Assembly: GCA_947090755.1 (NCBI GenBank)
Contig: CAMUPF010000010.1
Span: forward strand, 1-57,042
Length of the DNA stretch: 57,042 nucleotides
Origin: an uncultured Candidatus Melainabacteria bacterium
GTDB taxonomy: Bacteria > Cyanobacteriota > Vampirovibrionia > Gastranaerophilales > Gastranaerophilaceae
Direction: 5' to 3'
Part shown: piece by piece, positions 1 through 57,042 of the stretch
Layout of the letters: each line of letters starts with the position of its first letter
Position numbering within the stretch: the stretch's first letter is position 1
Program-made: the position numbers and the translations under genes
The notes under the pieces: generated by a model
Seen by the model: only the letters and a program-made list of their open reading frames with translations
What the model was told of the DNA's origin: nothing
Database searches by the model: none

Positions 1-616
1 ATTATAACATAATTTAAATTAATAGTAAATCAAAACGGAGTGAGTATTCAACACCATACTTATTCAATTATAACATAATTTAAATTAATAGTAAATCAAA
101 ACACGAACTTCTCCATCATCCGTTTTTCTGAAATTATAACATAATTTAAATTAATAGTAAATCAAAACTGAGCATACAACCGCAATTTTTGCATTTTAAT
201 TATAACATAATTTAAATTAATAGTAAATCAAAACCCCCGTCTGAAACGGTTGTTATATCTAGCTATTATAACATAATTTAAATTAATAGTAAATCAAAAC
301 TCTTGAATGGTGAAGGTCAATTATCAATGAATTATAACATAATTTAAATTAATAGTAAATCAAAACAGATGTAAAGATATCATCGTGTACACATCTATTA
401 TAACATAATTTAAATTAATAGTAAATCAAAACACCAGAGAGCCCCATTAGTTCCGTTAAAAAATTATAACATAATTTAAATTAATAGTAAATCAAAACAT
501 CGTGTACGCACAATTTATCGCCAAAACAATTATAACATAATTTAAATTAATAGTAAATCAAAACTCTTCGGGATTTTTCCCATATTTTTACTTATTATAA
601 CATAATTTAAATTAAT
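1..616. CRISPR. CRISPR array, nine intact repeats plus one truncated terminal repeat
   Basis: Nine identical 36-nt repeats start at 1, 67, 133, 199, 265, 331, 397, 463 and 529. On the + strand each begins ATTATAACAT and ends AGTAAATCAAAAC. Spacers 1 to 8 are exactly 30 nt and spacer 9 (565-593) is 29 nt. A tenth repeat (594-616) keeps only the first 23 nt. Because base 1 is the first base of a repeat, the array probably continues to the left. A 36/30 geometry is typical of type II systems (a type V system with a tracrRNA is not excluded). The decayed repeat at the right suggests the leader lies to the left and that crRNA is read on the + strand. No cas gene is in the window, so type is inferred only from the array and the adjacent anti-repeat. 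Confidence 0.97.
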
Positions 617-622
617 CAACAC

Positions 623-714
623 AAAAAATGAGGCTAACCCAAGCGGTACTAAAACCTCTTTCTTGGGCATTCACCTCTATTATAATTATAACATGTATTC
701 CGGTAAATTTAAAC
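623..714 (-). ncRNA. Candidate tracrRNA beside the CRISPR array
   Basis: Bases 685-714 resemble the repeat at both ends but not in the middle. 685-694 is identical to the first 10 nt of the repeat (ATTATAACAT). 703-714 (GGTAAATTTAAAC region) matches the repeat's last 12 nt except for one mismatch and one change that still allows a G-U pair. That is the pattern of an anti-repeat with an internal loop. Read on the minus strand, the anti-repeat is followed by a nested hairpin (outer stem 630-633/674-677, inner stem CCCAAG/CTTGGG at 638-643/662-667) and then six T residues at 623-628. Total length is about 90 nt, as expected for a tracrRNA serving crRNA on the + strand. The opposite orientation is discussed in the findings. 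The transcript itself is inferred. Confidence 0.6.
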
Positions 715-731
715 CTCTTTTCACTTAATGC

Positions 732-757
732 AAAAAAAAGTTGCCTAAACGGCAACC
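732..757 (-). terminator. Rho-independent terminator on the minus strand
   Basis: Stem GTTGCC/GGCAAC with loop GTTTA, followed on the minus strand by eight T residues. It would stop transcription coming from the right just before the candidate tracrRNA. The nearest minus-strand gene already has its own hairpin at 969-988, so what this terminator serves is unclear. Confidence 0.7.
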
Positions 758-968
758 ATTAAATAAACACGAGGATATTAAGAGAGAGAGAGAGTATAAA
801 AAAACTTTCTTTCGCTTCAGTCCTTATAAGTATTGAAGAACTTGAATTTGTTTACTATTTGTTAATATCCAATTTAATAACTTCGATTAAATTTCCCTTT
901 ACACTTATATAAAGTATTTCGTTTGGGAAAAATTGCCTTTTGCGTTTTAATTATTACGGAATATTAAG
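758..968. other. Non-coding stretch, no gene seen
   Basis: About 210 bp between two terminator-like hairpins. I see no reading frame with a ribosome-binding site on either strand. It contains a run of GA dinucleotides (781-794) and AT-rich sequence. Because a strong minus-strand terminator lies at its left end, an unrecognised minus-strand small RNA is possible, but nothing else supports one. Confidence 0.4.
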
Positions 969-988
969 AAAGCCCCTTTCGGGGCTTT
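969..988 (-). terminator. Terminator of the DJ-1/PfpI gene
   Basis: Perfect stem AAAGCCCC/GGGGCTTT with loop TTTC directly after the stop codon of the minus-strand gene at 991-1713. The T residues inside and after the stem suit termination in either direction. Confidence 0.8.
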
Positions 989-990
989 AA

Positions 991-1713
991 TTATTTATTT
1001 AAATATTTTAGTATTGCATCTGTAAATGCCCATACCGACTGGTAATTCTGGGCCGTTATCAGGTTGTCATCTTCAACTACATTCACTTTGCCGACATCCT
1101 CCTGAATAAAAAAGGCTCCGGCCGTTTTTAATTCGTCCTCCAGGTAAAACGGTAAAAGTTCCTCTTTATGCGCGCAGACCTCCTCTTCGTTTGTAAAACA
1201 GGTTAATCGTTTGCCGTTTACAAACGGAATTCCTGCATCCACCGCGGATAATAAACCGGCAGGGCCATGACAAATTGCGGCAATTAATCGGCCTTTAGAT
1301 GAAAAATAGTTAATAATTTTACCAAGGGTTTCACATTTTGCCAGATCAAACATCGGGGCATGACCGCCGGGCAGAACAAGGGCGTCAAAAACCATATAAT
1401 CAATAGTATCCAATTTTTGAGTGTCATTCAACGCTTTGATAGCATTTTTCCACTTTACCTCTTTTATTAGGTCCTCACTCGCAGGATCTACCGGTGCGAT
1501 TTCTCCCGTTGGAGAAGCCACCGTTACGTCATAGCCCGCATCTATAAATGCCTGATATGGAACGGCAAATTCTTCAAGCCAAACTCCCGTGCGATGATCA
1601 TTTTTTGCCTTACAAACATTTGATACGACCATTAGTATCTGTTTCGGGAAGTCACAACTGCAAAACTCCGCATTTTCATCTTCTGAACAAAACTTTTTAT
1701 TTTCCTCTACCAT
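991..1713 (-). CDS. DJ-1/PfpI family protein (class I glutamine amidotransferase fold)
   Basis: The protein of 240 residues has the DJ-1/PfpI nucleophile elbow AAICHGPAGLL with the conserved Cys. Upstream are VLPGGHAPMFDL and an N-terminal strand ILMVVSNV followed by FAVPYQAFIDAGYDVTVASP, as in Hsp31/YDR533C-like members. Such proteins act as chaperones, glyoxalases or amidohydrolases; the substrate cannot be told here. A Cys-rich stretch (FCSCDF) precedes the domain, which is unusual. Start choice: an upstream ATG at 1731 exists, but a perfect AAGGAGG lies inside its first codons, 6 nt before the ATG at 1713, so 1713 is the likely start. The gene has its own terminator at 969-988 and appears monocistronic. 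Confidence 0.88.
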   Translation of the reverse strand: MVEENKKFCSEDENAEFCSCDFPKQILMVVSNVCKAKNDHRTGVWLEEFAVPYQAFIDAGYDVTVASPTGEIAPVDPASEDLIKEVKWKNAIKALNDTQKLDTIDYMVFDALVLPGGHAPMFDLAKCETLGKIINYFSSKGRLIAAICHGPAGLLSAVDAGIPFVNGKRLTCFTNEEEVCAHKEELLPFYLEDELKTAGAFFIQEDVGKVNVVEDDNLITAQNYQSVWAFTDAILKYLNK

Positions 1714-1786
1714 TTTTGGCCTCCTTTTCATTGAGTAAAAACTAAATCAAGCAAATTTTCATTCAACAAAAGGGGAATTTTATAGT

Positions 1787-2041
1787 TTATTCTTCAAGAC
1801 AGGCAGCATCGCCGTCGTTTAATTCCATATTATAATACTTTGCCGCGATAACTGCGACCTTACTACGATTATCCACCTGTAATTTCGCAAAGATGTTCGA
1901 TACGTGAGCCTTTACCGTACGAATTGTTATAAATAAGGCAATAGCGATTTTAGGATTTGTATATCCTTGGCCTATAAGTTTAAAAACCTGTTTTTCACGC
2001 GCGGTTAATAATTTTACTAATTCCAATGGTACTTCTTCCAA
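1787..2041 (-). CDS. Stand-alone LuxR-type helix-turn-helix protein
   Basis: The protein of 84 residues is almost entirely a LuxR/FixJ C-terminal DNA-binding domain: LTAREKQVFKLIGQGYTNPKIA, then the recognition helix region IRTVKAHVSNIFAKLQVDNRSKVAVIA. There is no receiver or ligand-binding domain. It starts with TTG, which is supported by GGAGGT five bases upstream; no better ATG exists. A similar short protein lies at 33501-33758, and the response regulator at 27432-28130 carries a related domain. It could be a constitutive regulator or one controlled at expression level. Its target is unknown. Confidence 0.85.
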   Translation of the reverse strand: MEEVPLELVKLLTAREKQVFKLIGQGYTNPKIAIALFITIRTVKAHVSNIFAKLQVDNRSKVAVIAAKYYNMELNDGDAACLEE

Positions 2042-2102
2042 TAATTACCTCCGCTATTCCAACTACTCACATAAATTTTCAACGCAAATTGCCTTGAAAC
2101 GT

Positions 2103-2253
2103 AAAAGCAGTTCTCCGTCGCCTGCTTGCCCTGCTCTCGCAGGTCAACCCGCGACTGCGCTGTCTAATACGCCACTCCAAAATCTCGCTTGCGTGAGCGT
2201 GAGTTGCTCCGCAACTCATTCACGCCACGTGCCTTATAGCGAGATTTTCTCGG
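2103..2253 (+). repeat. Dispersed intergenic repeat, copy 1
   Basis: GC-richer than its surroundings, starting AAAAGCAGTTCTCCGTCGCC and containing TGTCTAATACGCCACTC. It ends in a hairpin AATCTCGC (2181-2188)/GCGAGATT (2239-2246) followed by TTCTCGG, with a second inverted repeat in the loop (GAGTTGC/GCAACTC). Related copies are at 39533-39595 (inverted), 47229-47344, 48361-48415 and 48560-48606 (inverted). The 82-codon reading frame across it is not a gene. The remaining intergenic DNA (2254-2372) holds the galM promoter region. Confidence 0.85.
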
Positions 2254-2372
2254 ACAATAGTAATTCTCTGCCAAAATCGCTATACTGTCCATTGGTCGAG
2301 GGTACAATTTTTATCTGCCGGAAACTCTTGATATTTTTATGATATAATCAACATAGTAAAAGGGGGTATGAT

Positions 2373-3611
2373 ATGCCAATAGATTTTCACACTAATTTTA
2401 TACATTTTAACTCAAATAAACCGATTAAACCGGTAAGTGCGCAACAAACAATGCTTAACACAGAACTGCAAAAGGATACCTTTGAAAAACAGGTTAAAGT
2501 AAGCAATTCTGATATTAACCCTGATTTTGACGGAATAAAAATCGAACAAAAATCATTCGGGAAATTAAAATCAACGGGCGAAGACACGACACTTTATACA
2601 ATTACAAACAAAAACGGCGCAAGTGTAGATTTATCAACCTTCGGCGCAACAATTGTTTCGATAAAAGTTCCGGATAAGGAGGGGAAATTAGTTGATGTTA
2701 CACAGGGGTATAACAATGTAACGCCTTACGAAGAATCACCTGTAGGCCATGCAGGCGGCACAATCGGCCCTTGCGCGAATAAAATTAACGGCGGGAAATT
2801 TATTCTTAACGATAAAGAATATAATCTTGAATGCAACAAAGACGGAGGTAAAACCCACTCACATGGCGGAACACAGGGTTTTGACGTCAAAAACTGGAAC
2901 GCGGAAATAATTAAAGACGGAATAAAATTCACATACAATAAAAAAGATGGTGAAAGCGGCTATCCGGCAAACGTAAAAGCCTCCGTTACTTACAAATTTG
3001 ACAACGAAAACAAGCTGCATATATTATATGGCGCTGAAACAGACTCTGATACGGTAATTAACCTTACAAACCACTCATATTTTAACCTTGACGGTGCTGA
3101 GAACACAGAAGAGAATTCCGTACTTAATCATATTGTCAAACTTCCTAATTCATCAAAGTACACTGTAAATAATGAAATCGCGGTGCCAACAGGCGAAATT
3201 GCCGATGTCGACAGCACTCCGTTCGATTTCAGAGAAGAAACAGTTATAAAAGATGTTATTGATGAAGATTTTGATCAGCTTAAAATCGGTTCCGGCATAG
3301 ACCAGAACTTCTGCATAGACGGTTACGACGGTGAAAAAATGATAGAAGTGGCACAGGTAACTTCACCTAAAACAGGAATACGACTTAATGTTTCGACAAA
3401 CCTTCCGGGCTTCCAATTCTACACGGCGAACCATCTTGGAAAATCTGCGCAACCGGCAGGAAAAGACGGCAGCCGCTACGAAAAGCGCTCCTCTTTCTGT
3501 GTTGAACCACAATTCTATCCGGATGCGATAAACACTTTTGATGAAAAACCAATCTTAAAAAAAGGCGAAACTTTTAATAAAGAAATCATCTACGCATTCA
3601 GCGTAGAATAA
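2373..3611 (+). CDS. galM: Aldose 1-epimerase (galactose mutarotase)
   Basis: Interconverts alpha and beta anomers of aldoses such as galactose before the Leloir pathway. Family landmarks are visible: SVDLSTFGATIVSIKVPD, the GPCANKI version of the usual GR-ANRI loop, THSHGGTQGFD, the catalytic NHSYFNL His, SGIDQNFCIDG and the general-base Glu in FCVEPQFYPDAIN. At 412 residues it is about 60 longer than usual because of an N-terminal extension (roughly residues 1-55, MPIDFHTNF... rich in Asn/Lys) with no clear signal peptide. The ATG follows AGGGGGT, and a TATAAT box lies at 2343-2348. creD-like follows 12 nt later, so the two are probably co-transcribed. Confidence 0.92.
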   Translation: MPIDFHTNFIHFNSNKPIKPVSAQQTMLNTELQKDTFEKQVKVSNSDINPDFDGIKIEQKSFGKLKSTGEDTTLYTITNKNGASVDLSTFGATIVSIKVPDKEGKLVDVTQGYNNVTPYEESPVGHAGGTIGPCANKINGGKFILNDKEYNLECNKDGGKTHSHGGTQGFDVKNWNAEIIKDGIKFTYNKKDGESGYPANVKASVTYKFDNENKLHILYGAETDSDTVINLTNHSYFNLDGAENTEENSVLNHIVKLPNSSKYTVNNEIAVPTGEIADVDSTPFDFREETVIKDVIDEDFDQLKIGSGIDQNFCIDGYDGEKMIEVAQVTSPKTGIRLNVSTNLPGFQFYTANHLGKSAQPAGKDGSRYEKRSSFCVEPQFYPDAINTFDEKPILKKGETFNKEIIYAFSVE

Positions 3612-3623
3612 AAAGGAGGAAGT

Positions 3624-4823
3624 ATGACCGAACAACAATGTAAAAACAAAAGTACAAAGCTTAAAAAGTTTTACACAATTCTGGGTACATTATTAATTTT
3701 ACTCATTCCGGTTCTGTTTCTATACGGAATAGTAAGCGATCGTGAAAGCTACAGATATCAGGCGGAACGTAAAGTAGAAACCTCATGGGCTTCAGCGCAA
3801 ACCCTTTCTGCCCCAACACTTGCTTTACACCCTAAAAACCCTAAAGTTGCGGTAAAAAATTTCACATTAAAAGACTACGATGCTGATATTAAAATCGCAA
3901 CAGAAATCAGAAAAAAGGGGATATTTAAAGTTCCGGTCTATACAGCAGATGTAAAAATCGAAGGCTCATTTGAAAACAACTTCGGGCCGCTAAAAGATGA
4001 AAAAGTTGAACTGTCGTTCAATGTTTCAGACTCAAAAGGATTCATTGCACAACCTCAATTTAAGCTTCTTGATAAAGAGTTTAACACCAGCAACGACACA
4101 ACATACAAGAAAACAATAACTACCGCTGCTACAGAAATCCCGTTTGAAATAACTTACAAACTGCGAGGTTCAAAAGAAATTTATGTAAAACCCCAAGGCT
4201 TGATGAACAAAATAGAAATAGAAGGAAACTGGAAAAACCCTAGTTTTGAAGGCGACTTTTTGCCATCAGAAAGAGAAATTTCAAACGACAGTTTTGAAGG
4301 GGAGTGGGAAATCCCTTATATTGCGGTAAGTTCGCTGGTAAACTCGCGTTTGGGAGTATCATTACTCATGCCTGTAGATAACTACAGAATGGCAACTCGC
4401 GCATTAAAATATTCATTCCTGTTCCTTGCGTTAACGTTCCTCTCATACTTTATCTTTGAAATAACCTCAAAAGATAACAAAAGAATCCACCAGCTTCAAT
4501 ATTTAATGATGGGTGCAGCGATGTTAATATTCTACCTGTTACTGGTATCAATGTCAGAATTCATGCCATTCTCCGTATCCTACCTGATATCAGGATTAAT
4601 GACAATAGGGCTAATCGGCAGTTACACTTACTTTATTATTACCCGACGTCAAAACATAAATTTTGCGCTGTTAATTTCATTAATAATGTCAATATTATAC
4701 GGATTTTTCTATACATTGCTGGTAATTCAAGACTTTTCTTTAATTATCGGAAGTTTTGTACTGTTCTTGATAATCAGTCTTGTAATGTATACAACACGAA
4801 ATGTTGAATGGTATAACGATTAA
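3624..4823 (+). CDS. creD: CreD-like inner-membrane protein
   Basis: The protein of 399 residues has the CreD layout. There is one N-terminal membrane helix (about 20-40), then DRESYRYQAERKVETSWAS followed by QTLSAPTLALHP. A large extracytoplasmic beta-rich domain ends with FLPSEREISNDSF. A cluster of C-terminal membrane helices starts near ALKYSFLFLALTFLSYFIFE and ends with the typical VMYTTRNVEWY. In E. coli CreD is in the CreBC regulon and linked to envelope integrity and colicin tolerance; its molecular function is unknown. RBS AAGGAGG precedes the ATG. It follows galM by 12 nt and ends at a strong terminator. Confidence 0.85.
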   Translation: MTEQQCKNKSTKLKKFYTILGTLLILLIPVLFLYGIVSDRESYRYQAERKVETSWASAQTLSAPTLALHPKNPKVAVKNFTLKDYDADIKIATEIRKKGIFKVPVYTADVKIEGSFENNFGPLKDEKVELSFNVSDSKGFIAQPQFKLLDKEFNTSNDTTYKKTITTAATEIPFEITYKLRGSKEIYVKPQGLMNKIEIEGNWKNPSFEGDFLPSEREISNDSFEGEWEIPYIAVSSLVNSRLGVSLLMPVDNYRMATRALKYSFLFLALTFLSYFIFEITSKDNKRIHQLQYLMMGAAMLIFYLLLVSMSEFMPFSVSYLISGLMTIGLIGSYTYFIITRRQNINFALLISLIMSILYGFFYTLLVIQDFSLIIGSFVLFLIISLVMYTTRNVEWYND

Positions 4824-4843
4824 CCAAATCATCACAAAGTAAT

Positions 4844-4880
4844 AAAAACCGGATAGGAAAAAAATCCTCTCCGGTTTTTT
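4844..4880 (+). terminator. Terminator after galM-creD
   Basis: Long stem AAAACCGG...CCGGTTTT with an inner AGGA/TCCT stem, closed by six T residues on the + strand just before the convergent recombinase gene. Confidence 0.85.
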
Positions 4881-4898
4881 AATTCGCTTGACAGGAAT

Positions 4899-5453
4899 TC
4901 ATAACTCAAAGTTTTTATAAGAAAAATCAATTTCTTCTTGTGAAATCCCAATGTATCTTAGTGTAATAGATGGGGAACTATGGTTCAGAATACTTTGTAA
5001 AAGTGCTATATCGTTAAACTGTTTATAGTGATGGTAGCCAAAAGTTTTCCTCATTGTATGAGTTCCAATAGCTCCGACTTCAAGTTTTAAAGTGTTAACA
5101 GCGTCATTAATAAACCTATATACAATAGAACGATGCATTCTTGAACCTTTATCACCCAAAAATAAGGGGGCATTTAACCTCTGTACCGAATTATTTTCTA
5201 AATATTCATCTATTAACAATTTCAATTTATTATTTAATGGGAATTTTTTATATTTACCGGTTTTCTTTTCTCGGATAATTATACTTGATTTATTTTTGAC
5301 ATCGACTATATCTAACGCTAAAATATCCGAAATTCTAAGTCCAGTATTAATTCCAAACGAGAAAATCAATCTGTTTCTTATACTTGTTTCAGCCAAAAAA
5401 TGTTCGATTTTAGTAATATCTTCCTTTCTACGTATCGGTTCTACAATGTTCAC
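4899..5453 (-). CDS. Minimal tyrosine recombinase (island left edge)
   Basis: The protein of 184 residues consists of little more than the catalytic domain of a phage-integrase-family tyrosine recombinase. The catalytic set is complete: R40 (TGLRISD), K63/K64 (REKKTGK), H132 and R135 (THTMRKTFG), H158 (LNHSS) and the nucleophile Y167 (LRYIGI). The usual N-terminal core-binding domain is missing. GTG start with AAAGGAGGT seven bases upstream. The gene reads away from a perfect 26-bp inverted repeat at 5499-5623, which makes that repeat a plausible substrate. Its closest relative in the window is the recombinase at 10469-11008, on the other side of the cargo and pointing the other way. Confidence 0.92.
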   Translation of the reverse strand: MNIVEPIRRKEDITKIEHFLAETSIRNRLIFSFGINTGLRISDILALDIVDVKNKSSIIIREKKTGKYKKFPLNNKLKLLIDEYLENNSVQRLNAPLFLGDKGSRMHRSIVYRFINDAVNTLKLEVGAIGTHTMRKTFGYHHYKQFNDIALLQSILNHSSPSITLRYIGISQEEIDFSYKNFEL

Positions 5454-5498
5454 GTTTTTACCTCCTTTGATGTAATTAAAAGAAATAAAAACTTTTTC

Positions 5499-5623
5499 TG
5501 AAACATAATATCCAATATGGACTTTTTAGTGATATAATATATTCTTAAGGAAGTAATATAAATTAGAAAATCTTGCAAAGTGTGTATATAGAATAGTAAG
5601 TCCATATTGGATATTATGTTTCA
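5499..5623. repeat. Perfect 26-bp inverted repeat around a 73-bp promoter segment (candidate inverton)
   Basis: The left arm 5499-5524 starts TGAAACATAATATCCAATAT. It is the exact reverse complement of the right arm 5598-5623, which ends ATATTGGATATTATGTTTCA. The 73-bp segment between holds an extended -10 promoter pointing right. The layout (recombinase gene, inverted repeats, promoter between them, target operon) is that of phase-variable invertible promoters such as those flipped by Mpi of Bacteroides fragilis. The arms are too far apart to be a simple terminator hairpin. The inversion itself is inferred. Confidence 0.75.
5530..5538 (+). promoter_or_regulatory. Extended -10 promoter inside the inverted repeat
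   Basis: TGATATAAT is a perfect extended -10 (TGnTATAAT). There is no good -35 at 16-18 nt spacing, which extended -10 promoters tolerate. In the orientation shown it would drive the methyltransferase operon (start 5664). If the segment flipped it would face the recombinase gene at 5453. Confidence 0.55.
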
Positions 5624-5663
5624 AACTCATAACTCTTTGCAATTAATCACAAAGAGAATAAAC

Positions 5664-6833
5664 ATGGCTAATAATAATCTAAAACAAGCTAAAAAAGCAA
5701 AAAATGACGAGTTTTATACTCAATGGTGCGATATCGAAAAAGAGATAATGGCTTATATTGACTATAACCCTAATGTTTTCAGAGATAAAACAGTTTTGCT
5801 ACCTTGCGACGACCCGGAATGGAGTAATTTTACAAAATTTTTCGCCCAAAATTTTGAATTCTTCGGATTAAAAAAATTAATCAGTACTAGTTATGCATAT
5901 GAAAGTAAAAATATAGAACAATATTATCAACCAAGCCTATTTGAACAAAACAGTCCCAATTATGATGTTGATAAAACTAAAATTAAAGGAAAAATATTCA
6001 CATTAGAACACGACACAAATAAAAACGGCGTTATAGATATAGAAGACTTGGAATGGAGCTATCTTGAAGGGGACGGGGACTTTAGAAGTAACGAAGTCAA
6101 AAAGCTTAGAGATGAAGCCGATATAATTATAACGAACCCGCCGTTTTCTTTATTTAGAGATTTTTTGGCCTGGGTTTTTGAAGCCAACAAAAGTTTTATT
6201 ATGATAGGTAATATAAACTGTTTAACCTATAAAGAGGTTTTCTTGAAAATAAAAGAAAATGATGCGTGGTTAGGAACCGGAATGGGACGATGGATTTCCG
6301 GATTTATTGTACCGGAAAGCTATCAATTATACGGCAGTGAGGCAAGAATCGAGAATGGTAATAGAATCGTAGCTACAAACAATTGTTTATGGCTTACAAA
6401 TTTAGACCATGGGAAAAGACATCAGCCATTAGAACTTATGACAATGGCAGATAATATTAAGCATAGCAAGCATAAAGAAATCAGGACGCAAAAATATCCC
6501 CAATATGATAATTTCCAAGCAATAGAAGTTCCCTTTACCGATGCAATACCATCAGATTATGAGGGAGTTATGGGGGTTCCTGTAACATTTTTAGATAAAT
6601 ATAATCCTGAGCAGTTTGAAATCGTGGCACTCGGCAATTTAAACGGTTTCCCGCCCAATAAAACTTACATTAATCCTATATCTCATATAAATGGAAAAGA
6701 AAAAAAGAACGAAATGATAAATTCTGTATTAACTTTAAAAGGAAACGATAAAAAAGGAAATTTTTATACGGCAGATAATATTGATTATCATATTTATGCG
6801 CCATACGCAAGAATTTTAATAAAAAAGAGGTAA
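5664..6833 (+). CDS. EcoRI-family adenine-specific DNA methyltransferase
   Basis: Transfers a methyl group from SAM to adenine in DNA. It has the layout of the EcoRI methylase family: NDEFYTQWCDIEKEI near the N-terminus, VLLPCDDPEWSNF (SAM-binding region), the catalytic DIIITNPPFSLFRDFL (NPPF motif, about residue 155), then MIGNINCLTYKEVF and the C-terminal VPVTFLDKYNPEQFEI. ATG at 5664 is chosen (389 residues): AAAGAG lies seven bases upstream and the family homology starts here, while the longer TTG frame begins inside the inverted-repeat arm. It precedes the DUF262-HNH gene by 3 nt, so the two form an operon. Expression may be switched by the inverted promoter upstream. Recognition sequence cannot be predicted. 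Confidence 0.9.
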   Translation: MANNNLKQAKKAKNDEFYTQWCDIEKEIMAYIDYNPNVFRDKTVLLPCDDPEWSNFTKFFAQNFEFFGLKKLISTSYAYESKNIEQYYQPSLFEQNSPNYDVDKTKIKGKIFTLEHDTNKNGVIDIEDLEWSYLEGDGDFRSNEVKKLRDEADIIITNPPFSLFRDFLAWVFEANKSFIMIGNINCLTYKEVFLKIKENDAWLGTGMGRWISGFIVPESYQLYGSEARIENGNRIVATNNCLWLTNLDHGKRHQPLELMTMADNIKHSKHKEIRTQKYPQYDNFQAIEVPFTDAIPSDYEGVMGVPVTFLDKYNPEQFEIVALGNLNGFPPNKTYINPISHINGKEKKNEMINSVLTLKGNDKKGNFYTADNIDYHIYAPYARILIKKR

Positions 6834-6836
6834 ATA

Positions 6837-7997
6837 ATGAAAACTGAACTACATACAGAATGGACTGTTGAAGAGATTTGCAAAGGTTTTGTATACAATC
6901 AATCAGAAGGTAAAGGTTTATTTGGCATGAATGGCAAACTCACCATTCAACCTGAATACCAACGTAATTATATTTATGCAGATGGCAAAAAAGATGTCGC
7001 GGTTATTGACTCTGTATTAAAAGGTTACCCGATAGGATTAATATACTTCAACAGACGTGAAGACGGTCAACTTGAGGTTCTTGACGGACAACAAAGAATA
7101 ACAAGCTTAGGCCGTTTTGTTACAAGTAAATTTGCTATTAAACAGGATGGTATGGAACAATATTTCAGAGGGATTGCAAAAGATAAACAGGAAAAAATCC
7201 TTAAAACTCCACTTTTAGTCTATGTTTGCGAAGGAACAGAAAGCGAAATCAAAGAATGGTTTAAGACTATAAATATTATTGGTGTGCCGTTAAATCATCA
7301 AGAAGTGTTAAATGCAATTTATTCAGGTACATTTGTAACACTGGCAAAAGAAGAATTTAGTAATTCTCAAAATAATAATATTAATAAATGGAGTTCTTAT
7401 ATTTCCGGGGTCGTTAATCGTCAAGAATATCTGGAATGTGCTCTAAACTGGGTTAGCAAAGGACATATTGAAGAATATATGTCCATTCATAGACATGACA
7501 CTAATATTACTGAATTAAAAACATACTTTAATTCAATAATCGACTGGATAGATGGTTTATTTGATGAAATCCATTCAGAAATGAAAAATATTGAATGGGG
7601 TAGATTATATGAAACTTACCACAGACGACCTTATAACCAGTCTGAACTTAATAAAAAAGTAGCCGACTTATACGCAGATGAATATGTAAAAAACAAAAAA
7701 GGCATATTTGAATACGTTTTAGGAGATTGTCAAGATACTAAACTACTTGAAATACGTATCTTTGAGGAACGTGATAAAAAGACAGTTTATGCACGACAAA
7801 CACAAGAAGCTCAACAAAAAGGGATTTCAAATTGTCCGTTATGTGCCTTAGGCTCTGATAACAACAAAAATCGTATTTGGAAAATACAAGAAATGGATGC
7901 CGACCATGTAACAGCTTGGAGCAAAGGTGGTTCTACGGAGATTTCGAATTGTCAAATGCTATGTAAAACACATAATAGAGCAAAAGGCAATAAGTAA
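6837..7997 (+). CDS. DUF262 and HNH nuclease protein, candidate restriction partner
   Basis: The N-terminal half is a DUF262 domain (ParB/sulfiredoxin-like): [13 protein letters not shown] and [18 protein letters not shown]262 in GmrSD-type enzymes hydrolyses nucleotide. The C-terminus is an HNH nuclease: [35 protein letters not shown], with the zinc Cys pairs and the catalytic His present. 386 residues, RBS AGAGG, starting 3 nt after the methyltransferase stop. The pairing suggests that the methyltransferase marks self DNA and this protein cleaves unmarked or modified DNA, that is, a restriction-modification system. The operon arrangement is seen; the function is inferred. A type IV, modification-dependent role is an alternative. 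Confidence 0.85.
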
Positions 7998-8010
7998 GTA
8001 ATAGAATTCA

Positions 8011-8760
8011 TCAAAGAGTATCTGTCATTTCTTGCAACATCTGCTCACTTTCAAATTTCAATGAATTATAAAATTCTTCAAAATATTTATAAAAAATATC
8101 TTTATTTACTAATACATCAAAATCGATAGGCACATATTCTTTGTCTGAACGGCCGAAATAATTTTGAATCATAAACCGAACTTTATTATCTTTTTCCCAA
8201 GCCAATAATTTATAGTTAGTAAATTCTTCAATATGACAAACTCCGAAATGTTTTGTTTTTAGATCTGTTAAAAATTTTTCAAACTCAGAATATAATGCAC
8301 TTATTTCAATTAAAGCGTTAGCTCTTTGAGTATTGGTTGTAAAATCGACTTCAACCGTTACAGATATAGGTTCGTTATCACCAAAACTCTGAATATCATT
8401 CAAACAATCATCGGTTTCAAAATCGTAACTAAATTGAATTTTATCAGTTACTTCACAATCTTTTAATGGATATGGAATTATTTCATCTTCTTGCACAAAC
8501 CATCTGTCTAAATCTTGCCAATATATCCAATATGATAGTAAATGAACCAGATCCGGTCTCGGGTAATGATTTGAATTATCATTTATTGGATAAGGACATG
8601 CTCCTCCATTAAATACAATATAATCAAACCATTTATAACCTTTGCATTTTTCATTGACAAGTTCTTTGTCACCATCCATAATTGCTAGTTTCCAACCGAT
8701 TGAATCTTCGGTTTTATATGCCACTTTACAGTATGGATACATAATAGTCTGTTTATTCAT
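8011..8760 (-). CDS. Hypothetical protein in the defence island
   Basis: I do not recognise this protein of 249 residues. It is acidic and rich in aromatic residues (KGYKWFDYIVFNGG, LLSYWIYWQDLDRWFVQEDE), with no signal peptide, membrane helix or known catalytic motif, so it is probably a soluble cytoplasmic protein. ATG with GGGAAAG upstream. It is convergent with the DUF262-HNH gene (13 nt apart) and lies downstream of hipA on the same strand with an 88-nt gap, so it may be a third cistron of the hipBA transcript or stand alone. Its place between a restriction-like pair and a toxin-antitoxin pair suggests an accessory defence or immunity role, which is only inference. Confidence 0.75.
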   Translation of the reverse strand: MNKQTIMYPYCKVAYKTEDSIGWKLAIMDGDKELVNEKCKGYKWFDYIVFNGGACPYPINDNSNHYPRPDLVHLLSYWIYWQDLDRWFVQEDEIIPYPLKDCEVTDKIQFSYDFETDDCLNDIQSFGDNEPISVTVEVDFTTNTQRANALIEISALYSEFEKFLTDLKTKHFGVCHIEEFTNYKLLAWEKDNKVRFMIQNYFGRSDKEYVPIDFDVLVNKDIFYKYFEEFYNSLKFESEQMLQEMTDTL

Positions 8761-8848
8761 AATTCTTTCCCTTTAAAGGAATAATAAAACTGAAATGAAA
8801 CAGCAAAATGAAGATTAAATAGACTTTCAGATTAAGATTCATAGAAAA

Positions 8849-9955
8849 TTACTCAAATAACTTTTTACATTTTGCTTGAATATCTAATGCAATATTTTTT
8901 GCAGATTTTTCACTTAGTCCGATATTTTTAGCAACAGCCAAAATATCATCTAGAGACGGATTTTTCCCTTCGCCGTTTATTGTTGTTGCATGTTCCCCGT
9001 TAAACGAAGAACTATAAGTTAAATCATACGCAGGAGATAAATGCCATTCTTTTTTATTGTCGTCATAAAGATAAGAAAAATTCTTTGAATGATCATCACG
9101 ATTGTGAGCAAACACATTGAAACACATTAACCTAAATAATTGTTCAATATCTTCATAATTTCTTGTAAGTTCGAGCGTAAGTTTCATTAACAAATTATAA
9201 TCAAGATTAGGAAGTCTGTGGCTTGTTTCTAATAAGCCGCTTACTGATACCATATGCACTTTTTTACCGTTTTCGCGATCAAATCTTTTTATGCCAAAAT
9301 AGCCTGAACAAATTTCTGATGGGAAAAGCTTTGTTTCTATCATATTTATTCCGCAATCTTTTGCACATAGTGAATATTGGTATTCTTTTTCCCCAATATT
9401 TTTAGGGTCAGTTGATGACGGAAATTTAATTATCCAATCTTCATTATTTATAGAAGTCAAAATTTTCGGCCTTGCACCACCTGATGAACCGCCTAACTGA
9501 AAAAGTTCATCCAGATTGTCTGAGTTTTGTGATTCTAAAATTTTTGAACATTCTTGAGCGAGAATATCAAGGTCAGAAACATTGTTTTTTGTTTCAAATT
9601 TATGTTCGGGTTTATATGTTAAAGCACCCATCCCACTTTTTTGAACAACTGCAAGTCGATTGAGATTGTCAATTTCAGCGGGGTTTATTTTGTTTTTTAA
9701 AAACAACCTGTCAACCAGTAATCTTCCCCAGCCATCAGGCAAACTGTCATTAAAAACTCCAAATAACCCGTCAAAAGGTTCATATTTGGGGATAAAAACT
9801 TTTTTGATAAGCGACAAACTAAAAGGTGATATACTAAACCCGTTATTTAACCAATCTGAATCGTATTCAAATGCGACAACTCTTTCGGGTGTTTTAGCAA
9901 GAGTACCGACTAAAATATCATTATAAAAGACTTTTAAATATTTATAGTTGTCCAT
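8849..9955 (-). CDS. hipA: HipA-family serine/threonine kinase toxin
   Basis: HipA toxins phosphorylate glutamyl-tRNA synthetase or related targets and slow growth until neutralised by HipB. The couple_hipA-like N-terminus (GTLAKTPERVVAFEYD, PFSLSL, FNDSLPDGWGRLL) and the kinase part are both present. SSGGARPK (157-164) is the regulatory Ser loop, IIKFPSS holds the ATP-binding Lys, HNRDDHSKNF (284-293) is the catalytic loop and SPAYDLT (307-313) the metal-binding Asp. At 368 residues it is shorter than E. coli HipA (about 440), but all motifs are intact. It overlaps hipB by 14 nt, as expected for an antitoxin-first operon. Confidence 0.93.
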   Translation of the reverse strand: MDNYKYLKVFYNDILVGTLAKTPERVVAFEYDSDWLNNGFSISPFSLSLIKKVFIPKYEPFDGLFGVFNDSLPDGWGRLLVDRLFLKNKINPAEIDNLNRLAVVQKSGMGALTYKPEHKFETKNNVSDLDILAQECSKILESQNSDNLDELFQLGGSSGGARPKILTSINNEDWIIKFPSSTDPKNIGEKEYQYSLCAKDCGINMIETKLFPSEICSGYFGIKRFDRENGKKVHMVSVSGLLETSHRLPNLDYNLLMKLTLELTRNYEDIEQLFRLMCFNVFAHNRDDHSKNFSYLYDDNKKEWHLSPAYDLTYSSSFNGEHATTINGEGKNPSLDDILAVAKNIGLSEKSAKNIALDIQAKCKKLFE

Positions 9956-10226
9956 TTATAACCTCATCAATAGAATTGTATATTTTTTGTGTAAACAAGT
10001 TTTCAAAATCTTTTTCTAAATTAAGAGCAATCAGAATTTTTATCAAAGAATTCAGTGAAATTTCATACTTTGATTCAAATCTTTTAATAGAGCCCAGACT
10101 AACACCTGATTTTAGAGCAAGTTGAACTTGTGAAATCTTAAGCATTTTTCTCTGTTGCTTAATCTTTTCAACAACTTCTTTTGCAATATCATTAGGAGAT
10201 TTAGTATAAAAAATAAAGTCATTCAT
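9942..10226 (-). CDS. hipB: HipB-like antitoxin, XRE-family regulator
   Basis: The protein of 94 residues has an XRE helix-turn-helix (IKQQRKMLKISQVQLALKSG, then VSLGSIKRFESK). It should bind HipA and repress its own operon. The ATG at 10226 directly abuts a 16-bp perfect palindrome and lies 7 nt after a -10 box, so the mRNA appears leaderless (see the promoter entry). The C-terminal 14 nt overlap the start of hipA, which suggests translational coupling. The N-terminus (MNDFIFYTKSPNDIAKEVVEK) is short and the protein is of usual antitoxin size. Confidence 0.9.
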   Translation of the reverse strand: MNDFIFYTKSPNDIAKEVVEKIKQQRKMLKISQVQLALKSGVSLGSIKRFESKYEISLNSLIKILIALNLEKDFENLFTQKIYNSIDEVINGQL

Positions 10227-10284
10227 AGATAATATATTATCTCATTTTTACCTAAAAGTCAATATTTAGATAATATATTATCTA
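10227..10284 (-). promoter_or_regulatory. hipBA promoter with two palindromic operators
   Basis: Two palindromes share the core AGATAATATATTATCT. Operator 1 is at 10227-10242; operator 2 at 10267-10284 is extended to 18 bp. Their centres are 41 bp apart, about four helical turns, so dimers would sit on one face. On the minus strand TTGACT (10257-10262) and TAATAT (10234-10239) are separated by exactly 17 bp. The -10 lies inside operator 1 and the -35 between the operators. The expected start is at or next to the hipB ATG. HipB autorepression is known for the family; these sites are inferred from sequence. Confidence 0.75.
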
Positions 10285-10468
10285 GAATGCAGTATGATTT
10301 TTAAAATATTAAAACACAACATTAGAATGATATGTTGTATTTTTTGAGATTGGGGGTAAATGGAAGAGGGGTAAATGGAGTGGGTGCTTGTGTTCAAATT
10401 TGTTGCAAGGCTTTATTTTTGCTGTCTTTTAGGGCATTAATGTTGTGGCTCAAAACCTTGAGGTACAA

Positions 10469-11008
10469 ATGAACATCGTCGAACCGATAAAAAGCATAGA
10501 AGATATTCAAAACATTAAGCGAATTCTTTCCAAGAAACCACGCAACGCGCTCCTTTTCAGCTTCGGAATAAATAGCGGACTAAGAATTGCCGACATCCTC
10601 TCGCTTGACGTCAAAGACGTAAAAGGCAAAGACTATATAGAATTAAGAGAAAAGAAAACTAATAAATACAAAAAATTCCCGATTAACGAAAATTTGCAAG
10701 CCGAAATAGAGGAATTCGTAAAAGATAAACCCGACAACATCCCACTATTTTATACTCAGAAACATTATCGGCTGGATAGAGCCCAAGCATACCGAATTAT
10801 AAACAAAGCCGCCAGAATGGTAGGAATTAAAGGCAGAATCGGAACTCACACACTACGCAAAACCTTCGGCTATCATTTTTATCAACAATATGACGATATC
10901 GTAATGCTGCAGAAGATTTTTAACCACTCCACCCCCTCAATCACCCTCCGCTACATCGGCATCGAGCAGGAAGACATTGATGAAGTGTATAGAAATTTTT
11001 ATTTGTAA
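10469..11008 (+). CDS. Minimal tyrosine recombinase (second copy)
   Basis: A paralogue of the recombinase at 4899-5453 with the same start (MNIVEPI) and a complete catalytic set: GLRIADIL, REKKTNKYKKFPI, THTLRKTFGYHFY, FNHSTPS and the nucleophile Tyr in LRYIGIEQ. It also lacks a core-binding domain. ATG at 10469 (179 residues) is preferred over a GTG at 10445, because GAGGT precedes it and the paralogue starts at the same residue. Together the two genes bracket the methyltransferase-hipBA cargo and point outward. I do not see an inverted repeat like the 26-bp one beside this copy. The intergenic stretch 11009-11240 holds nothing I recognise. Confidence 0.92.
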   Translation: MNIVEPIKSIEDIQNIKRILSKKPRNALLFSFGINSGLRIADILSLDVKDVKGKDYIELREKKTNKYKKFPINENLQAEIEEFVKDKPDNIPLFYTQKHYRLDRAQAYRIINKAARMVGIKGRIGTHTLRKTFGYHFYQQYDDIVMLQKIFNHSTPSITLRYIGIEQEDIDEVYRNFYL

Positions 11009-11240
11009 ATAACAAATTTTATTAAATATTAATTATAAATGATTTTAGTACTATTAGCTAGAAATAAGTTTTGTTAAGTTAAAACATGGTCATATATAAT
11101 CTGATTATTACCATCTCTCTTAAACTTTAAGGCACATATGCGTTATTTCTTGATATTAACAGAATTATTTTTGTGTTAGTATTTACTAAAGTAACATTTT
11201 GTTTATGAGCAGTTTTAAATTTAATACAATAATAGGAATA

Positions 11241-12767
11241 ATGGATATGGAAAAAAGAAAACAAAGAAGAAAAGTTAATGCCGCAAGAATATGTTTTGGA
11301 ATCAGTAGAATTGGTTATACACCTGCAAGTGCAATATGCGATATTATTGACAATGCGGTATCAGCTAATGCTAAAAATATCCATATAGAAATAATCCAAA
11401 AAAGTAATTCATCAAATCCTAATAGAAAAAATAATGTTCAGCAATATTTAATAATTGATGATGGGAATGGGATGAATAAAGAAAGGATAGGAAATGCCTT
11501 AGATTTAGGCTCTAGTGAATTATATTATTCTGAAGAAACATTATCAAAATTTGGGCTTGGTTTAAAATCTGCATCATTTGCCCAAGGAAAACGCTTAGAA
11601 ATAATATCTGGCGATGGTTCTGGTGAAATTTATAAAGAATATGTAGATTTAGAAGAAATAGAAGATGATTATTTTAGTGTCGAATGCAATTTAGATGATC
11701 ATGATAATGAGTTAGTTGATAAATATTTTGATGATAAAAGAGGAACTATTATTAGGATATCTAAAATACATACAAACAATCATCCAAGTATTAAGTCAAT
11801 TATAACAGAATTAAAAGATAGACTTGGAGTTATATACTATTATTTTATAAAAAAGGATTTACATATATTTATCAATAACGAAGAAATTGATGCTGTAGAT
11901 CCATTATTCACAGAAGAGGCAGGAGATAATAATTTAGATGAAAACGAATGGGATGGAAAATCTGTACAATGGATTTTAAGACCGGTTGATATTACGTTAG
12001 ATGCAGAAAATGATGTCAATGGAAAAATTGAAATTACAACGTTGCCACACCCTAGGGTAAGGAAAGATGAAGGGATATCAGATGCTGATGTCAGAAAAAA
12101 ATATCGTATTTCTGCTGCAAATTATGGATTTTATATATATAGAAATGGCAGATTAATAAATTGGGCCAATAGATTAGAGGGAATTATTCCTCAAGATCAA
12201 GATTACTATGCTTTCCGTGGCAGAATTAATATTCAATCAGATGCAGATGATGCATTTAATATAGATGTAAGTAAGTCCCACATAATCTTGTCAGAAGATG
12301 CTAGAAGTGCATTAGATGATTATATTTTAGATTACAAAAGCAAATGCAAAAATGCATGGCAAGGTGCGTGGCAAAAATACCAAGCACAAACATCGGAAAG
12401 CTCAAATGAAAGGGCAAACAGTATTGCTATCGAAGTAAATGATTATTTAGACGATCCATTAAATGAAGATGATGATGACCAAAATGAAAGAGAAAAACGA
12501 GAAGAACAGATTAATACAGAAATGCGACGCAAGGAAACAAATGACACTATTGCTCGTATAATTGATGAAGAAGGAGAAGAAAAAAACGAAGAACAAATAA
12601 CTCCGGAAGATATTATGAAAACCATGAAAGGAAGCTCTACAATAAGCGATTTAGCTTGTATTTTTAAGGTGCCAAGTATACAAGATAATATAATATGGGA
12701 GCCTTATGCCGATGCTGAAAAGAAACAATGCGTAAGAATATCTAAAAATCATAGGTTTGCCAAATAA
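11241..12767 (+). CDS. GHKL/MORC-like ATPase, probably C-terminally truncated
   Basis: The N-terminal GHKL (Hsp90/MutL/MORC-type) ATP-binding domain is clear: CDIIDNAVSANAKNIHIEI (N box), YLIIDDGNGMNKERI (G1), SKFGLGLKSASFAQGK (G2). A second conserved part follows (KVRK-like HPRVRKDEGISD, YGFYIYRNGRLINWAN), then an acidic coiled region rich in Glu/Asp (about 400-450). Proteins of this type occur as single-gene or multi-gene defence ATPases, but the role here is unknown. ATG at 11241 follows AGGA; TTG/ATG starts up to 42 nt earlier are possible. The last codons (RISKNHRFAK) run into a truncated MuB-like gene on the other strand, so the natural C-terminus may be lost. Confidence 0.8.
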   Translation: MDMEKRKQRRKVNAARICFGISRIGYTPASAICDIIDNAVSANAKNIHIEIIQKSNSSNPNRKNNVQQYLIIDDGNGMNKERIGNALDLGSSELYYSEETLSKFGLGLKSASFAQGKRLEIISGDGSGEIYKEYVDLEEIEDDYFSVECNLDDHDNELVDKYFDDKRGTIIRISKIHTNNHPSIKSIITELKDRLGVIYYYFIKKDLHIFINNEEIDAVDPLFTEEAGDNNLDENEWDGKSVQWILRPVDITLDAENDVNGKIEITTLPHPRVRKDEGISDADVRKKYRISAANYGFYIYRNGRLINWANRLEGIIPQDQDYYAFRGRINIQSDADDAFNIDVSKSHIILSEDARSALDDYILDYKSKCKNAWQGAWQKYQAQTSESSNERANSIAIEVNDYLDDPLNEDDDDQNEREKREEQINTEMRRKETNDTIARIIDEEGEEKNEEQITPEDIMKTMKGSSTISDLACIFKVPSIQDNIIWEPYADAEKKQCVRISKNHRFAK

Positions 12768-13161
12768 TCGGGCAGTCGGTCTCGTCATGCAAATCCCTGA
12801 GGATTTCGACAGTTTTAAAATTGTTCATCAGGTAGTCGATTTCATCAATAAAAATCACTTTCGGATTGGCCTTGAGTTTTTTAACCACTAGGTTGAAGTT
12901 GTCCGAAGTTAAGTACCTCGGCAATTCGTCCATTTCTTTTATCAACCCATCAAGCAGCCATCTGCCAGTCATAAGGTTTGAGGCTCGAAGATAAATTCCA
13001 TCATACTTGCACGCAAGCCACAAGGCAGTTTGAGTTTTACCGAGCCCAGGTTCACAATAAACAAGCCCCATTTTTGGAATGTTTTTGGGTTTGTTTACCA
13101 GATTTTCTACAAGTCCGATAAAATTTTTGACATTGTTCGTCCTTACAAAAGTCTTATTCAT
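12742..13161 (-). pseudogene. MuB/TniB-like AAA ATPase, truncated
   Basis: The transposition ATPase that delivers target DNA to a Mu-type transposase. Only 139 residues remain of a family usually well over 200. Walker A (CEPGLGKT, 36-43) and Walker B (VIFIDEID) are intact. The frame ends at DCPIIWQTYDF, before the sensor and C-terminal parts. The last 26 nt overlap the end of the GHKL gene on the + strand, so both proteins lose similarity at the same point. That suggests a deletion or insertion joint near 12755. It overlaps the transposase gene by 8 nt upstream, as in intact Mu-like operons. Probably non-functional or reduced. Confidence 0.8.
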
Positions 13162-14854
13162 ATAAAAGCCTATACTCCTTTGTTTGTTTAAATTCCGAAA
13201 TCCAAGGGTTGTTTGGATCGTGTTTGATTAAGTATTCATATTTTTGCGAATTATTTCTAAAAACAGTTTGAACAGCATTTGAACTCTCTTTGAACGCAGA
13301 TTGAACGGGTGGTGAAATTTCTTCATCCATTTTGGTTTCAAGATATTTTATTTCTTCGGTCGAAAAATAGTTCTTGACTGCGTTTACGGTTTTCTTTTTG
13401 AGTTGTTTTTGCCGAACGATTTTTTGTTTGTAGTCCTTATAGTCTTTGACGTCGCCCAATAATTTTGCCATCGGGTGGGTTTCGGGTACACGCTCAGCCG
13501 TGCATAAATACTCGCCTTTCGGGGTGAAAACCTTGATTTTTGTAAGGTCAAAGAGGTTGTATTTGATTAGAACTTTACTTTTGAAGCCGTAAAGCCGTTC
13601 GTCAAAATAGTCGCACCCCAAGAACCTAATACCATTTCTCTGAATTGTTTTAACTTCGGTTGCAAGCATCAAATCGTCAAGTGTATTTATATCAATATTT
13701 TGAGTTCTTCGTTCTGCTAAAACTTCGGCAATCGTTTTGTTTGGAACATTAGGACAAGGCTGTGAGTTTTTGAAACTCAGCCACATATCAATCATCTTTA
13801 TTGTTTCTTCTATGGTCGGAATATAGTCATTGTGCCAAGCGGAGTGGAGTTTTTCATTTCGCATCAGGTAAGCCGGTTTGTTTGCGATGTTGCTTCCGAC
13901 ATAGCTTGGCATAAGCTTTTCAAAGCCTTCTTGAAACTCTTTGAAAAATCGCTCGATGACTTTCGCTCTGGCGTTATAAGGTCGGGCAAAAACCGTTTCA
14001 ATCCCTAGTTTTGAATAAAGTCCTTGAAATCCGAGTTCGTTAAATCCCTTGTCATTGGTGAAATATTTCGCCCTAAATGCTCTGCCGTTATCCTGATAAA
14101 TGATTTTTGGCACCATATCGAGGTTTATTATTGCGTTTCGAAGGGCGGATGCGATGCACTGGGTATTTTCTTCAAGCATAATCTCGTAACCCACAAGGGC
14201 GGTCGATTTCCAATCCAAAAAGCCAACTAAAGTCGCGCGACTTGGTTTACCCGTGAACGGATTTATCACCTGAAACGCAAGTTTATGTCCGTCTGCGACA
14301 AGAATATCGCCGACTTCCAATAGCGAAGCGTCGCGTTTGATATAAGGCTCAACCTTGTCAGACAAAGCTTTTTCGCCATCTCGGGCAAGCACCCATTTGT
14401 CATAATTATTCACCTTAAACCATTTTGCATAGCGGCGAAAAGTCGCGTCGGCGGGGATAAAATCCTGCCCCTGTTCTTTTAGTTTGTATTTAGTAAGGGC
14501 GGTGGCTTTGCCGATAGAAATTCGATTTGGGTGTAAAAGTAGGCTCATAAAAATTTTGATTTCTTCGTCGGTCAAAGTGGTTCTAAAATCGCCAATTTTA
14601 GAATACCTGTATTGAGGGAGGAGTTTTTCGTAGTCTTCGGAACCATCAAGCATTGCATTCCAGCGATGAAGCGAGCCGCGAGAGACTTTGCCCAAAACCT
14701 GACGCAGATGCGAATCCGTCGTGTTGTGCAATTTGACAAAATCATAATCGGCTTGGATTTTGATATTCGATTTTCGGCGAAACTCAAGCCATTTGTGGAC
14801 TAAATCAAGCCTTGCAAGGGCGATTTGCTTTGCTTTTTCCGGTATGTATGTCAT
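13154..14854 (-). CDS. Mu-like DDE transposase (MuA/TniA type)
   Basis: The protein of 566 residues has an N-terminal DNA-binding region (HTH-like SRGSLHRWNAML), an RNase-H-fold integrase core and a C-terminal Mu-type beta barrel. The acid triad is visible: D188 (ILVADGHKL), D255 (IIYQDNGRAF) and E301 (AKVIERFFKEF). The barrel region shows CDYFDERLYGFKSKVLIKYN. It catalyses strand transfer of its element. The ATG precedes a MuB-like gene with 8 nt overlap. Upstream (to the right) lie repeated sequences with many TTGCACT/AGTGCAA sites that could be transposase-binding sites. With MuB truncated, autonomous activity is doubtful. Confidence 0.92.
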   Translation of the reverse strand: MTYIPEKAKQIALARLDLVHKWLEFRRKSNIKIQADYDFVKLHNTTDSHLRQVLGKVSRGSLHRWNAMLDGSEDYEKLLPQYRYSKIGDFRTTLTDEEIKIFMSLLLHPNRISIGKATALTKYKLKEQGQDFIPADATFRRYAKWFKVNNYDKWVLARDGEKALSDKVEPYIKRDASLLEVGDILVADGHKLAFQVINPFTGKPSRATLVGFLDWKSTALVGYEIMLEENTQCIASALRNAIINLDMVPKIIYQDNGRAFRAKYFTNDKGFNELGFQGLYSKLGIETVFARPYNARAKVIERFFKEFQEGFEKLMPSYVGSNIANKPAYLMRNEKLHSAWHNDYIPTIEETIKMIDMWLSFKNSQPCPNVPNKTIAEVLAERRTQNIDINTLDDLMLATEVKTIQRNGIRFLGCDYFDERLYGFKSKVLIKYNLFDLTKIKVFTPKGEYLCTAERVPETHPMAKLLGDVKDYKDYKQKIVRQKQLKKKTVNAVKNYFSTEEIKYLETKMDEEISPPVQSAFKESSNAVQTVFRNNSQKYEYLIKHDPNNPWISEFKQTKEYRLLYE

Positions 14855-14868
14855 ATTTAAAAATCCTT

Positions 14869-15480
14869 ACATACACATTAATCGCTCTTGTTGAGGAAAA
14901 TATCAAGTCCTAAATCCTAATCTCAGAGACATTTCGACACATCTCATTTTGTGAGACAAATTATTTTTGCACTTTGTTACACTGTTTTGCACTCGGAGAA
15001 GGTTTGATGTGGTGCAGGATAGACCCTGAAACAAGTTCAGGGTGATGGGTTATTGGTGCAAAAGAGTGCAGAAATAGAGACAAAAGTGCAAAAATTGATC
15101 CGTAAATCTCAACACTAAAAAATCGCCTATAGAGGCGATAGTGTGGGCGTTTGCGTTATATAAACCGCCATCCAAAAGTCTCTAATACATTATATCCCTA
15201 ATAGATTATAGTTGAAACAGTAGGGTATTTGGGCTATTTAGAACAAACGATTTAAAAACTTAGTGCAAATTAGTGCAAAAATAGAGACAATAGAACTATA
15301 CATGCCAGAGTAGAGATTGGAACTCTCCTTAAATCTGGAAAAACAGTCTAGATATATCACACAGCATCTTAGTTTGTATTAAATTTTAAATTATCTTAGC
15401 ACATTCATTAATCGCTCTTGTTTAAAGAAAAGTCAAGTGTTTTTGTTTAAAATATTATTAAGAAGTTATTAAGTTATTTT
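14869..15480. repeat. Long non-coding module, copy A
   Basis: The whole 620-bp gap between the transposase and RhuM genes is this module. Segment 1 (14919-15194) starts with AATCTCAGAGACATTTCGAC. It contains inverted TTGCACT and AGTGCAA sites, an imperfect palindrome CCCTGAA/TTCAGGG and a minus-strand terminator (ATCGCC/GGCGAT with six T, 15117-15139). Segment 2 (15260-15326) holds GTGCAAAAATAGAGACA and a tRNA-3'-end-like stretch (CATGCCAGAGTAGAGATT). Segment 3 (15392-15480) holds CATTAATCGCTCTTGTT and runs to the RhuM stop. A short copy of segment 3 is at 14869-14908. Copies B and C are at 16532-17168 and 19421-19704. No gene is seen in it. Confidence 0.85.
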
Positions 15481-16472
15481 TTATTTTTCTTTTCTAAAAT
15501 CTTTTGCGTCTGTTTTACGCTTTCTATAAAATGTTTTTCAACTGCGGAAAGCTCGTCTTTAACTGTTTCTTTATATTTAGCATACTCTGCCAGTGCTTTA
15601 TTCTCAGCCTCAAGTTTTGATATGGTTCCAGAGTTTTCAAGTAATTCCGACCCTGTCATTTTAATAAAATCATCAAGTTTTAAAATCCAATCTTTCATTG
15701 TCATTGGAACTTGTCTAATTGCTTGCAATTCAGCAAATTCAAGGTAGGCTGAAGTAATTCTGTTTAAAATATTCAATTCTTTTTCATCCAGATAGTTTTT
15801 TGCAACAGTAACTTCGTTTTTTCTTGGATGATTACCTTTAAAAACTGTTAAGCCCATGTTATCTTTGGCACTATCTGCTCTTAAATAAATAATTTCAGCA
15901 GCAGTATGACCATGGGCTGCAAAATGCATTTTATTTTGAACAACTTTAAAGAATTTTATCGTTTCATCTGCCTTAGGGCTATAATCAATGCTTGTTGCAT
16001 AAATATCTAAAATCTGGCGGTAAAAAACTTTTTCAGATGAGCGAATATCTCTAATTCTCTCTAAAAGTTCTTTCCAATACCCGCCACCACCGGATTGTTT
16101 TAATAATTCATCATTAAGAGCAAACCCTTTAATCATATATTCTTTAAGGGTTTGCGTTGCCCAAATTCTAAATTGAGTACCTCTTAAAGATTTAACGCGA
16201 TAACCGACAGAAATTATAACATCAAGGTTATAATGTTTTGTATTGTAGTTTTTTCCGTCATTGGCAGTTATTCGGAAATTCCGAACAACTGAATTTTCAT
16301 CAAGTTCACCTTCTTCAAAAATATGGGAAATATGTTCGCTAATATTTGCCTTACTTGATTGAAACAACTCAACCATTTGATTTTGTGTAAGCCAGACGGT
16401 TTCATTTTCAATTTTTACATCTATTTTTGTTTTGCCGTCTTGGGTTTGATAAATTATTATATTATTTTCCAT
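15474..16472 (-). CDS. RhuM-family protein
   Basis: The protein of 332 residues matches the RhuM virulence family pattern: MENNIIIYQTQDGKTKIDVK, ETVWLTQNQMVELFQSSKANI, HIFEEGELDENSVVRNFR, YNLDVIISVGYRVKS, RGTQFRIWATQTLKEYMIKG and a C-terminal coiled region. RhuM was named in Salmonella pathogenicity island 3; homologues are common in mobile and defence islands. The biochemical role is not established, although the N-terminal part resembles phage anti-repressor/Bro-like DNA-binding modules. The gene is flanked by copies A and B of the long module, and its 3' end lies inside the conserved segment 3. It is likely expressed from within module B. Confidence 0.88.
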   Translation of the reverse strand: MENNIIIYQTQDGKTKIDVKIENETVWLTQNQMVELFQSSKANISEHISHIFEEGELDENSVVRNFRITANDGKNYNTKHYNLDVIISVGYRVKSLRGTQFRIWATQTLKEYMIKGFALNDELLKQSGGGGYWKELLERIRDIRSSEKVFYRQILDIYATSIDYSPKADETIKFFKVVQNKMHFAAHGHTAAEIIYLRADSAKDNMGLTVFKGNHPRKNEVTVAKNYLDEKELNILNRITSAYLEFAELQAIRQVPMTMKDWILKLDDFIKMTGSELLENSGTISKLEAENKALAEYAKYKETVKDELSAVEKHFIESVKQTQKILEKKNKK

Positions 16473-16531
16473 TAAAACATTATTCTCCTAAAGCGTATTA
16501 TATAACAAAAACAGGGAAATTGCTCTTAGTA

Positions 16532-17168
16532 TCTCAATCTCAAAGACATTTCGACACATCTCATTTTATGAGACAAATTATTTTTGCACTTTGTTGCACT
16601 GTTTTGCACTCGGGGATAGGTTGATTCGGCGGGAGATAGACCTTGAAACAAGTTCAGGGCAACAGATTTGCGGTGCAAAAGAGTGCAAGAATAGAGATAA
16701 AAGTGCAAAAAATGACCCACAAATCTCAACACTAAAAAATCGCCTCAAAGGGCGATGGTGTGGGTGATTGCGTTATATTAACTGCCATCTAAAAGTCTCT
16801 AATAAGTTATACTCAACACTAAAAAATCGCCTCAAAGGGCGATGGTGCGGGTATTTAGTTTATATAAAACGCCATTTAAAAGTCTCTGATACATTATAAT
16901 TATATAGGTCATATTGGTGCAAAAGAATGCAAGAATAGAGACATTAGAACTATACATGCCAGAGTAGAGATTGGAACTCTTAAAAAACCTGAAAATCCAC
17001 TCGCCTTAGATTATACGACGTTAACTTGAGTATAAAATTTTGAATTTCTTATTTTTCTATAACTTTCCTTTCGTTTTATCTTAGCATACACATTAATTGC
17101 TCTTGTTCAAAGGAAAGTCAAGTGTTTTTGTTAAAAATTTTATTAAGAAACTATTAAGTTATTTTTTT
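16532..17168. repeat. Long non-coding module, copy B, with internal 87-bp tandem duplication
   Basis: Fills the gap between the RhuM gene and the nuclease-STAND gene. Segment 1 (16532-16811) matches copy A, including the TTGCACT sites, the palindrome and the minus-strand terminator (16734-16756). An 87-bp part (from CTCAACACTAAAAAATCGCC at 16725) is repeated at 16812 with about 85 per cent identity, which duplicates the terminator. Segment 2 (16914-16980) again has the ATAGAGACA and CATGCCAGAGTAGAGATT motifs. Segment 3 (17080-17168) again has CATTAATTGCTCTTGTT and ends in the 3' end of the next gene. No coding capacity is seen. Confidence 0.85.
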
Positions 17169-19364
17169 TAGAGTAAGAAATAAATCTTTAATATTTTCAT
17201 TATCATCTTGCATTTGCTTTAAATAATTAAGATGATCTTTTGAATTTTCATTTTCATTGGATTCATCAAGCTTTTGCTGTGCTAGTAGTTCCTCAATTGT
17301 GTTTTCAAGTTCTCTTAAATCGCAACCTATTATATCAAATTTCCCTATTAAATTCTCTAATTTTTCTTTATCACATTCAAGAGTATACGGATCACAATCA
17401 CAATTATCTATTGAGTTTTCTATCAAATCATCTAGGTTAACAATTATATTCACTTTTATACTGCTACCATATTGTTCAATTAGATCTTCATCATAATCCT
17501 CAAGAAAATTCATCAAAATATCCAAATCATATACACTATTGCAAGAATTAACATCCTTAGTAACTGAATCCATAAAATTAATAATAAAACTATTAACAAT
17601 TTCGTTTTCATCAAAAATTGAGCTTGTAAGCTTATTTAGAAAATTTTCCATTTCTGATAGTTTATGATCTTTAACTATATAAGAAAGTTCGGACTGTAAC
17701 TTATCAAGCAATGCTATATCTTCAGTTTTAATTATTATGTCAAACAACAAGTCAACTAACCTATACTGCCAATTATTTAAATTATATTGTTTAACTTTTT
17801 CAAAAAGTATATAGGCATATGTTTCATCAACATTTTCTTTACCAATTAAGGAAGCCTCTATCCAAATAAATTGATCAACAGTATCTGCAATTTCTATAAA
17901 ATCAGAAACTATATTATTTTCAACAATATAGTTTTCAAGAAAATCAGTTATTGATGGATTACAAAAAGATATACCATATGGATTTGTGTTAATAAAATCG
18001 CCTTCAAGAATTTTTAAACATTTTCTAAAATCTAAATCTGTAAAATTTTCTAAATATAATTTAGAACAAATATTTTTTGAAATTTCTTTTACCGCTTGTT
18101 TGCAATTCGGTTTCCAATATCTTCCCCCAAGAGAAACTACTGAAAAAAGCACACTTCTTGTCTTGTTATCAATTTGATTTTCAAAAGCATGCTTCCATAT
18201 TTCAGAAGGATTATCTAAATTTTTAATAAATTCACAATGGTAATCTTGCGCAGGTATATTTTCATGAATTTTTAATTTCGTCATAGATTCAATAATCCGA
18301 GGATTATAATTCGGATGTTCAATAATTGAAAAATATCTATGCTCAATTAAGAGATTATCTATATATTCTTGGGGTAATTCAGAAAAATATAAATGACTGT
18401 ATAAAATATCCGCTTTTATTTTTTTAGTGTAATTTTTTAAATCGATAATACATTTTTTAAAATCAAATTTCTCAATCTTTTCATGTAATAACTTTGATTG
18501 TTGCAAAATATATTCTCTTGTAGTGAGTATTAATTTTTTATTTTTTGATTTATTTATACGATTTATAAAAATTATTAAGGATGAGTCTTCATTTTTTGTT
18601 AGATGTGTTTCGCCTAAAAAATCGTCATAATAAAATATTTTTTTTACACTTGGATCTAAGTTGTAAACAGAATATGCATCTTGAATATTTTCTGAAATAT
18701 TAAAAAATTCATACCCGCCATCTGCAACATAGCTATAAACTATCATTTCCGCTAAAGTTGTTTTGCCAACTCCCGGCGCACCTGAGATAACTACAAAATT
18801 CTCACTATTTAAAATATTTTGCGCTTCGCTTACGCTTGGATTAGAAACAAATTTCTTAATTTTTTCTTTTATTTCATCCAATTTAAAACGAGACTCATTT
18901 ACAATATTGCTGTGTAAAATTTGCTCTAATACTTTAGTGCTTGTCAACCACAATTTAAAATGTTCTCTTTCAATTTCGGGAAATTTTGTAATCAAATTAT
19001 TTAAATCATCATTTCCATATATATCAGATGCTGATTTGATAAAAGGATAACATATTTGCATAACTTTATCTTTATTTTTAGGACTTAGCGATTGCGATGT
19101 TGATATTATGTATCTTTTTGGATTTAATTCTTTTATTTTTTCAGCTTCAATCTTTAGTGCATTATATAAATCATTTAACGTAGAGTTCTTATAATGCTTA
19201 CATTGCACAATTAATTGATTTAAGGTATCTTTTGAATGCCTTAAATCAATCCCACCATCTTTACCGGATTTAAATGTTTCAAGCGTAATTGATAACTCTT
19301 TTTGCAATAAATCTCTTGTTAATAATTCAAAATCTTTTGGTGATAATGTTTCAAAATTATACAT
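17154..19364 (-). CDS. Restriction-endonuclease-like and STAND NTPase protein
   Basis: The protein of 736 residues combines an N-terminal Mrr-type PD-(D/E)xK nuclease with a STAND-type NTPase. The nuclease core is GKDGGIDLRH (D40) followed by LIVQCKHYKN (Q54, K56). The NTPase has Walker A GAPGVGKTT (195-203) and a Walker B-like KKIFYYDDFLG, then a helical C-terminal region of about 350 residues that may sense a trigger. Nuclease-STAND fusions are known anti-phage sensors (Avs-like and related nSTAND proteins). At this size it is smaller than classic Avs proteins. No partner gene is adjacent. It sits between module copies B and C and is probably a single-gene defence cassette. Confidence 0.85.
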   Translation of the reverse strand: MYNFETLSPKDFELLTRDLLQKELSITLETFKSGKDGGIDLRHSKDTLNQLIVQCKHYKNSTLNDLYNALKIEAEKIKELNPKRYIISTSQSLSPKNKDKVMQICYPFIKSASDIYGNDDLNNLITKFPEIEREHFKLWLTSTKVLEQILHSNIVNESRFKLDEIKEKIKKFVSNPSVSEAQNILNSENFVVISGAPGVGKTTLAEMIVYSYVADGGYEFFNISENIQDAYSVYNLDPSVKKIFYYDDFLGETHLTKNEDSSLIIFINRINKSKNKKLILTTREYILQQSKLLHEKIEKFDFKKCIIDLKNYTKKIKADILYSHLYFSELPQEYIDNLLIEHRYFSIIEHPNYNPRIIESMTKLKIHENIPAQDYHCEFIKNLDNPSEIWKHAFENQIDNKTRSVLFSVVSLGGRYWKPNCKQAVKEISKNICSKLYLENFTDLDFRKCLKILEGDFINTNPYGISFCNPSITDFLENYIVENNIVSDFIEIADTVDQFIWIEASLIGKENVDETYAYILFEKVKQYNLNNWQYRLVDLLFDIIIKTEDIALLDKLQSELSYIVKDHKLSEMENFLNKLTSSIFDENEIVNSFIINFMDSVTKDVNSCNSVYDLDILMNFLEDYDEDLIEQYGSSIKVNIIVNLDDLIENSIDNCDCDPYTLECDKEKLENLIGKFDIIGCDLRELENTIEELLAQQKLDESNENENSKDHLNYLKQMQDDNENIKDLFLTLKKIT

Positions 19365-19420
19365 CCGTTACATCCTTTTGTTTAATTATAGTATAAATAT
19401 TCTGTTCAGAGTTGAAGAAA

Positions 19421-19704
19421 TCTCAATCTCAGAGACATTTCGACACATCTTAATTTACGAGATAAATTATTTTTGCACTTTATTACACTGTTTTGCACTC
19501 GGGAAAAGATTGAGGTGGGGGGGGGGATAGACCCTAAAACAAGTTCAGGGGGACGGGTTTGCGGTGCAAGTTAGTGCAAAAATAGAGACAAAAGTGCAAA
19601 TTTTGACCGCCAAATCTCAACACTAAAAAATCGCCTCTATGGGCGATGGTGTAGACGATTGGCTTATATTAACTGCCATCCAAATGTCTCTAATACATTA
19701 TAAC
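19421..19704. repeat. Long non-coding module, copy C (segment 1 only)
   Basis: Upstream of the nuclease-STAND gene and at the right end of the cargo region. It matches segment 1 of copies A and B (CTCAATCTCAGAGACATTTC, the TTGCACT and AGTGCAA sites, the palindrome ACCCTAAAACAAGTTCAGGG, and terminator ATCGCC/GGCGAT at 19630-19647). It lacks segments 2 and 3. A run of 10 G (19517-19526) replaces a mixed sequence in the other copies. The adjoining 19705-19761 is AT-rich with no feature seen. Confidence 0.82.
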
Positions 19705-19761
19705 CAGTTGAAAATATAACTCCAATTATTATTTAATTGAAACAAACTGAAACAAAGCATT

Positions 19762-19794
19762 AAAAAAGAGTTTCGTTAATCTCGAAACTCTTTT
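19762..19794 (-). terminator. Terminator of tRNA-Met
   Basis: Stem AAAAGAGTTTCG/CGAAACTCTTTT with six T residues on the minus strand, directly downstream of the tRNA-Met gene. Confidence 0.85.
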
Positions 19795-19801
19795 GTTATA
19801 A

Positions 19802-19875
19802 TAGCTGGGGAGAGACTCGAACTCTCGACCTCTCGGGTATGAGCCGAACGCTCTAGCCAGCTGAGCTACCCAGCC
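19802..19875 (-). tRNA. tRNA-Met (CAT anticodon)
   Basis: Full cloverleaf of 74 nt: acceptor GGCTGGG/CCCAGCT (first pair G-U), D-arm GCTC/GAGC, anticodon arm TTCGG-CTCATAC-CCGAG, variable AGGTC, T-arm GAGAG-TTCGAGT-CTCTC. No CCA is encoded. The lack of a C1-A72 mismatch makes it elongator rather than initiator. A CAT anticodon could also belong to a tRNA-Ile with lysidine; Met is the more likely reading. Confidence 0.92.
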
Positions 19876-20013
19876 ATGCTATTACTTTTTTATTTAATTT
19901 CCAACTTGGTTTTATCTTTATTGAAACAATTTTGAAACAATTTCAGATATTTAATTTTTGTTTAGCCCTATAACTCGCTTATATCAAGCATTTCGGCTTT
20001 ACCTTTGGCAGTT

Positions 20014-20062
20014 GACTCTACGGGTATGAGCCGTGCGCTCTCACCAGCTGAGCTACCTTGCC
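20014..20062 (-). pseudogene. Truncated tRNA-Met (5' part only)
   Basis: The first 48-49 nt of a second CAT tRNA: acceptor 5' strand GGCAAGG, D-arm GCTC/GAGC, anticodon arm CACGG-CTCATAC-CCGTA. Similarity stops in the variable loop; no T-arm and no CCTTGCC 3' acceptor strand follow. Such remnants mark integration sites of island elements or a deletion. It lies 138 bp beyond the intact tRNA-Met and marks the right edge of the accessory region. Confidence 0.8.
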
Positions 20063-20176
20063 ATTTTTCTCTTCGGTTTTTATTTTCACACAAACATTAT
20101 CAAAAATCAACCCTTTTTATTTACAACATTGTTAATTTTATTACTTTATAATAAAATACCAGTAAAGGGAGGGTGT

Positions 20177-21127
20177 ATGCGACAATATTTTAAAACCAAA
20201 GAAGTTAGCTATAATGCTATTTTTTACAGTGCGTTCAAGGCGCTTATCGTTCTTGAACTGCTTATGCAATCACCCAAAACTCTCGATGAGCTTTGTGATG
20301 CCCTTATCAAATCACCTCACGTTAAGTCTAATATTTCAAAAGATACTTTACGCGTTTATATTAATTCTTTTAAAATAGCGGGCTGTAAGGTCGAAAAAAA
20401 ACTTACAGGCGAAAAACATAGAGAATATGCCTATTTTATAAAAGAAAATCCATTCAGGCCGGTGATTTCTAATTTACAGATTGAAAAGCTTTTCGACATT
20501 TATGACGTTATTATGTATAATATGCCGTTTGAAGAATTTTTAAATACGGATATTTTATTCCGAAAATTTATGGAATGTTTTAATAATCCGGTTTTTAACG
20601 AGGCATATTGTGCACATTCACTTTTAAAAGATATGGATTTTGACTTATTGCGAACCCTTGAACAATGCTGTCAGGAGAATTCTCTTGTGACAGTTTTATA
20701 TAATTCGCCACGCTCCGGCCTCAAGGAAATCCCGATTATTGCCCACCAAATGAAAATACAGAGCGATAAACTTTATATTGAAGGCTTTGGTATGGAATAT
20801 AATCAGGAGGCAATCTTTTTATTAAACAGAATCGTAAAAATTACTAATATTGTTTCGTCTGCAAATATTAAAATGCCGGAGGATAATATGATTGATGTTA
20901 TATGCGAATTTTACGATTCTGATATTGAACTCACACCTAACGAAACAGTAATTTCACAAACAGATTCGGTGCGGACTGTTATGCATAAAACTTCTAATAA
21001 AGTTTTAAACAACCACAGATTTCTGCAACTGGCCCAAAACTGCAAAATCATCAGCCCGCAAGAATACAGAGATGAATTTATTACCGGATTGAAAAACGTT
21101 AAAGGAATTTATGAATATGGAAAATAG
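20177..21127 (+). CDS. WYL-domain regulator 1
   Basis: The protein of 316 residues has an N-terminal winged-helix-like part (ALIVLELLMQSPKTLDELCDALIK, then NISKDTLRVYINSFKIAGCKVEKK) and a WYL-like domain (NSLVTVLYNSPRSGLKEIPIIAHQMKI, KLYIEGFGMEYNQEAIFLLNRIVKI). WYL proteins are transcriptional regulators that can sense nucleic-acid or other ligands; PafBC is the best-known tandem pair. ATG at 20177 is chosen because AAAGGGAGGG directly precedes it; the longer frame runs back through the tRNA remnant. The 3' end overlaps the next WYL gene by 17 nt. Confidence 0.8.
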   Translation: MRQYFKTKEVSYNAIFYSAFKALIVLELLMQSPKTLDELCDALIKSPHVKSNISKDTLRVYINSFKIAGCKVEKKLTGEKHREYAYFIKENPFRPVISNLQIEKLFDIYDVIMYNMPFEEFLNTDILFRKFMECFNNPVFNEAYCAHSLLKDMDFDLLRTLEQCCQENSLVTVLYNSPRSGLKEIPIIAHQMKIQSDKLYIEGFGMEYNQEAIFLLNRIVKITNIVSSANIKMPEDNMIDVICEFYDSDIELTPNETVISQTDSVRTVMHKTSNKVLNNHRFLQLAQNCKIISPQEYRDEFITGLKNVKGIYEYGK

Positions 21128-22064
21128 CAGCAAGCAAATCGACAGTTGTATAAAAATGTTCGCCCTTCTAAAACTTTTATTAGAGGACAATGCAAACTTT
21201 AATCAGGTTATAAAAGTAATCTCTGATGGGCCGCAAAGTACAGGCAGCGAAAATAGTAATTATAGCGTCACTCTTAATAAATACTTGAACACACTCAAAA
21301 TTTTCGGATTGAATGTTAAAAAAGAAAGAGGACAATATCATTTACTCAACCCGCTTTTCAAAATAAATCTTACAGCCCAAGAATTGAAAGCCTTTTTGCT
21401 TTTAAAACGCTACAGCGAATCTGAAGAGCTTGAAGAGAGTATGCGGGAAGAGCTTACCAAAATCATCAGGGCTTTTGAACTTCGCTTTTCCGAAAGTACA
21501 CAGATGCTTGCGAAAGCAAATGAATCACAACATAACGCAAACTTCAATTTTTATTATAAAAAATTCACAGATAAACTCGACACCTGCTCCAAATTTTGCC
21601 GTGAAGATTATATTGTTGAAATAATTTACTATGATAAAAAGAACAAAGAGAAAAAAATAAACTGTAAAGCATTAGACCTTAATTATAGAAGCGGTGCTGT
21701 ATTTTTAGAAGTATTAGACCTCACTTCACGCTTAACGAGCCAAATTTCCCTCGACAAAATTATAAGTATCAAACAATCACACTCTAAAACTGATAGTGCA
21801 AAGAATATGAATAGAGTTGTAGTTTTCGGCTTAAAAGGGCGACTCGCAAAAAATTACAAACTAAGGAAGTGGGAATATGCAAGAGGCATAGAAAACGAAT
21901 GGCTCATAATTGTTAACAGGGACGAAAACGAAGATGAATTGACAAAACGAATATTAAAATACGGCGATTCGTGTAAAGTTTACGGTCCTCTGGATTACAA
22001 AAATAAAATTTATTCGACATTCTCTGAAATATTAAAACTTTATGAACCGGAGACAACTAGTTAG
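21111..22064 (+). CDS. WYL-domain regulator 2
   Basis: Second member of the tandem pair, 317 residues. The N-terminal helix-turn-helix part is CIKMFALLKLLLEDNANFNQVI, and NKYLNTLKIFGLNVKKERGQY follows. The middle part NPLFKINLTAQELKAFLLLKR is typical of WYL regulators, and the C-terminal domain contains IVEIIYYDKKNKEKKINCKALDLNYRSGAVFLEV with RLTSQISLDKI. RBS AAAGGAA lies just before two in-frame ATGs (21111 and 21117). Translational coupling with the upstream gene is likely. The tandem arrangement resembles pafBC, so a heterodimeric regulator is a reasonable guess. The 3' end overlaps the convergent gene at 22057 by 8 nt. Confidence 0.8.
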   Translation: MNMENSSKQIDSCIKMFALLKLLLEDNANFNQVIKVISDGPQSTGSENSNYSVTLNKYLNTLKIFGLNVKKERGQYHLLNPLFKINLTAQELKAFLLLKRYSESEELEESMREELTKIIRAFELRFSESTQMLAKANESQHNANFNFYYKKFTDKLDTCSKFCREDYIVEIIYYDKKNKEKKINCKALDLNYRSGAVFLEVLDLTSRLTSQISLDKIISIKQSHSKTDSAKNMNRVVVFGLKGRLAKNYKLRKWEYARGIENEWLIIVNRDENEDELTKRILKYGDSCKVYGPLDYKNKIYSTFSEILKLYEPETTS

Positions 22065-22722
22065 TTGTACCTGCTTTGTATCCGCAAAACGCGTAAACCG
22101 CAGGGAGAATCCGCTCCAGTTTCATTTTTTTGACGAATTTTACTTTGGCAAGAACCATAATACCGATTAAGTCGTCAACACTTGCGATAGCGTCTTTAAA
22201 TTTAAGTTTTCTATCAGGTTCATCATCGTCGATATCGGATACGAAGTTCGCGATTTTCACCGCAGCCTGCCATCCTGTGGTTACGGCCAAACCTGTAGCT
22301 GCAAGCTTGGCGGGAGTATTATTGAGCCGCTTAAATTCATCACAAAAAAGCATTGCGCCGGAGACCGCCAGACCCGGGACGGCAATCATGGAATATTGAA
22401 AAATGCCTTCATCAAGCTTGCGTTCATGTTTTTTACGGTTAGAAGTCAAAACGCCGCCGAGAACACCGCCGCTTACTGCACTAAGGGCAACTCCAAGCAT
22501 CTCTTTTAGGGAATAATTCACATCAAAAAAGCCTTTATTCTGCTTTCTTGCAATCAATGCAACCGCAAGAGCGGCGCCGCTTGCCGCGGTAATTGCCGAA
22601 GCAATTTTCGTCTGTGCGGAAGCTTCCGAGGCACGTCTGCGCTTATTATCCCTAATCACTGATATTTTCTTATTTTGACAATTGCTATTCGGGGTATTAT
22701 TAATTGTTACCGGCTGTATCAT
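22057..22722 (-). CDS. Hypothetical membrane protein
   Basis: I do not recognise this protein of 221 residues. A basic N-terminus (RDNKRRRASEASAQTK) is followed by several Ala/Gly-rich hydrophobic segments: SAITAASGAALAVALIA, MLGVALSAVSGGVLGGVL, SMIAVPGLAVSGAMLF and KLAATGLAVTTGWQAAVKI. This suggests three or four membrane helices. The composition and the start (MIQPVTINNTPNS) resemble lineage-specific membrane proteins of this group such as the large protein at 28778. Convergent with WYL regulator 2. No function can be assigned. Confidence 0.72.
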   Translation of the reverse strand: MIQPVTINNTPNSNCQNKKISVIRDNKRRRASEASAQTKIASAITAASGAALAVALIARKQNKGFFDVNYSLKEMLGVALSAVSGGVLGGVLTSNRKKHERKLDEGIFQYSMIAVPGLAVSGAMLFCDEFKRLNNTPAKLAATGLAVTTGWQAAVKIANFVSDIDDDEPDRKLKFKDAIASVDDLIGIMVLAKVKFVKKMKLERILPAVYAFCGYKAGTTN

Positions 22723-22770
22723 AATTTTAATTTAACGTAAAAATGTTAGAATCATGTTAGCCGGTACGAC

Positions 22771-22801
22771 AAAAGCACCCGTCTAATTAACGGGTGCTTT
22801 T
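22771..22801 (-). terminator. rpmB terminator
   Basis: Stem AAAAGCACCCG/CGGGTGCTTTT downstream of rpmB on the minus strand; the symmetrical A/T flanks would also work for the other strand. Confidence 0.85.
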
Positions 22802-22821
22802 CAAATAATTTTAACGCAGAA

Positions 22822-23013
22822 TTATACAGCTTTTTTTACTAAACCTTTTTTAAGGCAAGATGTGCAGACTTTAACAGATTTAACCTGACCGTTGATTTCT
22901 GCTCTAACAGTTTGAAGGTTAGGTTGTTGGTGTTTAACGTTTTGTTTATTTGAGAAAGATCTGCTTGCAGCTTTTAAACTTTCTTTTCCGCATATTTCAC
23001 ATTTTTTTGACAT
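22822..23013 (-). CDS. rpmB: 50S ribosomal protein bL28
   Basis: The protein of 63 residues has the bL28 signature: MSKKCEICGKES, KQNVKHQQPNLQTVRAEING and KVCTSCLKKGLVKK. Two CxxC pairs (CEIC, CTSC) make this the zinc-binding form. It binds 23S rRNA in the large subunit and is needed late in assembly. It is a single gene with its own terminator and an AGGAATATT-type leader upstream; normal length. Confidence 0.95.
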   Translation of the reverse strand: MSKKCEICGKESLKAASRSFSNKQNVKHQQPNLQTVRAEINGQVKSVKVCTSCLKKGLVKKAV

Positions 23014-23104
23014 AATAATATTCCTTTTCTAGCTAGTAGTATAACAACATCATACAATGAAAATTCTTTTTTGCAAGCCGCGCCGACAAATTTGTTAATA
23101 AAAT

Positions 23105-24391
23105 TTAAAATCTCTCATAAATCTTATCAATATTTTTCAGGAAATCGCCTTTATCGAAAAGCGCTTCAATCTCGCCTGCGCTCAAACGTGAAGTGACGTC
23201 AGGGTCAGCGAGGAGATTTGCTTTAAAATCGCCATCATTTTCAAAAGCATCAAGAGCATTGCGCTGAACGATTTTGTAGCTTTCTTCACGGGTTAAACCT
23301 GTTTCTATAAGGCGCAGGAGAACTTTTTGCGAGAAGATTATTCCGCCGAATTTTTCCGTATTTTTGAGCATATTATTTTCGTGCACTACTAAATTGCGAA
23401 CGACATTTTCAAAACGGTTAAGCATAAAGTCCACTAAAATCAGGCTATCAGGGAAAATTATGCGCTCGGCCGAACTGTGTGAAATATCGCGTTCATGCCA
23501 GAGGTTAATATTTTCCATTGCGGCAAGTGAATTCGAACGTACGACACGCGCAAGCCCGCAAAGATTTTCGCTTAAAACAGGGTTTTTCTTGTGCGGCATA
23601 GCGGAGGAACCTTTTTGACCTTTTGCAAAGCCTTCTTCAACCTCCAAAACTTCCGTACGCTGCAGGTGACGAATTTCTGTTGCGAACTGTTCAATAACGC
23701 TTGCGATTAACGCCAGAGATTGCATAAAGTATGCGTGGCGATCACGCGCAATAATTTGTGTTGAAATCCGCGCAGGTTTCAGCCCCAAATTTTGGCATGT
23801 AATCTCTTCAATCACAGGGTCGATGTTGGAATAAGTTCCGACAGGGCCTGAGATTTGACCGACTTTAATTCCTTCAAGTGCGTGTTTGAAATTATCACAC
23901 TGACGTTCTAAAATATCAATCCACGAAGCGATTTTGGCACCGAACGTCATAACTTCCGCGTGAATCCCATGTGAGCGGCCGATACAAACCGTGTTTTTAT
24001 GCGCACTCATAAGGCTGTATAACGCGTCCAAAAGCTCCTCAAAATCTTTCAGGATAATTTCGGCGCTGTCAGCGATTTGAAGCGCAAAAGCCGTATCAAT
24101 AACATCGGAACTTGTCATTCCGACATGCATATAACGCGCGTATTCGCCCAGATTTTCGTTAACATTTGTGAGAAACGCGATAACATCATGCCGGACTTCG
24201 CGCTCAATTTCGTCAATTCGCGCAACCGAAAAAGAAGCGCGTTTTTTGAGTTCTTCAATATCCCCAATCGGGAAATCGCCGTTTTGCGCATAAGCATCAC
24301 AAACAGCAAGTTCAACCTTAAGGTAGTATGCAAATTTTGAGTCAAGTTCCCAAATTTTCTTCATTTCTTCACGTGAATATCTGTCAATCAT
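23105..24391 (-). CDS. purB: Adenylosuccinate lyase
   Basis: Cleaves SAICAR and adenylosuccinate to fumarate plus AICAR or AMP in purine synthesis. At 428 residues it is full length. The fumarase/aspartase-family signature GSSAMPHKKNPVLSE is complete, and HVGMTSSDVIDTA, CIGRSHGIHAEVMTFG (catalytic His) and KVGQISGPVGTYSN are present. It starts MIDRYSREEMKKIWEL, as in the short bacterial PurB class. Last gene of the operon rmuC-thioesterase-rluB-coaE-purB; its start overlaps the coaE stop by 4 nt. Confidence 0.96.
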   Translation of the reverse strand: MIDRYSREEMKKIWELDSKFAYYLKVELAVCDAYAQNGDFPIGDIEELKKRASFSVARIDEIEREVRHDVIAFLTNVNENLGEYARYMHVGMTSSDVIDTAFALQIADSAEIILKDFEELLDALYSLMSAHKNTVCIGRSHGIHAEVMTFGAKIASWIDILERQCDNFKHALEGIKVGQISGPVGTYSNIDPVIEEITCQNLGLKPARISTQIIARDRHAYFMQSLALIASVIEQFATEIRHLQRTEVLEVEEGFAKGQKGSSAMPHKKNPVLSENLCGLARVVRSNSLAAMENINLWHERDISHSSAERIIFPDSLILVDFMLNRFENVVRNLVVHENNMLKNTEKFGGIIFSQKVLLRLIETGLTREESYKIVQRNALDAFENDGDFKANLLADPDVTSRLSAGEIEALFDKGDFLKNIDKIYERF

Positions 24392-24978
24392 TTAGACTCC
24401 TTTTCAAGTATCTGTGCGCAAAAAGCGTCAACCTGATTTCGTAAATTTTCTAAAGTTCCGTTGTTGTGGAAAACATAATCGCTTTCTTCAAGCTTCATAA
24501 ACTGCGACATTTGCGAATTAATCCTGCGCATTGCGTCTTCTTGCGAAAGATTGTTACGCGCCATCAAACGTTCAAGCCGTGTTTCGTCGTCGGCGAAAAC
24601 AAAAATAATTTTATCAAATAAATCTTCCATTTTCGCTTCAAACACAAGCGGAATTGCAACGAGAATAACTTTTTCACCCCTCTGTGCCTCAAAATATTCC
24701 TCTAAACGCTGACGGATAACAGGATGAACGATATTTTCGAGTTTTTTACGCGCATGATAACTTGAAAAAACGATTGCGCCGAGTTTCCCACGGTCGATAA
24801 CACCGTTTGTTAAAATATCCTCGTCCTCAAACGCCTTGATAATTTCATCAGCATGGGTATTCAAAACCTCATGGCCGATTTTGTCGGTGTCTATAACGTC
24901 GTAGCCTTTTTCTCTAAAAAAGCCTTCAACCGCGGTTTTACCGGACGCAATATTTCCTGCTATCGCAATTTTAATCAT
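24388..24978 (-). CDS. coaE: Dephospho-CoA kinase
   Basis: Phosphorylates the 3'-hydroxyl of dephospho-CoA, the last step of CoA synthesis. Typical length at 196 residues. The P-loop AGNIASGKTAVEGFF is at the N-terminus, with DVIDTDKIGHEVL (substrate-binding Asp), KLENIVHPVIRQRL and VAIPLVFEAKMEDLFD, and FVFADDETRLERLMARN in the lid region. It overlaps rluB upstream by 8 nt and purB downstream by 4 nt, so it is translationally coupled. Confidence 0.95.
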   Translation of the reverse strand: MIKIAIAGNIASGKTAVEGFFREKGYDVIDTDKIGHEVLNTHADEIIKAFEDEDILTNGVIDRGKLGAIVFSSYHARKKLENIVHPVIRQRLEEYFEAQRGEKVILVAIPLVFEAKMEDLFDKIIFVFADDETRLERLMARNNLSQEDAMRRINSQMSQFMKLEESDYVFHNNGTLENLRNQVDAFCAQILEKESK

Positions 24979-25705
24979 CCTGCGTAATCCTATTTAAGAA
25001 GTTCTTCAATTCCTTAATCGCCTGCGGCTTGATTGGCTTAAACTCTCCGCGTTTCAGGCCCTCAATCGAAATCGTCGCGTGCTGAATACGTTTCAAACTT
25101 TTAACCTCATAGCCAAAATGTTCAAACATTTTACGAATTTGTCTGTTTAACCCTTGAAAAAGCGTGATTTTCATCGTCGTAGAACTGTTATCCTGTTCAA
25201 GAACCGTGATATCCGCATAAGCCATTTTACCTTTTTCAATTTCGATACCGAGCGCCATTTGCTCAAGTTCGTGCTTGTGAACGCGTGCATTAACTGTGAC
25301 AAGATAGATTTTTGGAACTTTTACAGACGGGTGCGTAAGCTGGTTAATGAGTTCACCGTCGTTTGTCAAAACCAATAGTCCTGTTGAATCTTTATCCAAA
25401 CGCCCGACAGGCTTAAGATGATAAAGATTTTCAGGTAAAAGGTCATAAATTGTTTTTCTGCCTTTTTCGTCGTCCGCGGTCGTGATGTAACCGGCGGGTT
25501 TGAAGAATTTATAATACTCGTGCTTAACCGGACGAACCATTTTTTTATCAACAAAAACCTTGTCTTTGTCCTGTACAAGATATCCTAATTCAGTGACAGT
25601 CTTACCGTTAACGTTAACCTTGCCGGCTTCAATAAGTTCATCAGCCTTGCGACGCGAGCAAAGCCCTGACGACGCAATATATTTATTTAATCTTACACCT
25701 GACAT
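24971..25705 (-). CDS. RsuA/RluB-family pseudouridine synthase
   Basis: Converts uridine to pseudouridine in ribosomal RNA. An N-terminal S4 RNA-binding domain (RLNKYIASSGLCSRRKADELIEAGKV) is followed by the catalytic domain with GRLDKDSTGLLVLTNDGE, which holds the catalytic Asp, and GLNRQIRKMFEHFGYEVKSLKRI. The RluB/RluE/RluF/RsuA group cannot be narrowed from sequence alone; the layout is closest to RluB. ATG at 25705 is preferred over the GTG two codons earlier, because AAAGGAG lies five bases before it. It overlaps the upstream thioesterase gene by 13 nt. Confidence 0.92.
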   Translation of the reverse strand: MSGVRLNKYIASSGLCSRRKADELIEAGKVNVNGKTVTELGYLVQDKDKVFVDKKMVRPVKHEYYKFFKPAGYITTADDEKGRKTIYDLLPENLYHLKPVGRLDKDSTGLLVLTNDGELINQLTHPSVKVPKIYLVTVNARVHKHELEQMALGIEIEKGKMAYADITVLEQDNSSTTMKITLFQGLNRQIRKMFEHFGYEVKSLKRIQHATISIEGLKRGEFKPIKPQAIKELKNFLNRITQDD

Positions 25706-26112
25706 AAGCACTCCTTTTCGAATACTGTAGCAAGGATTTCCGGCATTTTGCGGTAAAGTTTGCCCGAATCAGCCGCGATTGCAACGACTTCGACATCAGC
25801 AATAATATAAGGTTTGTTTGAGCCGTTCGCGTAAATTTCCTGCGTAAATGTAACGCTTGTACCGTTAAACGCAGAAATCCACGTATGAATTGCCAACCGG
25901 TCATCAAGCCGCGCTGAGCGTTTGTAGCGGACATTGAGATTTGTCACCGGCATTACGATATTTTGTGTTTCAAGCTCCTGAAGCTTGTAACCGTTAGCCT
26001 CACACCATAGAACGCGCCCCATTTCGAACCATCTGAGGTAAGAACCGTGCCATACAACGCCGTAAGCGTCTGTGTCTGCGTAAAAAACTTTTTGTTCAAA
26101 TATATGTTTCAT
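25693..26112 (-). CDS. YbgC-type acyl-CoA thioesterase
   Basis: A hot-dog-fold thioesterase of 139 residues. The 4-hydroxybenzoyl-CoA thioesterase signature YADTDAYGVVWHGSYLRWFEMGR is present, with the catalytic Asp of DTDAYGVV. NLNVRYKRSARLDDRLAIHT and SVTFTQEIYANG complete the fold. It probably hydrolyses short- or medium-chain acyl-CoA. In many bacteria the gene lies with tol-pal; here it is in the rmuC-purB operon, 19 nt after rmuC, which suggests a housekeeping lipid role. Substrate not predictable. Confidence 0.9.
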   Translation of the reverse strand: MKHIFEQKVFYADTDAYGVVWHGSYLRWFEMGRVLWCEANGYKLQELETQNIVMPVTNLNVRYKRSARLDDRLAIHTWISAFNGTSVTFTQEIYANGSNKPYIIADVEVVAIAADSGKLYRKMPEILATVFEKECLCQV

Positions 26113-26131
26113 AAACCTATCCTAACATGAA

Positions 26132-27202
26132 TTATATTGTTTCTTCAACTTCTAACATTTGGATTTCTTTTGTTGACTTAACGCCCAGAGCTTCAAGTTT
26201 TTCGATTTGCCCGATCATATTTCCGCGGCCGTCAAGTTTAGTTAGCGCAGAATTAAGCCCGTCGCGCATTCTCTTCAAATCTGCAAGCAATGTCGCAAAT
26301 TTATCAAGCATTCCGGTACAAACTCTCACAATTTCCTGCGCGTTTTTGTTCTGCCTGTCAAGCGCCATAAAAGAATTAACAATTTTCAAAGACGCTAACA
26401 AGGTTGACGGTGAAACCGGCATAATACGATTTTTCCATGCAAAATCCCACAATTCGCAGTCGTCACAGAAAATCAGTGAATAACAGCTTTCAATAGGGAT
26501 AAACATCATAATATATTGGAACGAATCCGCATCTGCATACTCGCGTTTTCCAAGCCCTGTTATATGAGTTTTCATAGAATGTTTAAACTCACGCAAATAA
26601 AGCGCACGTTCCTCATCAGAATGCGCATTCAAATAATTATCCCACGACGCAAAAGAAGTTTTCGCGTCAACAAAAACCTTTTTATTATCAGGGAGATAAA
26701 CAACCGCGTCCGGTCTGCCTTCGGTCACAACAGCCTGCAAGTCATATTCCTCACCTTTTCTAAGTCCGGAGGATTCAAAAACACGTTCTAAAACAAGCTC
26801 ACCCCATCGGCCGCTTGTCCTGTTGTCCGCTTTCATAACCTTCACCAGCGACGCCGTTTCTTGAGAAATTTGGTTTCCGGCCTTAATAAATGTCTGAATA
26901 TTATTATCAAATGCAACAAGTTTATCGCGTTCCAAACGCGCATTTTCATTGTTATGCTTTTCAAAATCTTCAATTCTTTCTTTAAACTGTTTCAAGATTC
27001 GGTCAAGAGATTCCGTATTCTTTGCAGTAATCGTATCGGAGGAGCTATTCAAAAGTTTCAACGCTGTATTTTCAAACTCCGACTGCATAAGTTTAAAAAA
27101 TTGTTCTTCGCGGGATTTAGCATTCTTCGCAACGACCGTTTGAAGGATAAATACTAGTCCAGCACCCAGCAAAAAACCGATTAGGAAAATTACAATATTC
27201 AT
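26132..27202 (-). CDS. rmuC: RmuC-family DNA recombination protein
   Basis: The protein of 356 residues has one N-terminal membrane helix (IVIFLIGFLLGAGLVFIL), a coiled-coil region (about 30-120) and the RmuC core. The core shows NRTSGRWGELVLERVFESSGLRKGEEYDLQ, then EGRPDAVVYLPDNKKVFVDAKTSF, the nuclease-like PD-(D/E)xK part, and FIPIESCYSLIF with IMPVSPSTLLASLKIV. RmuC limits inversion at short inverted repeats in E. coli, which is notable given the inverted repeat at 5499-5623. First gene of the five-gene minus-strand operon. The gap upstream (27203-27431) shows only short AGCATGGT repeats. Confidence 0.93.
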   Translation of the reverse strand: MNIVIFLIGFLLGAGLVFILQTVVAKNAKSREEQFFKLMQSEFENTALKLLNSSSDTITAKNTESLDRILKQFKERIEDFEKHNNENARLERDKLVAFDNNIQTFIKAGNQISQETASLVKVMKADNRTSGRWGELVLERVFESSGLRKGEEYDLQAVVTEGRPDAVVYLPDNKKVFVDAKTSFASWDNYLNAHSDEERALYLREFKHSMKTHITGLGKREYADADSFQYIMMFIPIESCYSLIFCDDCELWDFAWKNRIMPVSPSTLLASLKIVNSFMALDRQNKNAQEIVRVCTGMLDKFATLLADLKRMRDGLNSALTKLDGRGNMIGQIEKLEALGVKSTKEIQMLEVEETI

Positions 27203-27431
27203 ACTATACTCCTCAGACTATCTCAACTAAAAAAATTATACCATAAAAGTATTACGGCATGGTCTAAAGCATGGTGTAGAGCATGATTGAGGGGTTTTCT
27301 CAATCTTTAGATTTAGATTTTCATATCATCCCGATTTTTCATTAATATCAACCACTCCATGGATGTAAACACCCTTCAAAAAAAGTAGTATTAAAAATGT
27401 AGAGGGAAGAAAAACTAAAGGGAGCAAAATA

Positions 27432-28130
27432 ATGAGAGAGTTTAAACGTAACGCAAAAGTTTTATTGATTGACGACAACGCGAATCACCTTAGAGGCGTA
27501 AAAGAATTAATCGAAATCGAAGGAACTTTTGACGTAGTAGCAACTACAACAAGCGCAAACGTTGGTATCACAATGGTCAAAAAATACAGACCGGACGTAA
27601 TTTTGATGGACATCAATATGCCGGAAAAAGACGGGCTTCAAGCCATTCAAGAAATCGACAAGCTTGGCTTAGGCGTAAAAATCATCTCACTGAGCGGATA
27701 TGATGATTCAGATTTAATCTTCCGCGCTATGAAATTAGGTGCTAAAGGCTACATCTTAAAAACTATGGCTTCAACCCAGTTAATCAGAGCTATCGAAGAA
27801 GTTTTAGCCGGCAAAATTTTCCTACCTGCAACATTATCCGCAAGATTCTTTGAATACTTCCAAAAATCACACAAAATGGAAACCGCTCCTTCTTGCACAG
27901 AAAACCTTCTTTCAAACCTGACAAACAGAGAAGAAGAAGTTCTTGAACTCTTAACAGAAGGCGAAAACTACAAAGGCGTTGCAACAAAATTATTCATCTC
28001 TGAAACAACAGTAAAAACACACGTTAACAGTATCTTCCAGAAATTACAGGTTAACGACAGAACACAAGCGGTTCTCTATGCATTGAAAAACGGGTTCGGG
28101 AATAAAAAACGCGTAAAGATTAGTGCATAA
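27432..28130 (+). CDS. NarL/FixJ-type response regulator
   Basis: The protein of 232 residues has a receiver domain (KVLLIDDNANHLRGVKELIE; phospho-acceptor Asp in DVILMDINMPEKDG; conserved Thr/Ser and Lys in IISLSGYDDSD and GAKGYILKTMA) and a C-terminal LuxR helix-turn-helix (LTNREEEVLELLTEGENYKG, then TTVKTHVNSIFQKLQVNDRTQAV). The RBS GGGAGC lies before the ATG. Its stop codon overlaps the start of the histidine kinase gene (TAATG), so the pair is a two-component system. The large membrane protein downstream may belong to the same transcript. Confidence 0.94.
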   Translation: MREFKRNAKVLLIDDNANHLRGVKELIEIEGTFDVVATTTSANVGITMVKKYRPDVILMDINMPEKDGLQAIQEIDKLGLGVKIISLSGYDDSDLIFRAMKLGAKGYILKTMASTQLIRAIEEVLAGKIFLPATLSARFFEYFQKSHKMETAPSCTENLLSNLTNREEEVLELLTEGENYKGVATKLFISETTVKTHVNSIFQKLQVNDRTQAVLYALKNGFGNKKRVKISA

Positions 28131-28720
28131 TGAAAGACAAAAACATATACCATGAAATAAAGAATCAAATTTCCGTGTGCGATCTGTACACGGAAATTAT
28201 TCGTAAAGTCCTTGACAAAAAAGGGATTGATGACGAAACCGTCACACGTGCCGTGCAAAACATTAAAAATTCACTTGCGCTGATTGCGGATTGTGCAAGT
28301 TCTTTGCGTGAGGTTCGGCTGCTAGAATTACGCCTTGCAAACTTAATTGCTGACGCAATCGAAATTTGCAAGGCGTATAAAGAAATCACTTTCACAAACG
28401 AAATTCCATACGACACAACAATCAGCGCCGACAAAAACAAATTCACCTCCGCGCTTGTAAACATAATGAAAAACGCAATCGAAGCCGGCGCGACAGAGGT
28501 TAAAATTTACCCGCGCGGCAACGATATCCTAATCGAAAACAACGGCGAACCAATTCCGGCAGAAATCCGCGAAAAGATTTTTGAAGACGGTTTCACAACC
28601 AAAGAAACCGGTACAGGTTTCGGCCTTATGCTTACACAAAAAGCCCTGAATGAACAGGGGTTCAAGCTTAAGCTGATACAACATACAAACGTAACAATTT
28701 TTAACATTTCACGTGACTAG
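28130..28720 (+). CDS. Minimal sensor-less histidine kinase
   Basis: The protein of 196 residues has a short dimerisation region with a candidate phospho-acceptor His in NIYHEIKNQISV, followed by the HATPase domain: N box SALVNIMKNAIEAGAT, G1 ILIENNGEPIP, F/G2 DGFTTKETGTGFGLML. There is no sensor domain or membrane helix, so it must sense a cytoplasmic signal or a partner protein. It shares one base with the response-regulator stop, which implies fixed stoichiometry. This minimal type resembles Spo0B-like or soluble HPK kinases. Its activity is likely, since all ATP-binding boxes are intact. Confidence 0.88.
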   Translation: MKDKNIYHEIKNQISVCDLYTEIIRKVLDKKGIDDETVTRAVQNIKNSLALIADCASSLREVRLLELRLANLIADAIEICKAYKEITFTNEIPYDTTISADKNKFTSALVNIMKNAIEAGATEVKIYPRGNDILIENNGEPIPAEIREKIFEDGFTTKETGTGFGLMLTQKALNEQGFKLKLIQHTNVTIFNISRD

Positions 28721-28777
28721 ACGCAAATTTCGCTATTTTTGTCCCTTAATTATATATATAGGGGATACAAAAGGAAA

Positions 28778-31700
28778 ATGGATTTTTTCAGATCACTAAA
28801 CGAAGTACGAAAAAATAGCGGACAGTTAGACCGCTGGGAAAACCGGCAGCGTGACAAAGATGCGCAGCGCAAAGCGTATCAAAAGAAACACGCCCCTACT
28901 CCTGAAGAAATCGAAAAAGCAAAACAACTCGGCGAAACCCTTATTAACGTAATCGACGTAATGGACGACCACTCCGAAAGCGTTGCCGAAAACGTAGAAA
29001 CCGCAACCGAAGGAATTTCAAACATCGCAGTTTTAGGCGGCGTTCTGGGTGCAGGCTTTCTTGCGTGGAACTTAGGGATTAAACCCGCTAATAAAAAAAT
29101 TAGAGAGGCGGCAAAAGCGTTTGACAAGGACGCAAAAAATCTGGAATTTGCAAAAACGCTTCACGAAAAAGCAAAAATCAGGCTTCATAACGGTGAAATC
29201 ATTGACAAAACCCACTTTGCCCCGCATGATTTACGGCGCGACGCGGATTTTTTAAACCGCATAACAGACGATAACTTAAAACATCAGGCGTTAGAAATCA
29301 ACAAAACTTGGAAAAAATCCATTAAGGGATTCGAGCGCAATCGCTGGATAGCGGTTGCGTCAGTGCCGCTGGCGGCACTGACTGCGTGGGTTGCAGGTAA
29401 TATTTTCACGACCAAATTGCAGGTTGACAGTTCACGTATCGCACGTTTTCAGGCGCGTCGCGAACTTCGCGACCCTAAAGCTTTCGTAAATTATACTCCG
29501 GAACAAATCGCTCAAGCGCAGGCTGAACTTGAAAAACACCCTGAAAAATCAAAGAAAAAGCAGAAAAACAATCTTAAAAAAGGCTTTTTACCTAGTATCA
29601 GAGAACTTTTACGCGACCGTGACAACTACAACCGGACAAAAAAACTTCGCGAACAAAAGCAATCAATGATTGAGCGTCCTCTTACTGACGCCGAAATTCA
29701 ACAGGCAAAAAAAGATCAGGAAGTAATTCAACGCGTCGTCAAACACATAAACAACGAAGCCGAAAAGAATTCCGAAAAAATGGAAGTTGCCGCTAACGTA
29801 ATAATGAGTACCTTCCCGATTGTCAGCGGCGCTATGGGATGGTTATTAACACTCGGTTTTGAAAAATCCGGACTCATCAAAAAATGGGTCGGCAACTACG
29901 TGGAGAAAAACGGCAGCGAAGAAGCAAAAACCGCGTTCAAAGAGTTTTCAAAACTCGATAAAAAAGATCCTAAATATACCTCTGCATGGCGTGAATTTTT
30001 CGGCGAAATCACCGGCGTTCCAATGAACAAAAAACAAACCAAAAAACTTCATGAAAGCAAATTCTTCAAAGAATTAAACGATAAACAAGACGGTAAAAAA
30101 GCAGCCAAAGACATAACTAAATTTGACAAAATCTGGCGCAAATCAAAAGACATTCTGGCCGGCGGAATCTCACACTCACGCTGGGGCGGCAAGGCAATAA
30201 TCGGTTTTGCGGCAACATTCCTTGCAACCTTCCCTGCCTCTCTTATCGCTCTTAAACTCCAGAAAAACGCCGCACGCGCCGGCCGTTACACCGCTAAACG
30301 CGAACTTGAAAAAGACCCGACAAACTTCATCGGCTACTCTCAAGAAGAACTCGACGAAGTAAAAGACGTTAAAAACGAAAAAGCTAAAGGCTCTAAAATA
30401 AAAGAATACGCGCTATTCATTCCGAATGTTCTGCGCGATTATTTCCGTTACGAGAAATACAAAAACAAAGAATACAAAAAGCAACAAGCACTCAACGCAG
30501 AGTTGAAAAAGCTTGATGTATCAGAAAAACAGCTTCGCGACGCTAAAAACTTACAGGCGAAAGTTTTCAACACATTTGAAAAAGTCGACGACAAATCACA
30601 GGCATACTCAGAAGCTACCGAAGCCGCAATCGAAACTTCCCAGCCGTTAGTTTACGGAGCGGGCTATTTAGCCGCAATTTCTCCGTTGATTATTTTCGGT
30701 ATAAAAGCCGCAAAGGGTAAATATACACCGTCTAAAATCACTGAAAAAATCACAAAAACAATCGCAAACGCAACACGACTTCAAAAATCAAAACTATTCA
30801 AAGGTTATCTAAAAACCGTTGAAAAGCATACAGCAACAGTAGTCGCAAATACTGACACAACGAACACAACAGCAAGCGCAATCCTCAAAGACATCAATCT
30901 TACAGAAACGCCTATAACGGAAATCGTCAATAAAGGATTACGCAACTTGAGAACCCATATTTCAACAAGTATGCGTAACCTGAATCTGCGCGAACAAGAA
31001 GACAAACTATATGACATCGAAAGAACAATAAAAAAATACGTATTCCAGAACCCGTACAGCGAAGAGTCTTATAACAAAGAAAGTTACAGAACGATTTCAC
31101 GCCTGTTTAGCCGAATCAGGGGTATCGACAGCGCAACGACAAGAGCCGATGTAGTTGACATATTGCTTATGAACAAAGAGGCAGTAAAAGGAATTCCGAC
31201 CGAAAGATTTGAAACGGCAATGAAGTTTGTTTCAAATAGCCTGATTACCGATAAAAACACCCAAACAATCGCAGATTTATTCACCGGACTTTCACAACTA
31301 CAAGCCGGTTTAACACGTAATCTGCTCAACAAACCTGAAATTCAGGCGCTAATTAAAAAACTTCCGGCAGAAGACGCCAAGAAAATCATGAACTTTAAAA
31401 TCCCTGAACTTACTCAGGAAGATGTTTCAGGACTTTTAAGAAAAGGCTTAATTGATAAAGAGTACTACCTGAAATTTGTTGATTACCTGCCGCAGCCGAC
31501 AATTGTAAATATTCCGCTGCGCTTCAAGGATATACCGCAGGTTGCAGAATCTGTATCAAATATTGCAAAAGGCGCGGCTTCTACAGCCAAACTCGCAGAC
31601 ACCGTTGCCGGCACAAAAGTCGCAAACAGCAAGACCGTAAAACTTCTTGAAAACCTTGATGTCCTTAACGACCCTAAAGCCGGTATGGAACGGCTTGCCA

Positions 31701-32194
31701 AATACATCGAAGGTCTTGACGATAACGCATACATAAAACTTGTAAGCAAAACTCCAATCGGAGGCTGGGAAAAAGAAAATGTCATTAAAATAATCAAAAA
31801 TATTTCCAGAATCTATGAAAACATTCCAAAAGAAGAAGTAAAACGTATTCAATCCGCATTGGTTAAACAATTCCAGGAAAACCCTGATAAATTTATCGAA
31901 GCGGTTAAATCCGGCAAGATTATGCAAATCTTTATGACTCCGGAACTTCAAAAAGGACTTGCTGTTGCAGGTATAAGCTGGGTTGCATTCACAGCCATAA
32001 TGACCTACGCTATTGAATCGTGGCTTGCCGAAATCCAACTTCGCGCCGGAAGATTAGGTGTTAAAACAGCAATGGACGACCTGCAAGACCATCGTTACTA
32101 TGCAAACGTAATTCCTGAAGAAAACATTGCGCCGGTCGAAACATCAACACCGGATTCTACCGAAAATAATTTACTTGCGAAGTTTAAAAAGTAA
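28778..32194 (+). CDS. Very large repeated membrane protein of unknown function
   Basis: The protein is 1138 residues from the ATG at 28778, which AAGGAAA precedes; an upstream TTG frame lacks an RBS. It contains three copies of one module at roughly 58-240, 315-525 and 600-1120. Each begins with a helix rich in Glu/Ala and a membrane segment (DDHSESVAENVETATEGISN / EAEKNSEKMEVAANVIMST / DDKSQAYSEATEAAIETSQ). Each ends with a second membrane segment and an Arg/Lys-rich motif (ARFQARRELRDP / AGRYTAKRELEKDP / LRAGRLGVKTAMDD). The third copy carries an insert of about 350 residues. I know no function; it is probably a lineage-specific membrane scaffold. It follows the two-component pair by 58 nt. 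Confidence 0.82.
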   Translation: MDFFRSLNEVRKNSGQLDRWENRQRDKDAQRKAYQKKHAPTPEEIEKAKQLGETLINVIDVMDDHSESVAENVETATEGISNIAVLGGVLGAGFLAWNLGIKPANKKIREAAKAFDKDAKNLEFAKTLHEKAKIRLHNGEIIDKTHFAPHDLRRDADFLNRITDDNLKHQALEINKTWKKSIKGFERNRWIAVASVPLAALTAWVAGNIFTTKLQVDSSRIARFQARRELRDPKAFVNYTPEQIAQAQAELEKHPEKSKKKQKNNLKKGFLPSIRELLRDRDNYNRTKKLREQKQSMIERPLTDAEIQQAKKDQEVIQRVVKHINNEAEKNSEKMEVAANVIMSTFPIVSGAMGWLLTLGFEKSGLIKKWVGNYVEKNGSEEAKTAFKEFSKLDKKDPKYTSAWREFFGEITGVPMNKKQTKKLHESKFFKELNDKQDGKKAAKDITKFDKIWRKSKDILAGGISHSRWGGKAIIGFAATFLATFPASLIALKLQKNAARAGRYTAKRELEKDPTNFIGYSQEELDEVKDVKNEKAKGSKIKEYALFIPNVLRDYFRYEKYKNKEYKKQQALNAELKKLDVSEKQLRDAKNLQAKVFNTFEKVDDKSQAYSEATEAAIETSQPLVYGAGYLAAISPLIIFGIKAAKGKYTPSKITEKITKTIANATRLQKSKLFKGYLKTVEKHTATVVANTDTTNTTASAILKDINLTETPITEIVNKGLRNLRTHISTSMRNLNLREQEDKLYDIERTIKKYVFQNPYSEESYNKESYRTISRLFSRIRGIDSATTRADVVDILLMNKEAVKGIPTERFETAMKFVSNSLITDKNTQTIADLFTGLSQLQAGLTRNLLNKPEIQALIKKLPAEDAKKIMNFKIPELTQEDVSGLLRKGLIDKEYYLKFVDYLPQPTIVNIPLRFKDIPQVAESVSNIAKGAASTAKLADTVAGTKVANSKTVKLLENLDVLNDPKAGMERLAKYIEGLDDNAYIKLVSKTPIGGWEKENVIKIIKNISRIYENIPKEEVKRIQSALVKQFQENPDKFIEAVKSGKIMQIFMTPELQKGLAVAGISWVAFTAIMTYAIESWLAEIQLRAGRLGVKTAMDDLQDHRYYANVIPEENIAPVETSTPDSTENNLLAKFKK

Positions 32195-32254
32195 CGCTTT
32201 TATGCTATAATCTCCATGTCGTTTTATTATAATTGGTAAACACAGGAGGTTTTT

Positions 32255-33457
32255 ATGTGGGAAAAAGACATCAACATCAATGAAGTTAGAGAAATTCGCA
32301 CGCGTACATCCGTTTTCTTCGGCTGCGGCGCTATCGAAAAGATTAACGACATTGCAAAAATTTTGAAAGATGAAAAAGGCATTGATAAAGTTATCGTTAT
32401 GTCAGGCCGTAATGCATACAAAGCAACCGGTGCGTGGGATTACGTTGAAAAAGCCTTAAAAAATAACGGTATTGGTTATGTAAATTACGATCAGGTTACG
32501 CCAAACCCTACAACTCACCACGTTAACGATGCGGTTAAAATGGCGAAAGATTTCGGCGCAAAAGCTGTTATCGCAATCGGCGGCGGTTCGCCGACAGACG
32601 CAGGCAAAGCAACTGCAATCCTGCTTGCGAATCCGGACAAAACCGCCAATGACCTGATGGAATTTAAATTCACTCCAACCGTTGCAGCACCTATCGTTTC
32701 AATTAACCTGACTCACGGAACAGGTACTGAAACTAACCGTTTCGCAGTTGTTACGATTCCGGAAAAAGATTTCAAGCCGGCAATCGCTTATGATTGCATT
32801 TACCCAATGTTTGCAATCGACGACCCGAAATTAATGACAAAACTTTCACCGAAACAAACAAGATTCGTTTCAATTGACGCTGTTAACCACGTCGTAGAAG
32901 CAGCAACTTCTACCGTAGCGTCACCTTACACTATCACACTTGCCAGAGAAGTTATAACTCTCGTTGCAAAATATCTTCCTAAAGCAATCGAAAATCCTGA
33001 GGATTTAGAAGCAAGATACTTCTTAGCTTACGCGGCAATGATGGGCGGTGTATGTTTCGACAACGGCCTGCTTCACTACACACACGCACTTGAACACCCG
33101 CTAAGCGCCGTCAAACACGAACTTTCACACGGACTGGGTCTGGCAATGCTTCTGCCTGCTGTTATCAAAACAATCTACAAAGATAAAGCAAGCACCCTCG
33201 CCTACATCTTAGAACCAATTGCCAAAGGCTTGGAACCGCTCGCCTCTGACGCCGAAAAAGCCGGTGATATGGTTTATGAATGGCTAAAATCCGTCGGTGT
33301 TCCTGAAAAATTGAGCGACGAAGGCTTCACCAAAGATGATGTTGAAAAACTCACCGGTTTAGTATATACAACACCATCACTGGCAGGACTCATTGACATC
33401 GGCCCTAGCGGTAACTCAAGAGAAGTAGTAAAAAATATTTACGAAAAATCAATTTAG
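32255..33457 (+). CDS. Iron-containing alcohol dehydrogenase
   Basis: The protein of 400 residues belongs to the Fe-ADH family (butanol-dehydrogenase-like). NAD(P) binding is shown by VIAIGGGSPTDAGKATAIL. The metal ligands lie in SIDAVNHVVEAAT (Asp and His) and HYTHALEHPLSAVKHELSHGLGLA (two His). The family motif LTHGTGTETNRFAV follows the cofactor site. It reduces aldehydes to alcohols to re-oxidise NADH, in keeping with a fermentative life style. A strong RBS (AGGAGGT) precedes the ATG and a terminator follows. Single gene. Confidence 0.93.
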   Translation: MWEKDININEVREIRTRTSVFFGCGAIEKINDIAKILKDEKGIDKVIVMSGRNAYKATGAWDYVEKALKNNGIGYVNYDQVTPNPTTHHVNDAVKMAKDFGAKAVIAIGGGSPTDAGKATAILLANPDKTANDLMEFKFTPTVAAPIVSINLTHGTGTETNRFAVVTIPEKDFKPAIAYDCIYPMFAIDDPKLMTKLSPKQTRFVSIDAVNHVVEAATSTVASPYTITLAREVITLVAKYLPKAIENPEDLEARYFLAYAAMMGGVCFDNGLLHYTHALEHPLSAVKHELSHGLGLAMLLPAVIKTIYKDKASTLAYILEPIAKGLEPLASDAEKAGDMVYEWLKSVGVPEKLSDEGFTKDDVEKLTGLVYTTPSLAGLIDIGPSGNSREVVKNIYEKSI

Positions 33458-33465
33458 TTTAATAA

Positions 33466-33497
33466 GGCGCACAAGGTAAACCTTGTGCGCCGCTTTG
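33466..33497. terminator. Hairpin between convergent genes
   Basis: Perfect 11-bp stem GGCGCACAAGG/CCTTGTGCGCC with a TAAA loop between the alcohol dehydrogenase and the convergent LuxR-type gene. The T-run is weak on both sides, but the position suits a bidirectional terminator. Confidence 0.7.
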
Positions 33498-33500
33498 TAA

Positions 33501-33758
33501 TCAATCTTCAGTTTCTGCGGTTTCGGGAAATCTTTCGGCTACTTCCACGACCATTTCAGCTGTTATCCCCAAAAAATCAGCGGCTACTACGGCCGCTTGA
33601 ACTCTATTTCTTACATTTAATTTAGACAAAATTGCTTGAACGTGTGCTTTTGCTGTAGAATATGCGATATACAACATTTCAGCTATCTGCGTATTAGAGT
33701 AGCCCATAACCATCAGACGAACCACCTGCATTTCTCGTGGAGTTAATTCACTTAACAT
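33501..33758 (-). CDS. Stand-alone LuxR-type helix-turn-helix protein
   Basis: The protein is 85 residues from the ATG at 33758, which is favoured because AGGAGG lies 10 nt upstream; a TTG at 33785 has none. It is a LuxR DNA-binding domain (LSELTPREMQVVRLMVMGYSN, then STAKAHVQAILSKLNVRNRVQAAVVA) with a short acidic tail. There is no receiver domain. It is the second such orphan domain in the window (see 1787-2041). It is divergent from nusB. The role is unknown; it could compete with or relay from full-length NarL-type regulators. Confidence 0.83.
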   Translation of the reverse strand: MLSELTPREMQVVRLMVMGYSNTQIAEMLYIAYSTAKAHVQAILSKLNVRNRVQAAVVAADFLGITAEMVVEVAERFPETAETED

Positions 33759-33987
33759 CCTATTCCAGCCTCCTGTTCTCTCCAAATAATAGTTTGCAAC
33801 GCTTTATCAAACGCAGACCAATAAATAATCCCTCAAAAGTTCGCTAAAGTATATTGGCCAGTTGGAGAATAGATATAAACTTGGTATTTAAACACCTATT
33901 TACCGAATTAACAATTAACTATTAATTTTTCTTTGTTCATGATAATATATTACCGTTACGACAAAAAATTCTAAAAGAGGTATGAAT

Positions 33988-34647
33988 ATGCAAGCACGCA
34001 GAGCGGCTAGAGAACTGGCTTTTATCCTTTTCTCACAGATTGATAAAGATATTGACAAATATACAAAAGCTGATTTTTCAAATATAGTTTTGAAATCAGT
34101 CAGAACACTTAAAAGTAATGCAACAGACGAACTTCAAATTGCGCTGAGCAGCCTGATGGAGTTCAAAGCAGAGATTGAAGATTACGAGGCAAATCACGAA
34201 ACAAACCTTAATAGACCGCTTGAGGTTTCTAACGTTCCGGTACCGGTGATTTTGTCTTCTGACCTTTCTGAAAAAATCGGCGAAATGATTGATGTCGCTG
34301 AAAAATCACTTTTAGCGCTTGAAATCGCTGAATTTACAACTCTTGATTCACAAAGTGAAGTTCAAAATTTTGCAATCGAAATCGCTGAACAATACAAAGA
34401 GCATAGCGCAGAACTCGACGAAATAATGCAAAAATATGCTAAAAACTGGGATTTACAACGCCTCGTTACAATGGACAAAAACATCCTCAGAATAGCATTA
34501 ATTGAACTTTTATACATAAAACAAACTCCTTTAAAAGTTGTTATCGACGAAGCTTTAGAACTTGCGAAAAAATATTCAACAGACGAAAGCACAACTTTCA
34601 TCAACGGGATTCTGGCTAAAGTCGTTGTTGACTATGCTATTCAATAG
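33988..34647 (+). CDS. nusB: Transcription antitermination protein NusB
   Basis: Binds boxA of rRNA leader transcripts with NusE to prevent early termination. The N-terminal motif QARRAARELAFILFSQID and the C-terminal NusB core (WDLQRLVTMDKNILRIALIEL, then PLKVVIDEALELAKKYSTDES and FINGILAKVV) are clear. At 219 residues it is longer than E. coli NusB (139) because of an insert in the middle (about 50-110), as in cyanobacterial proteins. The second ATG (33988) is chosen, since AAGAGG lies directly before the first. ftsY follows after 8 nt. Confidence 0.92.
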   Translation: MQARRAARELAFILFSQIDKDIDKYTKADFSNIVLKSVRTLKSNATDELQIALSSLMEFKAEIEDYEANHETNLNRPLEVSNVPVPVILSSDLSEKIGEMIDVAEKSLLALEIAEFTTLDSQSEVQNFAIEIAEQYKEHSAELDEIMQKYAKNWDLQRLVTMDKNILRIALIELLYIKQTPLKVVIDEALELAKKYSTDESTTFINGILAKVVVDYAIQ

Positions 34648-34655
34648 GAACCATT

Positions 34656-35573
34656 ATGTTTAAATTCTTCTCTGAAAAATTTGAAAATCTGAAAAACGCA
34701 CTTAAAAATACGTCAGAAACATTTAATTCCGGCGTTATCGGAGGTGTGGAAAACGAAGAAGAATTTTCGGAATTTGTATTAGAAGATATGGAAGACACCC
34801 TCATCAGCGCTGATTTGGGTGTTTCTTATTCTGCGGAATTAATAGATAAACTGCGCGGGCAAAAAAACATCAAACCCGCGCAAATCAGAGAATTTTTGCG
34901 CAATGAATTCCTGCAAACACTTGAGCAAGCGGGTTCGACTGAATTAAAATATTCAGACGGAGCGCTAAACATATACTTTATAACAGGCGTAAACGGTGCC
35001 GGTAAAACGACTTTAATCGGCAAACTTGCATACAAATTTAAGCAGGAAGGCAAAAAGGTTTTAATTGCCGCAGGCGACACCTTCCGTGCAGCCGCAGAAG
35101 AACAGCTTGATATCTGGTCAAAACGCGCCGGAGCAGACATCGTTCGTAAAGATAAAATTGACCCTGCCGCAGTCGTTTACGAAGCGATTCAAAAAGCCAA
35201 ATCCGAAAACTATGACATTATTTTAGTCGACACAGCAGGCAGACTTCAAAACAAATTTAACCTTATGGAAGAATTATCAAAAATTAAGGCTGTTATTGAC
35301 AAAAACGCACCGGAAGCATTACGTGAAAGTATCCTTGTAATCGACGCGAACACAGGCCAAAACGGGCTTCAACAGGCCAAAGTTTTTAAAGAATGCACTT
35401 CTGTTACAAGCGTTGCCTTGACTAAACTTGATGGTTCTGCGAAAGGGGCAATCGTTCTTGCAATCGCTAAAAACCTTGGCTTGCCTGTAAAACTTATCGG
35501 CGTCGGCGAAAAAATGGAAGATTTGCGTGCGTTTAACCCGCAGGATTTTGTAAACGCACTTTTAGAGGGCTAA
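34656..35573 (+). CDS. ftsY: Signal recognition particle receptor FtsY
   Basis: Membrane-associated GTPase that receives SRP-ribosome complexes at the translocon. Only the NG domain is present, with a short N-terminus and no long acidic A domain (305 residues). GTPase motifs: ITGVNGAGKTTLIGKLAY (G1), AAGDTFRAAAEEQL (SRP-specific box), ILVDTAGRLQ (G3), LTKLDGSAKG (G4) and LIGVGEKMEDLRAFN (closing loop). Between nusB (8 nt upstream) and a peptidase gene that starts on the next base after the stop codon; likely one operon. Confidence 0.96.
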   Translation: MFKFFSEKFENLKNALKNTSETFNSGVIGGVENEEEFSEFVLEDMEDTLISADLGVSYSAELIDKLRGQKNIKPAQIREFLRNEFLQTLEQAGSTELKYSDGALNIYFITGVNGAGKTTLIGKLAYKFKQEGKKVLIAAGDTFRAAAEEQLDIWSKRAGADIVRKDKIDPAAVVYEAIQKAKSENYDIILVDTAGRLQNKFNLMEELSKIKAVIDKNAPEALRESILVIDANTGQNGLQQAKVFKECTSVTSVALTKLDGSAKGAIVLAIAKNLGLPVKLIGVGEKMEDLRAFNPQDFVNALLEG

Positions 35574-36200
35574 ATGATTTTAGAAAGCGTTAAGACAAAA
35601 CTTAATAACGAAATTCAATTAATCGGCAGACAGACTTTGGATAAAGGCGGATGTATATTAATTATCGGCGTGGTTCACGGCGACGAGCCGCAGGGCGAAT
35701 TTTTAATAAACAATTACCTTGAAAAAACAACTGTTTTACCGCCACATTTACTTTTCATACCGTCACTCAACCCTGACGGGCAGTCGCTTGAAACCCGCAC
35801 AAACGCAAACGAAGTTGATATCAATCGTAATTTCCCGACCGAAAACTGGGAATTAGGGGAGCGTAACCGTTATTTTGGCGGTGAAAGTCCGGCAAGCGAA
35901 ATCGAAACCCGTTTTGTTATTGATGTTGTAGAAAAATACGCACCAAAACTTATTATAACGCTTCATACCCCGTTCAAAATTGTAAACTTTGACGGAGAGG
36001 CGCGTGAAATCAGCGAAAAAATCGGCAAAATTTTCAACTATCCGGTAGAAGCAAGTATCGGCTACCCGACGCCGGGAAGTTTTGGAACATGGGCGGGCAT
36101 AGAACGTCAAATTCCGATTATCACAATCGAAATGGACGAAGAAATCCCACAGGAAGAACTCGTTGCACCTTTTAAGAAAATGATTGACATGTTACACTAA
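35574..36200 (+). CDS. M14-family zinc carboxypeptidase/amidase (MpaA-like)
   Basis: The protein of 208 residues has a metallocarboxypeptidase fold: zinc ligands in GVVHGDEPQGEF (His, Glu) and in LIITLHTPF (His), substrate Arg in DINRNFPTENW, and the catalytic Glu in PIITIEMDEE. This combination fits murein-tripeptide amidase MpaA, which cleaves the gamma-D-Glu to meso-DAP bond in recycled peptidoglycan. The closely related succinylglutamate desuccinylase/aspartoacylase family is an alternative. No signal peptide, so cytoplasmic. Starts directly after the ftsY stop. Confidence 0.82.
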   Translation: MILESVKTKLNNEIQLIGRQTLDKGGCILIIGVVHGDEPQGEFLINNYLEKTTVLPPHLLFIPSLNPDGQSLETRTNANEVDINRNFPTENWELGERNRYFGGESPASEIETRFVIDVVEKYAPKLIITLHTPFKIVNFDGEAREISEKIGKIFNYPVEASIGYPTPGSFGTWAGIERQIPIITIEMDEEIPQEELVAPFKKMIDMLH

Positions 36201-36237
36201 ATACGTAATAATATAGATAATATAGAAAGGAGCATAT

Positions 36238-37252
36238 ATGAAAAGACAAAGTATGAAAACCCGCGATTTATGGGCATTTCCAGTGAGGGGGGGGGGGTAA
36301 GATTGCTTTTACGATGGCAGAAATATTACTCTCCCTCACTATTATCGGCGTAGTTGCAGCGATTACGTTACCGAGTTTAACCGGTAACATTAACGAAAGA
36401 ACGTGGAACACCCAGCGCAAGGCGCTTTATGCCAGATTTTCTCAGGCAATCGCGTTGATGCCCGCGCTTAATGGTTATGGAACGTTAACAGAAGACGAAA
36501 ATGGCAGTGTGACGGCAGACACAGCGGCTGAAACCTTCGTTACTGAAGGTTTATCTAAAGTCTTAAAAATAAACAACATCTGTGACAGTGAACATCTTGC
36601 AGACTGCGGCTTACCCTCAAAAATCACCGACTTAAACGGCGGTACGCCATATTCTGAATTTCCCAAAACTTTGTTAGATTTTAACGATTCTTTCTCTTAC
36701 AATAAAAGCGGCTCTGCAGGCTGGAATCCGTCCTATTCCCAAAAGAATACAAAGGCTGCGGCATTTGAAACACAAAATGGCGAAAGTATTGCCGTATATT
36801 ATAATCCTTTTTGCAGAATTGACAATGGTGCTGAATATGACAATATTCAACCATATATGTGCGCAAATTTCGTTTATGATTTGAACGGCAACAAAGGACC
36901 GAATACTGTTGGAAAAGATATCGGGTTTATCACAGCAATGTATCCGGTAGACTCTGTTGTTGTAGCTCCTATCCCAACACACGGTTACAGCGAATTAATG
37001 ACGCTTGAGAGTGCCCGCAATACGTGCAGAAATTTAAGTGATGAAAGCCGTATGCCTAATATTGAAGAAATTTCATCACTGTTTTACAATTTTAAATTAA
37101 TTGGTAGTAACATACATTTTAACGATACATGGTCAAGCACTTATGCGACCACAGACAAGGTCAAATATGTACACTTTGGAACCGGCCTCAGGAACATAAA
37201 GGTTATTAGCAGAGGTGACAAAGCGTGTACGCTATGCGTGAAACGCTTATAA
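36238..37252 (+). CDS. Type-IV-pilin-like protein 1, frame broken at a poly-G tract (phase-OFF)
   Basis: A good start (AAAGGAG, ATG at 36238) opens a leader MKRQSMKTRDLWAF that runs into 11 G residues (36287-36297) and then a TAA stop. The rest continues in another frame from 36296: KIAFTMAEILLSLTIIGVV, the prepilin-like leader and hydrophobic helix, then INERTWNTQRKALYARFSQ and a C-terminal half with AAAFETQNGESIAVYYNP, ending CTLCVKRL. With 10 or 13 G the two frames would join. Without the upstream start the gene could begin only at ATG 36314, which lacks an RBS. Probably a surface pseudopilin whose production is switched by slippage. Convergent with flgC. Confidence 0.85.
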
Positions 37253-37254
37253 AA

Positions 37255-37698
37255 CTATTTACCGATTTCGGTGGCACGCATTGCCATTGCTTTGGAAATA
37301 TTTACGACCGCAAGGTTTGCCTCGTAAGCCCGTTGTGCGATTACGGCGTCCGCCATATCAACCATCGGGTTTACGTTTGAGGCTCTTATGTAGCCTTCTG
37401 CGTCAGCATCAGGGTGACCGGGGCGGTAAATTTTATCACCCAATGTCGGATCTTCCATTACACCCGAATACGTTACACCGCCTTGTAAATACGGCAAAGT
37501 CCCAACGCCAAAAACATCTTCTTTCATAGAATTCATCAGCCCGTGAAACGACATATCTTCAACCGCATTCAAAACAGGAATTTTGCGGATATAATTCGGG
37601 GTGTCCACGTTAGCAATGTTTTTCGCGTGGATATCCAGACGTGTTCCGTGAACTTGAAGCGCTTTTGCGCCGATATTCATTGATTCAAGTATGCCCAT
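37255..37698 (-). CDS. flgC: Flagellar basal-body rod protein FlgC
   Basis: Proximal rod subunit of the flagellum. The protein of 147 residues carries the N-terminal rod motif ALQVHGTRLDIHAKNIANVDTPNYIRK, the FlgC-specific middle (GVTYSGVMEDPT, KIYRPGHPDADAEGYI) and the C-terminal NPMVDMADAVIAQRAYEANLAVVNISKAM. Last gene of the four-gene rod operon (39509 to 37255). Length and both coiled-coil ends are normal. Other flagellar genes are not in the window. Confidence 0.96.
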   Translation of the reverse strand: MGILESMNIGAKALQVHGTRLDIHAKNIANVDTPNYIRKIPVLNAVEDMSFHGLMNSMKEDVFGVGTLPYLQGGVTYSGVMEDPTLGDKIYRPGHPDADAEGYIRASNVNPMVDMADAVIAQRAYEANLAVVNISKAMAMRATEIGK

Positions 37699-37729
37699 TT
37701 CTATAAGCTCCTCTGGTTAGTTATTGCCA

Positions 37730-38077
37730 TTATTTTCCAACGTTAATTACGGTCTTCATCTCTGTAATTAATGATGACATTCTTCTGGTTGCCATTGTGT
37801 ATAAAAGTGAGTTCTGCTGCATTGCGTTTAATTCGTTCGCAATATCGATTTTTTCGTTTTCACGTTCTTCTATAATGCCTGACGGCCCGAGTTTTGTGGA
37901 AAGTTTGGTTTCCAACGGACTGTTCATTGTGCCAAGATATGTTTGAAAATCAATATCTTTTCTTACATAATTCGGAGTATCAACGTTTGCGATATTTGAA
38001 CCCAGCGCTCTTTGACGCTGTGCAATAAGGTCAAGCATAAGTCCGATTTTTTGTGTACTTTCAAGAGGTGTATACAT
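37730..38077 (-). CDS. flgB: Flagellar basal-body rod protein FlgB
   Basis: Proximal rod subunit. The protein of 115 residues has the motif LIAQRQRALGSNIANVDTPNYVRKDIDF near the N-terminus and a C-terminal helix NELNAMQQNSLLYTMATRRM, then SSLITEMKTVIN. It lies directly upstream of flgC (31 nt) and 5 nt downstream of the rod/hook gene at 38083. It is the usual flgB-flgC order, here preceded by two flgF/G-type genes. Confidence 0.95.
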   Translation of the reverse strand: MYTPLESTQKIGLMLDLIAQRQRALGSNIANVDTPNYVRKDIDFQTYLGTMNSPLETKLSTKLGPSGIIEERENEKIDIANELNAMQQNSLLYTMATRRMSSLITEMKTVINVGK

Positions 38078-38082
38078 CTAAA

Positions 38083-38799
38083 TTACTCCCTTATGTTAAT
38101 TGATTTGTTGTACATATCATCAACAACCTTCATCATACGCATACCGGCAATCATAGAGGCGTTAAGTCTTAACATTTCACTGACGCCGTTGTAGATGTTG
38201 GTGTTAGAATTTTCAAGGTTGTTTTGCGCAATACAGTCGTGATTTTTGACAAGCATTGCTTCACCGGAATCCTCGGTCGCAACAAATTTATTCATCCCGA
38301 TGGATTTAAGGTTTTCCTGACTTGCGAATCGTACAAGCGGGATTGTTCCAAGTTTTTTCCCTGAAATACTCTCGTTTGTATCATAAGCGTAAACATCGCC
38401 GTTCTGCTTAATTTCGAACTTAAAGCAGTTAGCCGGAATCTTTATACCTTCACCGACAATCCAATCGTCTTCAGTCACAAGATAACCGTTTTTCCCCTGT
38501 TTGAACGCACCGTCACGTGTGAATGCAACTTCACCATCTTGAGAAACAACAGGGATAAAACCCGTTCCGTTAATCGCGACATCGTACGGATTGCTGGTAA
38601 TCATAATACCGCCTTGCGCGTAATCTGAACGGATAGCGCCGGTCAAATAGCCATCTTCGGTTAACATTTGTTCAAAGTTTACGGTTTTATAACCTTTTGT
38701 ATTATAGTTTGCAAGGTTATTACCAACGAAACCCAATTTCTCAAACTGGCTTGTTACGTTGCTGACATTTCTTCTGATTATTGCTTGAAAACTATACAT
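38083..38799 (-). CDS. FlgF/FlgG-type flagellar rod protein (2)
   Basis: The protein of 238 residues has the rod/hook N-terminus (NVTSQFEKLGFVGNNLANYNTKGYKT, in place of the more usual NLANxxTxGYK) and the C-terminal EMLRLNASMIAGMRMMKVVDDMYNK. The middle has GTGFIPVVSQDGEVAFTRDGAFK, typical of FlgF/FlgG. FlgG (distal rod) and FlgF (proximal rod) are hard to tell apart by eye. Third-last in a tight operon, 11 nt after the gene at 38811. Confidence 0.88.
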   Translation of the reverse strand: MYSFQAIIRRNVSNVTSQFEKLGFVGNNLANYNTKGYKTVNFEQMLTEDGYLTGAIRSDYAQGGIMITSNPYDVAINGTGFIPVVSQDGEVAFTRDGAFKQGKNGYLVTEDDWIVGEGIKIPANCFKFEIKQNGDVYAYDTNESISGKKLGTIPLVRFASQENLKSIGMNKFVATEDSGEAMLVKNHDCIAQNNLENSNTNIYNGVSEMLRLNASMIAGMRMMKVVDDMYNKSINIRE

Positions 38800-38810
38800 A
38801 ATTTACCTCA

Positions 38811-39509
38811 TTAATTTGCAGAACCTAATTGGCTGATTACTTTTGTCAAATTCTGGTTCTGGATTAGAAACATCTGGCGGTTTGCCTCGAAATTTCTGAT
38901 TACCGGCATCATTCCCAAAAACTCGTTTTGAAGTGATACGTTGGAATACTCGTTAAATTTTTGTTTGATATCAGGGCGGGAAACAAGTCTGCCGTTAGAA
39001 TCAACGACTCCGATTGTTCCTGCAAATTCCTGTTTCAATGTTTTATGATTAAAGACTCTGATTTCGCCTTTTTCGTTAATCTTGATATCTTCAAGTTTTT
39101 CCGGCACAAACGGAAGTTGAATCGGCATGCCTGCGTTAGAAAGAACCTGCGCGTCCTGAAGAGTCAAAAGATTGCCCTGATTATCCAGTTTAAAACGGCC
39201 GTCACGGGTAACTTTTATACCGTCTTTATCCATTGTTTGGAAATACCCTTTTGTCGCAATGGCGCAGTCAAGCGGATTTTCAGAAACAATTATACGTCCG
39301 ACCTGATCATCAGTGGATTTGGAAAGTCCATGTACCCCGATAAATTCCGTAAATGAAGATACAACAGGGTCTTGCCGCTGGTATCCGATTTTGTCAAAGC
39401 CGGTAATGTTTTCGTTATTAATCGCAATGATTTCGCTCTGCAAATGCATAGCCATCAATGAGGCTGTCATACCTTTGTCTACATAATTTACACCGCCGCG
39501 TATAATCAT
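38811..39509 (-). CDS. FlgF/FlgG-type flagellar rod protein (1)
   Basis: The protein of 232 residues is the first gene of the rod operon. N-terminus MTASLMAMHLQSEIIAINNENITG with FDKIGYQRQDPV, middle ATKGYFQTMDKDGIKVTRDGRFKLDNQGNLL and C-terminus MPVIRNFEANRQMFLIQNQNLTKVISQLG, as in FlgF/FlgG. The N-terminal motif departs from NLANxxTxG (INNENITGFDKIG), which favours FlgF or a lineage-specific variant. RBS AAAGGTAG precedes the ATG. The promoter region carries a copy of the dispersed repeat (39533-39595). Confidence 0.87.
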   Translation of the reverse strand: MIIRGGVNYVDKGMTASLMAMHLQSEIIAINNENITGFDKIGYQRQDPVVSSFTEFIGVHGLSKSTDDQVGRIIVSENPLDCAIATKGYFQTMDKDGIKVTRDGRFKLDNQGNLLTLQDAQVLSNAGMPIQLPFVPEKLEDIKINEKGEIRVFNHKTLKQEFAGTIGVVDSNGRLVSRPDIKQKFNEYSNVSLQNEFLGMMPVIRNFEANRQMFLIQNQNLTKVISQLGSAN

Positions 39510-39532
39510 AGTTACTACCTTTCTACATATTT

Positions 39533-39595
39533 AGACAGCGCAGTCACGGGTTGACCTGCGTGAGCAGGGCAAGCAGGTGACGGAGTACTGCTTTT
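39533..39595 (-). repeat. Dispersed intergenic repeat, copy 2 (inverted, no terminal hairpin)
   Basis: On the minus strand it reads AAAAGCAGTACTCCGTCACC and continues through a stretch matching copy 1 (GCAGGTCAACCCG, GACTGCGCTGTCT). Only the first 63 bp are present; the TAATACGCC core end and the hairpin are missing. It lies upstream of both the flagellar operon and the radical SAM gene. The remaining DNA to 39751 is AT-rich with no clear promoter. Confidence 0.8.
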
Positions 39596-39751
39596 CATAC
39601 ATTACGACTCTTTATTAGTATAAATGTAATCAAGCGCTAATAAATCATCTAAATGAATGGCACTTGTAATTTAATGATAAAAATTTAAAAGTCAATAATA
39701 CTTGACCGAGTTTTTTGAGCGTGTGATAATTATGGTAAAGAAGGTTTGAAA

Positions 39752-40396
39752 ATGTCAAATACACTTGTATACTTACTAGACGAAAAAATTTATATTAATT
39801 TGACAAATAGCTGCACAAACAAATGTATTTTTTGCCTGCGTCAGGATAAAACCGATGTCTGCGGACAGGAAATGTGGCTGGATAATGAAACATTCGGGAA
39901 ACAAGAAGTTATTGAACAACTCGAAAGCACTATAAAAAAACAGCTTGAAGCCGGTAAACCGCACTCTTTAAACGAAATAATCTTCTGCGGCTACGGCGAA
40001 CCTTTATTAAAACTTGATTTATTAAAAGAAGTCGCGGCCTATATCCGTGCGAATTATCCAAATACAAAAATTCGCGTAAACTCTAACGGTCACGCAAACC
40101 TAATTTACAAACGCAATGTGGCTCCGGAATTGAAACCGTTAATCGACGATATTTCAATCAGCCTCAATGCTTCAACAGAAGAAGAATACAATGAGCTTTC
40201 ACAGCCAAATATCGCAGGCGCTTATGACGCGGTAAAAGATTTCATAAAATCCTGCGCCGATGCCGGAATAACTACTACTGCCAGTGTCGTTGAAAACTAC
40301 AAAGGCAGACATCTTGACCTTGAAGCCTGTGAAAAAACAGCTACAAGTCTTGGCGCTAAATTCCGTGTGCGCGAATGGATTCCGGCTGGATACTAG
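39752..40396 (+). CDS. Radical SAM protein (TatD-associated type)
   Basis: The protein of 214 residues has the radical SAM cluster motif NSCTNKCIFCLRQ (CxxxCxxC) close to the N-terminus, the GGxGEP-like FCGYGEPLLKLDLL, and the RVNSNGHANLIYKRN strand. It fits the short family of radical SAM proteins linked to TatD nucleases. The reaction is unknown. ATG at 39752 is used because AGAAGG lies seven bases upstream; a TTG two codons earlier is less likely. It precedes the acyl-CoA synthetase by 48 nt but probably has separate expression. No tatD gene is nearby. Confidence 0.85.
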   Translation: MSNTLVYLLDEKIYINLTNSCTNKCIFCLRQDKTDVCGQEMWLDNETFGKQEVIEQLESTIKKQLEAGKPHSLNEIIFCGYGEPLLKLDLLKEVAAYIRANYPNTKIRVNSNGHANLIYKRNVAPELKPLIDDISISLNASTEEEYNELSQPNIAGAYDAVKDFIKSCADAGITTTASVVENYKGRHLDLEACEKTATSLGAKFRVREWIPAGY

Positions 40397-40444
40397 ATTT
40401 ACAACAGTTAAAAACAAAACGAAATAAAAAAGAAAGGCGAAAAA

Positions 40445-42598
40445 ATGAACGTTTTAGACAAAATCATGAAACCAGAATCAATCGCAGTTGTAGGTGCGTC
40501 TACAAAACCGAAAACTATTGGTTCTGAAATTATGCAAAGATTAAGAGATTACAAATTTAACGGTAAAATTTATCCGGTTAACCCTAAAGGCGGAGAAATC
40601 GAAGGTTTCAAAGCTTACACTTCTATCGCAGAAATTCCGGGGGAAGTTGATTTAGCCGTTATCGTTGTTAACGCTAAATTCGTTTTAGATACAATTGACC
40701 AATGCCACGCAAAAGGCATTAAAGGTTTATGCATCATCACAGCAGGTTTCAAAGAAACAGGCCACGAAGGTGCTGAAATGGAAAAACAATTACTTGCAAA
40801 AGTCCGCGAATATGGTATGAGATGTGTAGGCCCTAACTGCTTAGGCGTTTTGAACACTAACCCTGAAGTTTCTATGGATGCAACTTTCGCTGAAAGTTTA
40901 CCTATCAGAGGCGACATCGGTTTCGTTTCTCAATCAGGCGCTCTCGGCGGCGGTATTTTGAACATCCTCAAAGACCTTAACTTAGGTTTCGCACAATTCG
41001 TTTCAATCGGTAATCAGGCTGACGTTAACGCTGAAACCATGCTTGAATACTGGGAAAACGATGACGACGTTAAACAAATTTTATTATACATGGAATCAAT
41101 CCAAAACCCTGCTAACTTCCGCAAACTTGCTTCAAGAATCACTAAGAAAAAACCTATCTTAGCACTTAAAGCCGGTCGTTCAGCAGCAGGTGCAAGCGCT
41201 GCATCTTCACACACCGGTTCACTTGCCGGCGCGGACAAAGCAGCAGCAGCATTGTTGAAACAATCAGGCGTTATCAGAGAATTCTCTTTGAAAAACCTTT
41301 TTGCAAACGCAAAAGCATTCTCTAACTGCCCTATTCCGCAAGGCAACCGTGTAGCAATCGTTACAAACTCAGGCGGCCCTGGTATTATGGCGACTGACGC
41401 TATCTGCGAAAGCGGTATGCAAATGGCTCAAATTACAGACGCTACAAAAGCAGAATTGAGAAGCTTCCTTCCATCTGCTGCTTCTGTTAAAAACCCTATC
41501 GATATGATTGCTTCAGCTCCTATCGAACACTACAAACAAACACTTGAAACCGTTCTTAAAGACGAAAACGTTGATATGATTATGGTAATCTACTTACCAT
41601 TCTTAGGCTTGAAAGACATCGATGTTGCAAAAGCATTGATGGAAATCAAGGCTAAAAACCCTTCAAAACCAATCGTCGGCGTATTTATGACAACAAGCAA
41701 TTTCTTCACCGAAATTTCAAATATGGATGTTAACATGCCATTCTATATGTACGCAGAAGAAGCGGCAGAAGCATTCGCAAGACTTGACCAGCAACGTCAA
41801 TGGATGGCTCAGCCGGCAGGCAAAATTCCTTGCTACGATGTTGATAGAGAAAAAGTTGAAAAAATCATCAAAGCTTCAATTGCAGAAGGCCGCGACCAAT
41901 TGACAACTTTAGAATCAATCGATGTTCTTCAAGCTTACGGAATCCGCGCTTGCAAATACGGTCTTGCTACTAACGAAGAAGAAGTTGCAACTTTAGGTAA
42001 CTCAATCGGCTACCCTGTTGTAATGAAAATGACTTCAAAAACAACTTCTCACAAAACCGACGTAGGCGGCGTAAGAGTAAACATTCAATCAGAAGCACAA
42101 CTTCGTGCTGAATATAAAGACCTTATCCAAAAATTAACCGAAAAAGGTTTAATTGAAGGTCTTGAAGGTGTAATCATTCAGGAAATGGTAAAAGGCAACC
42201 GCGAAATGGTTTGCGGTATTGCAACAGACCCTCAATACGGTCCGATGATGATGTTCGGTCTGGGCGGTGTATTCGTTGAAGCATTGAAAGATGTAACCTT
42301 CAGAATCGCTCCTTTGACTGATTTGGACGCTAAAGACATGATTAAATCTGTTAAAGCATACAAACTTCTTCAAGGCGCACGCGGAACAACTCCTGCACAA
42401 ATGGAACAAATCGAAGAAACCTTGCTTCGTTTATCACAACTTGTTAATGACTACAAATTCATCGACGAACTTGACATTAACCCGTTGTTAATCTCAGAAA
42501 AAACAGGCGAAGGCATCGCAGTAGACGGACGTATCAAAGTTCGTTTGGAAGAAGCTAAGTCTGCATTAAATTGCAACTGTGCAGCTTGCGCATTGTAA
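40445..42598 (+). CDS. ADP-forming acyl-CoA (acetyl-CoA) synthetase
   Basis: Converts acetyl-CoA (or another acyl-CoA) plus ADP and phosphate to acetate, ATP and CoA, an energy-yielding fermentation step. The protein of 717 residues is a fusion of the alpha part (N-terminal CoA-binding PESIAVVGASTKPKTIGSEI; the succinyl-CoA-synthetase-like GFVSQSGALGGGIL; phospho-His loop region SSHTGSLAGADKAA) and the beta part with an ATP-grasp domain (AYGIRACKYGLATNEEE, GYPVVMKMTSKTTSHKTDVGGV, GVIIQEMVKGNREM, DELDINPLL). RBS AAAGGCG. Single gene with a strong terminator. Codon use is strongly biased, suggesting high expression. Confidence 0.94.
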   Translation: MNVLDKIMKPESIAVVGASTKPKTIGSEIMQRLRDYKFNGKIYPVNPKGGEIEGFKAYTSIAEIPGEVDLAVIVVNAKFVLDTIDQCHAKGIKGLCIITAGFKETGHEGAEMEKQLLAKVREYGMRCVGPNCLGVLNTNPEVSMDATFAESLPIRGDIGFVSQSGALGGGILNILKDLNLGFAQFVSIGNQADVNAETMLEYWENDDDVKQILLYMESIQNPANFRKLASRITKKKPILALKAGRSAAGASAASSHTGSLAGADKAAAALLKQSGVIREFSLKNLFANAKAFSNCPIPQGNRVAIVTNSGGPGIMATDAICESGMQMAQITDATKAELRSFLPSAASVKNPIDMIASAPIEHYKQTLETVLKDENVDMIMVIYLPFLGLKDIDVAKALMEIKAKNPSKPIVGVFMTTSNFFTEISNMDVNMPFYMYAEEAAEAFARLDQQRQWMAQPAGKIPCYDVDREKVEKIIKASIAEGRDQLTTLESIDVLQAYGIRACKYGLATNEEEVATLGNSIGYPVVMKMTSKTTSHKTDVGGVRVNIQSEAQLRAEYKDLIQKLTEKGLIEGLEGVIIQEMVKGNREMVCGIATDPQYGPMMMFGLGGVFVEALKDVTFRIAPLTDLDAKDMIKSVKAYKLLQGARGTTPAQMEQIEETLLRLSQLVNDYKFIDELDINPLLISEKTGEGIAVDGRIKVRLEEAKSALNCNCAACAL

Positions 42599-42613
42599 TT
42601 TAAACCAATAAAG

Positions 42614-42644
42614 AAGGGCGGGGGTGAATCACCCCCGCCCTTTT
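42614..42644. terminator. Terminator shared by convergent genes
   Basis: Perfect 12-bp GC-rich stem AAGGGCGGGGGT/ACCCCCGCCCTT with four T following, between the acyl-CoA synthetase (+) and pilin-like gene 2 (-). Confidence 0.9.
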
Positions 42645-42653
42645 CATATATTT

Positions 42654-43649
42654 TTATCTTTTTACACAAACCGGCTTAATAGTTCTTGATTTGGGTAAAT
42701 ATCCAACCATTGCGCAGTTAGGATCTATGTGTACGGTACCATTGCTATTAACTATTGTTGTGGTGACCATTGTACCAATACCTCCGACCAACGACCTATT
42801 AACAGATAACGCCATTGCTTCTTCCCGTGTTGTTAAACGCGAATCACCCAACGAACGACAATATAACGTAGCCGCATTATAATCCAAAGCCGTACTTCCT
42901 ATATTAGATACCACAGGCGCAACGACCTGCGAATCGGAAGAGTAAAGCGCCACAATACTTCCGATATCCTTTCCGTAAGTATTCGGCCCTTTGCTGCCAT
43001 TCAAATCGTACACGAAATTAACACATACAAGCGGCGATACCATATAGCCGTTTGTGCCTAATGGTCTGGAGCTACATGTAGGGTTATAAAAAACGGCCAC
43101 AGATTCACCGTTCTGGGTTTCAAATGCTGCGGCTTTTGCGTTAATCATAGAGTGCGACCAGACATCATAACTGGCGCTGACCATTGACGTATTAAGTTCC
43201 TTCCAATCAGTAGGGAAACTTATAACCGAGCCATTTGAAGTTGTAAGTTTGTTAGTAATCCCACAATCCGCGAGATGTTGGCTGTCACAGATATTGTTGA
43301 TTTTCAGAACCTTTGCCAAGCCCTCTGTAACAAAGGTTTCAGCGGCTGTGTCCACTGCCTCTTTTGCAGGAGTTTCACCGCTGGCAGAAACCGCTTCGGT
43401 TAAAGTTCCGTAACCGTTAAGTGACGGCATTAGCGCGATTGCTTGGCTGAATCTTGCATATAAAGCTTTTCTTTGTGTATTCCAAGTCCGCTCGTTTATG
43501 TTACCCGTCAAACTCGGTAAAGTTATCGCCGCAACAACACCAATTATTGTCAATGACAAAAGTATCTCCGCCATCGTGAATGCGCAAGACGACCGGCTAA
43601 GAGCAGTCCCCCCCCCCCCTGCACAAATCAATACATTAAGTTTTTTCAT
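42654..43649 (-). CDS. Type-IV-pilin-like protein 2, poly-G tract in frame (phase-ON)
   Basis: The protein of 331 residues has a leader MKKLNVLICAGGGGTALSR encoded across 12 G residues (43608-43619 on the minus strand), then SSCAFTMAEILLSLTIIGVV, the pilin-like N-terminal helix. The next segment LPSLTGNINERTWNTQRKAL is the same protein sequence as pilin-like gene 1. The C-terminal half diverges (AAAFETQNGESVAVFYNPTC, CVNFVYDLNGSKGPNTYGK) and ends PVCVKR. The ATG has AAAGGAT upstream. Changes in the G tract by one or two bases would break the frame. Probably a minor pilin or pseudopilin on the surface. Confidence 0.9.
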   Translation of the reverse strand: MKKLNVLICAGGGGTALSRSSCAFTMAEILLSLTIIGVVAAITLPSLTGNINERTWNTQRKALYARFSQAIALMPSLNGYGTLTEAVSASGETPAKEAVDTAAETFVTEGLAKVLKINNICDSQHLADCGITNKLTTSNGSVISFPTDWKELNTSMVSASYDVWSHSMINAKAAAFETQNGESVAVFYNPTCSSRPLGTNGYMVSPLVCVNFVYDLNGSKGPNTYGKDIGSIVALYSSDSQVVAPVVSNIGSTALDYNAATLYCRSLGDSRLTTREEAMALSVNRSLVGGIGTMVTTTIVNSNGTVHIDPNCAMVGYLPKSRTIKPVCVKR

Positions 43650-43729
43650 AATCTCATCCTTTCATTTACCCTTATTATGCAGCATGTTTTAACGTTTGTC
43701 AACCAAAATCGAACGCTGAGCAAATGTGA

Positions 43730-44548
43730 TTACTTCTTTTTTCTTTCCACGCGTTTTAAACGTTGTTCAATCTGACGGTACCATTTCAGATGTTGTTTAA
43801 ACAAACATTTATAACCTTCAAGGTTGCCGGTAGAAATCTTATGTTCCTGTTGTGAGCAGGTAGCTTCAAGCGCACGTTCAAGCTGGTGGGTTAATTCTTT
43901 TCTATCACCTCTGGCATCTGTCAAAGTAATAACTTTTCCCATTGAAACAATTACTTCAGGGCGGTTATCACGCAGGAATGTATAATCAACCGCAATCGGA
44001 ACAAGGTTTACTTTACCGAATTTTTTAACAGCATTTTGCGCCATATAGGCAAGCCCTGTTTGAAATTCAATCGGTCTGTAATGAGGCGGTCTGATGATTC
44101 CCTGCGGGAAAATAGCCAGAATATTTGAAAGTTTTCCGGCCTCGTCAACCGCATATTTAAGCGCTTTCATTGACGCTTGAGGCGATTTTTTATTTACTGA
44201 AAATGCACCGCCGCGACGCAATAGCGGGAATCTGTTTAATTCTTCGACCATAAGTCTGATTTCACGGCCAAGAATTTTGTTGGAAATGTGGTACATAACA
44301 ATCCCATCCCACCAGTTACAGTGAAGAGAAAAAATAATAGTAGGAGTTTGCGGCCCATTCGCGTTGTAATAATTTTCAGTGCCGGTATATCTGAATGTGC
44401 AAAAACGGTTTCTTAGCATGTTACAGAAAAACATGTCAGCAACCCAGAGCCAAAATTTAGATGTTCTGGCTTCCTTAAACTTTTCTTCTCTACCCCTGAC
44501 CATTGTTGGCGGAAGATCCGGATACAACTTTTCCTCTACTTTTTCCAT
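43730..44548 (-). CDS. Lysophospholipid acyltransferase (PlsC-like)
   Basis: Acylates lysophosphatidate or a related lipid in phospholipid synthesis. The HxxxxD motif is SLHCNWWDGIV, followed by RFPLLRRGGAFSVNKK and IFPQGIIRPP (in place of FPEGTRS). The protein of 272 residues has a PlsC/glycerolphosphate acyltransferase fold with N-terminal FWLWVADMFFCNMLRN. It may act on 1-acyl-glycerol-3-phosphate, although the modified FPQGII motif suggests another acceptor. Single gene. Confidence 0.87.
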   Translation of the reverse strand: MEKVEEKLYPDLPPTMVRGREEKFKEARTSKFWLWVADMFFCNMLRNRFCTFRYTGTENYYNANGPQTPTIIFSLHCNWWDGIVMYHISNKILGREIRLMVEELNRFPLLRRGGAFSVNKKSPQASMKALKYAVDEAGKLSNILAIFPQGIIRPPHYRPIEFQTGLAYMAQNAVKKFGKVNLVPIAVDYTFLRDNRPEVIVSMGKVITLTDARGDRKELTHQLERALEATCSQQEHKISTGNLEGYKCLFKQHLKWYRQIEQRLKRVERKKK

Positions 44549-44710
44549 AATTCAATAGTAGCTTGCAGACAAGAATTTGTGAATAGCTCTCGGGGATAGT
44601 TTTAATAAAATTTTACATGTATTTCCGCCTTTGTAAAGAATGTTGTACGCGCGTTGCTTATTTAACCTTATTTATAGTATCATTATTATTATAGAAAGAG
44701 GTGTATTAAT

Positions 44711-45046
44711 ATGAATACAGTCGTAATCGTTGGCAGAGTCGGACAGGACGCTGAAATCAAATATTTTGAATCAGGTAAATCCAGAGCAACTTTTTCAGTT
44801 GCAGTAAACCGTTGGGATGCGAAAACTAAATCTGAAGTCGCAGACTGGTATAACGTTGATGTTTGGGATAGATTAGCAGAATTTGCCGGCGAATATATCA
44901 AAAAAGGTTCTATGGTTATTGTAGATGGTTCAATCCAAAACAGCAAATGGACTGACAAAGCTACAGGTGAAGAACGCGAAAGATTCCTGATTAATGCAAA
45001 CAACATTCGCTTTGCAGGTGGAAAAAGAGAAGCTGAAGCATTATGA
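44711..45046 (+). CDS. ssb: Single-stranded DNA-binding protein
   Basis: The protein of 111 residues is an OB-fold SSB: MNTVVIVGRVGQDAEIKYFE, ATFSVAVNRWDAK, DWYNVDVWDRLAEFAGEYIKKGSMVIVDG and RERFLINANNIRFAGG. It binds single-stranded DNA in replication and repair. The usual acidic C-terminal tail (DDDIPF) that recruits partner proteins is missing; the protein ends REAEAL. RBS AAAGAGG. The stop overlaps the start of the sugar kinase gene (ATGATAATG), so the three genes ssb-kinase-pdxA appear to be co-translated. Confidence 0.94.
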   Translation: MNTVVIVGRVGQDAEIKYFESGKSRATFSVAVNRWDAKTKSEVADWYNVDVWDRLAEFAGEYIKKGSMVIVDGSIQNSKWTDKATGEERERFLINANNIRFAGGKREAEAL

Positions 45047-46332
45047 TAATGTCCTCTAATGTAGTAGCAATCATTGCCGACGATTTGACGGGGGCAAATG
45101 ATTCGGCTTTGCAATTTTATTTGCAGGGCGCTAATACACAAATTTTACTCTCCGGCAGTGCGGAACTTGAAAACTGTTCGGTGACGCAAACCTGGGCTGT
45201 TTCTACCGAAACAAGAAACGTAAGCGCCGAAGAAGCATTTGAAAAAGTTAAAAACACGACGCGAATGCTTATCGATAAGCTTAATCCGGACTATTTTTTC
45301 AAAAAAATTGATTCCACAATCCGCGGAAACATTGCCATTGAAACATTAACCGTTTTAAATGAAATCCAATGGGATGCAGCCGTTGTGGTTCCGGCGTTTC
45401 CGGATGAACAAAGAATTACTGTAGGAGGTTATCATTTATTAAGAAGCATGCCGATTGAACGCACCGAGGTTTCACACGACCCTAAGGCGCCAATTTGCGA
45501 ATCACACCTGCCGACACTCCTTGAATGCCAGCTTATTGAAGAATATAGACATCTGGTAGGACATGTCGAATTAAAAACTATCATGAAAGGCGCAGGCCCA
45601 ATTCTTGTTAAAATTAACGAACTTCTGGCCGATGGCAAAAAACTTATCGTGATGGACGCGGTTTCTAACACTGACATCGAACAAATTTCACTTGCTATCA
45701 AAAAAATTGACAAACAAATTCTTCCGACCGGAACCGCCGCTTTTGCAAGGGCGCTTGCAAAATTGTGGTTTGGCATGAACGATGATACAGAAGTGATACA
45801 GCAAAAAATTATTCCACCGCTCCCTAAATGCATTATTTCCGGTAGCGCGACACAGCTTTGCGCCATGCAAATCGCAGAATTAAAGGCGTCTTCGTATTTC
45901 CAAAACTTCGCAGAGTATAACCTTAAATTTGAAGATATTTGTAATTGCGTAAGCGATACTCTGGTAGATGATATTGTATTTAATCTTTCTCAGGGGAAAA
46001 ATGTTTTAATCCATACAACAGGCTTAAATGACGCACCTCTTGACGAAGGAAATGACGAAAATATTAGTTTCCCGAGCCTCATCACTGATTACCTTTCCGA
46101 ACTTGCCTATAAAATCAAGGCAAAAGTTGAAACGATTTTCATATTTATCGGCGGCGAAACATCATTCAAATCCTGCGAACGTATCGGGGCAACCCGCTTA
46201 CAACTAATTGACAGAGTAACCGGCCCGATTCCGCTATGCCTCGACTACAATGGTCAGTGGGTTGTGACAAAATCCGGTAATCTTGGCAACGCTCAAACTA
46301 TGGTTGAGGTTTTAAAATATTTTGAAAAATAA
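45043..46332 (+). CDS. Four-carbon acid sugar kinase (DUF1537 family)
   Basis: The protein of 429 residues has the OtnK/DtnK layout: N-terminal VVAIIADDLTGANDSALQF, FKKIDSTIRGNIAIET, VVVPAFPDEQRITVGGYHLL and C-terminal nucleotide-binding IFIFIGGETSFKSCERIGAT. Such kinases phosphorylate D-threonate, D-erythronate or related acids. It overlaps ssb by 4 nt and the PdxA-type dehydrogenase by 11 nt. That neighbour makes the D-threonate route (DtnK plus PdxA2) the best guess. The linkage to ssb looks like chance but is tight. Confidence 0.9.
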   Translation: MIMSSNVVAIIADDLTGANDSALQFYLQGANTQILLSGSAELENCSVTQTWAVSTETRNVSAEEAFEKVKNTTRMLIDKLNPDYFFKKIDSTIRGNIAIETLTVLNEIQWDAAVVVPAFPDEQRITVGGYHLLRSMPIERTEVSHDPKAPICESHLPTLLECQLIEEYRHLVGHVELKTIMKGAGPILVKINELLADGKKLIVMDAVSNTDIEQISLAIKKIDKQILPTGTAAFARALAKLWFGMNDDTEVIQQKIIPPLPKCIISGSATQLCAMQIAELKASSYFQNFAEYNLKFEDICNCVSDTLVDDIVFNLSQGKNVLIHTTGLNDAPLDEGNDENISFPSLITDYLSELAYKIKAKVETIFIFIGGETSFKSCERIGATRLQLIDRVTGPIPLCLDYNGQWVVTKSGNLGNAQTMVEVLKYFEK

Positions 46333-47209
46333 AATTGTTATAACGACTGGTGACGTCAACGGCATAGGCGCTGAAATCACTGAAAAAGCCTTGAAAGCAC
46401 TCGGCTGCAAAGATATCGTACTGGTTTCCAACCGCAAAATAATCGACATTGATTGCGAAATGGTTGAAGTCCCATTTGAGGGTGAAATTTTACACGGACA
46501 AATCACAAAAGAAAGCGGCGAGTTTTCATTTCAGTGTTTGAAAAAAGCCTGCGAACTCCGGCCAAAAGCTATCGTAACCGCGCCGACTGCAAAAGAGGCG
46601 ATGCATCTGGCAGGACATTTTTTTAACGGGCAAACAGAAGTTTTAGAACATTTTCTTGCACACGACGGCCAGAAGGCTGAAATGCTTTTCGCTGCAGAAG
46701 ACTTGCGTGTTTTGCTTTTGACAAGACACTGTGCCCTGAAAGATATAAAAATTACACAAGAACTTATTATCGACAAGGTTAAACGACTTGCAGCTGCGCT
46801 AAAACTTGCAAACCCACATTTTGCGCTGTGCGGTCTGAACCCTCATGCCGGTGAGCACGGCGTTATTGGCAAAGAAGAAGCCGAAATTATTATTCCGGCT
46901 GTTGAAGAACTGCGTGCTTACGGAATAGATATTTCATACCCTAAACCCGCTGATACACTTTTTATTGGTGCGGCACAGGCTTATCAAAAAGGCGAAAAAC
47001 CTCCTTATGATTGTTATATTGCAATGTATCATGATCAGGGACTTATTCCAATGAAAGTTATCGCCGGCGGAAAAGCCGTAAATGTAACAATCGGACTTGA
47101 TATTTTAAGAACTTCCCCTAGCCACGGAACAGCGTTCGATATTGCGGGTTCCGGTGTCGCGAATCCGGATTCTATGATAGCCGCAATCGAACTTTGCCGC
47201 AGAATCTAA
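46322..47209 (+). CDS. PdxA-family 4-phospho-hydroxyacid dehydrogenase
   Basis: The protein of 295 residues has the PdxA pattern: VITTGDVNGIGAEITEKAL, IVTAPTAKEAMHLAGHFFNGQTEVL, GLNPHAGEHGVIGKEEAEII and the metal/substrate loop YIAMYHDQGLIPMKVI. PdxA proper oxidises 4-phospho-hydroxythreonine for pyridoxal phosphate synthesis; PdxA2 paralogues oxidise D-threonate 4-phosphate next to a DUF1537 kinase. The direct overlap (11 nt) with such a kinase favours PdxA2, but a role in both cannot be excluded. It starts with TTG inside the upstream gene. Confidence 0.88.
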   Translation: MKNKIVITTGDVNGIGAEITEKALKALGCKDIVLVSNRKIIDIDCEMVEVPFEGEILHGQITKESGEFSFQCLKKACELRPKAIVTAPTAKEAMHLAGHFFNGQTEVLEHFLAHDGQKAEMLFAAEDLRVLLLTRHCALKDIKITQELIIDKVKRLAAALKLANPHFALCGLNPHAGEHGVIGKEEAEIIIPAVEELRAYGIDISYPKPADTLFIGAAQAYQKGEKPPYDCYIAMYHDQGLIPMKVIAGGKAVNVTIGLDILRTSPSHGTAFDIAGSGVANPDSMIAAIELCRRI

Positions 47210-47228
47210 CACGAAATTTTGCGGAATT

Positions 47229-47344
47229 AAAAGCAGTTCTCCGTCGCCTGCTTGTCCTGCTCCCGCAGGCCAACCCGCGACTCCGCTGTCTAATACACCA
47301 CTCAAAAGACTCGCTCCCGTTCCTTATCGCGAGTCTTTCTCGGG
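47229..47344 (+). repeat. Dispersed intergenic repeat, copy 3
   Basis: AAAAGCAGTTCTCCGTCGCC continuing in close match to copy 1 up to TGTCTAATACACCACTCAAAA, then hairpin GACTCGC (47308-47314)/GCGAGTC (47329-47335) and TTTCTCGGG. The stem sequence differs from copy 1 but both strands changed together. The remaining gap to 47560 holds a minus-strand terminator (next entry) and AT-rich sequence without a gene. Confidence 0.85.
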
Positions 47345-47345
47345 C

Positions 47346-47373
47346 AAAAAAAAAAGCCCCGCGTCGCGGAGCC
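47346..47373 (-). terminator. Terminator-like hairpin facing left
   Basis: On the minus strand GCTCCG/CGGGGC with loop CGACG is followed by ten T residues. No minus-strand gene lies to its right before 49094, so its source transcript is unknown. Confidence 0.65.
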
Positions 47374-47560
47374 TGGAATTAAGAATAGCTGGAAGTATGA
47401 AAAAGATTTAATTATATTTAACGTAAAACATCACTTACGCACAATTAGCCACATATACATTATTTTTTATCCTATATACTATACAGGTGGGTAATGTATT
47501 TTAACAATTCTAATGTTAATATTAATTATACCTCGATATAATTAATACAACGGAGTAAGA

Positions 47561-48331
47561 ATGGAAGAATTAATGTTACCCCCTCTTGCGTATCTTTCGC
47601 AAGACAATAACACAACACAGAATTATGAAATATACTTGTTTAAACATAATCTTAAACAAGAAGTAAACAATCAGTTGGAAAGATATATTTCCACGCTCAA
47701 ACACGATATAAAAACACCTGTTATTGCGCAAATCCATGCTCTGGAACATTTGCTGGCAGAATCTAAAGAACGCTTCAATGAAAAGCAGCAGGATATTCTA
47801 ACGTCAATTCTTGAATCGTGCAATATTCAGTATACCATCATCAACAATCTCATCAGTATGATGAAATATAAACAGGAAGAAATCGTTTTAAACTCGAATT
47901 CATTTGACTTTATTGAAATCTTAAAAGACAACCTATTATCATTAACCGGCCAAAACCGCGTAAAATTGAAACTTACGACTCCTAAAGCAATTGTAAATGC
48001 AGACAAAGAAAAACTAAATGACGCATTACAAAAGATTTGCAAATATATTTCGGATAAAACATTAAAAGGTTCAACAATAAACATAAGTGAACATGAAAAT
48101 GAAACTCTTTCACACATTATTATAGAAATATTTTGCCAAACAGTAGGCAGTCACAGTTTTAGCTATGACAGCGGGAAAAAAGTTTATATAGACAGTACGG
48201 AATACAATTCTGTAGGAAGTTATTTAGAATTTCTTGTGGCGTCAGAAATAATAAAAGCGCATAGAGGCAGACTAACAATCGACCAGACGGGTGATAGCTG
48301 TCTGATTAAAATAAAAATCCCTCTTCATTAG
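47561..48331 (+). CDS. Histidine kinase-like protein with degenerate ATPase
   Basis: The protein of 256 residues has a HisKA-type dimerisation motif RYISTLKHDIKTPVIAQIHALEHLL, with the phospho-acceptor His in KHDIKTP. A HATPase-like region follows (SNSFDFIEILKDNLLSLTGQNRVKL, KEKLNDALQKICKYISD), but clear N, G1 and G2 boxes are missing or heavily changed. There is no sensor domain or membrane helix. It may be a phosphotransfer or dimerisation partner rather than an active kinase. RBS CGGAGTAAG. No response regulator is adjacent. Confidence 0.8.
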   Translation: MEELMLPPLAYLSQDNNTTQNYEIYLFKHNLKQEVNNQLERYISTLKHDIKTPVIAQIHALEHLLAESKERFNEKQQDILTSILESCNIQYTIINNLISMMKYKQEEIVLNSNSFDFIEILKDNLLSLTGQNRVKLKLTTPKAIVNADKEKLNDALQKICKYISDKTLKGSTINISEHENETLSHIIIEIFCQTVGSHSFSYDSGKKVYIDSTEYNSVGSYLEFLVASEIIKAHRGRLTIDQTGDSCLIKIKIPLH

Positions 48332-48360
48332 AAATAAAAGCTTTTTCGGCGCTGAATGTC

Positions 48361-48415
48361 AGCCCGCACAGGGCTCGCGGTCTAATACGCCATTCAAAAG
48401 TTTCGTTATTGAAAC
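48361..48415 (+). repeat. Dispersed intergenic repeat, partial copy 5
   Basis: Shares the core GCGGTCTAATACGCCATTCA with copies 1 and 3, followed by a shorter hairpin GTTTC (48400-48404)/GAAAC (48411-48415). A preceding small hairpin AGCCC/GGGCT (48361-48375) replaces the 5' part of the repeat. Confidence 0.7.
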
Positions 48416-48471
48416 ATTACCGGCCACTTGACATTCAATCATGCTTAACATAGAATGGAATAGCGAATTAA

Positions 48472-48542
48472 GGCGACATGGCCAAGTGGTAAGGCAGAAG
48501 CCTGCAAAGCTTTTACCCCCAGTTCGAATCTGGGTGTCGCCT
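48472..48542 (+). tRNA. tRNA-Cys (GCA)
   Basis: 71 nt cloverleaf: acceptor GGCGACA/TGTCGCC, anticodon arm GAAGC-CTGCAAA-GCTTT with anticodon GCA, T-arm CCCAG-TTCGAAT-CTGGG. No CCA encoded. It lies beside partial copies of the dispersed repeat on both sides. Confidence 0.95.
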
Positions 48543-48559
48543 GATTTTTGCGTAAGCCG

Positions 48560-48606
48560 GTGTAGCCGCGGAGTTGGCTTGCGAGAGCAAGACAAGCAGG
48601 CGGCGA
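48560..48606 (-). repeat. Dispersed intergenic repeat, copy 4 (diverged, inverted)
   Basis: On the minus strand GCCGCCTGCTTGTCTTGCTC continues to CGCAAGCCAACTCCGCGGCT, a diverged version of the middle of copies 1 and 3. The flanks do not match. Downstream at 48643-48661 is a separate long palindrome with arms CGGTTGTT/AACAACCG. Confidence 0.65.
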
Positions 48607-48686
48607 AACACTACGTCAGCGACGTTTCAAATTTTACGGTTGTTAATAACAACCGTTTAAAATTTGTCAGGAGCGGGGGATATAGG

Positions 48687-48775
48687 GGGCGATTAGCACT
48701 CTGCCGACGAGAACGATTAAGTATCGTTCGAGGAGAGGGGTAGCGCATCCGAGGGAAACAACAGTTTCCCGATTG
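48687..48775 (+). pseudogene. Broken tRNA-Val-like sequence with an insert
   Basis: GGGCGATTAGC (48687-48697) and GGTAGCGCATC (48739-48749) repeat the first half of the tRNA-Val gene at 48788, but about 41 nt with a GAACGAT/ATCGTTC hairpin are inserted in the D-loop. The sequence then leaves tRNA similarity for a hairpin GGGAAAC/GTTTCCC. It cannot form a cloverleaf and is probably a remnant or a structured spacer. Confidence 0.6.
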
Positions 48776-48787
48776 TAAATTAAATAA

Positions 48788-48860
48788 GGGCGATTAGCGC
48801 AGTTGGTAGCGCATCACATCGACATTGTGGGGGTCACGTGTTCGAGTCACGTATCGCCCA
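48788..48860 (+). tRNA. tRNA-Val (GAC)
   Basis: 73 nt cloverleaf: acceptor GGGCGAT/ATCGCCC, D-arm GCGC/GCGC, anticodon arm TCACA-TCGACAT-TGTGG, variable GGGTC, T-arm ACGTG-TTCGAGT-CACGT. Anticodon GAC reads valine codons. Position 33, nearly always U, is C here. A terminator follows at once. Confidence 0.9.
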
Positions 48861-48865
48861 AAGAG

Positions 48866-48893
48866 AAGAGGTTGAAAAACCTCTTTTTTTTTT
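48866..48893 (+). terminator. Terminator of the tRNA-Val transcript
   Basis: Stem AGAGGTT/AACCTCT with a GAAAA loop and ten T residues on the + strand. The following stretch to 49053 contains a second GC-rich hairpin (GCGGGG...CCCCGC) but no gene. Confidence 0.9.
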
Positions 48894-49093
48894 AGCAAAA
48901 GAAAAGCGGGGAAGGGTAGCTACCCCGCTGATATTAACATTGAAGTCTTTATTCCAATTAAACATCCATTTTCAAAACCAAATTCACAACAAAACATCTT
49001 AAACACCCTGTCATGACTGGCTTTCAGGATATCACACAGAGTCTCGAATGTCAACATTCACGCGGACCGGTAAACCGGTCCGCGTGAATGTAT

Positions 49094-50398
49094 TTAAAAC
49101 TCCATAATAGGAATGTCTGCCATTTCCTCATAATCATCAGAGGTAACTGTATTTGGCGCCTGAGCCTCAGGTTCAAGCCCGCGTTCCACGATTTCCGGTT
49201 CTTTATCGACTAAAGTTTTATCAGCAACCGTAACATCGCGTCCGATTGATGTTGAAATCAAACGTATTGCCTGTTCGGTCGGTGAACCTTCTGCGTTTAC
49301 TATTTCTTGAATTTCGTAGGATTTCCAATCATCAGGAAGTTCATCAATAGTTGTATAGCCTTTTTCTTCAGTTCCGTCAAGGCGTTTATCCGCTTCGTTC
49401 AACAGAATGTCTGTAACGTAAGTTTCTTGGGTTTCGAAGTGGCATGGAAGAACGATTTTGTTACCAATAATCTCTTCAGGGTCACGATTGTCGTGCGCTT
49501 TCAGAAGTTCTGCTGCAACGTGAAGGTGGCCTATTTCGTGGTAAAGGAATTCTTCCCAGATAGATTTCAACTTATCATCGACTTCGTCTTTATAGCAGTT
49601 GTAGTACGTACAAACCTCTGTAAACTCGTGGAGAAGAAGTTTTTCCCATACTGTTTCGTTCGGGTCAATAAGTGACTCGTACATAGTAACGTGTTCTTCT
49701 TCCACGTCGCAAATTTCGCCGTACATTCTGCGCAAATCGTCGTTTCCGTACATCATACCGTGTTCTGCGTAGAAGTTGTGTGTTTGCTGTTCGCCTGCGA
49801 CAAGTGTTAAAATATTAACTTTTGTCTGTACTGACGCGGTATCTTTATCATAGTGATTTCTTAAACGCATAGCGTTACAGTTGTGGTGATTTTGCGTCGG
49901 TCGGCTGACCACTACGTCGGTCATTCCCTGTAAAATACTATCCGGATTGATTCCGTGAACCATATAAGCCCATTGGCTATATCTGTAAAGATGGTCAAAG
50001 TCTTCTAACAAACCAAAGTTAAAGGTTTCACGAACGTAATCATCAGGTTCGTTTTGTGCAAGCCAAGCAGTTAAATCGACTGCAACCTGTTCATAGCCAA
50101 GAGTGGTTTCTAAAACATTCTGACATGCAGGTGTAAGCCAGTTTACTGTTGTCTGGTGCATATCTTCGATTCTGCGCGAATAAGCAAGAATCTTTTTAAC
50201 CTCAGGATCCGGACACAAGCGTGCAAGGTTATGTTTAAAGTTCCACGCCTCGACTTCAATACCGTTCATAAGAATTTGACGTGTTCTTGAATAGCAGTCA
50301 ACCTCGTGTTTGTCAAACGGTCTTTTAACAATGTCATGCCAGCTTCTAAGCTGTTTTTCCAAAGGTACTCCCTTTTCTTTAAGTGGATTAAAGTTCAT
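49094..50398 (-). CDS. Ferritin-like (di-iron) domain protein of unknown function
   Basis: I recognise only a ferritin/rubrerythrin-like helical bundle in this protein of 434 residues: LLEDFDHLYRYSQWAYM, LVAGEQQTHNFYAEHG, CDVEEEHVTMYESLI, LLHEFTEVCTYY and FLYHEIGHLHVAAELLKAHD. These repeated ExxH and E...H pairs could bind two iron atoms. The C-terminal 80 residues are acidic and probably disordered. It lies 10 nt after the barrel gene at 50409 on the same strand. A long perfect hairpin (49054-49070/49075-49091) follows the gene and may end the transcript. The enzyme activity, if any, is unknown. Confidence 0.7.
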   Translation of the reverse strand: MNFNPLKEKGVPLEKQLRSWHDIVKRPFDKHEVDCYSRTRQILMNGIEVEAWNFKHNLARLCPDPEVKKILAYSRRIEDMHQTTVNWLTPACQNVLETTLGYEQVAVDLTAWLAQNEPDDYVRETFNFGLLEDFDHLYRYSQWAYMVHGINPDSILQGMTDVVVSRPTQNHHNCNAMRLRNHYDKDTASVQTKVNILTLVAGEQQTHNFYAEHGMMYGNDDLRRMYGEICDVEEEHVTMYESLIDPNETVWEKLLLHEFTEVCTYYNCYKDEVDDKLKSIWEEFLYHEIGHLHVAAELLKAHDNRDPEEIIGNKIVLPCHFETQETYVTDILLNEADKRLDGTEEKGYTTIDELPDDWKSYEIQEIVNAEGSPTEQAIRLISTSIGRDVTVADKTLVDKEPEIVERGLEPEAQAPNTVTSDDYEEMADIPIMEF

Positions 50399-50408
50399 AA
50401 TATCTCCT

Positions 50409-51740
50409 TTATAAGTTCAAGGCGTGGGCGAACAATTCCCCTGCCTTTTTGTTGTAATATCTGCCATCCTCACCGGCAAAAAGATTCTGCCAGTGACTTA
50501 ACGCTGTTCCGTCTGTAGAATATGACGGGTTTGTCATCATCAAATGATGGGTATTTGTGTCATATCGAAGCGGGAACAAATCTCCCATCTGCATAAAACT
50601 CGGAAGTTTGTCACTTGCAAGATAGAAGCCGAAAAGCGCCGTATTTATACGATTTAAGCGTTGCTCGTAAGACATTCCGCCTTCATGATTATCGTTTGAA
50701 ACCTCTACTCCGGGGGCGTATACCCTGCAATATTTAAGTTTTTCAGAAAGTTCACGAACCGCATAAAAATCATCGCCGGAAATATAATCGGTACCGGCAT
50801 TCAAGCCCATAAACCTGTAGCGTTCAAAGTCATCCGTACTTTTTTCACCGACAAACGAAATGCAAGGATTGCAGGATCGTTTTCGGATTTCGTGTAAAAT
50901 ATACTGCATCTGGCCATATTGCGGAAGCGCCCCGACGCCTTGATAATTCCCCATATCGTACCCGCCAATGTGTTTAGCCGAATCAATAAACATACATTCA
51001 AACCCGAGGTTCATAAGTTTTACACATTCATTTATATAAAGCTCTGTATGTTCCGGATTATCCCACGAAAATCCGATATCGACTGTCGGAGTACCGATTT
51101 TAATTTGATCGGCCGAAATAACATGCCGGAATCCCGTTTTTATCCCCCTGAAATGCGCTAAGTCATTAAACGCTTTCAATTGCTCCTCGGGCGAAATTTT
51201 ATCAACAATCGAATAATCTATAACATTATCGCTATAAGTAGTATTCAGCCGGATTCCGTAAATAGAATTTTCTTCAAACGGGCCTTTTTCGTACGCGTCG
51301 CCGAAAATATTCTGCCAGATTTGCGACAGAATAACACAATTCGCCCAGCTTTTAGCCGACGGCGGGATCGCAGGCAAAAGCTTTATACAGCTATGGATTC
51401 CCATACACGTACAGCCATAATCCATATAAGCAATCGCACGGTTATTGAGTTCTATATAATTTGCAAGTCGGCCCCAGTTATGCCCGTAGTTCGGCGACTC
51501 GATATAATCAGGAAAATCTTCGTAAAAAATACCTCCCTCAGACAGCGTTACAATAATATCTACAGCTTCTTTCACGGAAAGTTTTAACAAATCCGCAGGA
51601 ACGATATTCGCTAGCCAGCGCTTATTATACGCTCCGCGAATTCCGTGAAACGCAATATACTCAGAGTATTCATCCCTATTTAATTTTGTATTTTCACCCA
51701 AAGCTTTTAAAAGCTTGTTTACAACATTCGTATGTTCCAT
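50409..51740 (-). CDS. Hypothetical protein, possibly alpha/beta barrel
   Basis: I do not recognise this protein of 443 residues. The alternation of strands and helices (GFECMFIDSAKHIGGYD, NPCISFVGEKSTDDFERYR, GTDYISGDDFYAV, YCRVYAPGVEVSNDNHEGG) suggests a TIM-barrel-like enzyme, perhaps acting on a sugar or nucleotide. A Cys-containing motif CTCMGIHSCIKLLPA is notable. No signal peptide. First gene of a two-gene operon with the ferritin-like protein. ATG with a weak upstream RBS (AGGAG-like CTCCTGT on the other strand). Confidence 0.65.
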   Translation of the reverse strand: MEHTNVVNKLLKALGENTKLNRDEYSEYIAFHGIRGAYNKRWLANIVPADLLKLSVKEAVDIIVTLSEGGIFYEDFPDYIESPNYGHNWGRLANYIELNNRAIAYMDYGCTCMGIHSCIKLLPAIPPSAKSWANCVILSQIWQNIFGDAYEKGPFEENSIYGIRLNTTYSDNVIDYSIVDKISPEEQLKAFNDLAHFRGIKTGFRHVISADQIKIGTPTVDIGFSWDNPEHTELYINECVKLMNLGFECMFIDSAKHIGGYDMGNYQGVGALPQYGQMQYILHEIRKRSCNPCISFVGEKSTDDFERYRFMGLNAGTDYISGDDFYAVRELSEKLKYCRVYAPGVEVSNDNHEGGMSYEQRLNRINTALFGFYLASDKLPSFMQMGDLFPLRYDTNTHHLMMTNPSYSTDGTALSHWQNLFAGEDGRYYNKKAGELFAHALNL

Positions 51741-51795
51741 ACAGGAGTTATAAATCTAATACTTATTTAAAACATTCCCCGATTTATTAACGCTA

Positions 51796-51824
51796 TTGAC
51801 TAAGATGAATCAATATTCTAATAT
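51796..51824 (+). promoter_or_regulatory. Promoter of the CxxC protein gene, leaderless
   Basis: TTGACT (51796-51801), a 17-bp spacer, then TAATAT (51819-51824), and an ATG 7 nt later at 51832. The geometry is identical to the hipBA promoter, so transcription should start at or next to the start codon. Confidence 0.6.
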
Positions 51825-51831
51825 AAAAATT

Positions 51832-52386
51832 ATGAATGAAACGAACGGATTTCTCTGGGAACGCAGACCGCAAAATTTATGTAAAAAATGCGGGAAATGC
51901 TGCAGAGTCGCAACAACATCAAAAAGTTATACAGAACTTCAGGAACTCGCTAAAGCCGGCGATCAAGGGGCATGCGATTTTCTGGAGCTTTTTGAGCCAT
52001 ACGAAACAATAGAAGAGGCTATGCTTGTTGACAGGGCAACCGTTGAACATATCGGGTACGACAAGAATACAACCTTCTACCGCTGTCGTTTTCTTCAAAA
52101 AAATAACCTTTGTTCCCGTTACGATACCAGAAAGGATTTATGCCGCCATTGTCCTGCAACAGCGTTTTCACTGGTTCCTCCGGGCTGCGGCTTCACAGAT
52201 TGGCTCCACGAAGAACAACAAAAAATTATCGACAAAGTTAAAGCACTTAAAGCCGAAAAATACTCATACCAACAGGAACTTAAGGGTGAATGTTCAGAGC
52301 ACAAGCGTATTATGCTTAATAAATTAATCGCCTCTATCGACACATATATTAACAATTATTCAAAATACGGCGCACAAAACTGGTAG
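51832..52386 (+). CDS. YkgJ-type CxxCxxCC cluster-binding protein
   Basis: The protein of 184 residues has the Cys-rich motif QNLCKKCGKCCRVATT near the N-terminus and a second set CRFLQKNNLCSRYDTRKDLCRHCP, as in the YkgJ/UPF0153 family that binds zinc or an iron-sulfur cluster. Function unknown. A longer frame from 51796 exists, but its first codons are the -35 and -10 boxes, so the ATG at 51832 is the likely start with a leaderless mRNA. Divergent from the barrel gene at 50409. Confidence 0.83.
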   Translation: MNETNGFLWERRPQNLCKKCGKCCRVATTSKSYTELQELAKAGDQGACDFLELFEPYETIEEAMLVDRATVEHIGYDKNTTFYRCRFLQKNNLCSRYDTRKDLCRHCPATAFSLVPPGCGFTDWLHEEQQKIIDKVKALKAEKYSYQQELKGECSEHKRIMLNKLIASIDTYINNYSKYGAQNW

Positions 52387-52469
52387 TTTTATTGAAAACG
52401 TATATATGATTTCAATAATATTTAAATACGATTTTCACATTCGTTAACATGTGTGCCCTGTTAAGCAAT

Positions 52470-52482
52470 CCCCCCCCCCCCC
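52470..52482. repeat. Run of 13 C upstream of the lipoprotein gene
   Basis: A 13-nt homopolymer in a very AT-rich intergenic region, 48 bp before the ATG at 52531. Its length is likely unstable during replication. It may sit between promoter elements or in the 5' leader; TTGAAA at 52394-52399 is a possible -35. A short upstream frame (ATG 52449) also crosses it. Confidence 0.8.
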
Positions 52483-52530
52483 GAAGACTTTATATGAATG
52501 TAAGGTATATTAAATAAAGGGGATACGATT

Positions 52531-53610
52531 ATGGGATTAAAAGCATTAGGCAAAGTTTTGAATGCAGGTAAACAATTTTTTAGAAACGGTGCTGCCGCAA
52601 GAACAGCCAAAAATTTCAAACCGACAATAAATTTTAAAGGTGCAAACGGAATGCGCGCAGCAATGTTCGGCACAATCGGTGCAGCAGCACTTGGCGGAAC
52701 ATTAGCCTCTTGCAGCCAGCAGGAAGATTATTACAATGATTTGACCGGCAAGCATGAAGTAACAATGAACTTAGAAAAACGCTCTATTCCAACGCGAAGA
52801 GATACTATTTATCAAGACAGAGTGGTCCGCGATACGACATATCTTCCGGGGGAAGTTGTAAGGGATACTGTCTTCATTGATAGACCGGGCGAAACCGTAA
52901 GAGATACCGTATATCTTCCTGGTGAGGTTGTCAGGGATACCGTTTTTCAGGATAGAATCGTTCATGATACAATTACAGTAAAACTTCCTGGTGAAATAAT
53001 TGAGGTTCCAACAAACCCTGAGTACAAAGGCGAACCTGAACCGGTTTTAGACAGAATTACAAATATTTTAACACCGGGTGAAGACACAGACGGAACAACA
53101 GTGTTGATGAAAGGCATGAAAATGTTTGAACAACACGCAATTGAAGGCAGATTTGACGGTCCGAATACAAGTGAAAAACAACAGGTTTACGGCCTTCACG
53201 TTGTAGACATGGAAGACGACCATAACCCTACCACTTATGTAAAACAAATGAAAATCGGCAAAACAACTTTCAACGGTAAGGATGCGGTTACCTGCGATAT
53301 CATCCCACCATACCAAGGACGCGAAAAACAAAAATACTTAGATATGAACGCCGGCGACTGGAACATTTTCGGGGCAAAAAGAATTGTACTCGTTCCGGAT
53401 GAAGCAAACAATTGCGTCCGCAAGTTCGTACAGGGTTCTGACGGCAAATATACACAAGAAGGTTATATTTACCGTGATGAACACGGACACGTAAAAGAAA
53501 AGAACGGCTTAGAAGGCGGTCAATTCTGGGAACAAAAAATTGAAAATCTTCAATTTATCAACTCCAAAAGATTCCTCAACGAATTACATCCGAACAGCTA
53601 CGGAAAATAA
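52531..53610 (+). CDS. Lipoprotein-like protein with RDT repeats
   Basis: The protein of 359 residues has a lipobox-like LGGTLASC (Cys near residue 61) after an unusually long N-region and a hydrophobic helix (AAMFGTIGAAALGGTLA). Next comes a repeat region (about 85-150): VVRDTTYLPG, VVRDTVFIDRPG, TVRDTVYLPG, VVRDTVFQDR, IVHDTITVKLPG. The rest (160-359) is unrecognised. RBS AAAGGGGA precedes the ATG. The repeats resemble stalk or coiled-coil spacers that hold a domain off the membrane. Ends at a strong terminator. Expression may vary with the upstream poly-C tract. Confidence 0.78.
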   Translation: MGLKALGKVLNAGKQFFRNGAAARTAKNFKPTINFKGANGMRAAMFGTIGAAALGGTLASCSQQEDYYNDLTGKHEVTMNLEKRSIPTRRDTIYQDRVVRDTTYLPGEVVRDTVFIDRPGETVRDTVYLPGEVVRDTVFQDRIVHDTITVKLPGEIIEVPTNPEYKGEPEPVLDRITNILTPGEDTDGTTVLMKGMKMFEQHAIEGRFDGPNTSEKQQVYGLHVVDMEDDHNPTTYVKQMKIGKTTFNGKDAVTCDIIPPYQGREKQKYLDMNAGDWNIFGAKRIVLVPDEANNCVRKFVQGSDGKYTQEGYIYRDEHGHVKEKNGLEGGQFWEQKIENLQFINSKRFLNELHPNSYGK

Positions 53611-53632
53611 TAGAAAAATTTAAACATTCAAG

Positions 53633-53665
53633 GCGGATACCTTTAAAAAAAGGTATCCGCTTTTT
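53633..53665 (+). terminator. Terminator of the lipoprotein gene
   Basis: Stem GCGGATACCTTT/AAAGGTATCCGC followed by five T residues on the + strand. Confidence 0.9.
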
Positions 53666-53688
53666 GCTGTATTATCCACCTTAACCCC

Positions 53689-53717
53689 TTGCAGTTTTTT
53701 TATTTTCCCTGTATGAT
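53689..53717 (+). promoter_or_regulatory. Possible clpC promoter
   Basis: TTGCAG, a 17-bp spacer and TATGAT, 32 nt before the clpC ATG at 53750, with a GGAG RBS just before the start. The -35 is a weak match. No CtsR- or HrcA-type operator is obvious nearby. Confidence 0.45.
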
Positions 53718-53749
53718 TAAATATAAATAAGAGAGAATAGGAGCATACT

Positions 53750-56254
53750 ATGTTTGAACGTTTTACGGAAAAAGCAATAAAAGTAATAATGCTTGCTCAG
53801 GAAGAAGCGCGCCGCTTAGGACATAACTTTGTCGGCACAGAACAGGTTCTTCTCGGGCTTATAGGCGAAGGTACGGGCGTTGCAGCCAAAGCGCTTAAAT
53901 CAATGGGCGTTAACCTCAAAGACGCGAGAGCCGAAGTTGAAAAAATTATCGGCCGCGGTTCAGGTTTTGTTGCGGTTGAAATCCCTTTCACACCGCGCGC
54001 AAAAAGAGTCCTTGAACTTTCATGGGATGAAGCAAGACAACTCGGCCACAACTACATCGGCACCGAACACCTTTTACTCGGCCTTATTAGAGAAGGTGAA
54101 GGCGTTGCCGCAAGAGTTCTTGAGAACTTAAGCGTTGACCTTAACAAAGTAAGAACAAACGTAGTTAAAATGCTCGGCGAAACAAAAACTACAACCTCCG
54201 GTTCCGGTTCAACCACAACCTCAGGCTCATCCTCAAGTTCTTCTCAAAGCAAGGCAAAAACTCCTAGCCTTGACGAATTTGGCCGCGATTTAACATTGGC
54301 CGCTCAAGAACTTAGACTTGACCCTGTTGTAGGCCGCGAAAAAGAAATTGAACGCGTTATTCAAATCTTAGCAAGAAGAACTAAAAACAACCCTGTTCTT
54401 ATCGGTGAACCGGGTGTTGGTAAAACAGCTGTCGCAGAAGGACTTGCAAGCAGAATCGTTAATGCGGAAGTTCCGGATATCCTTGATGGCAAAAAAGTTA
54501 TACAGCTTGATATGGGCTTACTCGTTGCCGGTACTAAATACCGCGGCGAATTTGAAGAACGCTTGAAAAAAATTATGGACGAAATCCGTCAAGCCGGTAA
54601 TGTAATCCTTGTTATTGACGAAATGCACACCCTCATCGGTGCAGGCGCCGCAGAAGGTGCAATCGACGCGGCTAACATCCTTAAACCGGCGCTTTCAAGA
54701 GGCGAAATTCAGGTTATCGGTGCAACAACACTTGATGAATACAGAAAATACGTTGAAAAGGATTCCGCATTAGAACGCCGTTTCCAAACAGTTATCATCG
54801 ACGAACCGTCCGTTGACGAATCTATCGAAATCATCAAAGGCTTGAAACCTAAATACGAAGAACACCACGGCTTAATAATCTCTGACAGCGCAATCGAAGC
54901 AGCTGTTAAATTGTCAAGCAAATACATTACTGACAGATTCTTACCGGATAAAGCAATCGACGTAATCGACGAAGCAAGTTCTAAAGTTCGTCTTAAAGTT
55001 TCAACCCTCTCTCCGGAAGGCAAAGAACTCGAAAAAGAACTTAAAGACTTAATCAAAGAAAAAGAAAACGCAATCCGTAATCAGGAATTTGAACGCGCTT
55101 CACAACTTCGTGATGAAGAAGCTGACATGAAAGAACGTATTCGCGAAATGGCTCAACAATACAGAGAAGAACACGAAGCAAATAAACCAACCGTTACAGA
55201 AGAAGATGTTGCAACAGTTATCGCAACAATGACAGGCGTTCCGGTTACAAAACTTACAGAAGGCGAAAGCGAAAGACTTCTTAACCTTGAAAAAACATTG
55301 CACGATAGAGTTATCGGTCAAAACGACGCTGTTGTGGCAATTTCAAAAGCTATCCGCCGCGCACGTGTCGGCTTAAAAAGCCCTAACAGACCTATCGGAA
55401 GCTTTATCTTCTGCGGACCTACCGGTGTTGGTAAAACTGAACTTGCCAAAGCTCTTGCAGAAGCGATTTTCGGCTCTGAAGACAATATGATTCGTGTTGA
55501 TATGTCAGAGTTTATGGAAAAACATTCAACCGCAAAACTTATCGGTTCACCTCCGGGCTACGTTGGTTACGATGATGGCGGTCACTTAACAGAATTGGTT
55601 CGCAAAAAACCTTATTCTGTAATCCTCTTTGACGAAATCGAAAAAGCACACCCTGATGTATTCAACATCATGTTGCAAATCCTTGATGACGGTCGTTTGA
55701 CAGACGCAAAAGGACGCTACATTAACTTCAAAAACACAGTAATCATTATGACATCAAACGTTGGTGCAAGTATGATTACCACAACGTCAAGACTCGGATT
55801 CTCAACCTCATCTGATGAGTCAAAAGACAAGTACGAAAAACTCAAAGACACTGTTTCTGAAGAAATGAAAAAAGCGTTCAGACCGGAATTCTTAAACCGT
55901 ATCGACGAAACAATCGTCTTTGCACACCTTTCACAAGAAGAAATCCGACAAATCGTTGACTTGATGCTTAAAGATTTGTTCAAACGTCTTGCAGAAAGAG
56001 AACTTTCAGTAGAAGTTACGGACGAAGTAAAAGACCATCTTGCAAAAGACGGCTACTCAGAAGCTTACGGTGCAAGACCGCTGAGAAGATTGATTCAACG
56101 TAAGATTGAAGATATGCTTGCAGAAGAAATTCTGTCAGGCAAATACTCAGCCGGTGACACAATCCGGATGACACTTGTTGACGACAAAATTGCTTTTGAA
56201 AAAGCGACAAAACGCAAAAGCAGAGCGAAAGCCGCTGTTGCAGAAGAAGAATAA
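53750..56254 (+). CDS. clpC: ATP-dependent Clp protease ATP-binding subunit ClpC
   Basis: AAA+ unfoldase that feeds substrates to ClpP. The protein of 834 residues is full length. The N-terminal double Clp repeat contains [20 protein letters not shown] and [20 protein letters not shown]. The first AAA domain has Walker [14 protein letters not shown] and Walker [14 protein letters not shown]. The UVR-like coiled M domain contains [22 protein letters not shown]. The second AAA domain has Walker [18 protein letters not shown] and Walker [17 protein letters not shown] Ser/Thr/Gly-rich linker (about 145-165) follows the N-domain. This is the ClpC form found in Cyanobacteria and Firmicutes. Single gene. 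Confidence 0.97.
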
Positions 56255-56282
56255 AAAAAGCTCCCTTTCGGGAGCTTTTTTA
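56255..56282. terminator. Terminator between clpC and pilin-like gene 3
   Basis: Stem AAAAAGCTCCC/GGGAGCTTTTT closing on T residues in both directions, shared by the convergent genes; it overlaps the stop codon of the pilin-like gene. Confidence 0.88.
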
Positions 56283-57042
56283 ACGCTTAACGCATATTGT
56301 ACTGCTCGCAGTATTTATATTCCATGTATATGCGAGTCCCGCATTGGGCTGAACCATCCAGCGTTGCGAAACATTGTTGGTATCAATTGAACTACTCCAT
56401 AACGAACCTGTCCATGTTGTCGTAGCTTTTAATAAATCCTGATTTATTATTATAGACATTAAGTCTTCGCGATTAGGCAATCTGGCATCTTCATCAACGC
56501 CTTTACAAAACCCGAGTGCCTGCGTTCCATTCTGCCAGCCAACTCGAATCCATAAAGGATACGGGGCTACCACCACAGAATCGCTAGGATAAAATACGGT
56601 CATGACCCCAACGTCTTTTCCCACTGTATTCGGGCCTTTATTCCCATTCAAATCATATACAAAATTCACACACATCTTTGGTTGAATTTGAAACTCTACG
56701 GTTTCACCCATATCTCCAACGCAACCTGGATTATAATAAGTCAAAATACTTTCCCCGTTTTGTGTTTCAAAAGCTGCGGCTTTCGTATTTTTGGTTGAAA
56801 AAACAAATGTTCTGGGTCTTCCTTCGCCATACCAGGTTGGAGCGATATACGAGCCGTTAAACATACTATAAAGGCCTACTAACGTATTAGCGACAGGAAT
56901 CTTACTGCCTGCCATATTTGTATAATCCGTCGCAACACCGCAATCTTGCAGGTGGGCGGAATCACAAATATTATTTATCTTTAAGACCTTACTCAACCCC
57001 TCCGTCACAAATGTTTCAGCCGCTGTATCTACGGCTGACGTT
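56280..57042 (-). CDS. Type-IV-pilin-like protein 3 (5' end outside the window)
   Basis: Third member of the pilin-like family. The reading frame stays open to the last base of the window (SAVDTAAETFVTEGLSKVLKI), so the N-terminal helix and any poly-G leader lie beyond it. The visible part has the family landmarks NICDSAHLQDCG, AAAFETQNGESILTYYNPGC, CVNFVYDLNGNKGPNTVGKD and the C-terminal STICVKR. The C-terminal half differs strongly from the other two copies. It is convergent with clpC and shares its terminator. Confidence 0.88.
   Translation of the reverse strand, partial: TSAVDTAAETFVTEGLSKVLKINNICDSAHLQDCGVATDYTNMAGSKIPVANTLVGLYSMFNGSYIAPTWYGEGRPRTFVFSTKNTKAAAFETQNGESILTYYNPGCVGDMGETVEFQIQPKMCVNFVYDLNGNKGPNTVGKDVGVMTVFYPSDSVVVAPYPLWIRVGWQNGTQALGFCKGVDEDARLPNREDLMSIIINQDLLKATTTWTGSLWSSSIDTNNVSQRWMVQPNAGLAYTWNINTASSTICVKR

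Follow-up and report, generated by a model that had tools for sequence, protein, structure and literature searches.

A predicted invertible promoter upstream of a type II restriction-modification operon in Gastranaerophilales

Genes and repeats at the locus

The DNA analyzed here (the window, 57,042 nucleotides) belongs to a 1.78-Mb genome of the order Gastranaerophilales, assembled in 53 contigs. On its minus strand, at 4899-5453, there is a gene coding for a tyrosine recombinase of 184 aa with a single catalytic domain (PF00589, 7.5e-26, residues 10-171) and the size of FimB/FimE, proposed here as the invertase of the locus. The R, HxxR, H and Y motifs were identified by reading (GLRISD, HTMRK, LNHSS and LRYIG). 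Translation begins at a GTG (5453), preceded by the Shine-Dalgarno sequence AAAGGAGGT (5460-5468, minus strand; AGGAGGT at 5466-5460). The nearest solved structure is XerH. The NCBIfam Xer and DNA-invertase models matched below their cut-offs, and we have therefore not named the protein FimB or FimE itself.

Next to this gene, 45 bp from its start codon, lies an inverted repeat made up of a left arm, TGAAACATAATATCCAATATGGACTT (5499-5524, as read on the plus strand), and a right arm, AAGTCCATATTGGATATTATGTTTCA (5598-5623, same strand), complementary at 26 of 26 positions and 73 nt apart. The start of the recombinase gene and its ribosome-binding site are thus located immediately beyond the left arm. 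Including the arms, the complete element is 125 bp long (5499-5623), and the 73 bp in between (5525-5597, to which no strand applies) are the segment proposed as invertible, from the geometry of the repeat and the comparison of loci. No other inverted repeat scoring ≥14 with a gap of ca. 40 to 390 bp was detected across the whole window, and the best score in 40 first-order Markov copies of it was 16, compared to 26 for the observed arms. The original prediction of a perfect 26-bp repeat around 73 bp, with a tyrosine recombinase gene directly to its left, was borne out in both respects, and the repeat is the only one of its kind in the window.

To the right of the element, on the plus strand, are an EcoRI-type adenine-specific DNA methyltransferase of 389 aa (5664-6833; PF13651, 6.7e-123; PADLOC MTase_II, 7.5e-93) and, only 3 nt past it, a restriction endonuclease of 386 aa (6837-7997) with GmrSD_N (DUF262) and HNH domains (PF03235 and PF01844), matching PADLOC REase_II over its full length (1.6e-84). 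These adjacent frames confirm the two gene families that had been expected there, from which we predict that the operon codes for a type II restriction-modification (R-M) system. Neither protein had a sequence match among solved structures. An alternative methyltransferase start, a TTG at 5607 inside the right arm, was set aside since the relatives start at the ATG at 5664, most likely the true one. The frames of recombinase, methyltransferase and endonuclease are all open.

Inside the segment, 5 bp from the left arm, there is a perfect extended -10 element, TGATATAAT (5530-5538, plus strand), directed rightwards to the methyltransferase and endonuclease genes, as originally described. There are 19 copies of TGNTATAAT in the window, many of which fall in the CRISPR-like repeats (1-617), and at this frequency a 73-bp segment is expected to hold 0.024 copies. 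The consensus promoter scan, which requires a -35 box, did not list this site, and the predicted promoter rests therefore on the -10 element, in AT-rich DNA, and on the recurrence of TATAAT in relatives. The scan did give a weaker promoter-like match on the minus strand (5534-5562; TTTATA, 17, TATTAT), towards the recombinase. Around the element, no terminator-like site was found in the consensus scan, nor was a flanking target duplication evident in the sequence.

Other features of the window

The CRISPR-like array (1-617) is at the contig end and has a 36-nt repeat, ATTATAACATAATTTAAATTAATAGTAAATCAAAAC, with spacers of about 30 nt and a degenerate last repeat. The region 4899-19364 resembles a defence island that ends near a tRNA-Met (19801-19876) and contains, besides the R-M genes, a HipA/HipB-like pair, an MzaB-like protein and a candidate defence protein of the PDC-S73 type (17154-19364). 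At 10445-11008 there is another member of the recombinase family, with 57% identity to the first; after it come an MzaB-like ATPase (11199-12767) and an AAA ATPase/Mu-type transposase pair (12742-14854). A second switch beside this paralog was rejected, as there was no inverted repeat above the level of shuffled sequence. Elsewhere, there are an 87-bp unit in two tandem copies (16725-16898) and three related pilin-like proteins (36314-37252, 42654-43649 and 56280-57008), with near-identical N-termini in the first two and divergent C-termini in all three.

The recombinase family is associated with inverted repeats

In 75 loci with a total of 79 related recombinase genes, we searched for inverted repeats up to 400 bp from each gene and compared the result with 505 equally sized control placements in that DNA. 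Repeats scoring ≥15 were found at 26 of the 79 genes (33%) versus 7 of the 505 controls (1.4%), and at a score of ≥16 the numbers were 19 and 2, respectively. The association of recombinase and repeat is therefore established for the family, with a clear nearby repeat in only about a third of its members. In the usual layout, the repeat is located 8 to 47 bp past the 3' end of the recombinase gene, with a gap of 91 to 146 bp. In the window and in G277 it is found before the 5' end, with a gap of 73 bp, so that the recombinase gene reads away from the cargo; the layout of G017 is likewise divergent.

The genes that follow recombinase and repeat vary widely. They include an HKD-SNF2 helicase (G208), an HsdS subunit (G230), glycosyltransferases or sugar enzymes (G003, G006, G005, G026 and G196) and some other genes without known function. 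Defence cargo is scattered over the recombinase tree, on which its label changes at least three to four times. Six other recombinase-repeat loci (L241, L244, L250, L251, L254 and L255), whose interiors are conserved in one orientation, precede genes for zinc-ribbon proteins or for large proteins that match no Pfam family.

Homologous loci are found in both orientations

Loci were oriented by their flanks, and the identity of the interiors was compared in direct and reversed form. G127 and G323 (L137/L138), with an EcoRI-type methyltransferase downstream, have flanks that are 94% (left) and 93% (right) identical in direct orientation, but interiors that are 85% identical when inverted and only 56% when direct. 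Similarly, the interior of G155 is 96 to 98% identical to those of G196, G018 and G125 when reversed and 53 to 54% when direct, between flanks 87 to 96% identical in direct orientation. In this set, the cargo of which resembles a split type IIG system, a TTGACA-17-TACTAT match faces the cargo in G155 and the other way in G196 (the one locus of opposite orientation that was scanned). The recombinases of both sets belong to other lineages, being roughly 49 to 65% identical to that of the window, and their genes have another orientation relative to the switch. Comparing orientations was among the checks proposed with the original prediction and, run across related species, it found both of them at homologous loci. 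Inversion thus occurs in this recombinase family, the differences being between species, which do not give its rate. A homologous segment inverted between unchanged flanks, in one case upstream of the same methyltransferase family, supports, together with the recombinase-repeat association, the reading of the window element as an invertible promoter.

Within the window's own clade, the closest recombinases are those of G017 (81% identical) and G277 (80%), which have related arms and adjoin type III methyltransferase-endonuclease operons. A search for the arm (≤3 mismatches) in 383 genomes recovered only the two arms of the window and one site in G026, about 2.9 kb from a recombinase 73% identical to that of the window. 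The arms of G017 and G026 are imperfect. All four loci of the clade (window, G277, G017 and G026) have a perfect TATAAT about 7 to 13 nt inside one arm. For the window and G277 this is the recombinase-side (left) arm, with the TATAAT directed to the cargo, whereas for G017 and G026 it is the cargo-side (right) arm, with the TATAAT directed away from the cargo. This difference is suggestive of inversion in the lineage but is no proof of it, because the interiors are not alignable.

Distribution of the restriction-modification module

The same methyltransferase-endonuclease pair, in the same order, is present in most of 75 GTDB loci from many phyla, most of them without a related recombinase nearby. 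None of these loci had a closely related recombinase and a repeat directly upstream of the pair, and the viral contigs searched yielded no methyltransferase locus that directly adjoined a repeat and had a close recombinase. Relatives of the methyltransferase were detected in 20 of the 383 sampled related genomes, in four of which (window, G127, G323 and G240) a recombinase of the same family is located directly upstream. The recombinase of the window and those of the other three fall into separate supported clades, which implies that module and switch were probably brought together on at least two occasions. In several methyltransferase loci, L030/L042 (G257), L031/L041 (G127), L038 (G240) and L040 (G323), the assembly breaks within the first 50 to 90 codons; the N-terminal part is 80 to 91% identical to that of the window and the remainder about 55 to 65%, as if the rest of the gene had been exchanged between alleles.

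A probable working switch and its alternatives

We consider that the window element is very probably (ca. 85%) a working invertible promoter, or inverton, seen in its ON orientation. The recombinase would act on the two 26-bp arms and flip the segment between them. As sequenced, the extended -10 at 5530-5538 would drive the methyltransferase-endonuclease operon; once flipped, the promoter would face the recombinase, and the operon would lose its main promoter (OFF). Such a redirection of the predicted promoter to the recombinase had been suggested originally and follows from the geometry. Expression of the recombinase would then be higher in OFF than in ON, which may tilt the switch to ON. The opposite-strand match (5534-5562) may provide basal recombinase in ON and basal expression of the operon in OFF, and could blur the two states. 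While the anatomy of the element is established, we infer for this copy the activity of the recombinase, the strength of the promoter, the ON/OFF expression and the ON bias.

This second promoter-like match bears on another reading, in which inversion does occur but both orientations express the operon, and the flip modulates the strength of that expression or mainly affects the recombinase. Promoter-like matches are found on both strands in or near the segment of the window, as they are in L137, L138, L191 and L196. However, the sole perfect -10 of the window segment is on one strand, the opposite-strand matches being weaker, and the G026 segment next to the arm likewise has a perfect -10 on one strand only, so we regard expression from both orientations as unlikely. 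It is quite improbable too that the element derives from a working switch that no longer flips in this lineage, with the operon simply on. The window copy has been seen in a single orientation, and the short or imperfect arms of some relatives (G240 and G017) indicate that decay occurs, but the arms of an unused inverted repeat drift apart, and here they match perfectly, beside a recombinase with an intact frame and a strong ribosome-binding site.

Finally, instead of serving in recombination, the repeat could be the operator of a regulator, form a hairpin in RNA or mark the termini of a small mobile element (MITE). An element of 125 bp with 26-bp terminal repeats does have a MITE-like size. 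However, the arm has no further copy elsewhere in the 1.78-Mb genome, so a repeated element was rejected, and the missing target duplication points the same way, as does the lack of a terminator-like site against this whole group of explanations. None of them would predict the association of repeats with recombinases or the inverted homologous loci, and we give them very little probability.

Relation to known switches and biological meaning

In the fim switch of Escherichia coli, the small tyrosine recombinases FimB and FimE are found beside short inverted repeats (fimS) around a promoter. The window has the same kind of small single-domain recombinase and short repeats, here around a predicted promoter, but it differs in having one recombinase instead of two, a shorter segment of 73 bp flanked by its 26-bp arms, and R-M genes instead of fimbriae as cargo; in the OFF state, its promoter would be turned to the recombinase. 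Invertible promoters and small tyrosine invertases are established (PMC11868660, including the fim timeline, and PMC3090145). Among them, the invertible capsule promoters of Bacteroides (large capsule with Tsr19; PMC3090145) also combine a tyrosine recombinase with an adjacent invertible promoter in a gut bacterium, and many of the loci related to the window's recombinase family control, like them, glycan genes. The window, however, comes from a different phylum and has a defence operon as cargo. Variation of R-M specificity by inversion is established as well (PMC11892184 and PMC4948785). The hsdS shuffling of Mycoplasma pulmonis and Streptococcus pneumoniae described there equally leads from DNA inversion to heterogeneous methylation and restriction, but by recombining specificity genes, while in the window an intact type II operon would be switched through its promoter. 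Invertible promoters have been proposed as a common mechanism controlling methyltransferases (PMC10333322). Other type II modules with an EcoRI-type methyltransferase and a GmrSD_N-HNH endonuclease share this pair of genes and its order, but among the loci compared a switch was seen in addition only in Gastranaerophilales (window, G127, G323 and G240). The predicted switch would therefore belong to a known class, in a lineage for which we found no report of phase variation or inversion (Gastranaerophilales or Vampirovibrionia, mainly in the freely readable literature).

More tentatively, and at somewhat less than even odds, these loci may represent a portable promoter-inversion cassette of Gastranaerophilales, repeatedly attached to defence operons (type II, type III, type IIG-like, HsdS and helicase-nuclease) and to surface-glycan genes. 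With an OFF state that drives the recombinase, the window version would be a self-resetting switch biased to ON, with which whole populations could hedge between the restriction of phages and openness to DNA. Gastranaerophilales are common uncultured gut relatives of cyanobacteria, and reports of promoter inversion are far scarcer for defence genes than for capsules or fimbriae. A type II pair switched as a whole raises the question of how the cell would survive the loss of methylation while the endonuclease remains. With one recombinase family placed over different R-M types, the costs and benefits of switching would be comparable across loci.
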